A stretch of DNA of 27,019 bases, taken from a virus. Positions 1 through 27,019 of this stretch are shown here, in pieces. Numbering within the stretch: the stretch's first letter is position 1; each line of letters begins with the position of its first letter. The stretch covers positions 1-27,019 of the IMG/VR virus record IMGVR_UViG_3300037502_000162; one strand, 5' to 3'. The notes under the pieces were generated by a model, which was not told where the DNA came from, did not search any database, and saw nothing but the letters and a program-made list of their open reading frames with translations. Both the position numbers and the translations under genes were made by a program.

Positions 1-6
1 ATAGTA

Positions 7-171
7 TTACACAGGGTCATACGTTGTATGACGCTCTGTGATTTCAACATGCTGACGCAGTGCCTCGGCCCTCTCCTTGTAGCGCAGTGCATCATACTTC
101 TTGGGTGTCTCGAAGTGGCAGAAGGGGCTGCCACTCCTGTTGTCACTGATCGTCACACGGTATATCAGCAT
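7..171 (-). CDS. Small hypothetical phage protein, 54 aa
   Basis: A 54-residue reading frame starts at an ATG (171) two bases after the stop of the upstream DUF932-like gene and ends in TAA at 7. The near-contact of stop and start suggests translational coupling as the last visible gene of the leftward block. The Shine-Dalgarno (SD) sequence is weak. The product is polar, begins MLIYRVTISDNRSG and has a charged middle (KYKERAEALRQ in part). I do not recognise a family. A longer in-frame extension exists but would run through the upstream gene and is unlikely. Confidence 0.5.
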   Translation of the reverse strand: MLIYRVTISDNRSGSPFCHFETPKKYDALRYKERAEALRQHVEITERHTTYDPV

Positions 172-172
172 C

Positions 173-1006
173 TCACGCAGCCTGCAGAAGCTTGAACCGC
201 TTGTCGCTGATCCACTCATTGACCTCCTGCTCGCGGCCCCACATGCTGATAGCACGGGTGTCACCATCAGTGTTGCGAAGGCGGAAGCCGTTGCGGTCAT
301 CAGCATACGATGCGTAGTTGGTGAAGGCGCTGTAGAGTGCCCATTTGTTATGACCACGAACGGCAGCCTCAGCCATGTAGAGTTGATACATGCGCTCAGC
401 CTTGCGCTTGCTGGCAATCATCTCTTCAAGCAGCGACAGCACGTTGACATGGCGCAGATCAGTCTGTGCCCACACCTGCATCTCATTGGCCTGCTGGTAG
501 AAGTCAGCCTTGGCACGGCTCAGTTCAGTGATGAAAGCATCAAGCGTGAAGTTGGCAGTGTTCTTGCGTTTCACCTTGTCGTAGTCACCCCGGATCATGC
601 CATTGGTGCAGAAGAAGTCAATGGCACCGAAGTATACCTGATTGCTGCAGGTGCCATCAATCCCATGGAATGAAATGATGCGCTGTGCAATCTCAGCCTC
701 ATGCTTGTCAGTGCGAATGCGGCTGGTGGTGCTTGGCAGTGACACATCAAGCATGGTCCACGCGCCGCTGTGTGCAGTGCGCCATTTGAACTTGGCTGTG
801 CTGAGAGCATCATCACCCAATTCAGATGCAAGTGTCTTCACCACATTGCGGTAGAAGTCGCCATGCGAGGCGCAGTTGAACTTGCTGCCCACGATGGCGA
901 GATACTCGCCCGTGTCAGCATTGATGACATACTTCTTGTCATCAAGCTTCGTGGGTTCAAAGGCAACAGGGAAGTCGATGTCAGAGGGGATCATGTCGAA
1001 GGCCAT
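173..1006 (-). CDS. DUF932-like phage/plasmid protein, 277 aa
   Basis: Resembles the DUF932 (phage/plasmid-related) family, whose members are common in phage early regions and have no settled biochemical role. Visible hallmarks are the N-terminal 'INADTGEYLAIVGSKF' segment (about residues 28-43), the central 'DFFCTNGMI' motif (about 128-136) followed by 'VKRKNT', and a C-terminal segment rich in W, R and N. Length is usual for the family. The start at ATG 1006 is chosen because AAGGAGAG lies just upstream; the frame is open further upstream but would overlap the next gene completely. It lies between a 108-aa gene and a coupled 54-aa gene. The family call is from memory of the motif pattern. 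Confidence 0.75.
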   Translation of the reverse strand: MAFDMIPSDIDFPVAFEPTKLDDKKYVINADTGEYLAIVGSKFNCASHGDFYRNVVKTLASELGDDALSTAKFKWRTAHSGAWTMLDVSLPSTTSRIRTDKHEAEIAQRIISFHGIDGTCSNQVYFGAIDFFCTNGMIRGDYDKVKRKNTANFTLDAFITELSRAKADFYQQANEMQVWAQTDLRHVNVLSLLEEMIASKRKAERMYQLYMAEAAVRGHNKWALYSAFTNYASYADDRNGFRLRNTDGDTRAISMWGREQEVNEWISDKRFKLLQAA

Positions 1007-1022
1007 TTGCGTCTCTCCTTGA

Positions 1023-1349
1023 TTACGCAGCCAGTGATGTCTTGATGTAGTCATATGGCAAAGGCAGCACCGTGTCAATACCATATTCACGCAGCCACTC
1101 AGGATCAGCGGCAACAAGGCGCAGCCCATGGGTAGCGTCCTTGATGTAGCTGTCGCCCATGTCGAAGCCACCATAGGTGAAACTGGATGACACAGCGACG
1201 AACCACCGTGCGTAGCGGTTGCCGCGCTCATTGGCTACAGTTTGGTAGGTTTTCAGGACGCGGCATTCAGTGTCACCGAAGGGGCCGTGTCCTGCATAGA
1301 TTGCATAGGGTGCATCTACTTTGCGAGATTTGCCGAATGGGTTTGGCAT
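1023..1349 (-). CDS. Hypothetical phage protein, 108 aa
   Basis: Starts at ATG 1349 behind a clear AGGAGAG Shine-Dalgarno and stops 16 bases before the DUF932-like gene. The product begins MPNPFGKSRKVDAPYAIY and contains many aromatic and charged residues, with no predicted membrane segment or signal peptide. The motif 'GHGPFGDTECRVLKTYQ' suggests a small mixed alpha/beta fold. I do not recognise the family. Position and RBS style mark it as a genuine member of the leftward early block. Confidence 0.75.
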   Translation of the reverse strand: MPNPFGKSRKVDAPYAIYAGHGPFGDTECRVLKTYQTVANERGNRYARWFVAVSSSFTYGGFDMGDSYIKDATHGLRLVAADPEWLREYGIDTVLPLPYDYIKTSLAA

Positions 1350-1371
1350 GTCAGTCTCTCCTGTGTGTGTG

Positions 1372-1500
1372 TTACGGGCAGTGGTAGTCAGCGTAGTCAA
1401 GCTTCGTCTTCTCGAAGTCGTATATCAGGTAGACTGTGTATGTCAAGCAGAAAATACACAGCACAGCGACGAGGTGTTTCGGTTCAAGTTCGAGCATCAT
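1372..1500 (-). CDS. Tiny membrane protein, 42 aa
   Basis: A 42-codon frame starts ATGATG at 1500, sharing ATGA with the stop of the upstream YNGWTN-family gene (TGA 1499-1497), the same coupling used elsewhere in this block. A GTGGAG Shine-Dalgarno lies 7-8 bases upstream. The peptide has one hydrophobic stretch (about residues 10-26, 'LVAVLCIFCLTYTVYLIY') followed by a charged, tyrosine-rich tail, so a single-pass inner-membrane peptide is likely. Function is unknown. Small phage membrane peptides often affect host membrane proteins or superinfection, but nothing here shows that. Confidence 0.65.
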   Translation of the reverse strand: MMLELEPKHLVAVLCIFCLTYTVYLIYDFEKTKLDYADYHCP

Positions 1501-1766
1501 TTGTAGGTCTCCACGATTTCGTTGTAGTTGATACGACCAATAGCTGCTATCAGCAAGTCGTATATGAAGCCCTCAACAATGGTGGCATCATCAAGTGCCT
1601 GCACCATGTCGAGCACCCTGTTTCGCAGGGCCTCCGCCGTCATCTCATCTGGCGTCTCATTGCCTTCGACAAGCCAGAGGTTAGCAAGCCACGTCTCACG
1701 ATTTGTCCAGCCGTTGTAGGTGGATGTCTTGGCATTGGCAAGCAGGTCGTGTTCATCATGTGTCAT
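1497..1766 (-). CDS. Conserved phage protein with YNGWTNRETW motif (DUF7249-like), 89 aa
   Basis: Contains the segment 'YNGWTNRETWLANLWL' (residues 17-32), which recurs in small early proteins of many unrelated phages (I believe classed as DUF7249). The rest is predicted helical with many acidic residues. No catalytic motif is visible and the function is unknown. It is coupled at both ends: its ATG overlaps the stop of the alanine-rich repeat gene (ATGA at 1766-1763) and its stop overlaps the start of the 42-aa membrane gene. GGAGAC upstream is the likely Shine-Dalgarno. Confidence 0.85.
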   Translation of the reverse strand: MTHDEHDLLANAKTSTYNGWTNRETWLANLWLVEGNETPDEMTAEALRNRVLDMVQALDDATIVEGFIYDLLIAAIGRINYNEIVETYK

Positions 1767-2365
1767 TGTGTTGTCTCCATTCCAAATGCCGCATACACGC
1801 GGCGGTCAAACTCAGCCCAATCAGCAGCCCTAGCAGCAGCCCTATCAGCCTCCCAAGCAGCCCTAGCAGCAGCCCTAGCAGCAGCCCTAGCAGCAGCCCA
1901 AGCAGCAGCCTCAGCAGCAGCCCTAGCAGCAACCCTAGCAGCAGCCCAAGCAGCAGCCCAATCAGCAGCCCTAGCAGCAGCCCTAGCAGCACCACGTTTG
2001 CTTTCGTCCAGTGTAGTTAGATACTCCTGCACGACCTCTGGCATGTCCCAAAGGTGAGCCACAGACAGCGCCTGATCGGCAGCAAAGCGGCGCAGCAAGC
2101 GCTCGGCATCAATCGTGGCAAGGATCGTCCGCTCCGACGACACACCCTTGTCGTCGTCCATGGTAATCACACCACCATATCGCACCATGTGCAGCAACTT
2201 GCCGGGGGCGTAGTGCAGCGCCTGATGCGGCTTCAGCGACCAGTGGTATCCGCGTTCACACAGTCTAATCCTGCCCTTGTAAATCAGCGTCTCACCAATC
2301 GCAGGGATAGGAGAGCCGTCTCGAAGGGTGGCACCAGTGAAGTGCCAAGCGATGTTATCACTCAT
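1763..2365 (-). CDS. DUF7666-like protein with long alanine-rich tetrapeptide repeat, 200 aa
   Basis: Residues about 1-122 match a family I recall as DUF7666-like: 'WHFTGATLRDGSPIPAIGE', 'LCERGYHWSLKPHQAL', 'HYAPG', 'DDKGVSSERTILATID', 'LLRRFA' and 'HLWDMPEVVQEYL'. Residues about 126-181 are an alanine-rich array in which each fourth position is R, W, E or D (AARA, ADWA, AAWA, AAEA), predicted as one long helix. Homologues also often end in such arrays, which expand and shrink. Function is unknown. The start at ATG 2365 overlaps the upstream stop (ATGA) and follows AGAGGA; the frame is open further upstream but that part would lie inside the neighbouring gene. Confidence 0.85.
   Translation of the reverse strand: MSDNIAWHFTGATLRDGSPIPAIGETLIYKGRIRLCERGYHWSLKPHQALHYAPGKLLHMVRYGGVITMDDDKGVSSERTILATIDAERLLRRFAADQALSVAHLWDMPEVVQEYLTTLDESKRGAARAAARAADWAAAWAAARVAARAAAEAAAWAAARAAARAAARAAWEADRAAARAADWAEFDRRVYAAFGMETTQ
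1823..1990 (-). repeat. 12-bp degenerate tandem repeat encoding Ala-rich tetrapeptides
   Basis: About 14 imperfect 12-bp units built on GCAGCCCTAGCA (plus-strand view) lie inside the coding sequence and keep frame, each encoding an AAxA tetrapeptide. Variation among units is mostly in the codon of the x residue (R, W, E, D, V). Such an array can change copy number by slipped-strand replication without breaking the gene. It creates long spurious open frames on both strands, including a leucine-rich one, that should be ignored. Confidence 0.85.
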
Positions 2366-2574
2366 GTCATATCCTCTAGCAGCATCTGATAGGCCACAAG
2401 CTTGTCTTGTGCATAGGTGATGCAACCGACACCAATGAGGCCATGCTCTTTTGCCTCATCCTGCCAGTCGAAGTATAGTTTCCACAGGTGGATGGCGTGT
2501 TGCAGTGCAGCATCATCCTTGTTGGCGTTTGCATCATATGCTGCACGGGCGATGTCCTCGGCGTTCTTAAGCAT
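2362..2574 (-). CDS. Hypothetical small phage protein, 70 aa
   Basis: Starts at ATG 2574 with AGAGGG upstream, overlapping the last 8 bases of the preceding 64-aa gene, and ends overlapping the next start (ATGA). The product begins MLKNAEDIARAAYDAN and is mostly helical, with a central 'HLWKLYFDWQDEAKEHG' segment. A longer frame starting at 2640 would cover most of the upstream gene and lacks a ribosome-binding site. No family is recognised. Confidence 0.7.
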   Translation of the reverse strand: MLKNAEDIARAAYDANANKDDAALQHAIHLWKLYFDWQDEAKEHGLIGVGCITYAQDKLVAYQMLLEDMT

Positions 2575-2761
2575 TGATGTAGCCCTCTTCGATAAGCCGT
2601 TGTGCTGTCCTGCCATACCATCCTTGCAACTGATATGCAAGGCCTGTGTCGTGCAGGTGCTGCCATGCCTGTTGCATCATGTCTTCGTCATCGCACTCGA
2701 TGAAGCCCTCGGCAATGCCACAGGCAGTGAAACTGTCCATCTGTTCCACAGTGTCAAGCAT
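2567..2761 (-). CDS. Hypothetical small acidic phage protein, 64 aa
   Basis: The ATG at 2761 is preferred over an in-frame GTG at 2770 because the Shine-Dalgarno GAGGAG then sits 8 bases upstream, in the GAGTGACACAA-ATG context shared with other genes of this block. The product begins MLDTVEQMDSFTACG, is acidic ('ECDDEDMMQQAWQHL') and predicted helical. It may be a small anti-host or regulatory protein but no family is recognised. Its SD overlaps the stop of the upstream 72-aa gene, suggesting coupling. Confidence 0.7.
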   Translation of the reverse strand: MLDTVEQMDSFTACGIAEGFIECDDEDMMQQAWQHLHDTGLAYQLQGWYGRTAQRLIEEGYINA

Positions 2762-2773
2762 TTGTGTCACTCC

Positions 2774-2992
2774 TCACCCTGCAAAGTGTCTGATGCGGCG
2801 CTTGTTAGCCTTGTGCTCAGCGTAGATGCTAAGCTTGCCAACATGCAGCGCAGTCATGCTGTCGCCACGCTCGATACGCAGAGCACGGCGCTTGATGCGG
2901 CGCACACGAAGCAGCCCCTTGAGGCCAAGCACATTGAAGCGGAAGCCGCGTGTGTTGTCATTCAGCGGCATGGTAGCACAGATCAGGAACAT
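2774..2992 (-). CDS. Hypothetical basic phage protein, 72 aa
   Basis: The ATG at 2992 is preceded by GAGGAG at good spacing. The product is strongly basic in its middle ('LLRVRRIKRRALRIERGDS', about residues 27-45) and near its end ('HKANKRRIRHF'), suggesting nucleic-acid or membrane-surface binding. No domain is recognised. It stops 13 bases before the start of the next gene. Confidence 0.65.
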   Translation of the reverse strand: MFLICATMPLNDNTRGFRFNVLGLKGLLRVRRIKRRALRIERGDSMTALHVGKLSIYAEHKANKRRIRHFAG

Positions 2993-3008
2993 GGTGTTCT
3001 CCTCGTTG

Positions 3009-3083
3009 TCACAGTGTCAGGAACAGGTAGCAGATGCTGCATAGCACAGCGAAGCAGGTCGTGTCAACTATGTTGTTTAGCAT
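3009..3083 (-). CDS. Possible 24-aa hydrophobic peptide
   Basis: The gap between the 90-aa gene (stop 3090) and the 72-aa gene contains a 24-codon frame starting at ATG 3083 and ending in TGA at 3009. Its start context, GGGTGACACAAC-ATG, is almost the same as that of the neighbouring genes, which is the main reason to call it. The peptide begins MLNNIVDTTCFAVLCSIC and is hydrophobic over residues 10-24, enough for one membrane span. It could instead be an untranslated spacer. Confidence 0.45.
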   Translation of the reverse strand: MLNNIVDTTCFAVLCSICYLFLTL

Positions 3084-3089
3084 GTTGTG

Positions 3090-3362
3090 TCACCCGTTAT
3101 CAGATACAGCATCAGCAACCTCAGACGCGATGCTGCCGACAGCCATGCGGCAATGGTGCAAAGCATCGAGGATGCGGCGGCGATCATCAATGCAAGCATC
3201 CTCGCCTGCATCTGTTGTGAGGTAGTTGCGACCATGCAACACGTTGCTGCATAGCTTGGCCTGTGCCGCATCTATTGCACTCATGGCGTCAGATAGCGCC
3301 ATGTAAGCATCAGCGAAATCAGCATAGGTGTTGCCATTGAGGTTCGGCTTAGCAGAGATCAT
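3090..3362 (-). CDS. Hypothetical helical phage protein, 90 aa
   Basis: The ATG at 3362 follows AGGAG in the block-typical context AGGAGTGACACAAC-ATG. The product is alanine/aspartate-rich and largely helical ('YADFADAYMALSDAMSAIDAAQ', about residues 13-34, in part), with two cysteines and two histidines near the middle that do not form a clear zinc motif. No family is recognised. The gene is well separated from both neighbours. Confidence 0.75.
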   Translation of the reverse strand: MISAKPNLNGNTYADFADAYMALSDAMSAIDAAQAKLCSNVLHGRNYLTTDAGEDACIDDRRRILDALHHCRMAVGSIASEVADAVSDNG

Positions 3363-3387
3363 GTTGTGTCACTCCTGTTGTGTTGTG

Positions 3388-4005
3388 TCAGTATTTCTTG
3401 ACCATTTCAACGATGGTGTCAACCCCGTTGTTGATGGTGTAGCAGAGGCGGCAATCCTTGCACTGTTGTCCGGTGCAGTTCTGGCGTTCAACATGCTCAT
3501 GTTCCAGCACGTTGTTGAACGTCCGGTCGAAGTGCTGCGGCGGCTTGGCAAGGATGGTGCCGATCTTGGGGTTGCTGTAGATCAAGATCAGGTTAGCAGG
3601 TTTCTCACGGGTTGCGTAGTATTTGGCAACAAGGTCGTTGCGCTTAGTCCACAGAGCGAAGGAACAATGTGGGTTCTTGCGCGCGATCCTGTTGAGGTTC
3701 TCAAGATGCACAAGGTTGATCAATTCGCCATGGGCATTGAAGCGGAAGAAAGCATCTAGGATGGTTGGCACAGCATCATCAGCAAGGATGCTGTTTGCCA
3801 GCGCCTCACTGTTGCGCTGAAGAGCAGGTTGCATGTTCTTGCGATACGAGCCAAGCATGGCGTGGCTGTAGCATTTGGTGCAGATGTTATCTGCTTTGCC
3901 ACTAGCGTTCTGCTTGATGCAATACGCATTTGTGGTGGTGTTGGTGCTGATAGCTTTGAGACCATCAAGCTTGCCTGTCATCTTCGAGATATGGACGACT
4001 TGCAT
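3388..4005 (-). CDS. Cys-cluster phage protein, GP88/DUF7227-like, 205 aa
   Basis: Begins MQVVHISKMTGKLDGLKAIS at ATG 4005, which has AGAGG upstream in the context GAGGTGACACA-ATG; upstream in-frame ATG codons lack an RBS. It resembles a family seen in phages and gut bacteria (I recall DUF7227, related to phage 'gene product 88'). Cysteines are C29, C42-x2-C45 and a C-terminal cluster C177-x4-C182-x2-C185-x2-C188, with a central 'GELINLVHLENL' and 'FALWTKRNDLV'. The cluster could bind zinc or an iron-sulfur centre; a radical-SAM-like or barrel fold is possible but unproven. It is the promoter-proximal gene of the leftward block. Confidence 0.75.
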   Translation of the reverse strand: MQVVHISKMTGKLDGLKAISTNTTTNAYCIKQNASGKADNICTKCYSHAMLGSYRKNMQPALQRNSEALANSILADDAVPTILDAFFRFNAHGELINLVHLENLNRIARKNPHCSFALWTKRNDLVAKYYATREKPANLILIYSNPKIGTILAKPPQHFDRTFNNVLEHEHVERQNCTGQQCKDCRLCYTINNGVDTIVEMVKKY

Positions 4006-4034
4006 TGTGTCACCTCTGTTGCTGGCATGTTTCC

Positions 4035-4063
4035 AATACTGCACATTGCATCCCATGTGTCAA
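4035..4063 (-). promoter_or_regulatory. Candidate leftward promoter for the early block
   Basis: On the minus strand TTGACA (4063-4058), preceded by TGC as at the rightward promoters, is followed after 17 bases by AGTATT (4040-4035), a poor -10. It is the only consensus -35 I see upstream of the leftward genes, about 55 bases before the first start codon. The weak -10 could mean an activator is needed or that the real promoter is elsewhere. Confidence 0.35.
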
Positions 4064-4070
4064 GCACAAG

Positions 4071-4086
4071 CTTAGGCTGGCCTAAG
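4071..4086. promoter_or_regulatory. Palindromic operator candidate CTTAGGC-TG-GCCTAAG
   Basis: Two perfect 7-base arms, CTTAGGC and GCCTAAG, are separated by TG. The site ends 8 bases upstream of the candidate leftward -35, a usual place for an activator or repressor dimer. Further CTTAG/CTAAG words follow within 140 bases. Confidence 0.45.
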
Positions 4087-4291
4087 TTAGATGCAACGTG
4101 CAGAGAAAGAAACATTGCAACGCAACGCTTTAACCGGGGTTTGGCATCGTGTTTATCGTCACGCTTAGGGGCTTAGTGGCATCCACGTTTATTGCCCCCG
4201 TGCCGTATCGGCTGACCGCTAAGCGGCTATGATCTGACGTTGTGTTACATCTGTAGCACTCCTGTTTTGGCGTTGTCAAGCGGTATTTTCG

Positions 4292-4356
4292 GCTGTAGGC
4301 GTAGGCTGTAGGCGTAGGCTGTAGGCGTAGGCTGTAGGCGTAGGCTGTAGGCGTAG
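4292..4356. repeat. Five perfect 13-bp tandem repeats (iteron-like)
   Basis: The unit GCTGTAGGCGTAG occurs five times head to tail with no mismatch. Each unit contains GTAGGC twice across its joins, giving ten GTAGGC words spaced alternately 6 and 7 bases apart. It lies in non-coding DNA between the divergent blocks and upstream of an AT-rich segment, which is how iteron origins are built. There is no unique spacer, so it is not a CRISPR array. A replication role is inference. Confidence 0.85.
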
Positions 4357-4649
4357 GCAGCGAGACTGGATTACACTCGCCTAGCGTTTATCGCGTCTGC
4401 CGCTCATCTGTCTGGCGCTGCTGGCCTAGTCAGGGTCTGCTATGCGTCTGCGTCGTTTCGATAGCCAAGGTATGACAGGCAGTTTCGGGAATGTAAACAT
4501 ATCGGAAGATAGTGTGGCACTCTCTTTCGATAGGCTGTTTCGTGGGATGTATTGCTCCCGCGCGTATGTGTGCGTTTGGGCAGCTTCCAGACAGCGATTT
4601 TTGACCGTTTGGTAAAACATTGTGGGATTATGCATGTAAATCAATGACT

Positions 4650-4741
4650 TAACCTATTTATTGAACACATGTTCAATTCCTGATTTTGGGCAATCTTGGC
4701 GTTACGAATGTTTTAGAATATCGTTGCAAATCAATAGGTTA
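4650..4741. repeat. Inverted repeat TAACCTATT / AATAGGTTA flanking an AT-rich segment
   Basis: TAACCTATT (4650-4658) and its exact complement AATAGGTTA (4733-4741) face each other across 74 bases. Both are near the word AAATCAAT. They bracket the GAAC-N4-GTTC palindrome and the most AT-rich part of the intergenic region. They could be paired binding sites for a looping regulator or arms of an origin structure. Confidence 0.5.
4661..4676. promoter_or_regulatory. TTGAACA-CA-TGTTCAA palindrome (LexA-like GAAC-N4-GTTC)
   Basis: Seven-base perfect arms around CA. The core GAAC-ACAT-GTTC fits the SOS-box form GAAC-N4-GTTC of Bacillus/actinobacterial-type LexA. It does not fit the Escherichia (CTGT-N8-ACAG) or alphaproteobacterial (GTTC-N7-GTTC) form. 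It may equally be the operator of a phage repressor. No convincing promoter overlaps it. Confidence 0.4.
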
Positions 4742-4857
4742 GCTTTCCATTGTTGCATGGAATTTTAGAACATGCCTAGCCATGGCAGCAAAGCAGGGGC
4801 GGGCGTGGGCCATGCCGGGGGGTATCGTACACGTATACACACAGCTACACAGATTGG

Positions 4858-4893
4858 GTAAATGCTCTTACTGCGACAATATGTCGCATTTAC
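4858..4893. promoter_or_regulatory. Two overlapping, mutually exclusive hairpins
   Basis: GTAAATGC (4858-4865) is complementary to GCATTTAC (4886-4893), while TGCGACA (4872-4878) is complementary to TGTCGCA (4882-4888) around ATA. The right arms share 4886-4888, so only one pairing can be complete at a time unless the stems stack partly. In RNA this would be a switch-like element; in DNA the inner palindrome could be an operator. Confidence 0.4.
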
Positions 4894-5108
4894 TGCCTCT
4901 ACAGCCTCCTCTACACACAACGCTGCTGTGCTACCGATGTAACAGCATCCCGCTACCCTATTTTGTCTAATCATATAAGGTAGCATCATGAGGCACCCCC
5001 ATGCGGACCACTTCAGTAGGTACCATCAGCCATGACTCCCTGCTACACTACTGTGGTAAAAATGTCACACATATGGCTACGAAATATAGGGTGCGACAAA
5101 ATGCGCAA

Positions 5109-5137
5109 TTGACATGGGGTTTTGAATGTGGTATAAC
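5109..5137 (+). promoter_or_regulatory. Rightward sigma70-type promoter (TTGACA-N17-TATAAC)
   Basis: Consensus TTGACA at 5109-5114, a 17-base spacer and TATAAC at 5132-5137, followed by TAT. The same -35, spacing and TATAACTAT occur at 5630 and 22524. Transcription would begin near 5144, giving a leader of about 240 bases before the 83-aa gene. Confidence 0.8.
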
Positions 5138-5244
5138 TATATATGTAGAATAGAATGTGAAACTGTATGTGTAAACAAAAGAAAGTGAAGCAAAAGATAG
5201 TGACACAAAAAAGCTTAACAAGTGTGAAGTCGAATGGTGAGGTC

Positions 5245-5348
5245 TGTCTATACTAGACATAGCATGTTAAACACATGTGACACTGCAGTGTAGCATCCAG
5301 CGAAGTCTGTCTTGTTAAAAAAGCTACAACTGTATGTTATAACATACA
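5245..5348. promoter_or_regulatory. Cluster of four palindromes in the leader
   Basis: TGTCTA-TAC-TAGACA (5245-5259), CATGT-TAAAC-ACATG (5263-5277), ACACTGCAGTGT (5280-5291, perfect 12-mer) and TGTATGTTATAACATACA (5331-5348, perfect 18-mer). The last contains TATAAC on both strands and ends 33 bases before the first start codon. They lie just downstream of the 5109 promoter, where repressor dimers would block early elongation. No two arms share an obvious consensus, so several regulators or RNA hairpins are possible. Confidence 0.5.
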
Positions 5349-5381
5349 ACAGCCTATGTTTAACTTACCTATCTGTATATC

Positions 5382-5633
5382 ATGAAACATCCCCTATTCC
5401 GTGATGACGCACTTGAAGCCTTCTATGAAGCTGTAGCTGCAACTTCCCGTAAGCGTTCTCATGACGCTTTGGAAGCACTGCACATACCAGTTTCAGAAGT
5501 CTTCTATATTCGTGCTGTCATTGAAGCTGACACTGGCATCAAGTATCCCCTTTCCCATGTAGAGGAAGCCTTGTATCTCGAAGGCTACATTGCTGCGGAA
5601 GATTGTTTCGCTAATGCTAAACATTATGCTTGA
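5382..5633 (+). CDS. Hypothetical phage protein, 83 aa; first rightward gene
   Basis: ATG at 5382, no clear Shine-Dalgarno. The product begins MKHPLFRDDALEAFYEAV and continues with helical segments ('DALEALHIPVSEVFYIRAVIEADTG', in part) that could form a small helical DNA-binding or protein-binding fold; I do not recognise it. It is read from the 5109 promoter past a palindrome-rich leader, so it may be a regulator. Its TGA stop lies inside the -35 box of the next promoter (TTGACA, 5630). Confidence 0.7.
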   Translation: MKHPLFRDDALEAFYEAVAATSRKRSHDALEALHIPVSEVFYIRAVIEADTGIKYPLSHVEEALYLEGYIAAEDCFANAKHYA

Positions 5634-5658
5634 CAAACAGTTTCAGTTGTGTTATAAC
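5630..5658 (+). promoter_or_regulatory. Sigma70-type promoter overlapping a stop codon
   Basis: TTGACA (5630-5635), 17-base spacer, TATAAC (5653-5658), followed by TAT. The -35 includes the TGA stop of the upstream gene. Transcription should start near 5665, upstream of a hairpin-containing leader and the small-gene module. Confidence 0.8.
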
Positions 5659-5664
5659 TATTTA

Positions 5665-5765
5665 CATAGCCGTATTTGGCGTCTGGTGCTTTGATACGTA
5701 TTTGTATTCCAAGCCGTAGGCACAAGCGTTGTAACAGATGACGCCCTGTAGCTTGTGCCTGTTTT
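5665..5765 (+). ncRNA. Possible ~100-nt structured RNA or leader ending in a 10-bp hairpin
   Basis: Between the 5630 promoter and the next gene lies about 120 non-coding bases. AGGCACAAGC (5718-5727) pairs exactly with GCTTGTGCCT (5751-5760), and GTTTT follows at 5761, as in a rather weak intrinsic terminator. A second pairing, GGCGTC (5679-5684) with GACGCC (5740-5745), could enclose part of the loop. The word AGCCGTA occurs twice. It may be a small phage RNA, an attenuator or a stabilising 5-prime leader; sequence alone cannot choose. Confidence 0.5.
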
Positions 5766-5782
5766 AACATCGTGGTGTGACA

Positions 5783-6037
5783 ATGGCTAAGTCCCCTGCA
5801 TGGCAGCGTAAAGAAGGCAAAGACCCTGCTGGCGGCTTGAATGCCAAAGGCAGGGCTTCAGCACGTGCTCAAGGCATGAATCTGAAGCCTCCTGCTCCCA
5901 ATCCAAAGACAGATAAAGATAAAAAGAGGCGAAAAAGTTTTTGTGCTCGATCCGCAGGACAGATGAAAATGTTCCCTGAGGCTGCAAAAGACCCTGAGAG
6001 TAGGCTTCGTAAGGCTAGGCGCGCATGGAACTGCTGA
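5783..6037 (+). CDS. Small basic phage protein, DUF6321-like, 84 aa
   Basis: Begins MAKSPAWQRKEGKDPAGGLN. The 'SPAWQRKEGK-x-P-x-GGLNAKGR' start and the 'RRKSFCARSAGQMKM' centre (about residues 49-63) recur in a family of small phage proteins I recall as DUF6321-like; the family has no known function. The product is strongly basic and probably binds nucleic acid. A GTG at 5777 is in frame but ATG 5783 is the better start. It overlaps the endonuclease VII gene by 13 bases. Confidence 0.8.
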   Translation: MAKSPAWQRKEGKDPAGGLNAKGRASARAQGMNLKPPAPNPKTDKDKKRRKSFCARSAGQMKMFPEAAKDPESRLRKARRAWNC

Positions 6038-6435
6038 CCTGTACAAAGTGCAAGACTGAAAAGCCTGCTGATTTGCAGCATTTTCCTCCTCACAACAAGA
6101 AGAAGAATGGGCTTGACAGTTGGTGCAGAGAATGCAGAAGCGCATATCGCAGCAGTATTAATCGTGGTGCCTTTCGTTCTGTAATATCAGACACTGCTTT
6201 GATTGACATGAAGGCATCTGTAACTTCTTGCGTTATCTGTGGGTCAAACGAAAAACTTGTTGTTGATCACGATCACGCTACAGGACAGATTCGTGGTATG
6301 CTGTGCGGGCACTGCAACAGAGGCTTAGGTCATTTTCGTGACGATCCTATGCTGCTTGAGTTTGCTAGGGTGTATCTTTTGTCAAACAGTAGTGACCCTG
6401 AAGCAGAAGAGTATCTAGAAAAACATAGTGCTTGA
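6025..6435 (+). CDS. Recombination endonuclease VII-like HNH nuclease, 136 aa
   Basis: Matches the endonuclease VII family (T4 gp49 type), which cleaves branched DNA such as four-way junctions before packaging. Residues 6-9 (CTKC) and 34-37 (CREC) form an N-terminal zinc-finger-like pair, and C69-x2-C72 with C94-x2-C97 form the core zinc site. The catalytic-type motif is 'VVDHDHATGQIRGMLC' (about 79-94) followed by 'CNRGLGHFRDD'. The extra N-terminal zinc ribbon is common in phage relatives. Its role here is probably resolving replication or recombination intermediates; homing is an alternative. Confidence 0.9.
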   Translation: MELLTCTKCKTEKPADLQHFPPHNKKKNGLDSWCRECRSAYRSSINRGAFRSVISDTALIDMKASVTSCVICGSNEKLVVDHDHATGQIRGMLCGHCNRGLGHFRDDPMLLEFARVYLLSNSSDPEAEEYLEKHSA

Positions 6436-6442
6436 GGTAATC

Positions 6443-6622
6443 ATGGCTACCAAATCTCGTGTCAATGAAGCCGGTAACTACACGAAGCCTTCTATGCGTA
6501 AGGCTCTGTTTGAAAGCATCAAAGCTGGCACCAAAGGTGGCAAAGCAGGTCAGTGGTCAGCGCGTAAGGCACAGATGCTTGCTCAGCAGTATAAGGCTAA
6601 GGGTGGTGGCTACCGTGACTAA
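6443..6622 (+). CDS. Conserved small basic phage protein (DUF5872-like), 59 aa
   Basis: Starts at ATG 6443 with GAGGT upstream. The product begins MATKSRVNEAGNYTKPSMRK and ends in 'GQWSARKAQMLAQQYKAKGGGYRD', a pattern I recall from many marine phages and some bacteria. It is strongly basic, with no membrane segment or catalytic motif. It overlaps the next gene by 8 bases, and the two are likely functional partners. Confidence 0.85.
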   Translation: MATKSRVNEAGNYTKPSMRKALFESIKAGTKGGKAGQWSARKAQMLAQQYKAKGGGYRD

Positions 6623-6869
6623 TCTCAAGAAGCCTCAGCAAAGCCTTCGTAAGTGGACCAAGGAAGAATGGGGTACCAAATCAGGTAAACCATCTACTGT
6701 AGGCAAGGGTGCTACAGGTGAACGCTATCTTCCCAAGGCTGCACGTGAAGCCTTGACGCCTGCTGAGTATGCTGCTACATCTCGTGCCAAGAGAGAAGGC
6801 ACCAAGGCGGGTAAACAATTCGTTAAACAGCCATCCAAGATTGCTGAGAAGACTGCAAGGTATCGCTGA
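6615..6869 (+). CDS. Conserved basic phage protein, 84 aa (GTG start)
   Basis: GTG at 6615 is the likely start: GGGTGG lies upstream, it overlaps the previous gene's end, and the resulting N-terminus 'MTNLKKPQQSLRKWTKEEW' fits the family. Later hallmarks are 'GERYLPKAAREALTPAEYA' and 'GKQFVKQPSKIAEKTARYR'. Proteins with this pattern occur widely in phages beside relatives of the preceding gene. Function is unknown; the high lysine/arginine content suggests nucleic-acid binding. Confidence 0.85.
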   Translation: MTNLKKPQQSLRKWTKEEWGTKSGKPSTVGKGATGERYLPKAAREALTPAEYAATSRAKREGTKAGKQFVKQPSKIAEKTARYR

Positions 6870-6870
6870 T

Positions 6871-7116
6871 ATGTCACGTGACTACGGCTCTGAGTATAGC
6901 AACTACCACGCTGCTCCTGAGCAGAAGCGCAAACGTGCTTCACGCAATGCTGCAAGGCGTGAAATGGAGCGTAAAGGACGTGTTTCCAAGGGCGATGGCA
7001 AGGATATTGATCACAAGAATGGCAATCCTCGTGACAATAGCCCGTCTAACCTGCGTGTGAAGCCTAAAAGTAGCAACAGGTCGTTCCCTAGAAACGCCAA
7101 AGCAGGAAAGAAGTAG
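6871..7116 (+). CDS. HNH-like small phage protein, 81 aa
   Basis: Starts at ATG 6871, one base after the previous stop. The product begins MSRDYGSEYSNYHAAPEQKR and carries 'DIDHKNGNPRDNSPSNLRV', which resembles the central D-H-x-N-G-N and trailing N of HNH endonucleases, followed by 'SSNRSFPR'. The complete ordered HNH triad is not obvious, so it may be a degenerate or minimal relative. It is conserved in many tailed phages and often annotated as HNH endonuclease. Strongly basic. Confidence 0.75.
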   Translation: MSRDYGSEYSNYHAAPEQKRKRASRNAARREMERKGRVSKGDGKDIDHKNGNPRDNSPSNLRVKPKSSNRSFPRNAKAGKK

Positions 7117-7119
7117 CAT

Positions 7120-7335
7120 ATGTGGCTTCTTGTAGCAATGATTTGTAACTCTCCTGCTGCAATTGACTGTGATATGTATGCCTACAAGCTGAAATTCTTT
7201 GATTCTGTTGAAGAATGTATGTATGAAGGGCAGCTTTTCATGAAATTCCTCGATGACAACGACAGAGGTGGCAAAGCAGCCTGCTTTGATGTTACCGAAG
7301 TCGGTAAAAACACTGAATCTGACCCCTCTTTTTGA
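7120..7335 (+). CDS. Hypothetical small protein with hydrophobic N-terminus, 71 aa
   Basis: Starts at ATG 7120. The first ten residues are hydrophobic (MWLLVAMICN) and could be a short signal-like or membrane-associated segment, followed by four more spaced cysteines that could form disulfides if exported. Its acidic second half differs from the basic neighbours. No Shine-Dalgarno is obvious, but its coupling distance from the upstream stop (3 bases) is short. No family recognised. Confidence 0.6.
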   Translation: MWLLVAMICNSPAAIDCDMYAYKLKFFDSVEECMYEGQLFMKFLDDNDRGGKAACFDVTEVGKNTESDPSF

Positions 7336-7360
7336 CACATTTTAGCTAAAAAGGTAAACC

Positions 7361-7711
7361 ATGGCACTCACTGTAACACTTTCCAACCCGTCTAACGGTG
7401 TCATGCTGTACACCTATGACAATCTTGACCACGATGACACTGCTCCTGAATCATTTCGTGTTGCTGGTGCTGCTCCCGTGACAGGTTTCATGCATGTTAC
7501 TGGCACTTTTGGTAGTGGCACCGTCAAGCTGCAAGGCAGCAACGATGGCACGAATTGGGTGGCACTTGATGATGTCTATGGCGATGCAATTGCTGTCGGC
7601 AATGCGACTACTGCTGTTGAATTTCGTTCGTCTGCTGTATATCTGCGGCCCCTGCTGTCTGGTGGTTCCGCAGGTGATGTGGATGTCTACATCGCTATTC
7701 GGAGGGTCTGA
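7361..7711 (+). CDS. Small beta-rich phage structural protein, 116 aa
   Basis: ATG 7361 has AAGG upstream. The product is rich in G, T, V and S, with alternating hydrophobic segments and the motif 'GTVKLQGSNDGTNWVALDD' (about residues 51-69), typical of small beta-sandwich proteins in phage structural regions. It ends 'VDVYIAIRRV'. A virion decoration or tail-associated role is inferred. It stops two bases before the next start. Confidence 0.7.
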   Translation: MALTVTLSNPSNGVMLYTYDNLDHDDTAPESFRVAGAAPVTGFMHVTGTFGSGTVKLQGSNDGTNWVALDDVYGDAIAVGNATTAVEFRSSAVYLRPLLSGGSAGDVDVYIAIRRV

Positions 7712-7712
7712 C

Positions 7713-7853
7713 ATGCCGCTGACCAAGAAGGGCGAAAAGATCAAGGCTGCAATGAAAAAGCAATACGGGGCTAAACAAGGCGAACAGGTCTTCTACGCCA
7801 CCGAGAATAAAGGCAAAATCAAAGGTGTCACCAAGAAAGGTAAAACGAAATGA
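7713..7853 (+). CDS. Conserved very small basic phage protein, 46 aa
   Basis: ATG 7713 follows a strong GGAGGG site. The product begins MPLTKKGEKIKAAMKKQYGA and contains 'GEQVFYATENKGKIKGV', a pattern I have seen repeatedly in short phage proteins without a known function. Nearly a third of residues are lysine. It overlaps the next gene as ATGATGA. DNA binding inside the capsid is one possibility. Confidence 0.8.
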   Translation: MPLTKKGEKIKAAMKKQYGAKQGEQVFYATENKGKIKGVTKKGKTK

Positions 7854-8176
7854 TGAAAATGAAACCCGGTGCTATGCAAGAAGCACAACATATGCGGGCA
7901 AATGTTGCTGCTGCTTCTCGTACAACGCCTGCTGCTAAAGCTGCTAATGAGCGTAATCTGCGGGCTGCTAAAGCTGCAAACGCCCCTGCCCCTGCTGCTC
8001 CTGCAAAAGCGCCGCCTAAAGGATCGCTTAATCCAATTAAGCAGCGTATGCAACAAGGTCGTAGTATACGACAAAATTTTATGGCTGGTGGCGGCATGAT
8101 GAAAGGCTACGCCAAAGGTGGTATGGCTAATTGTGGTGCTTCGATGAAACCCAATGGCGCTGCTCGGGGCAAGTGA
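7850..8176 (+). CDS. Ala/Gly/Lys-rich low-complexity phage protein, 108 aa
   Basis: Begins MMKMKPGAMQEAQHMRANVA and runs through an alanine/proline-rich middle ('APAPAAPAKAPPKG') into a glycine/methionine-rich end with 'MAGGGMMKGYAKGGMANC'. It appears largely disordered. The KGGM-type motif recurs in the 1326-aa protein encoded downstream. It overlaps the preceding stop by 4 bases. Function is unknown; it is probably virion- or assembly-associated. Confidence 0.7.
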   Translation: MMKMKPGAMQEAQHMRANVAAASRTTPAAKAANERNLRAAKAANAPAPAAPAKAPPKGSLNPIKQRMQQGRSIRQNFMAGGGMMKGYAKGGMANCGASMKPNGAARGK

Positions 8177-8177
8177 C

Positions 8178-8723
8178 ATGGCTAAGTATGATGACATGAG
8201 TTTTAGCAAGGCTTTTGCTGCTGCTCGTAAAGAGATGGGCAAAGGTAAGACTTTCACGTGGAAAGGAAAGTCGTACAGTACGGATTACAAGGAAGAAGGC
8301 AAAGAGCGTAAGACTACGCCTACAAAGACTCCGCGTCCTGCTCCGCGTCCTACAGCCAATCGTGATGAGATTACGATGTCTGTGCTTCCCAAGACGTATC
8401 AGCAAGCTACACAAGAATCTGGTGCCCGTAGGTCGCGCAATGCTGCATCTGAACGTAGTCGCCGTACTGTTGAACGTGCTGGTGCTGCTCTTGCGAGGGC
8501 TAGTGCTGAGAGTGAAGCCAAAGACAAATTCACCCGTGCTCGCAATCGTCCCGTTGAATACACCTACGAACAGTGGAAAAACATGTCTCGTGGAGAGCGG
8601 GAACGTGCTGGGCTGCCTGTTTCTGAGATTGGCGGGCAGCTTGCGTTTGATCGTTTCATGAGCAAAAATAAAACTGTAACGGGACGGTCGAGTGCTAGAC
8701 CGCCTCGCTTTGAAGACCGCTAA
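8178..8723 (+). CDS. Conserved basic phage protein with 'FTWKGKSY' motif, 181 aa
   Basis: Starts at ATG 8178. The N-terminal 'MSFSKAFAAARKEMGKGKTF' and 'TWKGKSYSTDYKEEGKER' form a compact conserved motif I recall from many short phage proteins. The rest is a long arginine-rich, mostly helical and partly disordered tail (about residues 80-181). Homologues are often much shorter, so the tail may be a lineage-specific addition. Function is unknown; the motif protein usually lies near structural genes. Confidence 0.75.
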   Translation: MAKYDDMSFSKAFAAARKEMGKGKTFTWKGKSYSTDYKEEGKERKTTPTKTPRPAPRPTANRDEITMSVLPKTYQQATQESGARRSRNAASERSRRTVERAGAALARASAESEAKDKFTRARNRPVEYTYEQWKNMSRGERERAGLPVSEIGGQLAFDRFMSKNKTVTGRSSARPPRFEDR

Positions 8724-8739
8724 CACAAAGGATAACGAC

Positions 8740-8835
8740 ATGGCTATGCCTCCCAAGTTCAAACCCTGCTCCAAGTGCCCCAATCCGGCAAAGTGCAAGG
8801 CTGCTGGAAAGTGTCTCGCTAAAGCGAAGAAGTAA
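8740..8835 (+). CDS. 31-aa four-cysteine mini-protein
   Basis: ATG 8740 with AAAGGATA upstream opens a 31-codon frame whose stop TAA shares its last base with the next ATG (TAATG). Cysteines C10, C13, C19 and C25 (C-x2-C-x5-C-x5-C) sit among lysines and prolines, fitting a minimal zinc knuckle. The arrangement, ribosome-binding site and coupling to a virion gene argue that it is translated. No family recognised. Confidence 0.75.
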   Translation: MAMPPKFKPCSKCPNPAKCKAAGKCLAKAKK

Positions 8836-10073
8836 TGAGCCTAACGTCTTATCCTAAGTATACGTATATTGCAGAGGGGGATGGTAACGTAAATCTATAC
8901 GGTACCGCCCTCGATGCTTTTGGTCGTATCAGGACAAGCCATCCATTTACGCTCTTCGACAGCCAAAACAGATACGGCAAAGACCCACATTTTGATGAGG
9001 CACTGACTGGCAGTGCAACAGTCACTCATGCAGCCAATGAGGGTGTCTGCAATATGAACGTTACCACTGCCAGTGGCGATAAAGCTATCAGGCAGACGCT
9101 CAGGCGCTTTCCGTATCAACCCGGAAAGTCTCTTTTTGTCATGGCTACGTTTGTCATGGCTGCTGCACAGACAAACCTGCGTCAACGTCTTGGCTACTTT
9201 GATACTGACAACGGTGTGTTTCTTCAACTGGATGGCACTGAACTCAGCTTTGTGCTTAGGTCGTATGTTACAGGCTCTGTGTCAGACAGTCGTAAAGTTG
9301 CCAAGTCCAGTTGGAATTTTGACAAGTTTGATGGCACTGGTCCTAGCAAACTGACACTTGACATCACAAAAGCACAGATCGTATTCTTTGACTTTGAATG
9401 GCTTGGTGTAGGCTCTGTGCGCTGTGGCTTTGTGATTGATGGCAAGCTGCACCTCGCTCACATCTTCCACAATGCAAACTCTGTATCTACAACCTACATG
9501 ACAACTGCCATTCTGCCTATCCGCTATGAGATTGAGGCAAAGGCTGCTCTATCGTCTAATGCCACACTGAAACAAATCTGCTCCACTGTCATTTCTGAAG
9601 GTGGCTACGAACAGAAGTCTGATCTGCATTGGGCACGCATGACTACAGCTACTACGCTTAGCACATCATTTGAACCTCTTGTAAGCATCAGGCTCAATGC
9701 AAATAAGCTGGGTGCTGTTGTTCTTCCTGCTCGTTTCTCAGTGTTTCCACGTTCAAGTCCTGCAGACTATGAAGTTGTTCTGCTTAGAAATGCTACACTG
9801 ACTGGTGCATCTTACACAACTGGCACATTCAATCATGTTGACTTTGATGTTGCAGCTACCTCTTTGTCTGGTGGTACCATAGTTGATCTGGCGTATCTTA
9901 CCTCATCGAATCAAGCTGGCGGTGCATTTGAGCAAACTGAAAGTTACAACTTCAATCTTCAACTTGGTGTGACTCTTGCTGGCACGAGTGACGTATACAC
10001 ACTTGCAGCACGTGGCTTCAGTGGTACTCCTGACATCATTGGTGCCTTGGCATTTTGGGATTTGACTGACTGA
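8835..10073 (+). CDS. Phage virion structural protein, 412 aa
   Basis: Begins MSLTSYPKYTYIAEGDGNVN and contains 'ALDAFGRIRTSHPFTLFDSQ' (about residues 26-45), 'IRQTLRRFPYQPGKSLFVM', 'GYFDTDNGVFLQLDG', 'FEWLGVGSVRCGFVIDGKLH' and 'CSTVISEGGYE'. I recall this ordered set from a large family of marine-phage structural proteins, sometimes seen in virion proteomes. It is beta-rich, with a concanavalin-like layout as a guess. It may belong to the tail or a receptor-facing fibre. The ATG overlaps the previous stop, and its own stop overlaps the next start (TGATG). Confidence 0.8.
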   Translation: MSLTSYPKYTYIAEGDGNVNLYGTALDAFGRIRTSHPFTLFDSQNRYGKDPHFDEALTGSATVTHAANEGVCNMNVTTASGDKAIRQTLRRFPYQPGKSLFVMATFVMAAAQTNLRQRLGYFDTDNGVFLQLDGTELSFVLRSYVTGSVSDSRKVAKSSWNFDKFDGTGPSKLTLDITKAQIVFFDFEWLGVGSVRCGFVIDGKLHLAHIFHNANSVSTTYMTTAILPIRYEIEAKAALSSNATLKQICSTVISEGGYEQKSDLHWARMTTATTLSTSFEPLVSIRLNANKLGAVVLPARFSVFPRSSPADYEVVLLRNATLTGASYTTGTFNHVDFDVAATSLSGGTIVDLAYLTSSNQAGGAFEQTESYNFNLQLGVTLAGTSDVYTLAARGFSGTPDIIGALAFWDLTD

Positions 10074-10420
10074 TGCAGAATACGTATCGCAAAAGACGCA
10101 CTGTTTCACTTGAGTTGGGCATAACCAACTCTGATATTTACACATGTCCAGATAGGTATGATGGCGATGTCGGCAGCATCATTGTGTCTAATGCTACAGC
10201 TAGTGTTGTTACTGTCAGCCTCGATTGGTATGACAGTGTTGCCAATCTATATTACACGATCATGGAACAAGTTGAACTGAAACCATACTCGCTAGTTCAG
10301 CTTACAGAGTTTCCACTCTACCTGCATAAAAATGACAAGATCAGAGGTCTTGCGAGTGCCGCAACGTCGATCACAGTAACTGTAGCAGTCGAAGAACATT
10401 TTAACGGGACTGCAGCATAA
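10073..10420 (+). CDS. Small beta-rich phage structural protein, 115 aa
   Basis: Coupled to the preceding virion gene through TGATG. The product has alternating beta-strand segments ('IIVSNATASVVTVSLDWYD', 'LYYTIMEQVELKPYSLVQL') and ends in 'SITVTVAVEEHF'. Such short proteins often sit beside the 412-aa protein type and are probably virion components. It lacks signal peptide and enzymatic motifs. Confidence 0.75.
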   Translation: MQNTYRKRRTVSLELGITNSDIYTCPDRYDGDVGSIIVSNATASVVTVSLDWYDSVANLYYTIMEQVELKPYSLVQLTEFPLYLHKNDKIRGLASAATSITVTVAVEEHFNGTAA

Positions 10421-10440
10421 CCTGAACAGGAGTACATGCT

Positions 10441-10911
10441 ATGGACCCCGTAACGCTGATCGCAGCGGCTACGACTGCATTCAATGCGCTTAAAAAAGGC
10501 ATTGAGATAGGACGTGAACTACAGGACATGGGCGGGCAGCTTTCACAGTGGGCTACAGCAATCAGTGACCTAGAGTTTCTGGAAAGAAAGAATCAAGAGC
10601 CTCCGTGGTATAAATCATTCAGTTCTAGCGTTCAAGCAGAGGCTGTTGAAATCTTTGCAGCCAAACGCAAAGCACAAGCAATGCGTGATGAACTGAAACA
10701 ATATGTTCAGTTTTCGTATGGACAGTCTGCGTGGAATGAGTTTGTATCAATTGAAGCAAAAGTGCGTAAGCAAAGACAAGAGCACGAATATCGCAAGCAA
10801 GAAATCAAGGAATCCATCATTTCTGCTGCATTGCTTGTGTTGTCAATGAGTGGCATTGCTGCCCTTCTGTTAACATTTGCCTTCCTATATTACTCATACA
10901 AGATGCAATAA
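10441..10911 (+). CDS. Coiled-coil protein with C-terminal membrane span, 156 aa
   Basis: Begins MDPVTLIAAATTAFNALKKG, followed by 'DMGGQLSQWATAISDLEFLE' (about residues 29-48), a long charged helix (about 72-125) and one strongly hydrophobic segment (about 128-152, 'ISAALLVLSMSGIAALLLTF'). GAACAGGAG upstream gives a good ribosome-binding site. I recall this family from marine phages, without a known role. Its place just before the EF-hand membrane protein, endolysin and spanin suggests part of the lysis set (holin or antiholin), but an internal virion protein is also possible. Confidence 0.75.
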   Translation: MDPVTLIAAATTAFNALKKGIEIGRELQDMGGQLSQWATAISDLEFLERKNQEPPWYKSFSSSVQAEAVEIFAAKRKAQAMRDELKQYVQFSYGQSAWNEFVSIEAKVRKQRQEHEYRKQEIKESIISAALLVLSMSGIAALLLTFAFLYYSYKMQ

Positions 10912-10912
10912 C

Positions 10913-11254
10913 ATGGTCATTGATTTCGACGTAAACAAAGACGGAAAGATTACACCTGAAGAGGTTGAACGTCGAGAGCGTATGCTTGAGATTGAACTTC
11001 GTGAAGAGAAGGCAGATGCACAAAAACGTATGGCATGGGTTGCCATGTTCACAATGGTAGCGTTTACTACTGCTCTGTTTAGTCCTATTGTCAGCAATGA
11101 GCGTGTTTCCGCTCTTGCAGATTTGCTTGGATTGTTTTATATTGCTCAGACTGGTGTAGTTGCTGCTTACATGGGTGCTACAGCCTACATGTCAACAAAG
11201 CATCCTGTTTCAAGCAAGAGTGCTGCAATGTCTGCAAATGAAAAGGATTACTGA
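10913..11254 (+). CDS. EF-hand membrane protein, 113 aa; holin candidate
   Basis: Residues 6-17 (DVNKDGKITPEE) form a complete EF-hand calcium-binding loop, with D6, N8, D10, K12 (backbone), T14 and E17 at the coordinating positions. A charged helix follows (about 18-40), then two hydrophobic segments (about 41-60 and 70-92). Size, two membrane spans and position directly before the endolysin gene fit a holin. Similar EF-hand membrane proteins occur in marine phages. It starts one base after the upstream stop and shares TGATG with the endolysin gene. Holin function is inference. Confidence 0.8.
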   Translation: MVIDFDVNKDGKITPEEVERRERMLEIELREEKADAQKRMAWVAMFTMVAFTTALFSPIVSNERVSALADLLGLFYIAQTGVVAAYMGATAYMSTKHPVSSKSAAMSANEKDY

Positions 11255-11769
11255 TGTCTGACTCTAATTTTGAACGTGTGATGAAAGAGATTTTTCACCA
11301 TGAGGGTGGCTATGTAGATCATCCTGCTGATCCCGGCGGTGCAACCAATATGGGCATTACGTTTGCTGTGCTTCAGTCGTGGCGTGGTAAGCCTATCACG
11401 AAACAAGATGTCAAGGACATGACGCAAGATGAAGCCATGGACATCTATCGTGAAAACTACTGGAATCCGACAAAGTGTCCTCAACTGCCTGATGGCGTTG
11501 ATCTTGTGATGATGGATGGCTCTGTCAACTCTGGCATTGGACGTGCCCCGAAGTGGATTCAGCTTGCTGTTGGCGCTGAGCCTGATGGCAAAATCGGACC
11601 AAAGACACTTGCTGCAATCAATGCGGCTGATCCTGTAAAGATCATTGACGCTGCCCTTGATGCACGACTTGCCTTCCTTAAACGGCTGAAACATTGGGAT
11701 GTCTTTGGCAAAGGGTGGAGTCGTCGTGTCGAAAGTGTGCGCAAGGTAGCCAAAGAAATGGCTCGGTAA
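11254..11769 (+). CDS. Endolysin, GH108 N-acetylmuramidase, 171 aa
   Basis: A lysozyme-like enzyme of glycoside hydrolase family 108, which cleaves peptidoglycan at lysis. The hallmark is 'HEGGYVDHPADPGGATNMGIT' (residues 16-36, in part), with E17 as the expected catalytic acid. The C-terminal part (about 95-171) contains 'GAEPDGKIGPKTLAAIN', the peptidoglycan-binding type 3 domain usual in this family. Length is typical (about 170). No signal peptide is present, so release should need a holin. The start overlaps the upstream stop, and the stop overlaps the spanin start. Confidence 0.93.
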   Translation: MSDSNFERVMKEIFHHEGGYVDHPADPGGATNMGITFAVLQSWRGKPITKQDVKDMTQDEAMDIYRENYWNPTKCPQLPDGVDLVMMDGSVNSGIGRAPKWIQLAVGAEPDGKIGPKTLAAINAADPVKIIDAALDARLAFLKRLKHWDVFGKGWSRRVESVRKVAKEMAR

Positions 11770-12110
11770 TGTGGCGATGGCTTTTTGTTCTGTTCCTGTT
11801 GTCCGCATGTGGTGGCCTGCCTATGGGGCTTGGTGGTGGTACAAATGTTGCTGCCAATACGCAAGTCGGCAAGGAAAACAGGCAGCAAGTGTCGCTGCAG
11901 GAGAACAGAGTTGAGGCGGGACGTGATGTAATCACTGAAACCAAGACGGTAGAGGCTGCTGCTGTAGACAAAGTAGAAGTCAACAATACAAACATTCCAC
12001 CTTGGGTGCTGCTATTGCTGCTTCTAGGGTGGCTTCTGCCTACACCACAAGATATTGGCAGATCACTGTATGACGTAATCACCAGAAGCAAGAGGCGTAA
12101 ATATGGCTAA
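11769..12110 (+). CDS. Unimolecular spanin-like lipoprotein, 113 aa
   Basis: The N-terminal signal peptide 'MWRWLFVLFLLSAC' has a perfect lipobox (L-S-A-C14), predicting an outer-membrane lipoprotein. A polar periplasmic part follows (about residues 15-76). Near the C-terminus is a membrane span ('IPPWVLLLLLLGWLLP', about 76-91) and a basic cytoplasmic tail. Lipid at one end and a membrane span at the other is the architecture of single-protein spanins such as T1 gp11, which join inner and outer membranes in the last lysis step. It follows the endolysin with TAATG overlap and overlaps terS by 8 bases. Confidence 0.82.
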   Translation: MWRWLFVLFLLSACGGLPMGLGGGTNVAANTQVGKENRQQVSLQENRVEAGRDVITETKTVEAAAVDKVEVNNTNIPPWVLLLLLLGWLLPTPQDIGRSLYDVITRSKRRKYG

Positions 12111-12471
12111 ACAACTCACAGAACAGCAACAGCGTTTCCTTGATGCGCTGTTTGATGGTGCAAATGGAGATGTCGTTGCAGCCAAGCGCATTGCTGGCTA
12201 CAGTGAAAACACTGCAACCACTGTCATCGTTAATGCTCTCAAAGAGGAAATCGCTGATGCAACTAGAACATATCTGTCACGTATTGCGCCGAAAGCTGCA
12301 TACGCACTCAATAGTGGCATGGATGATCCTACGCAACTCGGCATTCGTGACAAAATTGCTGCCGCGCGTGATGTCCTTGATCGCACAGGTTTCGCAAAGA
12401 CTGAAAAAGTGGAAGTAGGGGGCAGTAACCCTTTGTTTATTCTGCCTGCTAAAAATGAAGAAACGGAATAA
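12103..12471 (+). CDS. terS: Terminase small subunit, 122 aa
   Basis: Resembles small terminase subunits of marine podoviruses: 'MAKQLTEQQQRFLDALF', 'AKRIAGYSEN' and 'LKEEIADATRTYLSRIAPKAAYAL' form a helix-turn-helix followed by an oligomerisation helix. The C-terminal part has 'IAAARDVLDRTGF' and ends 'NPLFILPAKNEETE'. It recognises phage DNA and starts packaging with the large subunit. It overlaps the spanin gene upstream and the next gene by 17 bases. Confidence 0.82.
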   Translation: MAKQLTEQQQRFLDALFDGANGDVVAAKRIAGYSENTATTVIVNALKEEIADATRTYLSRIAPKAAYALNSGMDDPTQLGIRDKIAAARDVLDRTGFAKTEKVEVGGSNPLFILPAKNEETE

Positions 12472-12913
12472 GTACCAACTTGAACGAGTAGACCTCGGAT
12501 TTTGGACACTACCAAAACCGCCTGATCCGCTGAAAAAGTATCGCAAAGAATGGGAACGCATACCTAATCTGCAGATGTACAGGCAGCAGCCTTTTGGTTA
12601 CATCCTTGATCCTGCAGATAATGATTGGCTGCTGCCTGTCGATAACGAATTGTCGCTTTTAGACCTTGCAAAGAAGCACGTAAGGAAGTATAGTTACAAC
12701 GATGTTGCTGCGTGGTTGTCTACACAGACAGGCAGATACATCAGTGGCAAAGGTCTGAAGAAGAGGATTGAAATTGACAGACGACGCAAGAGACTCATTG
12801 ATCTTAAACGCTTCTACGCGAGGCGGTATAAAAAAATCCTTGAGCAACTCGACGCTCTCGAAAAGACGCGCCTCGGTAAAGCGAAGGACAACGAAAGCGA
12901 AGATAACTCCTGA
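12455..12913 (+). CDS. Terminase-associated phage protein, 152 aa
   Basis: Begins MKKRNKYQLERVDLGFWTLP and contains 'PPDPLKKYRKEWERIPNLQ', then a helix-turn-helix-like part ('SYNDVAAWLSTQTGRYIS', about residues 79-96) and a long basic coiled coil. I recall this family between small and large terminase genes in marine phages. It may assist DNA recognition or the packaging motor. It overlaps the proposed start of the large terminase, so the two are probably coupled. Confidence 0.75.
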   Translation: MKKRNKYQLERVDLGFWTLPKPPDPLKKYRKEWERIPNLQMYRQQPFGYILDPADNDWLLPVDNELSLLDLAKKHVRKYSYNDVAAWLSTQTGRYISGKGLKKRIEIDRRRKRLIDLKRFYARRYKKILEQLDALEKTRLGKAKDNESEDNS

Positions 12914-13073
12914 GATTAAGTCAGAGACAAACATTGTACCAGCCAAAGCAATGGCTGCTGCATACGAGGTAGAGAATGCACAAAACATTGTGTTTAAACC
13001 CAATCCGGGGCCTCAAACAGATTTTTTGGCTGCTACTGAAAGGCAAGTCTTGTTCGGTGGAGCCGCTGGTGGT
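12840..13073 (+). CDS. terL: Terminase large subunit, exon 1 (78 codons)
   Basis: This reading frame gives 'KITPEIKSETNIVPAKAMAA', 'NAQNIVFKPNPGPQTDFLA' and 'RQVLFGGAAGG', the known N-terminal part of large terminases, and breaks off within the Walker A motif where the group I intron begins. Joined to exon 2 it gives GGAAGGGKS. There is no ATG before codon 38 (12951), which would delete conserved residues. TTG at 12840 is my best start, inside the upstream gene, with a poor Shine-Dalgarno site; ATT 12915 is another possibility. The last six bases (GGTGGT) pair with GCTACC (13095-13100) as intron P1. Confidence 0.8.
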
Positions 13074-13937
13074 AAAGTAAATACGCTTTCTGTCGCTACC
13101 TTTTCGTGGTAACACGATCAAAATAAACTTCGTGAACTGCTGGAAAACTTTTATTCTGTCTCACGCTACAACATAACTGGCAACAGTAAGTGTGAATGCT
13201 TGAAAAGAGAGACAGTTAAGCAATCAGCAGCCAAGCGTCTCACTGAGATGAAGGTTCAGAGGCCATCCCGTCAGGGAGTAGGGGAAACCCGAAGCGCGAA
13301 GCCCCTGTTACGCAGGGTGAAGATATGGTCCAAAGCAACTTTAATGTTTGACCAGCGAAAGCTGAAGTACCAAAAGGTAGAAACATGCAATACGTACTGT
13401 ACAAGGCGACATCGCCTTCTGGAAGAACATACATAGGCATTACAAATAACTTCAAGCGTAGAATGAAAGAACACGGGAGTAGTCCTTACGCTTTTGGCAA
13501 AGCGTTACGCAAGTACGGCAGAGAAAACTTTAACTACGAGTTTGAGTTGTATCCTGACGTAGAAGCAGCCTTGACAAGAGAGGCGGAACTTGTTACTGTA
13601 GAGGCGGTTAAGTCAAAGCGACTCTACAACGAGTCTGTCGGTGGAGTATTCAGCGACTCGTTGAGAAACATGAATCCGATGCACAATCCTGAAGTTCTAA
13701 GTAGACACCCGAATTTGTTTACATCAGAGAATAACCCTATGAACGATCCAGAAGTACGCGAAAAGGCTAAAGCATCACATGAACCTTACAAGAAAAAGGT
13801 TTCTATAGATGGCGTTGTGTACGTAGGTGTTAGAGAGGCAGCACGGCAACTAAACTCGTATAGGCAGTTTGTTGTACATAGGCTAAAATCTTCTAACTAT
13901 CCAACATGGTTCTACGTCAAAGATTAAAGTTGCTTTG
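13074..13937 (+). ncRNA. Group I intron in terL with GIY-YIG endonuclease gene
   Basis: Core segments are visible in order: P (AACTGCTGG, 13135-13143), Q (AATCAGCAGCCAAG, from 13222), R (AAGGTTCAGAGGCCAT, ending 13266) and S (GGTGAAGATATGGTCC, 13316-13331). P7 pairs GGCCAT (13261-13266) with ATGGTC (13325-13330). P1 pairs exon GGTGGT with GCTACC, ending in the expected U-G pair at the splice site; TCGTG/CACGA (13104-13117) forms a P2-like hairpin. The intron ends in G (13937), as group I introns do. Subgroup IA is likely. The endonuclease gene lies downstream of the core, in the P9 region. Confidence 0.9.
13385..13927 (+). CDS. GIY-YIG homing endonuclease, 180 aa (intron-encoded)
   Basis: Residues 3-18 carry the GIY-YIG signature in the form YVLY...TYIG, followed by R25/R26 and H30; the catalytic glutamate is probably one of E66/E68. 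A linker region contains two NUMOD3-like repeats ('MNPMHNPEVLSRHPNLF' and 'NNPMNDPEVREKAKASH', about 95-132), and the C-terminus has a NUMOD1-like helix-turn-helix ('SIDGVVYVGVREAARQLN', about 139-156). This is the I-TevI-like layout of catalytic and DNA-binding ends. It should cut intron-lacking terminase genes near the insertion site and spread the intron. AAAAGG upstream of ATG is the ribosome-binding site. Confidence 0.92.
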   Translation: MQYVLYKATSPSGRTYIGITNNFKRRMKEHGSSPYAFGKALRKYGRENFNYEFELYPDVEAALTREAELVTVEAVKSKRLYNESVGGVFSDSLRNMNPMHNPEVLSRHPNLFTSENNPMNDPEVREKAKASHEPYKKKVSIDGVVYVGVREAARQLNSYRQFVVHRLKSSNYPTWFYVKD

Positions 13938-15233
13938 GGTAAATCCTATGCCATGCTTGCTGACCCTTTGCGTGACATGAATAATCCCGGCTTCAGTGGC
14001 CTTCTTGTTCGACATACTACTGAAGAACTCCGTGAACTCATCATGAAATCACAGGAGTTGTATCCTAAAGCTATTCCGGGCATTCGATGGAGTGAACGAA
14101 AGCAGCAGTGGGTTACGCCTCGTGGTGGAACACTGTGGATGTCGTATCTCGACAGGGACATGGATGTTCTGCGCTATCAAGGACAGGCATTTAACTGGAT
14201 TGGCTTTGACGAGTTGACGCAATGGGCTACTCCCTATGCATTCAACTACATGGGGTCTCGTCTTCGTACCGCTGATTCTACACTGAAACTGTACATGCGA
14301 TGCACTAGCAACCCCGGTGGTCCGGGACACAGTTGGGTGAAAAAGGGTTTCGTTGATCCGTCGCCATATAATAAAGCCTTTGCTGCAGTAGACTTTGAAA
14401 CGGGTGAAGTACTCAAGTTTCCGAAAGGTCACAGCAGAGAAGGTGAACCACTCTACAAGCGGCGATTCATTCCTGCCACACTGTTTGACAATCCTTATCT
14501 TGCAAAGGATGGCGAATACGAGTCAATGCTTCTGTCTATGCCAGAAAATCAGCGTAGACAACTGCTGTATGGCGATTGGGATGTGTCTGATGGCGCTGCA
14601 TTTCCTGAGTTTAACAGGAACATACACGTCATTGATCCCTTTCCTATCCCGTCCAATTGGGCGCGTTTTCGTGCAGCAGACTATGGCTACGGCAGTATGA
14701 CTGCAGTTTTGTGGTTTGCCGTTACACCGTCTGAGCAGCTTATCGTGTATCGTGAACTCTACGTCAAGAAAGTCACAGCGGTTGATCTTGCTGAGATGAT
14801 CAATGAGATAGAGAGAGAAGACAAGATTCGCTACGGTGTGCTGGACTCGTCTTTGTGGCATAAGCGTGGTGACACAGGCCCTTCTCTTGCGGAGCAAATG
14901 ATCATGAGGGGCTGCAGATGGCGTCCCTCGGATCGAAGCAAAGGGTCTCGCGTAGCTGGCAAGAACGAGTTGCATCGTAGGCTTCAGATAGACGAGTTCA
15001 CAAATGAGCCTAGACTTGTGTTCTTCTCTACTTGCACTAACTTGATTGCTGAATTGCCTGTCCTACCGCTGGACAGAAACAATCCAGAAGACGTAGATAC
15101 AGCGGCCAATGATCACGGGTACGATGCGCTGCGATACGGAATCATGAGCCGTCCCCGCAGCAGCATATGGGACTACGATCCTGCATCAAATGGTAACAAA
15201 TTCAAGCCTGCAGACTCAGTATTAGGATACTAA
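13938..15233 (+). CDS. terL: Terminase large subunit, exon 2 (431 codons)
   Basis: Starts at the GGT completing Walker A: GKSYAMLADPL follows directly. Walker B is 'FNWIGFDEL' (D169, E170 in spliced numbering). The C-terminal nuclease domain shows 'FRAADYGYGSMTAVLWF', 'YGVLDSSLWHKRGD' and 'ANDHGYDALRYG', each supplying an acidic residue of the metal site. The spliced protein is about 509 residues, normal for an ATP-driven DNA packaging motor with headful or end-cutting nuclease. Without splicing, exon 2 has no start codon with ribosome-binding site and lacks a complete Walker A, so splicing is required. Confidence 0.93.
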   Translation, partial: GKSYAMLADPLRDMNNPGFSGLLVRHTTEELRELIMKSQELYPKAIPGIRWSERKQQWVTPRGGTLWMSYLDRDMDVLRYQGQAFNWIGFDELTQWATPYAFNYMGSRLRTADSTLKLYMRCTSNPGGPGHSWVKKGFVDPSPYNKAFAAVDFETGEVLKFPKGHSREGEPLYKRRFIPATLFDNPYLAKDGEYESMLLSMPENQRRQLLYGDWDVSDGAAFPEFNRNIHVIDPFPIPSNWARFRAADYGYGSMTAVLWFAVTPSEQLIVYRELYVKKVTAVDLAEMINEIEREDKIRYGVLDSSLWHKRGDTGPSLAEQMIMRGCRWRPSDRSKGSRVAGKNELHRRLQIDEFTNEPRLVFFSTCTNLIAELPVLPLDRNNPEDVDTAANDHGYDALRYGIMSRPRSSIWDYDPASNGNKFKPADSVLGY

Positions 15234-15236
15234 AAC

Positions 15237-17384
15237 ATGGAAGAAGAACTTTTTGAAACTGATGCGTCCTCGTCGCTGAAAGACAAGACAAAAGGCGATA
15301 CGGTTGATCCCAAAGCTGGAACGCTTGTCAGCTACATCATGGGTCGCTTCAGTGAGGCAGAAGATGCTCGCCGTGTGGATGAAGATCGGTGGCTGATGTC
15401 GTATCGCAACTATCGTGGCATCTACGGTCCTGAAACACAGTTTACTGAAACTGAAAAGTCTCGCATCTTTGTCAAGATCACCAAGACAAAAGTGCTTGCG
15501 GCGTATGGGCAAATCGTTGACGTGCTGTTTGCCAACAATTCATTCCCGCTGTCTGTTGATCCTACTACTCTGCCTGAAGGCGTTGCGGAAAGTGTCCACA
15601 TGGAGACTAATCCGCAGGCTGAACAGGCTACACAGCAACTCAAGGACGCTTTTGGCAAGAAGCCTGAGCGTCCTGTTTTGTTTGGGCCTGACACTGTGCT
15701 GCAGCCCGGAGACACGATGGAAAGCCTTCAGCGGCGTCTTGGTGGCATGAAAGATAAGCTGTCTCCTGTGATGGAGAAGCTTGTTGAAGGCCCCGGCACG
15801 ACGCCTACTGCTATTACATTCCACCCTGCTATGGTCTCAGCCAAGAAGATGCAGAAGAAGATCATGGACCAGCTTGAAGAAAGCAACGCAAACAAGCAGT
15901 TGCGTCTTGCTGCATTTGACTGCGCCCTGTTTGGCACAGGCATCATGAAGGGTCCGTTTGCCATAAACAAAGAGTATCCGCGTTGGGATGAAGAAGGTGA
16001 ATACAATCCTCTTGTAAAGACTGTTCCTTCTACTGGCTACGTGTCAGTGTGGAACTTCTACCCTGATCCTGATGCTGCCAACATGGATGAAGCAGAGTAT
16101 GTCATTGAGCGTCACAAGATGTCTCGCTCTCAGCTTCGCTCCTTGAAAAAGCGCCCATTCTTCCGTGCTAATGCAATCAGCAGTGCCATTGAACGCGGCG
16201 AAAGCTATGAACGCAAGTATTGGGAACTTGCAATGGAAGATGATCGTGCTCATGACAAAGCTGAACGCTTTGAAGTGTATGAGTTTTGGGGCTATGTTGA
16301 TGCTGATGTGTTGAAAGATCATGACATCAACATTCCTGTTGAACTTCGTGGCCTTGATCAACTCAGCATCAATGCATGGATTTGCAATGGCAATATCATT
16401 CGCCTTGTGATGAACCCATACAAGCCCAGCATCATTCCTTACTTTGCTGTTCCGTATGAAGTCAGTCCATACAGCTTCTTTGGCGTTGGTATTGCAGAGA
16501 ACATGACTGACACGCAGCAACTCATGAACGGCTTCATGCGTATGGCTGTTGATAATGCTGTTCTCAGCGGCAACCTGATCTTTGAAGTCGATGAAACCAA
16601 CCTTGTGCCGGGGCAAGATATGACACTGTATCCCGGCAAGATTTTCCGCAGGCAAGGTGGCGCTCCGGGTCAAGCATTGTTCAGCACTAAGTTTCAGAAC
16701 GTCACTGGTGAATTGATGCAACTGTTTGATAAGGCTCGTGTTCTTGCTGATGAAAGCACTGGCTTCCCGTCATTTGCTCATGGACAAACTGGTGTCAGCG
16801 GTGTTGGCAGGACTGCAAGTGGCATCTCGATGCTGATGTCTGCTGCTAACGGCAGCATCCGCACTGTCATCAAGAACATTGATGATTACCTGATTGCGCC
16901 TCTTGGTAAGGCACTCTTCAGCTTCAACATGCAGTTTGACTATGATCCTGAAATCAAAGGCGATCTTGAAATCAGGGCACAAGGTACTGAAAGCCTCATG
17001 GCTAACGAAGTGCGCAGTCAGCGTCTGATGCAGTTCCTCGGCGTTGTGTCTAATCCTGTGCTTGCACCGTTTGCTAAAATGGATTATATTGTTCGTGAGA
17101 TTGCAAAGAGCATGGACCTCGATCCTGACAAGCTGACTAACTCGCTTTCTGATGCTGCTGTTCAAGCTGAAATCTTCAAGAAGTTTGCGCAGCCGCTGCC
17201 AGAGGCTATGGGAGCGCCTGCTGGGCCGCAAGCTGGTCCTCCGGGTGTCCCTGCACCAGCGGGAGCAGGAGCGCCTCCTACAGGCGCAGGAGTGGCTGAT
17301 ATGACTGGCGGCGGTGCTGGCAACATTGGTGTTGGTGCCGCTGCGCGTCCCGGTGAATCTGGGTTTAGCGGAAATATTCAATGA
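15237..17384 (+). CDS. Portal protein, 715 aa
   Basis: A long head-to-tail connector-type portal protein directly after the large terminase. It begins MEEELFETDASSSLKDKTKG, has 'YIMGRFSEAEDARRVDEDRW' (about residues 33-52), 'VFVKITKTKVLAAYGQIVDV'-like residues near 76-95, and 'YEVSPYSFFGVGIAENMTDTQ' (about 409-429), the wing/stem region typical of large podovirus portals. The end (about 655-715) is a proline/glycine/alanine-rich, probably disordered tail. Twelve copies would form the vertex through which DNA enters. It overlaps the next gene as ATGA. Confidence 0.9.
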   Translation: MEEELFETDASSSLKDKTKGDTVDPKAGTLVSYIMGRFSEAEDARRVDEDRWLMSYRNYRGIYGPETQFTETEKSRIFVKITKTKVLAAYGQIVDVLFANNSFPLSVDPTTLPEGVAESVHMETNPQAEQATQQLKDAFGKKPERPVLFGPDTVLQPGDTMESLQRRLGGMKDKLSPVMEKLVEGPGTTPTAITFHPAMVSAKKMQKKIMDQLEESNANKQLRLAAFDCALFGTGIMKGPFAINKEYPRWDEEGEYNPLVKTVPSTGYVSVWNFYPDPDAANMDEAEYVIERHKMSRSQLRSLKKRPFFRANAISSAIERGESYERKYWELAMEDDRAHDKAERFEVYEFWGYVDADVLKDHDINIPVELRGLDQLSINAWICNGNIIRLVMNPYKPSIIPYFAVPYEVSPYSFFGVGIAENMTDTQQLMNGFMRMAVDNAVLSGNLIFEVDETNLVPGQDMTLYPGKIFRRQGGAPGQALFSTKFQNVTGELMQLFDKARVLADESTGFPSFAHGQTGVSGVGRTASGISMLMSAANGSIRTVIKNIDDYLIAPLGKALFSFNMQFDYDPEIKGDLEIRAQGTESLMANEVRSQRLMQFLGVVSNPVLAPFAKMDYIVREIAKSMDLDPDKLTNSLSDAAVQAEIFKKFAQPLPEAMGAPAGPQAGPPGVPAPAGAGAPPTGAGVADMTGGGAGNIGVGAAARPGESGFSGNIQ

Positions 17385-17572
17385 GTCTGAAGAAGTTCGT
17401 AAATGATCACGGCATGTGGTCCAGCTTTCTTGATATGCTGGATGGCGAAATTGCTGTGCAACACAAGCGTATGGAACAAGTTAGTGACGCAATGGAACTG
17501 CATAGGGCACAAGGTGAGATTGCAGCTTTGCGTAAACTCAAGATGCTGAGGGATAAGCTGAATCATGGTTGA
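17381..17572 (+). CDS. Small conserved coiled-coil protein after portal, 63 aa
   Basis: Begins MSLKKFVNDHGMWSSFLDML and ends 'AALRKLKMLRDKLNHG'; it is entirely helical. Short proteins of this pattern follow the portal gene in many podovirus-like genomes, and may help portal or head assembly. Overlaps the portal stop (ATGA) and the next gene by 8 bases, so all three are translated together. Confidence 0.8.
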   Translation: MSLKKFVNDHGMWSSFLDMLDGEIAVQHKRMEQVSDAMELHRAQGEIAALRKLKMLRDKLNHG

Positions 17573-20500
17573 CAGAACTGCTGAAGCATTCAAACTCAAA
17601 GAAATGCGTGACTACGTTGCCTCTATTGGAAGTCTTGGCACACCTGAAGCACGGCTTGATCTTGAAGCTGCAGGATACACACCTGAAGAAATTCAGAGGT
17701 CACGGGCATTTGAGCCTGAAGGACAGATGTACCCTAAGCCACTGCCTGCTCAATCTACATCTGAAGCAAAAATTGAGCCTTATACGCCTACGCTTAGGGA
17801 AGACAATCGCTATAAAATTACTACACAACTGCAAGAATTGGGCATGAACAGGAACGCTGCTGATGCTCTTGCAGATGATATTGTTGGTAATCCTCAAGCG
17901 ATGGGCGATATGCTCAGCGGCATAGGGCTGCTTGACTTTACGCCTATGGGTGCAGCCTATGCTACACAAGAAGGCTACCGTACAGCCAAGAGAGGCATTG
18001 CCAGTGGCGATCCTCTTACTACTGGCATGGGTGTACTTGAAGCTGGACTTGGTGTTGCAGAAGCTATTCCGCTGACTAAGCCTCTGGCTAAAGGTGTGTC
18101 ACGTGCTGTTACACGTATGGCTGAATCATATGATCCCAATGTGTTGGGAAGCAATTTGGGTAACGTAGGACAAGCAGGTGGTAAACCTAAGCGGCCACTG
18201 GTGCCGAGGTTTGAGCAGCGGCCTCTTTTTGAGCAGCGGCCTCTTACAGATTTCACGGATAAAATAGCCTATCTGAAAACTGACTTGTCTAATAAAATAG
18301 AACAAGCCAGAGCGAGGGGGTCTTATGCATCGGTCAGAATGACAAGCAGAGAGTTATCGGTTCTTAACTTAGATAACAATGACCTATTCAACGATATCAT
18401 AAAAATATATGACGCAAATGATCCTAGATATGCTTCAAAACAAGTGCTATCAAAGTACAATGATATTATTCCACAAGACGTAACACCTTTCAACTTGGAG
18501 GTTCTTTCTAGTAGTTTACGTTATTTAACAGACTATGAACCACCTGCTGCCTTAGGCTCCTCTCAAACACGTTTCCGCTCCCCTATTGAATCTGTTGTTC
18601 AACAACTAGAATATCCTCGTGATGGCATCAAGGGTTCACAGTTCTTGAAGGAACTGAAAGATAACCCGGATGTGCGGGACTCTGAGGTTGCAGGCATTGG
18701 TCTAGACATTGATCCGCAGAAACGATACACGCAGCAGGAACTGATGGACGCTGTCAGTGGTAGGCTGTATGATGTTACTGTTGATAAAAAGAAAGGATAT
18801 GAAGGATATCAACGACAAAGAGACGTTGGGCTAAACCGCGCCAATGAAAAAGACTATTTTGAACTTGTTGTAAACGCAAATCCTAGAGGCGACAACCCCG
18901 GCTTTAAGGCTATTTCACAGCACTACGACAAAAACACTCTTGCTCACACTCGTGCTTCCGTACAAGAGGACAACTTAGGCGACTATATTCTTGTTGAAGA
19001 AATGCAGAGCGATCTGCTGCAACAGGGTTTTGAGCCTGCTGCTAAAGCTAAGCAATACGATATTGAAGAAAATTTGAAGATAACCAATGCCTACATAAAT
19101 GACGAACTGACTAAGTTCTCCAACGATCAACTAGACTTCATTGGTATTGATGATGATGGCAACATAATTACAGCACCTCTTGCTCCTGAAAAAACTGATG
19201 CATATAAGGCCCTGCAAAGATGGAATCAGTTAGATGACTACTCTAAACAGGACATTATTAAACAGTTTGCTGATCCCCTTAGTACACCAAGATCAAGAGG
19301 TAGAATTGTAAGAGATTACTTTGACAAGGCAGTTGATCCCTACTTTTTAGACAACTTGAGATACATGTTTGACGACGCCGTACCTAAAACTGAAACTGCT
19401 CGCAGCGTCCCTCCTATTGCTAAAACAGAAGAATCCGTACGCCTTGCCATTGATGCTCTCATGGCAGAAGGGCAAAAGCGTGGTGTGTCGCGTATTGTGA
19501 TACCTCCCCTTGAGAAGATTGTTGAGGCACGGTTTAATAAAGGGGGCAGAGAGTATAATAAAGCACTCGATCCTAAATCTGGTTTTTACGCAACGTATGT
19601 CACTTCTGTAAACAAGGTGCTTGACAAATACAAGAAAGAGTTTGGTGACGACTTTGTTGTAAGAAAAGTTGACTTGCCTTACACAGGCAACTCATTGGAA
19701 AAACAATTTGTTGATTACGCTCTTAGAAAAGGTATCATAGATGACTACGATGATGATACTGGCGTATCCGAAATTTTTGAAATAGTTGCTAACAGACATT
19801 ACAATAGACAAATTGGATTTAGGAATTACGACGATTCTAAATTTGACGCATACATCCAGCATCTGGAAGACACACTTCCAAATTTCAAGTATGACAAAAA
19901 ATGGACACTTGATGAGTTTGTATTGAATGCAAATCGAGGCTACATTGAATTGATTAAACAATTGCCTAAAATAGCAGAAGGCACAGAAATAGACTTCAGC
20001 GGCCTCGTCAACAAAAACTACAACCTGACACGTCCACGTTTCGCAGAAGGCGGCATGGTAGACAAAAACACGGAGACACAAATGAATAGACTAATGCAAG
20101 AAGGCGGTATCGCTGACGATGGTATGCGCCGCGATCCTGTCAGCGGCAATGAAATACCTCCGGGCAGCATGGCTTCAGAAGTACGTGATGACATTCCTGC
20201 TCAGCTTTCTGAGGGTGAATATGTCGTGCCTGCAGATGTGCTGCGTTACTACGGTGTGGCATTCTTTGAAAAGCTTCGTGCTAAAGCCAAAGAAGGCATG
20301 GCGCAGATGGAGCAGGATGGCCGCATTGGTGGTGAACCTGCGCCTATGCGTGGTAATATGGAAGATGAAGAAGACGACGATGACGAAGATGAACTGCCTT
20401 TTGACGTGTCTGAATTGCAGACCTCTGGCGGTGGCAACGGTGTTGACATGCAGATGGCGTCTATGGGTATGGCACAAGGCGGCATGGTGCGGATGCAACA

Positions 20501-21545
20501 AGGCGGCATGACGCCTACTGCTACACCCGCTGCACCTGCTCGTGCTCCTGCGTTCAATCCAATGGACTGGATGACTCCGGGCAGCAGCTATTTCCAGCAG
20601 CCCCAGCAACAACAGCAACAGACTGAATACCGTGTGTATCAAAATACACAAGGTCAACAAATGTCTATCATGTTTGTCAATGGTGTTGCACAGCAGCCTA
20701 TTCCTGAAGGCTACTTTCCGCAAGGCCAAGCACCCACTGTGACTACACCTACTCCTACTGCAACCGCTGAACGTGAAAGTGGCTTCTCTGATAGAGCACC
20801 TCCGCGCGATGTAGCAGGTGAATGGGCTGCTGGCAACTATGAGGCCATTCTTAGTGATCCTGTTGCTGCTGCTCGTGCAACTGCTCCGGGCCGCATGGAA
20901 AGTGCCATTGTCGGACTGCTTCCCGGTGGTCGTTCCATGATGGCTGCTAACCAAGTGCAGAAGATGGAAGCGATCAAAGAGATGGCGCTTTCTAGTGGCA
21001 ACACTGCTGCTGCTGAGGCTATTCAGGCGCAGATTGATGCACGTATGGAAGACATTGGACTGCTTGGTAAGGCGATTCTGTCTATGTCTAATCCTTACAC
21101 TGCAAAGTTGCAAGAGCGCGCTGCAACTGCCAGTGCCACACGTGCTACAACTGCCCCTGTTGCGGGTGGCCGCACGTCTGCTGGACTTGGTGAGCGTCCT
21201 GCTACTACTGCTCGCTCTACTGCAGCCTCTGCTCCTGTTGGTGGTCGTGGTACTGGTGCTGCTCCTGTTGCTACTGGCAGACCGTCTGGCGTTTCTTCAC
21301 GAGGCGTTAGTGCGCTTGAAGGGCCTGAAGCAGGAGGTGCTGGTACAAGAAGTGCAGCAAGTGCTTCTCCTGCTGCTTCCCCTCCCGGTGCAAAGTCTGA
21401 TAAGGAAAGAGAGGCAGAACGTGTCTCTGGTGCAATGCGAGATATCTCCCGTGGTGTTCAGCGTGGTTTCAGCAAAGGTGGACTCGCTACACGGCCTCAA
21501 AAACAAAAAGCAGAAAAGCGTAAAATCAAAACAACTGATGCTTGA
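17565..21545 (+). CDS. 1326-aa mosaic virion-region protein with polyvalent-like module
   Basis: Three parts are visible. Residues about 1-225 ('SIGSLGTPEARLDLEAAGYTP', 'MGDMLSGIGLLDFTPMGAAY') resemble N-terminal regions of large phage proteins. Residues about 227-822, from a more A-rich DNA stretch, contain 'GDYILVEEMQSDLLQQGF' (about 470) and 'TEESVRLAIDALMAEGQKRG' plus 'VSRIVIPPLEKI' (about 621-652), like domains of phage polyvalent proteins. Residues about 833-920 ('DPVSGNEIPPGSMASEVRDD', 'IPAQLSEGEYVVPADVLRYY') match a conserved portal-neighbour family. Acidic, Q-rich and Ala/Gly-rich segments and a basic end follow. It is probably an internal or ejected virion protein; this is inferred. 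Confidence 0.8.
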   Translation: MVDRTAEAFKLKEMRDYVASIGSLGTPEARLDLEAAGYTPEEIQRSRAFEPEGQMYPKPLPAQSTSEAKIEPYTPTLREDNRYKITTQLQELGMNRNAADALADDIVGNPQAMGDMLSGIGLLDFTPMGAAYATQEGYRTAKRGIASGDPLTTGMGVLEAGLGVAEAIPLTKPLAKGVSRAVTRMAESYDPNVLGSNLGNVGQAGGKPKRPLVPRFEQRPLFEQRPLTDFTDKIAYLKTDLSNKIEQARARGSYASVRMTSRELSVLNLDNNDLFNDIIKIYDANDPRYASKQVLSKYNDIIPQDVTPFNLEVLSSSLRYLTDYEPPAALGSSQTRFRSPIESVVQQLEYPRDGIKGSQFLKELKDNPDVRDSEVAGIGLDIDPQKRYTQQELMDAVSGRLYDVTVDKKKGYEGYQRQRDVGLNRANEKDYFELVVNANPRGDNPGFKAISQHYDKNTLAHTRASVQEDNLGDYILVEEMQSDLLQQGFEPAAKAKQYDIEENLKITNAYINDELTKFSNDQLDFIGIDDDGNIITAPLAPEKTDAYKALQRWNQLDDYSKQDIIKQFADPLSTPRSRGRIVRDYFDKAVDPYFLDNLRYMFDDAVPKTETARSVPPIAKTEESVRLAIDALMAEGQKRGVSRIVIPPLEKIVEARFNKGGREYNKALDPKSGFYATYVTSVNKVLDKYKKEFGDDFVVRKVDLPYTGNSLEKQFVDYALRKGIIDDYDDDTGVSEIFEIVANRHYNRQIGFRNYDDSKFDAYIQHLEDTLPNFKYDKKWTLDEFVLNANRGYIELIKQLPKIAEGTEIDFSGLVNKNYNLTRPRFAEGGMVDKNTETQMNRLMQEGGIADDGMRRDPVSGNEIPPGSMASEVRDDIPAQLSEGEYVVPADVLRYYGVAFFEKLRAKAKEGMAQMEQDGRIGGEPAPMRGNMEDEEDDDDEDELPFDVSELQTSGGGNGVDMQMASMGMAQGGMVRMQQGGMTPTATPAAPARAPAFNPMDWMTPGSSYFQQPQQQQQQTEYRVYQNTQGQQMSIMFVNGVAQQPIPEGYFPQGQAPTVTTPTPTATAERESGFSDRAPPRDVAGEWAAGNYEAILSDPVAAARATAPGRMESAIVGLLPGGRSMMAANQVQKMEAIKEMALSSGNTAAAEAIQAQIDARMEDIGLLGKAILSMSNPYTAKLQERAATASATRATTAPVAGGRTSAGLGERPATTARSTAASAPVGGRGTGAAPVATGRPSGVSSRGVSALEGPEAGGAGTRSAASASPAASPPGAKSDKEREAERVSGAMRDISRGVQRGFSKGGLATRPQKQKAEKRKIKTTDA
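18211..18245 (+). repeat. Short tandem duplication at the module boundary
   Basis: The 17-base word TTGAGCAGCGGCCTCTT occurs at 18211-18227 and 18229-18245, repeating FEQRPL in the protein. It lies where the base composition changes to the A-rich central module of the 1326-aa gene, so it may mark a recombination join. Confidence 0.7.
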
Positions 21546-21570
21546 CATTCAGCACAACTCGTGTCAAAAT
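21542..21570 (+). promoter_or_regulatory. Candidate promoter before the scaffold gene
   Basis: TTGACA (21542-21547) overlaps the TGA stop of the upstream gene, as at 5630, and the flanking ATGCTTGACA is the same. After 17 bases comes CAAAAT (21565-21570), a moderate -10. A CTGTTA-TACG-TAACAG hairpin (21582-21597) with a UNCG-type loop follows, before the scaffold ribosome-binding site. Confidence 0.45.
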
Positions 21571-21618
21571 AATCAGGCGACCTGTTATACGTAACAGCCC
21601 CATATAAAGGAGTATATT

Positions 21619-22515
21619 ATGGCTGAACTTGGTACTGTTGAAGCGCCCAAAAACGCTGGATATGTTGTGACTGCTTCTCGTAATACAGCTTTCATGAACC
21701 GTATTGAAGCGGATGAGAAAGAAATTGAAGAACTTGAGAAGATGCAACGTGAAGGGCGTGAAACAAAGCCTCAAGTGAAAGAACCTGTTAAGCAGGCGGC
21801 TGAACCTGAAGAAAAAGAGGAGAAGCTGTCTGCTGAAGAGGCGACTTACAAGAAGCGATACGGTGATCTTCGCAGGCACATGAATGAACTGACGGAAAAG
21901 CTGAAAGACATGGAGGCTCGCCTTGAGTCTGCTCAAAAAGAAGGTCGCATTGTTGCCCCTAAGAATGATGCTGATGTTGCAGCGTGGATGAAAAAGTATC
22001 CTGATGTAGCAGCTATCGTAGAGGCTATTGCAGACAAGAAAGCAAGTGAAAAGTTTGCTGGTGCAGAAGCACGGTTGAAGCAGATTGATGAAATGAGTGC
22101 CGAAGCTGAGCGCAAGAAGAATGAAGCTGAAATTCGTGCAGTGCATAAGGACTTCGATGAACTGCGAGACAGTGATGCTTTCCACAATTGGGCTGATGAG
22201 CAGCCGAAGTGGGTAAAGGATGCACTGTATGAAAACGCAGATGATCCAAAAAGTGTCATCAAGGTAATTGATCTGTACAAGTTTGAAAATGGACTTGACA
22301 CTCGTGGACGCAAATCTGCTGCCAAGGATGCTGCATCTGCTATTGTGACCAAGCGGACAAAGATTGATGTTGACGCTGATGGTGGTGGCAAAACGATCTA
22401 CGAAAGCCAAGTGCAGAAGATGTCTGATCGTGAATACGAAAAGCGTCAAGACGAAATCATGGAAGCTATCCGCAATGGCACTTTCGTGTATGATATTTCT
22501 GGTGGAGCACGATAA
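21619..22515 (+). CDS. Capsid scaffolding protein, 298 aa
   Basis: Strong AAAGGAG upstream of ATG 21619. The product is highly charged and almost entirely helical: 'IEADEKEIEELEKMQREGRE' (about residues 29-48), 'LTEKLKDMEARLESAQKEGR' and 'QKMSDREYEKRQDEIMEAI'. It lacks cysteine and has the acidic, coiled-coil composition of scaffolding proteins, and lies immediately before the major capsid gene as they usually do. It should guide procapsid assembly and then leave. No protease motif is seen. Confidence 0.85.
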   Translation: MAELGTVEAPKNAGYVVTASRNTAFMNRIEADEKEIEELEKMQREGRETKPQVKEPVKQAAEPEEKEEKLSAEEATYKKRYGDLRRHMNELTEKLKDMEARLESAQKEGRIVAPKNDADVAAWMKKYPDVAAIVEAIADKKASEKFAGAEARLKQIDEMSAEAERKKNEAEIRAVHKDFDELRDSDAFHNWADEQPKWVKDALYENADDPKSVIKVIDLYKFENGLDTRGRKSAAKDAASAIVTKRTKIDVDADGGGKTIYESQVQKMSDREYEKRQDEIMEAIRNGTFVYDISGGAR

Positions 22516-22523
22516 AAAAGTGC

Positions 22524-22552
22524 TTGACAAATAGAATTACCTATGATATAAC
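22524..22552 (+). promoter_or_regulatory. Sigma70-type promoter for the major capsid gene
   Basis: TTGACA (22524-22529), 17-base spacer, TATAAC (22547-22552) followed by TAT, matching the promoters at 5109 and 5630. It starts 9 bases after the scaffold stop and gives the capsid gene its own transcript, beginning near 22559. High capsid demand explains an extra promoter. Confidence 0.82.
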
Positions 22553-22559
22553 TATAGGT

Positions 22560-22796
22560 ATGACAATGGGCTGGTAGCTGCGTAGCGGACGCTGGCCCAA
22601 TAAGTCTAAGCAGCCCCGTAAGGATACCTGCTTAGACTTTGACTAAAGCCTAAACAACGACATGAGACTCACCTGTAACAGCAGGCCCGTTTCATGTAGT
22701 GTCGGCCAATGCTACATGAGACGCACCCTGAAATGTGCAGCCTCTACATGCAGTGTTTAGCTACAACAAAGCCAAACATTCATGGAGGATACTACA
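22560..22796 (+). promoter_or_regulatory. Long structured 5-prime leader of the capsid gene
   Basis: Non-coding, about 240 bases. AAGTCTAAGCAG (22602-22613) pairs exactly with CTGCTTAGACTT (22628-22639). TCATGTAG (22692-22699) pairs with CTACATGA (22712-22719), and CTACATG appears again at 22744-22750 as a competing partner. TGGGC/GCCCA near 22567-22599 make a third stem. The words CATGAGACTCACC (22661) and CATGAGACGCACC (22715) are near-identical repeats. GGAGG sits 8 bases before ATG. The structure may stabilise the mRNA or regulate capsid translation; it may also be processed into a small RNA. Confidence 0.6.
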
Positions 22797-22979
22797 ATGG
22801 CTTTTCAAACTGCTGCAGGCTATACCAACCTGCCCAATGGCAATTTCAGTAGCGTAATCTACTCGAAAAAAGTCCAACTCGCGTTCCGTAAGGCCACCGT
22901 TGTCGGTGCGATTACGAACTCGGATTACTTCGGTGAAATCGCTAATCAGGGTGACACCGTTCGTATCATCAAAGAGCCT
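22797..22979 (+). CDS. Major capsid protein, exon 1 (61 codons)
   Basis: Begins MAFQTAAGYTNLPNGNFSSV with GGAGG upstream. The text 'VIYSKKVQLAFRKATVVGAI' and 'SDYFGEIANQGDTVRIIKEP' is the conserved N-terminus of a podovirus major capsid family. After RIIKEP the frame turns into intron and ends within nine codons. Relatives continue as in exon 2 (EISVAAY). Bases GCCT (22976-22979) pair with GGGC (22988-22991), ending in U-G at the splice site. Spliced length is 357 residues. Confidence 0.92.
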
Positions 22980-23892
22980 AGAATTTTGGGCCTTCTGGCG
23001 GCATAACGTCAGTAAGATAATCCTGTGAATTGCTGGAACCCTAAGTCTTAGGATATGGGAATCAGCAGCCAAGCCCCGAGAGGGGAAGGTTCAACGACTA
23101 GGATATACTTATAATCAAGTAGTGGCTCGGCGTAGCTAACGAAAGGGAAAAACATGAACGCACGTAAACGTGGCATCCTTTATGGGATGGCTATAGGTGA
23201 TGGTTGTATCTCCTTGAATAAGAGTGCAAAAGACGATACAGCACGGTTAATCATAGGACATGGACCTATGCAACTGGCTTATCTTAAAGATAAGGCGCGT
23301 CTTCTTCATTCTATTCTTGGAGGAAAAGAAATACCTATATATACACACAAAAGTTACAATCACTCTACTCAAAAAGAGTACACGAACCATCAGTTGTATC
23401 GTAATGAAGCCTACTTTAGGCAGATGCACAGAGTGATGTATCCACAAGGCAAAAAACTCTTTACGGAACAGCTTCTTAGTTATCTAACAGACTACAGCTT
23501 AGCACTGTGGTATATGGATGACGGAAGCGGCACTATTTCAAAGAACGCAAAAACAAAAGCGCCTTGCGGTTGTATGACACGTATCTCTACGTATTGTTCA
23601 AAATATGAAGCAGAACTTCTTAAGGAGTGGTTTCTTGACAAGTACAAAATAGAACCTAAGTTTGATGTGGATAAGCGCAGCAACAAGTATTCTTTGCGGT
23701 TTAACACAAACGACTCTAGGACGTTTGTATCTGTCGTGGCACCATACGTATTTCCTTCTATGAAGTATAAACTTGCTCATGTAGACAAGTATATCCCACG
23801 AGCGCAGGACACCCTAAGGGGTGAAGATATAGTCTGAACTTTAGGGAAACCTAAAGGTATGCGAAATTAAAAAGGCATACGTAACTGTTTTG
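22980..23892 (+). ncRNA. Group I intron in the capsid gene with LAGLIDADG endonuclease
   Basis: P (AATTGCTGG, 23028-23036), Q (AATCAGCAGCCAAG, from 23060), R (GAAGGTTCAACGACTA, ending 23100) and S (GGTGAAGATATAGTC, 23820-23834) are all present. P7 pairs GACTA (23096-23100) with TAGTC (23830-23834). P1 pairs exon GCCT with GGGC. P10 pairs exon 2 GAAAT (23893-23897) with ATTTT (22983-22987), strongly supporting both splice sites. It ends in G (23892). The endonuclease gene lies between R and S, so within the P8 region, and its 3-prime end overlaps the core. Confidence 0.92.
23154..23837 (+). CDS. LAGLIDADG homing endonuclease, 227 aa (intron-encoded)
   Basis: Two LAGLIDADG motifs are present: 'ILYGMAIGDG' (residues 8-17; D16 catalytic) and 'LALWYMDDG' (about 116-124), about 105 residues apart as in single-chain enzymes. 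GAAAGGG upstream of ATG is a good ribosome-binding site. The enzyme should cut capsid genes lacking the intron. Its last codons (GEDIV then stop) are read from the ribozyme S segment, so protein and RNA constraints overlap there. It is unrelated to the GIY-YIG enzyme of the terminase intron. Confidence 0.92.
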   Translation: MNARKRGILYGMAIGDGCISLNKSAKDDTARLIIGHGPMQLAYLKDKARLLHSILGGKEIPIYTHKSYNHSTQKEYTNHQLYRNEAYFRQMHRVMYPQGKKLFTEQLLSYLTDYSLALWYMDDGSGTISKNAKTKAPCGCMTRISTYCSKYEAELLKEWFLDKYKIEPKFDVDKRSNKYSLRFNTNDSRTFVSVVAPYVFPSMKYKLAHVDKYIPRAQDTLRGEDIV

Positions 23893-24783
23893 GAAATCTC
23901 GGTTGCTGCGTATGCTCGTGGCACTCAGATCACGCCGCAAGACCTTGATGACGAAGACTTTTCGCTCATCATCGACAAAGCGAACTACTATGCGTTCAAA
24001 GTTGATGACATCGAAGCTGCGCATTCGCATGTCAACTTCATGGACCTTGCGACCAACCGTGCTGCCTATCGTCTTGCTGACCAGCATGACCAAGAAGTTC
24101 TTGGCTACCTGTCTGGCTACAAGCAGTCGGCTCTGCACTCCGCTGCTGACACCGTTAATGACATCGTGAACGGCACGAAAGCTATCTCGTCGGCTGGTTC
24201 GGATGAACTTCTGACTGGCATGAAGTTGATCAAGAGTTCGTTTGGCAACATCACCACTGTTGGTGCTGGCGATCACTCGATCCCCGTTGCTGCTCGTCTT
24301 CCGGGCGCTACGTCGCTTCCGACCGACTACGTGTCGCCTGCCATGCTCGTTTCGCGTATGGCTCGTCTGCTTGACCAGCAGAACGTGGAATCGACGGGTC
24401 GCTGGCTCGTTGTCGATCCTGTGATGCTTGAAGTCCTCCGCGATGAAGATTCGCGTCTGCTTCAGGCCGAGTGGGGTCAGTCGGGTGCGCTGCGTAATGG
24501 CCTCGTGCTCAGCAACTTCCACGGCTTCCGTGTTCACGTGTCGAACAACCTGCCGAAAAAGGGCACTGGTCCGGGTACCACTGGTACTGGCAACCAGAAC
24601 AACAACTTCGGTGTCGTCGTTGCTGGTCATGATTCGGCTGTCGCCACTGCTGAGCAGATCAGCAAGACAGAAACCTATCGCGATCCTGACTCGTTTGCTG
24701 ACATTGTTCGGGGTATGCACCTCTATGGCCGTAAAATCCTTCGTCCTGAAGCGATTGTTACCGCCAAGTACAACCTCGCGTAA
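23893..24783 (+). CDS. Major capsid protein, exon 2 (296 codons plus stop)
   Basis: Continues the capsid as 'EISVAAYARGTQITPQDLDD' with 'DKANYYAFKVDDIEAAHSHV', 'MDLATNRAAYRLADQHDQEV' and 'SPAMLVSRMARLLDQQNVES', ending 'GRKILRPEAIVTAKYNLA'. These are the E-loop, spine and axial-type regions of an HK97-fold capsid in this family; positions are not certain. There is no own start codon with ribosome-binding site. Serine is nearly always TCG and codon ends are C-rich, unlike the portal or scaffold, fitting very high expression. Confidence 0.93.
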   Translation, partial: EISVAAYARGTQITPQDLDDEDFSLIIDKANYYAFKVDDIEAAHSHVNFMDLATNRAAYRLADQHDQEVLGYLSGYKQSALHSAADTVNDIVNGTKAISSAGSDELLTGMKLIKSSFGNITTVGAGDHSIPVAARLPGATSLPTDYVSPAMLVSRMARLLDQQNVESTGRWLVVDPVMLEVLRDEDSRLLQAEWGQSGALRNGLVLSNFHGFRVHVSNNLPKKGTGPGTTGTGNQNNNFGVVVAGHDSAVATAEQISKTETYRDPDSFADIVRGMHLYGRKILRPEAIVTAKYNLA

Positions 24784-24811
24784 GCTGTTGAATTAAAGGA
24801 GGAACCTGACA

Positions 24812-25345
24812 ATGGCAACCTACGACATGACTTCCAAAGCTACGATTGGTGTCAATTCTGACTCCATCGCGGCTGCGCGTTCGCGGTATCAATCGAATGG
24901 CATGTACCTTCGTGAAGCCGTGCTCGACATCGACAAACTTGTTGCTGATGGCTATAGCTGTGCCAACGGCGACATCTTCCAGCTTCTCGAAATCCCGGCT
25001 AACACGCTTGTGCTGTTTGCTGGTGCCAACGTCGAGAAAGCGTTCAATGGCACCTCGCCCACGGTTGACATCGACTTCGCTGAAGGTGATGACATCGTTG
25101 ACGGTGGTGACGTGACTGCTGCTGGCTGGCTTGCGTCTGGCTCGAACGGCCAAGCCATGACTGTTACGACTGGTGCTGCTTCGACGTTTGTTCAGCATGT
25201 CACCACGACTGACACGATTGATGTCAAGCTGATCGCTGCTTCGGCTGACGTTACGACTGGTCGTCTGCGTGTTATCGCTTGCTGCGTTGACACCAACGTT
25301 ATCGGTCGTATCCGCGCTGACGAAGTTTCGCGCAACCAACTCTAA
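24812..25345 (+). CDS. Capsid-adjacent structural protein, 177 aa
   Basis: Strong AAAGGAGGA upstream of ATG 24812. The product begins MATYDMTSKATIGVNSDSIA, is beta-rich with many T, D and A residues ('VDIDFAEGDDIVDGGDVTAA', 'VQHVTTTDTIDVKLIAASAD') and lacks any enzyme motif. Its codon use (TCG serine, C-ending codons) matches the capsid gene, implying comparable abundance. It is probably a head decoration or neck protein; a decoration role is inferred from position and expression signature. Confidence 0.8.
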   Translation: MATYDMTSKATIGVNSDSIAAARSRYQSNGMYLREAVLDIDKLVADGYSCANGDIFQLLEIPANTLVLFAGANVEKAFNGTSPTVDIDFAEGDDIVDGGDVTAAGWLASGSNGQAMTVTTGAASTFVQHVTTTDTIDVKLIAASADVTTGRLRVIACCVDTNVIGRIRADEVSRNQL

Positions 25346-25353
25346 TAACAGCG

Positions 25354-25395
25354 GGGAGGGTGGCATATTGCTGCCCTCCCTACTTTAACATTTTG
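25354..25395 (+). terminator. Intrinsic terminator after capsid and decoration genes
   Basis: GGGAGGGTGGC (25354-25364) pairs along its whole length with GCTGCCCTCCC (25370-25380), using two G-U pairs, around an ATATT loop. A T-rich tail (TACTTTAACATTTTG) follows. It would end or attenuate the capsid transcript that starts at 22559 and separate it from tail genes. Confidence 0.85.
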
Positions 25396-25411
25396 TGGGA
25401 GCAAATCCGCT

Positions 25412-26083
25412 ATGTCTAAACCTGCATCTCTTCGTGAATACGCTGTTCTGGCTGCAGCGGATTGGGCTGCCCTCAACCCCACCACTGTCCGTGGCCTCGT
25501 CTATGTTGAAGCTGATACTGGTATTATCAAAGTCGGTGATGGCAGCACTGCGTATAACAGCCTTACTACTGCTGGCGTTACCACAACTGGTACACAGACG
25601 CTGACCAACAAAACGCTTACGTCTCCCACTATTTCTGGTGGGACGATCAATAGTGCTGTCATTGGCGGCACTACTCCTGCTGCTGGTACGTTTACCTCTG
25701 TTGCTGTCTCTGGCGGCAACGGTATTGCTACGACTGCCACTCATGCATCCACGCTGCTCAATATTGCAACTTCTGCCACTGCCACTAACTTGATCCCCGC
25801 TAATTCGCTTGTGCTTGGTGTGACTGTCTTTGTTAAGACGATCATTGTCGGCACTACTGCTGTGTCCTTTGCTGTTGGTGATGGCACTGATGTGGATCGT
25901 TGGGGCACGGGTATTGCATTTGCTGCTGAAACCAAAACGAATATTTCCAACTTCACTATTGCATCGCCTGTATACTACGGTTCTGCTACCAACGTTGTGC
26001 TGACACCTGACGCTGGTACGCTTGATACTGGTGAAGTTCGCATTGCTGTTCATTACATTTCTCTGACTGCTGCTACTGCTTGA
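25412..26083 (+). CDS. Tail-fibre-like structural protein, 223 aa
   Basis: Residues about 26-50 ('RGLVYVEADTGIIKVGDGST') resemble the N-terminal fibre repeat 'VGDGST-x-Y/W-N-S-L', and 'TQTLTNKTLTSPTISGGTIN' (about 61-80) is the common LTNKTLTSP-type phage fibre repeat. The C-terminal half is beta-rich. Weak GGGAG upstream. It is short for a complete fibre, so it may be a minor fibre or head fibre; location straight after the capsid genes allows the latter. Confidence 0.72.
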   Translation: MSKPASLREYAVLAAADWAALNPTTVRGLVYVEADTGIIKVGDGSTAYNSLTTAGVTTTGTQTLTNKTLTSPTISGGTINSAVIGGTTPAAGTFTSVAVSGGNGIATTATHASTLLNIATSATATNLIPANSLVLGVTVFVKTIIVGTTAVSFAVGDGTDVDRWGTGIAFAAETKTNISNFTIASPVYYGSATNVVLTPDAGTLDTGEVRIAVHYISLTAATA

Positions 26084-26097
26084 TGTAGGATAGCACC

Positions 26098-26820
26098 GTG
26101 TCATCCACATTTCTCAATCTCACCAATGAAGTGCTGCGTCGGCTGAACGAGGTTCAGGTCGATACAAACGACTTTGCTACTGTGCGTAATGTGCAAGCCC
26201 TCGCAAAAGATGCAATCAACTCTTCCATTCGTGAAATCCTGCAAGATGCACAAGAGTGGTACTTCACGCTTCAGACTACCACACAGACGCTTACCATAGG
26301 CACTGGCACTTACAGCTTTCCTGCTGATTACTCCAAGGCTGATTGGGATACGTTCTACATCCGTGAACTGAATGACACTAACAACCCTCAGCGTCTTGAA
26401 CTGATTACCTATGACGAATACATTAGGTATCATCGTCCTATGGAAGATCAGGGCGGCACAGGCGGATACACTATCCCCACCTATGTCTACATGACGCAGG
26501 ATCGTAAATTTGGTGTGTCTCCGCTTCCTAAAGCTGCCTATGTAATTGAATATCGCTATTGGAAGTTTCCCTCTGATCTTGTGCTTGCTACTGACACGAG
26601 CATCATCCCTGATCGTTTCAAGCATGTCGTCATTGACGGTGCAATGATGTATATGATGCAGTTCCGTTCCAACGATCAGGCGTATGCGTTCTACCGTGAC
26701 AAGTTTGACAAAGGCATCAAGATGATGCGTAGGCTGCTTGTTGATCCGCCTCTACGGATGAATACAACTATCATCATTCGTCCCAATCGTATCGGCTTTT
26801 ACTCAACTGACGGCTTCTGA
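26098..26820 (+). CDS. Tail adaptor / tail tube protein A-like, 240 aa (GTG start)
   Basis: GTG 26098 with AGGA upstream starts 'MSSTFLNLTNEVLRRLNEVQ'. Other family-like segments are 'VRNVQALAKDAINSSIREIL', 'TYSFPADYSKADWDTFYI', 'FGVSPLPKAAYVIEYRYWKF' and 'IPDRFKHVVIDGAMMYMM'. I recall this order from podovirus adaptor proteins that ring the portal (T7 gp11-type role). TGATG couples it to the next gene. Length fits. Confidence 0.82.
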   Translation: MSSTFLNLTNEVLRRLNEVQVDTNDFATVRNVQALAKDAINSSIREILQDAQEWYFTLQTTTQTLTIGTGTYSFPADYSKADWDTFYIRELNDTNNPQRLELITYDEYIRYHRPMEDQGGTGGYTIPTYVYMTQDRKFGVSPLPKAAYVIEYRYWKFPSDLVLATDTSIIPDRFKHVVIDGAMMYMMQFRSNDQAYAFYRDKFDKGIKMMRRLLVDPPLRMNTTIIIRPNRIGFYSTDGF

Positions 26821-27019
26821 TGCCTGATAATCTTCGCACATTTGCCGCAGTATGCAACGGTGGGCTGGTGAAGAACCAAGACCCGCTTACACAGGCGTCT
26901 CAATTTTCTGGTAGTGCTATCCGTCTAATCAACTATGAACCTGCACTGCAAGGCGGATATCGTAAGATCAATGGTTTTCTCAATGACTATGGCACATTGC
27001 CCGGAACAGGTAAAGCACT
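26820..27019 (+). CDS. Tail tube protein B-like, N-terminal part (cut by window end)
   Basis: Starts at ATG 26820, overlapping the adaptor stop. The visible 66 residues begin MPDNLRTFAAVCNGGLVKNQ and contain 'SQFSGSAIRLINYEPALQGG' and 'YRKINGFLNDYG', a start typical of the large tail nozzle/tail tube proteins that follow the adaptor in podoviruses. The rest lies beyond 27019. Confidence 0.75.
   Translation, partial: MPDNLRTFAAVCNGGLVKNQDPLTQASQFSGSAIRLINYEPALQGGYRKINGFLNDYGTLPGTGKA

What the first reader, a model, noticed from the sequence alone, without database searches (positions are those of the whole stretch)
12840..15233. Group I intron splits the terminase Walker A motif
Exon 1 ends in coding for GGAAGG and exon 2 begins GKS, so the phage packs its DNA only if the ribozyme splices. 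The P, Q, R, S segments, P7, P1 with the terminal U-G pair and the ending G are all visible, and the insertion is in the most conserved part of the gene, where a homing endonuclease meets the fewest resistant variants.
Basis: partly seen in the sequence, partly recalled or inferred. Interest (0 to 1): 0.8.

Follow-up and report, generated by a model that had tools for sequence, protein, structure and literature searches.

The report
Homing intron inside phage packaging gene
A self-splicing RNA element carrying its own DNA-cutting enzyme sits exactly inside the ATP-binding motif of a marine phage's DNA-packaging motor gene; it is real and well supported, but elements of this kind are already known in this gene, including one in cholera phage ICP1 shown to splice.

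Summary
The window is a 27-kb fragment of an HMO-2011/roseophage-type virus. TerL exon 1 (probably 12774-13073) and exon 2 (13938-15233) are separated by an 864-nt group I intron (13074-13937; Rfam RF00028, E 9e-11) that holds an I-TevI-like GIY-YIG homing endonuclease in its P9 loop. Joining the exons restores LFGGAAGG|GKS. Two relatives 95% identical in TerL carry the uninterrupted gene at exactly this junction. Twenty-three other contigs carry the same intron family, all in TerL and, where readable, at the same nucleotide. The exon's Walker A glycine codon covaries with the guide sequence (GGT/A, GGA/T, GGG/C), 98.8% of helix cells pair, and 26 pairs change on both sides. Both exons evolve under strong purifying selection. 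Splicing and homing are very likely but were not observed here.

The kind is known: terminase introns have been reported since 1995, and the ICP1 terL intron, spliced in vivo, lies in the same motif 9 nt upstream. Possibly under-reported: this P-loop is a hot spot, also interrupted by other introns and by inteins. 'Most conserved part' holds at protein level (rank 3 of 453), only partly at DNA level.

The parts
12774..13073 (+). TerL exon 1 (100 codons, probable TTG start), ends ...LFGGAAGG
   Evidence: Frame and TTG conserved in L002, L003, L088; aligns with ATG start of L108; contiguous with exon 2 in empty alleles
13074..13937 (+). Group I intron, 864 nt, ends in G
   Evidence: RF00028 52.2 bits; exact empty site in L002/L003; covariation
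13068..13073 (+). 5' exon side of P1 (GGTGGT), second half of the Walker A glycines
   Evidence: 6/6 pairing with IGS in every allele whose exon could be read
13095..13100 (+). Internal guide sequence GCTACC (3' side of P1)
   Evidence: Covaries with exon: GGTGGT/GCTACC or GCCACC, GGAGGT/GCCTCC, GGGGGT/GCTCCC
13128..13134 (+). P3 5' strand
   Evidence: 4 of 7 pairs with both-side changes
13138..13143 (+). P4 5' strand (P segment)
   Evidence: Invariant
13224..13229 (+). P4 3' strand (Q segment)
   Evidence: Invariant
13261..13265 (+). P7 5' strand (R segment, GGCCA)
   Evidence: C-G/U-A compensatory change at col 213/294
13295..13301 (+). P3 3' strand
13326..13330 (+). P7 3' strand (S segment, TGGTC)
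13331..13345 (+). P9 5' strand
   Evidence: 15-bp pairing with 13923-13937; 8 of 10 counted pairs with both-side changes
13385..13927 (+). GIY-YIG homing endonuclease ORF (180 aa) in the P9 loop; its stop codon lies in the P9 3' strand
   Evidence: PF01541 and PF20987 above cut-off; PHROG 314; catalytic-position residues Y6, Y16, R25, H30, E66, N82 invariant in 16 relatives; C-terminal match to I-TevI 1i3j
13923..13937 (+). P9 3' strand and terminal G
13938..15233 (+). TerL exon 2 (431 aa + stop), begins GKSYAM
   Evidence: PF03237; PHROG 979 terminase large subunit

Best explanation
A mobile group I intron with an I-TevI-like GIY-YIG endonuclease has homed into the Walker A codons of TerL in an HMO-2011-type phage. 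In the pre-mRNA the exon's GGUGGU pairs with the guide GCUACC to form P1; guanosine attacks after the U of the U-G pair, and the ligated exons give GGAAGGGKS. The endonuclease would cut intronless terL alleles of co-infecting phages at the uninterrupted site, and repair from the intron-bearing copy spreads the element. Shown by sequence: the architecture, exact empty sites, exon-guide covariation, purifying selection and incongruent divergence of intron and gene. Inferred: ribozyme activity, dependence of packaging on splicing, DNA cleavage and homing.
For: RF00028 hit E 9e-11. Empty alleles L002/L003, 95% aa identity, join exactly at the predicted sites. All 22 loci found with the endonuclease as query lie in TerL, and every one whose junction could be read has the insertion at this nucleotide; a 23rd is L310. 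54 pairs: 98.8% of cells paired, 26 pairs and 134 cells changed on both sides against 17.9 and 40.7 in shuffles, covariation score 0.413 against 0.03-0.10 when slid. dN/dS about 0.03-0.05 for both exons and 0.07 for the endonuclease. Intron ORF much closer than host exon in pairs L087/L089 (pS 0.27 vs 0.71), L099/L101 (0.00 vs 0.24), L102/L104 (0.12 vs 0.43). Catalytic positions intact. One TerL per record.
Against: No RNA data. The record is a 27-kb linear fragment, so a second terL cannot be excluded. MFE folding of the window sequence alone is only modestly better than shuffles (z -1.7). The incongruent divergence could partly come from exchange of exon 2 rather than movement of the intron; L087 and L089 are about 95% identical again in the portal gene.
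Confidence: 0.94

Rival explanations
1. A decayed, non-splicing intron in a terL pseudogene, or a terL replaced by another copy.
For: The record is incomplete, and splicing was not observed.
Against: dN/dS 0.03-0.05 on both exons; intact GIY-YIG catalytic positions; all helices paired; 23 further intron-bearing contigs keep open exons. Intron-bearing records of up to 64-68 kb hold a single TerL.
Confidence: 0.03
2. The intron has become a regulatory switch: splicing (GTP- and translation-sensitive) times terminase production late in infection, and the phage benefits from it.
For: The idea was proposed for phage introns in PMC11878797. The insertion is inside an essential late gene, so splicing must precede packaging.
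Against: Only 3 of 313 TerL loci from similarity scans carry it, and closely related phages do without it; its distribution looks like that of a parasite.
Confidence: 0.1
3. The interruption is bypassed in another way: an intein, ribosomal bypassing or trans-assembly of two protein halves.
For: Inteins do interrupt the same motif in relatives.
Against: The insert is not an open frame with exon 1 (stop 13 codons in), no intein match was seen, and it has a complete covarying ribozyme core.
Confidence: 0.01

Closest known systems
Vibrio phage ICP1 terL group I intron (PMC10448857)
   Same: Group I intron inside the Walker A codons of terL. Splicing shown there by RNA-seq, RT-PCR and Sanger. The exon 1 / exon 2 annotation error is the same.
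   Different: ORF-less intron at YGGA^AGGGKS, 9 nt upstream of this site; T5orf172 endonuclease gene outside the intron; distant TerL.
Rhizobium phages RHph_N3_13 / RHph_I3_11 terL intron (found here, unannotated)
   Same: Related intron by core sequence (73% over 119 nt); IGS also targets a GGTGGT of the Walker A codons; TerL 56-58% identical.
   Different: ORF-less, 222 nt, inserted 12 nt upstream at YGG^SAGGGKT.
Phage T4 td intron / I-TevI
   Same: Phage group I intron with P7.1/P7.2-like hairpins and a GIY-YIG endonuclease with I-TevI-type DNA-binding domain.
   Different: Host gene terL; ORF in P9; 180-aa protein; td features recalled from general knowledge, not compared here.
Lactobacillus phage LL-H terminase intron (Mikkonen and Alatossava 1995, cited in PMC4299906)
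   Same: Group I intron with endonuclease ORF in terL.
   Different: HNH endonuclease; insertion about 100 codons downstream of the Walker A motif.
Bastillevirinae and Jug phage terL introns (PMC4299906, PMC11878797, PMC12363816)
   Same: Group I introns in terL, some with splicing shown.
   Different: Different phages and endonuclease families; their sites relative to Walker A were not compared here.

Membership tests
Group I intron (RF00028) | Covariance-model match above gathering score | tested here: met
   52.2 vs 50 bits, full model 1-253
Group I intron (RF00028) | P3, P4, P6, P7, P8 core with P3/P7 pseudoknot, supported by covariation | tested here: met
Group I intron (RF00028) | Exon U paired to guide G at the 5' splice site, terminal intron G | tested here: met
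   U-G in 17 of 17 aligned alleles; terminal G in all readable 3' ends
Group I intron (RF00028) | Guanosine-dependent self-splicing | not testable with these tools
   needs RNA
Group IA subgroup (td-like) | P7.1 and P7.2 between P7 and P3 | tested here: inconclusive
   P7.1 fully paired; P7.2 present, but only one pair could be counted on the alignment; no subgroup model used
I-TevI-like GIY-YIG homing endonuclease | GIY-YIG catalytic domain and I-TevI DNA-binding domain | tested here: met
   PF01541 32.2 bits and PF20987 33 bits, both above cut-off; 1i3j E 1e-4
I-TevI-like GIY-YIG homing endonuclease | Catalytic Tyr/Tyr/Arg/His/Glu/Asn | tested here: met
   Y6, Y16, R25, H30, E66, N82 invariant in 16 proteins; assignment of these positions to I-TevI residues is from memory
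I-TevI-like GIY-YIG homing endonuclease | Cuts the intronless allele | not testable with these tools
   needs enzyme assay
Terminase large subunit | TerL family match and Walker A after joining the exons | tested here: met
   PF03237 above cut-off, PHROG 979, GGAAGGGKS restored

The most novel reading that the evidence does not exclude
The Walker A codons of phage TerL are a convergent insertion hot spot: separate group I introns (at GGAAGG^GKS, GG^SAGGGKT and, in ICP1, GGA^AGGGKS; probably a further one in Rheinheimera phages) and inteins (at GG^SAGGGKS and GGK^S) occupy positions within about 18 nt, so that unrelated parasites compete for, and exclude each other from, the same stretch of packaging-motor DNA.
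Probability: 0.6. Interest if true: 0.5.

Novelty: new member of a known kind. Interest (0 to 1): 0.35.

Why it matters
Annotation pipelines report truncated terminases in such phages and miss exon 1 (as in RHph_N3_13 and RHph_I3_11). The family gives a clean natural series for exon-guide coevolution: synonymous glycine codons of a P-loop set which alleles an intron can splice from. The recurrence of introns and inteins in the same motif makes competition between homing elements testable.

Tried and rejected
A second full TerL in intron-bearing relatives was sought and not found. The second TerL copy in L092 proved to lie head-to-head, most likely a chimera with an intein-bearing allele. RNAalifold on the joined alignment forces R to pair locally instead of P7 because it cannot make pseudoknots, so a hand-drawn structure was counted. 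DNA search in the phage collection found only short core similarity to many phage introns. LL-H was rejected as a Walker A intron. No literature was found describing terL introns in HMO-2011-type phages, but only open-access papers were searched. Structure prediction was not run; it would add little.

Full report
What the window is. The window is one whole virus record of 27,019 bases, a linear fragment. TerL exon 2 is 70-76% identical to Roseobacter phages CRP-603, CRP-2, CRP-9 and others and to Puniceispirillum phage HMO-2011. Gene order around it (small terminase candidate, TerL, SU10-type portal, coat protein) matches CRP-603.

Observation. Joining 13073 to 13938 gives ...ERQVLFGGAAGGGKSYAML..., one open frame. 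Rfam RF00028 matches 13079-13351 with 52.2 bits against a gathering score of 50, E 9.1e-11. The start 12840 is doubtful: the frame is open from 12759, and the TTG at 12774 is conserved in L002, L003 and L088 and aligns with an ATG in L108, which gives 100 + 431 codons.

Empty sites. L002 and L003, 95% identical over exon 2, read AATERQVLFGGAAGG directly followed by GKSYAMLADP. DNA alignments break at 13072/13938. Of 313 TerL loci returned by four similarity scans, three carry an intron at this site (L004, L100, L310) and one an intein (L268); the rest that could be read are uninterrupted.

The family. Searching with the endonuclease found 22 loci, every one in TerL. L089 begins inside the ORF and L107 ends inside it; wherever a junction can be read, the insertion is at the identical nucleotide, GGAAGG^GK(S/T). 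L310 is one more. L004 and L087 are the same contig.

Ribozyme structure. In every allele with a readable exon the last six exon bases pair 6/6 with a guide that begins with G. The glycine codon's third base covaries with the guide: T with A, A with T, G with C. A P9 helix of 9-18 bp that encloses the ORF, rewritten by compensatory changes, joins the base after P7 to the last base of the intron. On 17 distinct alleles, 54 hand-assigned pairs in 11 helices are formed in 98.8% of cells; 26 pairs and 134 cells have both sides changed (shuffles 17.9 and 40.7; none of 500 shuffles reached them), and slid structures fall to 37-46% paired. The structure was drawn with these sequences in view, so the slid control overstates the contrast; the two-sided changes are the stronger evidence. 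Hairpins like P7.1 and P7.2 suggest subgroup IA, which was not tested with a subgroup model.

Endonuclease. The 180-aa ORF has GIY-YIG (PF01541) and I-TevI DNA-binding (PF20987) domains above cut-off, belongs to PHROG 314, homing endonuclease, matches the I-TevI DNA-binding structure 1i3j, and has Y6, Y16, R25, H30, E66 and N82 invariant in 16 relatives.

Function of the interrupted gene. dN/dS between window and relatives is 0.03-0.05 for both exons, so the split gene is under selection as a protein. Unspliced translation stops 13 codons into the intron. One TerL was found in each searched record, including a 64-kb intron-bearing one and the two complete Rhizobium phage genomes; in L345's record one TerL frame is matched in two pieces. 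Dependence of packaging on splicing follows, but is inference.

Mobility. For three close pairs the intron ORF is far more alike than the exon beside it: L087/L089 pS 0.27 against 0.71, L099/L101 0.00 against 0.24, L102/L104 0.12 against 0.43. This supports transfer of the intron between terL alleles, although for L087/L089 the portal gene is again about 95% identical, so replacement of exon 2 is an alternative.

Conservation argument. Over 308 uninterrupted relatives, GGAAGGGKS ranks 3rd of 453 nine-residue windows; at DNA level the 30 nt centred on the site rank 237th of 1354, and the best window overlapping Walker A is the third-best non-overlapping one. About 61% of alleles end the 5' exon in GGT; the others lack the U that group I splicing uses. 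All intron-bearing alleles whose 5' exon could be read have it. So synonymous variation at this motif does leave alleles that could not accept this intron unchanged.

Comparison with what is known. Terminase introns are known from LL-H (1995) and Moonbeam (PMC4299906), SIOphi and others with splicing shown (PMC11878797), and Jug phages with metatranscriptome support (PMC12363816). The closest is ICP1: its terL splicing was shown by RNA-seq, RT-PCR and Sanger (PMC10448857), and reading the ICP1 sequence puts that intron at FYGGA^AGGGKS, in the same motif. LL-H's intron is downstream of Walker A. The finding is therefore a new, well-supported member of a known kind.

Hot spot. Within the same motif I found the Rhizobium phage ORF-less intron at YGG^SAGGGKT, missed by the annotators; an intein C-terminus ending ...FTPTHN before SAGGGKS on a chimeric contig; an intein at GGAAGGGK^S in L268; and a group I hit just before AAGSGKS in a Rheinheimera phage, splice site not resolved. 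The two inteins were recognised by eye from their open frames and His-Asn ends, not by a profile search. This was not a systematic survey.

Noticed in passing
22980-23892 (exons 22797-22979 and 23893-24783): A second group I intron (RF00028 60.6 bits) with a LAGLIDADG ORF (23154-23837) splits the major capsid protein gene; joining gives IIKEP|EISVAA, colinear with the CRP-603 coat protein. L342-L345 have a LAGLIDADG relative at the same point of the coat gene; others have it about 18 codons earlier.
   Followed up: partly
L082 2009-2230 and L084 1772-1993: Unannotated 222-nt ORF-less group I intron in terL of Rhizobium phages RHph_N3_13 and RHph_I3_11; the annotated terminases are truncated at the intron.
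   Followed up: partly
L092 1-1138 (minus strand) and upstream: Head-to-head, probably chimeric contig; the reverse TerL copy (94% identical DNA) carries an intein ending at FTPTHN^SAGGGKS, 12 nt from the intron site of the forward copy.
   Followed up: partly
L268 upstream of 2504: TerL with an intein between Lys and Ser of the Walker A motif, in one open frame.
   Followed up: partly
L345 record (G013) 49608-51875: TerL match split within one 867-aa open frame after about residue 143, probably an intein elsewhere in TerL.
   Followed up: no
L384 2254-2473: Rheinheimera phage barba_10-8B: group I intron-like sequence (43 bits, below gathering) directly before AAGSGKS of TerL; 112 Rheinheimera phage records match TerL.
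   Followed up: partly
6025-6435 and 6769-7116: Free-standing endonuclease VII-like and HNH ORFs, further possible homing endonucleases in the same fragment.
   Followed up: no
1763-2425 (minus strand): ORF with a long alanine-rich low-complexity stretch (AAARAAW-like repeats).
   Followed up: no

Follow-up and report, generated by a model that had tools for sequence, protein, structure and literature searches.

Similar introns with divergent ORFs are found in the DNA polymerase genes of SPO1-type phages, in which one gene bears different ORFs, and the group I introns of phage T4 carry different endonucleases, as do those of the phage described here. The T4 introns listed in PMC3706429 include td, nrdB and nrdD, and the relevant part of PMC3073962 places I-TevI of T4 in the P6 loop, overlapping the core. 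According to the sections of PMC3706429 on mycobacteriophage LittleE, the major capsid gene of that phage contains a spliced intron with a LAGLIDADG-like ORF. In core creep, as outlined in the corresponding sections of the source, an endonuclease ORF reaches into the core helices of its intron, and the 3′ ends of such ORFs vary (Edgell et al., 2011; PMC3073962).

The DNA analysed here (the window; 27,019 nucleotides of the IMG/VR virus record IMGVR_UViG_3300037502_000162) belongs to a marine phage that is of the HMO-2011 type by kinship (TerL identity up to 75.8%, with CRP-603; MCP identity up to 79.8%, with CRP-9), and in which two introns of the self-splicing type interrupt the DNA-packaging gene (terL) and the capsid gene (MCP). 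As in T4, several group I introns are present in one phage and one of them encodes a GIY-YIG protein with the DNA-binding domain of I-TevI; unlike in T4, the host genes are terL and MCP, and the GIY-YIG gene occupies a stem-loop by the 3′ splice site, not the P6 loop. The intron in the major capsid gene and its LAGLIDADG-like ORF recall LittleE, although the ORF described for LittleE is on the other strand and the phage is unrelated. In contrast to the SPO1-type introns, there are two sites here, each of which keeps one ORF family. Extension of an ORF into core helices and variable 3′ ends, as described for core creep, are also seen here, but the table of Edgell et al. (2011) presents single cases, whereas here one family reads one block in three frames.

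Intron 1 (13074–13937; this and all other features are on the plus strand) separates the Walker A codons GGT GGT and GGT AAA of terL, and intron 2 (22980–23892) separates AAA GAG CCT from GAA ATC in the MCP gene, so that the outer limits given in the initial annotation (13074 and 23892) coincide to the base with the 5′ end of the first intron and the 3′ end of the second. In-silico splicing restores a stop-free frame in both genes (LFGGAAGG/GKSYAM and RIIKEP/EISVAAY), which continues into the terL 3′ exon (13938–15233; Terminase_6N and phrog_979, the piece searched having begun at 13935) and the MCP 3′ exon (23893–24783; phrog_267). In each case the 5′ exon ends in U and the intron in G (GGTGGT, TTTG and GGT at the junctions of intron 1; GAGCCT, TTTG and GAA at those of intron 2). 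Both introns exceed the gathering score of 50 for Rfam RF00028 (Intron_gpI), at 52.2 bits for intron 1 and 60.6 bits for intron 2. Judged by sequence, both elements are group I introns with a predicted core of P3, P4–P6, P7 and P8.

The four core blocks that had been annotated were all recovered in both introns, namely P (the 5′ side of P4; GCTGG, 13139–13143 and 23032–23036), Q (the 3′ side of P4 and start of P6; AATCAGCAGCCAAG, 13222–13235 and 23060–23073), R (P6 3′ into P7; GAAGGTTCA, 13250–13258 and 23085–23093) and S (the 3′ sides of P8 and P7; GGTGAAGATAT-GTC, 13316–13330 and 23820–23834). In intron 1, P3 is formed by CTTCGTG (13128–13134) and CGCGAAG (13295–13301), with two-sided changes at 4 of 7 pairs; it is preceded on its 3′ side by a P7.2-type hairpin (GGGGAAACCC, 13281–13290) with two-sided changes at 4 of 4 pairs, and followed by the P8 hairpin (13302–13317). 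P3, P5, P6 and P8 covary across 20 terL introns, a count that leaves out the two members with a decayed GIY-YIG gene (L373 and L381); P4 is present and invariant in the terL introns, and P7 was recognised by eye and in Rfam's alignment. Folded alone, intron 1 gives a weak z of -2.25, to which no weight is attached. Another covarying element is a P9-type stem (13332–13344 with 13924–13936), a 14-pair helix with two-sided changes at 10 pairs and a single non-canonical cell among 259 in the 20 introns. This stem closes off the GIY-YIG gene, contains its stop codon and ends one base 5′ of the 3′ splice site.

In intron 2, the 5′ strand of P3 (TCCTGTG, 23021–23027) covaries among homologues and pairs at 7 of 7 positions with CGCAGGA (23803–23809), which lies within the LAGLIDADG ORF and is followed there by the P8 hairpin (CACCCTAAGGGGTG, 23810–23823); a P9 hairpin (CTTTAGGGAAACCTAAAG, 23839–23856) is placed by the Rfam alignment. 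In the alignment produced by Rfam, P3′ of intron 2 falls where the endonuclease ORF begins, a position that was rejected in view of the 7/7 pairing at 23803–23809. The corresponding position pairs in 15 of 18 rows (the window included), as against 29 of 288 swapped pairs; 6 of the 24 rows, in which P3′ was not recognisable by motif, were left uncounted. P1 of intron 2 has only four contiguous pairs, identified by eye, and because the 5′ exon is invariant among capsid introns, the guide covariation described below for terL is inapplicable to it.

The initial annotation correctly placed a GIY-YIG gene after the core of intron 1 and a LAGLIDADG gene inside that of intron 2, the latter now located between the 5′ strand of P7 and P3′ rather than in L8. 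The former (13385–13927; 180 aa; PF01541, PF20987, phrog_314) encodes a GIY-YIG domain (1.3e-7) and an I-TevI-type DNA-binding domain (5.7e-8), and has no overlap with the core. A GIY-YIG search of bacterial genomes gave a single 17-residue match and nothing else. The LAGLIDADG gene (23154–23837; 227 aa) matches LAGLIDADG_2 (PF03161) over its full length (1–168 of 168; 1.5e-23); its last codons traverse P3′, P8 and P7′, and the S block is translated as GEDIV directly 5′ of the stop codon at 23835. Among homologous LAGLIDADG genes, each of the three frames is used to translate this stretch of the ribozyme, which is what core creep would predict.

From the near-identical blocks the initial annotation suggested that the introns are related, and either were invaded separately by endonuclease genes or derive from a single intron that was duplicated inside the phage and then re-equipped. 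The shared blocks, which reach 15 exactly common nucleotides at Q, are the main point in favour of a copy and do exceed chance, but they are family-wide consensus of group I introns, and the Q and R pattern is found in at least 120 viral stretches. The cores are 58.6% identical in core segment A and 43.8% identical outside the Q and R blocks (the two search patterns), and their layout between P7 and P3′ differs. When 154 cores are ordered by their closeness to intron 1, intron 2 comes only 125th, and in the order for intron 2, intron 1 comes 152nd; with Q and R masked, 89 of the 103 introns outside terL and MCP are closer to intron 1, and 102 are closer to intron 2, than the two are to each other. 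The idea of a copy thus falls to the refuting condition that the initial annotation had set. After removal of 26 of 155 cores that had no usable S block (129 left), a careful tree of 81 rows (all terL and MCP cores and 36 other-site cores drawn at random; only about 118 alignment columns) grouped each intron with same-site introns of other phages, and an AU test rejected the two as a sister pair (p=5.4e-5). A quick tree of 155 cores had given the opposite result for the pair (the tree constrained to unite them was better by 30 log units, p 0.724); it was distrusted and set aside because its columns were too few and its search was poor, and because the careful run reversed the outcome. Recent copying within this phage is thus refuted, and the idea of a copy that gained a different endonuclease is hardly credible. 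A single clade of terL and same-site MCP introns was not rejected (p 0.125), which allows for an older common source.

The close kin of each intron, which also speak against a copy, occupy the corresponding site in other phages: core segment A is 97% identical between intron 1 and the terL intron of L366, and 93% identical between intron 2 and the MCP intron of L286, and both relatives are inserted in the same codons as in the window. Relatives of the GIY-YIG gene are located in terL at 22 of 22 viral loci and those of the LAGLIDADG gene in MCP-like genes at 27 of 41 loci, and L377 has both introns with both endonucleases. It is therefore most probable (about 0.93) that two separate and old site-bound lineages, one with GIY-YIG and one with LAGLIDADG, have spread independently among phages, neither having been copied from the other in this phage. 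They are two long-standing pairs of intron and endonuclease, not the product of a recent event in this phage, and as mobile group I introns the pair is unremarkable. In this podovirus of the HMO-2011 type, two essential genes would thus have been colonised by separate mobile introns, whose cores are alike only because both belong to the group I family. As the restored frames and covariation suggest, each RNA would excise itself from the message and restore the terminase or capsid protein; each endonuclease would presumably cut intron-free copies of its own host gene at the insertion site, and repair would copy the intron in.

Consistent with such mobility, the terL insertion site is uninterrupted in 79 of the best 80 terL relatives, one of them 95% identical to the query; for MCP, too, the 80 best relatives were covered. 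In 17 terL introns endonuclease divergence is correlated with that of the ribozyme (r 0.55, p 0.0002) and uncorrelated with that of the terL exon (r 0.11, p 0.20), as would be expected for a unit moving between phages. Because endonuclease and MCP divergence are correlated among the capsid introns (r 0.59), decoupling from the host gene is established for terL alone. Nothing in the comparison of the window with L003 supports a recent transfer, since the fourfold sites of the endonuclease gene (54% identical) and of terL (48%) are equally diverged; the 95.5% identity of their ribozymes over 311 nt therefore points to strong constraint on the RNA.

That two related ORF-less introns were each invaded separately by an endonuclease gene is a serious alternative, to which slightly less than an even chance is given. 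Of the original suggestion, separate acquisition of endonucleases by related introns is compatible with the data, in that the two group I introns carry genes of unrelated endonuclease families at different positions; the near-identical blocks, being family consensus, are no evidence for separate gain. ORF-less members do exist (L347/L348, L180 and the second intron of L287), but they are equally explicable as losses, since L373 and L381 retain only part of the GIY-YIG gene. Such decay, together with sporadic presence, could also mean that the introns are relics retained merely through splicing after mobility was lost. This is improbable, because both ORFs in the window are intact with their domains kept, and in the pairs compared the endonuclease proteins are 67–86% identical against 27–54% at their fourfold sites. 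The window is a single contig, but an assembly artefact is practically negligible as an explanation, since numerous other contigs carry these introns at these sites.

The internal guide sequence of intron 1 (GCTACC, 13095–13100; the 3′ strand of P1) pairs at 6 of 6 positions with the 5′ exon hexamer GGTGGT (13068–13073), and the guide matches the wobble base of the exon glycine codon in all 24 terL introns (GGA-T in 13, GGT-A in 9 and GGG-C in 2). Two Rhizobium phages harbor a member of the terL lineage that is unannotated and lacks an endonuclease gene; it is inserted 12 nt further upstream, at another GGTGGT, and as a result terL is mis-split in the two deposited genomes. The cultured Rhizobium phage RHph_N3_13 carries this lineage. 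Of the two GGTGGT hexamers in the P-loop codons it is the first, not the second, that precedes this intron; the guide is the same (GCCACC), and P10 fits. It is conceivable, though rather doubtful, that the lineage moved 12 nt within the gene to another copy of its guide target. Compared with the intron-free sister N3_19, the sequence 3′ of the Rhizobium intron has four differences in the first six bases and one in the next 54; as the differences cluster at the junction, co-conversion at the DNA level fits better, and reverse splicing is a minority reading.

If such a shift did occur, it would mean that a phage group I intron had moved between neighbouring sites under the direction of its guide, by reverse splicing. 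The tracking of a synonymous base of a host codon by the intron guide across phages is useful beyond the pair itself, and one endonuclease family that reads one block in three frames provides core creep with a natural test case. The pair also cautions against taking conserved ribozyme blocks as a sign of recent copying, and the phage marker genes terL and MCP can be split by introns.

Kinship of its TerL (up to 75.8% identity, Roseobacter phage CRP-603) and major capsid protein (MCP; up to 79.8%, CRP-9) places the window in a podovirus of the HMO-2011 type. Both of its introns pass the Rfam group I cut-off: intron 1 (13074-13937, plus strand) lies between codons of the Walker A loop of terL (GGAAGG|GKS), and intron 2 (22980-23892, plus strand) interrupts the major capsid gene (IIKEP|EISVA). 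The terL and MCP frames are both restored once the introns are taken out, and the outer coordinates given in the initial annotation (13074 and 23892) are exact. In each gene, 79 of the 80 closest loci are uninterrupted (for MCP, around the site); the exception in terL is split at the identical position, and the one in MCP carries an intron 18 codons further upstream. Elsewhere in the window, 6025-6435 encodes an Endonuclease VII-like protein (PF02945, 9e-17; phrog_2633) that could be a Holliday resolvase or a free-standing nuclease; a 1326-aa ORF at 17565-21545, Ala/Gln-rich in its C-terminal half, has no PHROG match; and 1756-2425 is an alanine-rich low-complexity repeat in which several frames are open on both strands.

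The P, Q, R and S blocks of the two ribozymes had been described as near-identical, which suggested either two related introns separately invaded by endonuclease genes or one intron copied within the phage and re-equipped. The near-identity is real but ordinary in kind: exact Q and R blocks occur in at least 120 viral stretches in a scan of the collection, and in loci gathered by endonuclease similarity alone and having 200 nt or more of sequence 5′ of the endonuclease gene, exact copies of P, Q and R occur together in 17/21 of the GIY-YIG set and 14/38 of the LAGLIDADG set. Blastn searches (E up to 1) with introns 1 and 2 match 106 and 537 records, respectively, unrelated phages among them in both cases. 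Separate acquisition is compatible with the data, but blocks so common in other viruses are not evidence for it.

Copying of one intron within the phage is rejected by comparison of the cores. Among 155 distinct cores, cut from P3 to P7, introns 1 and 2 are 58.6% identical over 87 positions; ranked by closeness to intron 1, intron 2 is 125th of 154 cores, and in the reverse ranking intron 1 is 152nd of 154. Because many cores had been gathered with Q and R patterns, these columns were also masked, which gives 43.8% identity over 64 positions and ranks of 134 and 152 of 154; 89/103 introns outside terL and MCP are then closer to intron 1, and 102/103 closer to intron 2, than the partner intron, so the two cores are no closer to each other than to introns elsewhere. 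In a careful tree of 81 cores, intron 1 groups with terL introns (100/99 with the intron of viral locus L366), intron 2 joins capsid introns inserted at its own site (98/89), and a sister pair of introns 1 and 2 is rejected (AU p 5.4e-5). An earlier quick tree that did not reject the pair (p 0.724, the tree constrained to the pair being the better) was taken as a failed search. A deeper clade of terL and same-site MCP introns is not rejected (p 0.125), and an ancient common source is therefore possible.

Both intron lineages are site-bound and sporadic in occurrence. Relatives of the GIY-YIG gene are located in terL in 22/22 viral loci, and those of the LAGLIDADG gene in MCP-like genes in 27/41, the closest (67-72%) at the capsid site of the window and many others at residue 43. 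One contig (L377) has both introns and both endonucleases; no intron is present in loci L001 and L002 (TerL identity to the query 95%), and L003 (91%) has the terL intron. The ribozyme part of L003 is 95.5% identical to that of the window over 311 nt, whereas fourfold sites are 54% identical in the endonuclease gene and 48% in terL. Across 17 terL introns, endonuclease identity correlates with ribozyme identity (r 0.55, p 0.0002) but not with terL exon identity (r 0.11, p 0.20), and ribozyme and terL identities correlate weakly (r 0.15, p 0.095). That the endonuclease tracks the ribozyme and not the exon argues that intron and endonuclease form a unit that would move apart from terL. Among 19 capsid introns at several sites, unlike in terL, endonuclease and MCP identities correlate (r 0.59). 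Two same-site terL introns, in L373 and L381 (410 and 523 nt), have the GIY-YIG gene reduced to its C-terminal part, and are steps of endonuclease decay.

Guide match, covariation and sequence constraint provide evidence that the ribozymes are functional, as predicted from sequence. The guide hexamer forms 6/6 pairs with the exon throughout a set of 24 terL introns (deduplicated by core, two of them added by hand) and follows the exon's synonymous base (GGA with T, 13; GGT with A, 9; GGG with C, 2), although kinship and co-conversion of flanks mean that the 24 matches represent fewer independent events. Covariation in 20 of these terL introns extends to P3, P5, P6, P7.2, P8 and the stem closing the GIY-YIG gene, in which 10/14 pairs show two-sided changes and 1/259 cells is non-canonical (no shuffled control).

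The placement of the two endonuclease genes had been correctly described as after the core in intron 1 and inside it in intron 2. In intron 1 a stem closes around the GIY-YIG gene, which forms its loop; the stop codon falls within the 3′ strand of this stem, and a single base separates the end of that strand from the splice site. The LAGLIDADG gene of intron 2 is placed between P7 5′ and P3′, and its final codons (...PRAQDTLRGEDIV) double as P3′, P8 and P7′; in the LAGLIDADG intron set, P3 has 7/7 pairs in 15/18 rows with a recognisable P3′. That ORFs contribute to core helices is already known, and "core creep" predicts a variable 3′ extension (PMC3073962). The homologues resemble this prediction: the S block is read in all three frames, and among 24 rows (minus one with the S of the next intron, one stopping before S and one duplicate) the reading is of the GEDIV/DDDIV type in 15, meets a TAG inside the block in 4 and ends at the block's TGA in 2.

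A displaced member of the terL lineage, 222 nt long and without an endonuclease, was found in Rhizobium phages RHph_N3_13 and I3_11 (L347, MN988507.1, 2009-2230; L348, MN988510.1). This group I intron is unannotated in the deposited records, in which terL is mis-split, with its start placed late and its 5′ part called hypothetical. The insertion point follows the first GGTGGT and is shifted 12 nt upstream relative to the usual one; the guide (GCCACC) fits this position, and P10 comprises 4 pairs. In phage RHph_N3_19 terL is uninterrupted. Immediately past the intron, 4 of 6 bases differ between N3_19 and N3_13, compared with 8 of the 594 that follow; a localised tract of this kind is consistent with DNA-level co-conversion or with selection for P10.

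Capsid genes contain further introns. In locus L288 (IMGVR_UViG_3300028844_003113, about 905-3744), a single capsid gene carries three group I introns with a LAGLIDADG gene apiece, and the exons between them measure only about 22 and 36 nt (ends judged by eye); L289 shares 1200/1200 compared bases with it. Additional introns, with no LAGLIDADG match, occur in L287 (about 3850-4143), L180 (about 2801-3060), L220 and L375 at other capsid residues (96|97, about 57, 106 and 109), and those of their cores that the tree includes fall away from the LAGLIDADG capsid introns. Locus L245 (about 5514-6800) has a pair of group I cores 300 nt from each other that are not in a recognised capsid gene; a LAGLIDADG gene accompanies the second core.

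No title listed by full-text literature searches deals with terL or MCP introns in phages of the HMO-2011 type; one of five papers that mention both HMO-2011 and introns raises a possible DNA polymerase intron in other phages. Terminase introns (PMC3984707), capsid-gene introns (PMC3706429) and similar introns whose ORFs differ in kind and position (PMC3073962) are mentioned in earlier reports. Birkholz et al. (PMC11620839) show that an endonuclease of this kind can be detrimental to a rival phage, and the same could hold for the phage of the window.

Follow-up and report, generated by a model that had tools for sequence, protein, structure and literature searches.

A group I intron encoding an I-SceI-like LAGLIDADG endonuclease in the major capsid gene of an uncultured HMO-2011-like podovirus

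In an uncultured, marine-type virus that infects bacteria, a group I intron of 913 nucleotides interrupts the major capsid gene after codon 61; the intron carries the gene of a LAGLIDADG endonuclease. The window, that is, the whole stretch of DNA that was analysed, comprises 27,019 nucleotides (positions 1 to 27,019 of the IMG/VR record IMGVR_UViG_3300037502_000162). The best joint explanation of the data, with a probability of about 0.93, is a self-splicing, IA-like group I intron that encodes a homing enzyme.

The interrupted capsid gene

The capsid gene is present in the window as two exons:

22797..22979, plus strand: major capsid protein exon 1, 61 codons, with a GGAGG ribosome-binding site upstream
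23893..24783, plus strand: major capsid protein exon 2, 296 codons and stop, matching PHROG 267 major head protein (7.1e-49)

Joined, the exons give an open frame of 357 amino acids (MAFQ...RIIKEP/EISVAAY...YNLA and stop), in which the insertion lies after codon 61, in phase 0, between KEP and EISV. The joined protein aligns without gaps with uninterrupted relatives, and exon 1 and exon 2 are contiguous, with zero gap, in about 78 relatives (viral contigs) among the matches listed. The insertion is therefore real and exact, and the initial annotation, which had the frame break after RIIKEP and resume at EISVAAY 913 bases later, is confirmed. The nearest uninterrupted relative among the matches listed, L004, is 92% and 87% identical in the two exons. 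Judged by these comparisons, the codon-61 intron appears rare, since 76 of the 78 usable matches among the best 80 to exon 1 are uninterrupted; one is interrupted only by a poor match. In the isolated HMO-2011-type phages (CRP-1, CRP-9, CRP-13, HMO-2011 and others), the capsid gene runs without interruption over the exon-2 region; the capsid loci of HMO-2011 and ctYwJ313 were read directly. An intein was also considered and rejected, because a stop codon follows 27 nt into the insertion and 913 nt is not a multiple of three.

Exon 2 is 78.7% identical to that of Roseobacter phage CRP-9 and 69.3% to that of HMO-2011, and the contig has Pfam matches to the SU10-type portal and adaptor. By the homology of the capsid gene and its neighbours, the host virus is assigned to the HMO-2011-like podoviruses. 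The structure prediction for the capsid protein (18-row alignment) gave a pLDDT of 32.5, too low to locate the junction on the capsid fold. The 5' leader of the gene (22520-22796) contains, besides TTGACA-17-TATAAC, a number of strong hairpins (about -94 kcal/mol), and is conserved at 87-90% in L004, L136 and L137. It is a possible regulatory RNA; a promoter scan gave no score above shuffles.

The ribozyme

The following elements make up the intron core:

22980..23892, plus strand: group I intron, 913 nt, ending in G, with P7.1/P7.2 (IA-like) layout
22995..23012, plus strand: P2 hairpin (fold)
23021..23027, plus strand: P3 5' strand, pairing with 23803-23809 (P3', within the endonuclease ORF; covariation)
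23031..23067, plus strand: P4/P5 domain (fold, covariation)
23068..23090, plus strand: P6/P6a (fold, covariation)
23096..23100, plus strand: P7 5' strand GACUA, pairing with UAGUC at 23830-23834 (100% paired in 20 introns)
23101..23110, plus strand: P7.1 5' strand, pairing with 23787-23796, with the endonuclease ORF between both strands
23122-23140: P7.2 hairpin (by fold only)
23810..23823, plus strand: P8 hairpin (fold, covariation)
23839..23880, plus strand: P9 and P9.1 hairpins (fold, covariation)

The Rfam model RF00028 matches positions 22970-23856 over its whole length (1-253) with 60.6 bits (gathering threshold 50; E 2.9e-13). Many family members are missed at the gathering threshold; at E 0.01, all three introns of the contig L129, described below, are detected. 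The Rfam placement of P3' and P8 in the 5' end of the ORF was rejected as wrong, as covariation puts these strands at its 3' end. With the ORF interior removed, the unconstrained fold recovers P1, P2, P3, P4, P5, P6, P6a, P7.1, P8, P9 and P9.1 at -89 kcal/mol (z -5.43), and none of 200 shuffles is as good. P7 is a pseudoknot and cannot show in an unconstrained fold.

Across 20 introns from several insertion sites, 98.7% of the cells in core helices are paired. Double changes occur in 97 cells against 25.9 in shuffles (0 of 500), a score obtained with the structure drawn on one of the 20 sequences and of a type that kinship among sequences inflates. The control in which helix partners are slid, however, keeps the relatedness and yet fails, with pairing falling to 31-49%. 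P7 is never broken in the 20 introns, and the earlier pairing of GACTA with TAGTC is correct. Despite its coding 3' strand, P7.1 has double changes in 6 of 10 pairs (nine introns), and the position of P7.1/P7.2 between P7 and P3' makes the intron IA-like. The group I intron that had been proposed for the major capsid gene is thus upheld by the Rfam match, the covariation of the helices and of P1 and P10 with the exons, and the intron-less homologues. The intron is predicted to self-splice. That an intron in this gene needs very efficient splicing is a reasonable inference, one already made for mycobacteriophage LittleE (PMC3706429).

Splice sites and guide sequence

Both ends of the intron are defined by short pairings with the exons:

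22976..22979, plus strand: P1 5' exon strand GCCU, with U.G at the splice site; a GC pair becomes AU in L129
22983..22991, plus strand: internal guide sequence, AUUUU (P10 strand, 22983-22987) followed by GGGC (P1 strand, 22988-22991)
23004..23006, plus strand: in-frame UAA stop, 27 nt into the intron in the exon-1 frame
23893..23897, plus strand: P10 3' exon strand GAAAU, pairing with AUUUU of the guide sequence

Covariation of P1 and P10 was counted in nine codon-61 introns. The exon sequence GAGCCU goes with GGGC in the window and GAACCU with GGGU in L129, and P10 is formed by GAAAU/AUUUU in the window, GAAGU/ACUUU in L131 and L202, and GAUGUUUC/GAAGCAUU in L129. As P1 and P10 compensate changes in the exons, the guide sequence tracks the host codons on both sides, and both splice sites are therefore fixed. 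The intron has the U.G pair at the 5' splice site in P1, the terminal G and P10 expected of group I. Splice sites at 22979/23893 and a P10 of GAAAT with ATTTT had been given in the initial annotation, and both stand: compensatory changes back P10, and the canonical P1 U.G pair (GCCU/GGGC), which it did not include, is present at the 5' site.

At codons 43/44, P1 is also matched to the exon (GGAU/GUCC, GACU/GGUC, GAGU/GCUC), and the junction shifts by at least one nucleotide with the codon used, as predicted from the need for a U at the 5' splice site. For the first intron of L129, the alignment program sets a splice site that lacks a clear P1. An in-frame stop lies at most 33 nt from the 5' splice site in every complete capsid intron examined, and at sites 43/44 it is mostly the first codon.

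The endonuclease and its overlap with the ribozyme

The open reading frame of the intron runs into the catalytic core:

23154..23837, plus strand: I-SceI-like LAGLIDADG homing endonuclease, 227 aa, with a Shine-Dalgarno sequence AAAGGG at 23142
23787..23834, plus strand: double-function segment, in which endonuclease residues 212-227 are also P7.1', P3', P8 and P7'

I-SceI is the enzyme of a yeast mitochondrial rRNA intron. The endonuclease of the window matches Pfam LAGLIDADG_2 (1.5e-23) and the PDB profile of I-WcaI/I-SceI (6e-21), and its AlphaFold model (pLDDT 91.9) has a TM score of 0.75 to I-WcaI. It contains two LAGLIDADG motifs, LYGMAIGDG and ALWYMDDG, and G11, D16 and M121-D122-D123-G124 are invariant across 23 homologues, so that motifs, catalytic acids and fold are those of the I-SceI-like enzymes. 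I-SceI and I-WcaI (PDB 1r7m, 6x1j), which are intron-encoded and non-phage, are the nearest solved structures by profile and fold, but identity to them is only 21-24% in the structural alignment. The initial annotation mentioned neither the endonuclease nor the overlap of its ORF with the ribozyme core, and it also lacked a second group I intron of the contig, in the terminase gene.

The last 16 codons of the endonuclease also form P7.1', P3', P8 and P7'. Homologues translate the conserved P3' element (GAGYGC) in two frames and use all three for P7'. Relative to the start of P7', their ORFs stop at points between 13 nt upstream and 63 nt downstream, and the codon-61 intron of L129 has an overlap frame unlike that of its own clade. 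In the protein model, confidence is high up to residue 211, and disorder sets in at about residue 220. It is therefore the RNA that is conserved here, not the protein tail. The arrangement is 'core creep', proposed in 2011 (PMC3073962), and both predictions of that proposal, variable extension length and a dispensable tail, agree with the intron family. Since these codons are core helices, a ribosome finishing the ORF should transiently unfold the core, and by analogy with I-TevI, endonuclease translation should oppose splicing (PMC3073962, PMC3984707).

In-frame stops and ORFs running into the intron core are known from earlier work (PMC3073962, PMC3984707). The T4 td intron with I-TevI is likewise a phage intron with an in-frame stop past the 5' splice site and an ORF that enters the ribozyme core, and the capsid intron would share its conflict between translation and splicing (PMC3073962, PMC3984707). 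In td, however, a GIY-YIG enzyme is encoded in the P6 loop with an overlap of 20 nt, whereas the capsid intron has a LAGLIDADG enzyme between P7 and P3' that overlaps P7.1', P3', P8 and P7'.

A family of capsid introns

Related introns were gathered by a search with the endonuclease alignment, and their exons were mapped with intron-aware alignment. The family inserts near codons 43/44, 50 and 61 of the capsid gene; among the matches listed, homologous introns occur at codon 61 in about 11 contigs and at codon 43/44 as 25 distinct introns. The capsid proteins that bear them are as little as about 26% identical to that of the window over the first 160 residues. In L129 (1280-4300), three LAGLIDADG-bearing group I introns lie at codons 43, 50 and 61, each with its own ORF (Rfam E 1.4e-7, 8.8e-8 and 2.5e-14), separated by exons of roughly 24 and 33 nt. 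Two capsid introns are present in L131; in L128, L134 and L141, a second intron, at codon 96/99, lacks an ORF. In L156, a homologous endonuclease was seen, by eye only, much further downstream in the capsid gene. L130 is a fragment twin of L129. L163 has an extra capsid intron at codon 19 (2592-3286), adjoining a codon-43 intron, whose ORF contains LAGFLDGEG and is apparently another LAGLIDADG type. L202 (NVWB01000161.1), binned as Blastopirellula sp., carries a phage capsid gene with the intron and probably comes from a phage rather than from the bacterium of its bin.

In the endonuclease tree, the 35 enzymes from capsid introns form one side of a branch (support 95/96) against 10 from non-capsid places, and among the sequences compared this clade occurs in capsid genes only. 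Labelled by insertion site, the tree needs 4 changes against a shuffled mean of 18. The match of enzyme and site is not absolute, given that the codon-61 intron of L141 carries an enzyme of codon-44 type. The first and last about 120 nt of this intron are 74-93% identical to codon-61 introns, and its endonuclease is 77% identical to the codon-44 enzyme of L134 and 44% to that of the window; the sequences thus point to an endonuclease swap.

Proposed mechanism and alternatives

In the mechanism proposed, the intron would fold around the guide sequence, which would hold both exons through P1 and P10. A two-step, guanosine-initiated reaction would then remove it, join KEP to EISV and restore the capsid protein of 357 aa. 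Ribosomes translating exon 1 would stop 27 nt into the intron and so would not plough through the ribozyme, while a separate ribosome-binding site would drive synthesis of the endonuclease from unspliced RNA, in competition with the splicing of the same molecule. In co-infecting phages whose capsid gene lacks the intron, the enzyme would cleave the conserved KEP/EISV site, and repair would copy the intron across.

The intron is probably mobile through its endonuclease. It might instead be spliced but immobile, the enzyme being a passive leftover or a maturase, that is, a splicing cofactor. Some LAGLIDADG proteins are maturases (PMC3984707), and the presence in the L141 intron of an enzyme related to that of another site would fit. 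This is unlikely in view of the invariant acidic residues of the active site, the full-length ORFs throughout the family and the activity of I-SceI and I-WcaI as endonucleases. Intron distribution is also patchy among close relatives, with no intron in L004, one at codon 44 in L136 and one at codon 61 in the window.

A decayed or non-splicing intron, with virions built from another capsid gene, is very improbable. No result of the analysis favours it; all core helices are intact, P1 and P10 are co-adapted with exon changes across the family, the capsid exons show no decay, and the ORFs of the 27 kb in the window, out of a genome of ~55 kb, gave no sign of a second capsid gene. Still less credence is due to a capsid made of two chains, with exon 1 ending at the intron stop and exon 2 starting at TTG 23890. 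Both parts do appear as open reading frames in the unprocessed list, but no ribosome-binding site precedes this TTG, the protein is a single chain in all isolates and nearly all relatives, and what is inserted is an entire ribozyme, with covarying helices and a guide sequence that tracks both exons. An assembly artefact joining an intron contig to the capsid gene, conceivable for a metagenomic contig, is refuted by independent contigs: about ten others from several metagenomes have diverged homologous introns at the identical phase-0 position, one of them in the independently assembled genome-bin contig L202.

Relation to known introns and significance

Phage capsid introns are already known, and the intron of the window adds a member, one with an unusually rich family. 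RT-PCR, the size of the virion protein and its N-terminal sequence have demonstrated splicing of the LittleE capsid intron (PMC3706429). Like the present case, LittleE has an endonuclease of the LAGLIDADG type and a probable group I intron that splits its major capsid gene; it differs in an ORF on the opposite strand, a different LAGLIDADG resemblance and an unrelated phage group (PMC3706429). A search with the capsid-intron endonuclease gave no Mycobacterium phage match. Lactococcal phage Tuc2009, as described in a citing paper (PMC3706429), also has a capsid gene interrupted by a group I intron. In the jumbo phage PhiPA3, the intron endonuclease gp210 has another target, and it too could cleave a gene essential to a co-infecting relative (PMC11620839). 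The accessible literature, as far as searched, contained no report of this intron family or of an HMO-2011-type capsid intron.

The striking features of the family are that it keeps to a single gene, that its introns can be stacked and that its protein tails change frame. A tentative and rather doubtful extension is that the N-terminal part of the capsid gene is a niche for one mobile-intron lineage, with site-specific branches (codons 43/44, 50, 61 and perhaps about 250), up to three introns per gene, endonuclease exchange, and translation and splicing as alternative fates of the RNA. Within this reading, the enzyme would cut the capsid gene of intron-less co-infecting relatives, and the intron would therefore be both a selfish element and a weapon of competition.

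Group I capsid introns have so far been known from single cases, and the family permits comparison of neighbouring invasion sites, guides that follow the codons, a moved endonuclease and a segment read in different frames. The ribozyme segment in different protein frames is a natural test of 'core creep' (PMC3073962), and phage competition through cutting of capsid genes becomes testable in an abundant marine phage group. For annotation, the capsid gene of such genomes may be missed or split.

Other features of the contig

A second group I intron (13074-13937, 864 nt, Rfam 52.2 bits) interrupts the gene of the terminase large subunit within the Walker A motif (GGAAGG/GKS), and has a GIY-YIG/I-TevI-like ORF (13385-13927). 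It is absent in 79 of the 80 relatives listed, including the 95%-identical L321 and L322, and present in L323. A minus-strand ORF (1756-2425) contains a long low-complexity Ala/Trp/Arg repeat (AARAAAWAAARAAA...), which reads as a Leu-Gly repeat in another frame. A free-standing ORF of Endonuclease VII type (HNH) is found at 6025-6435 (Pfam 9.2e-17).
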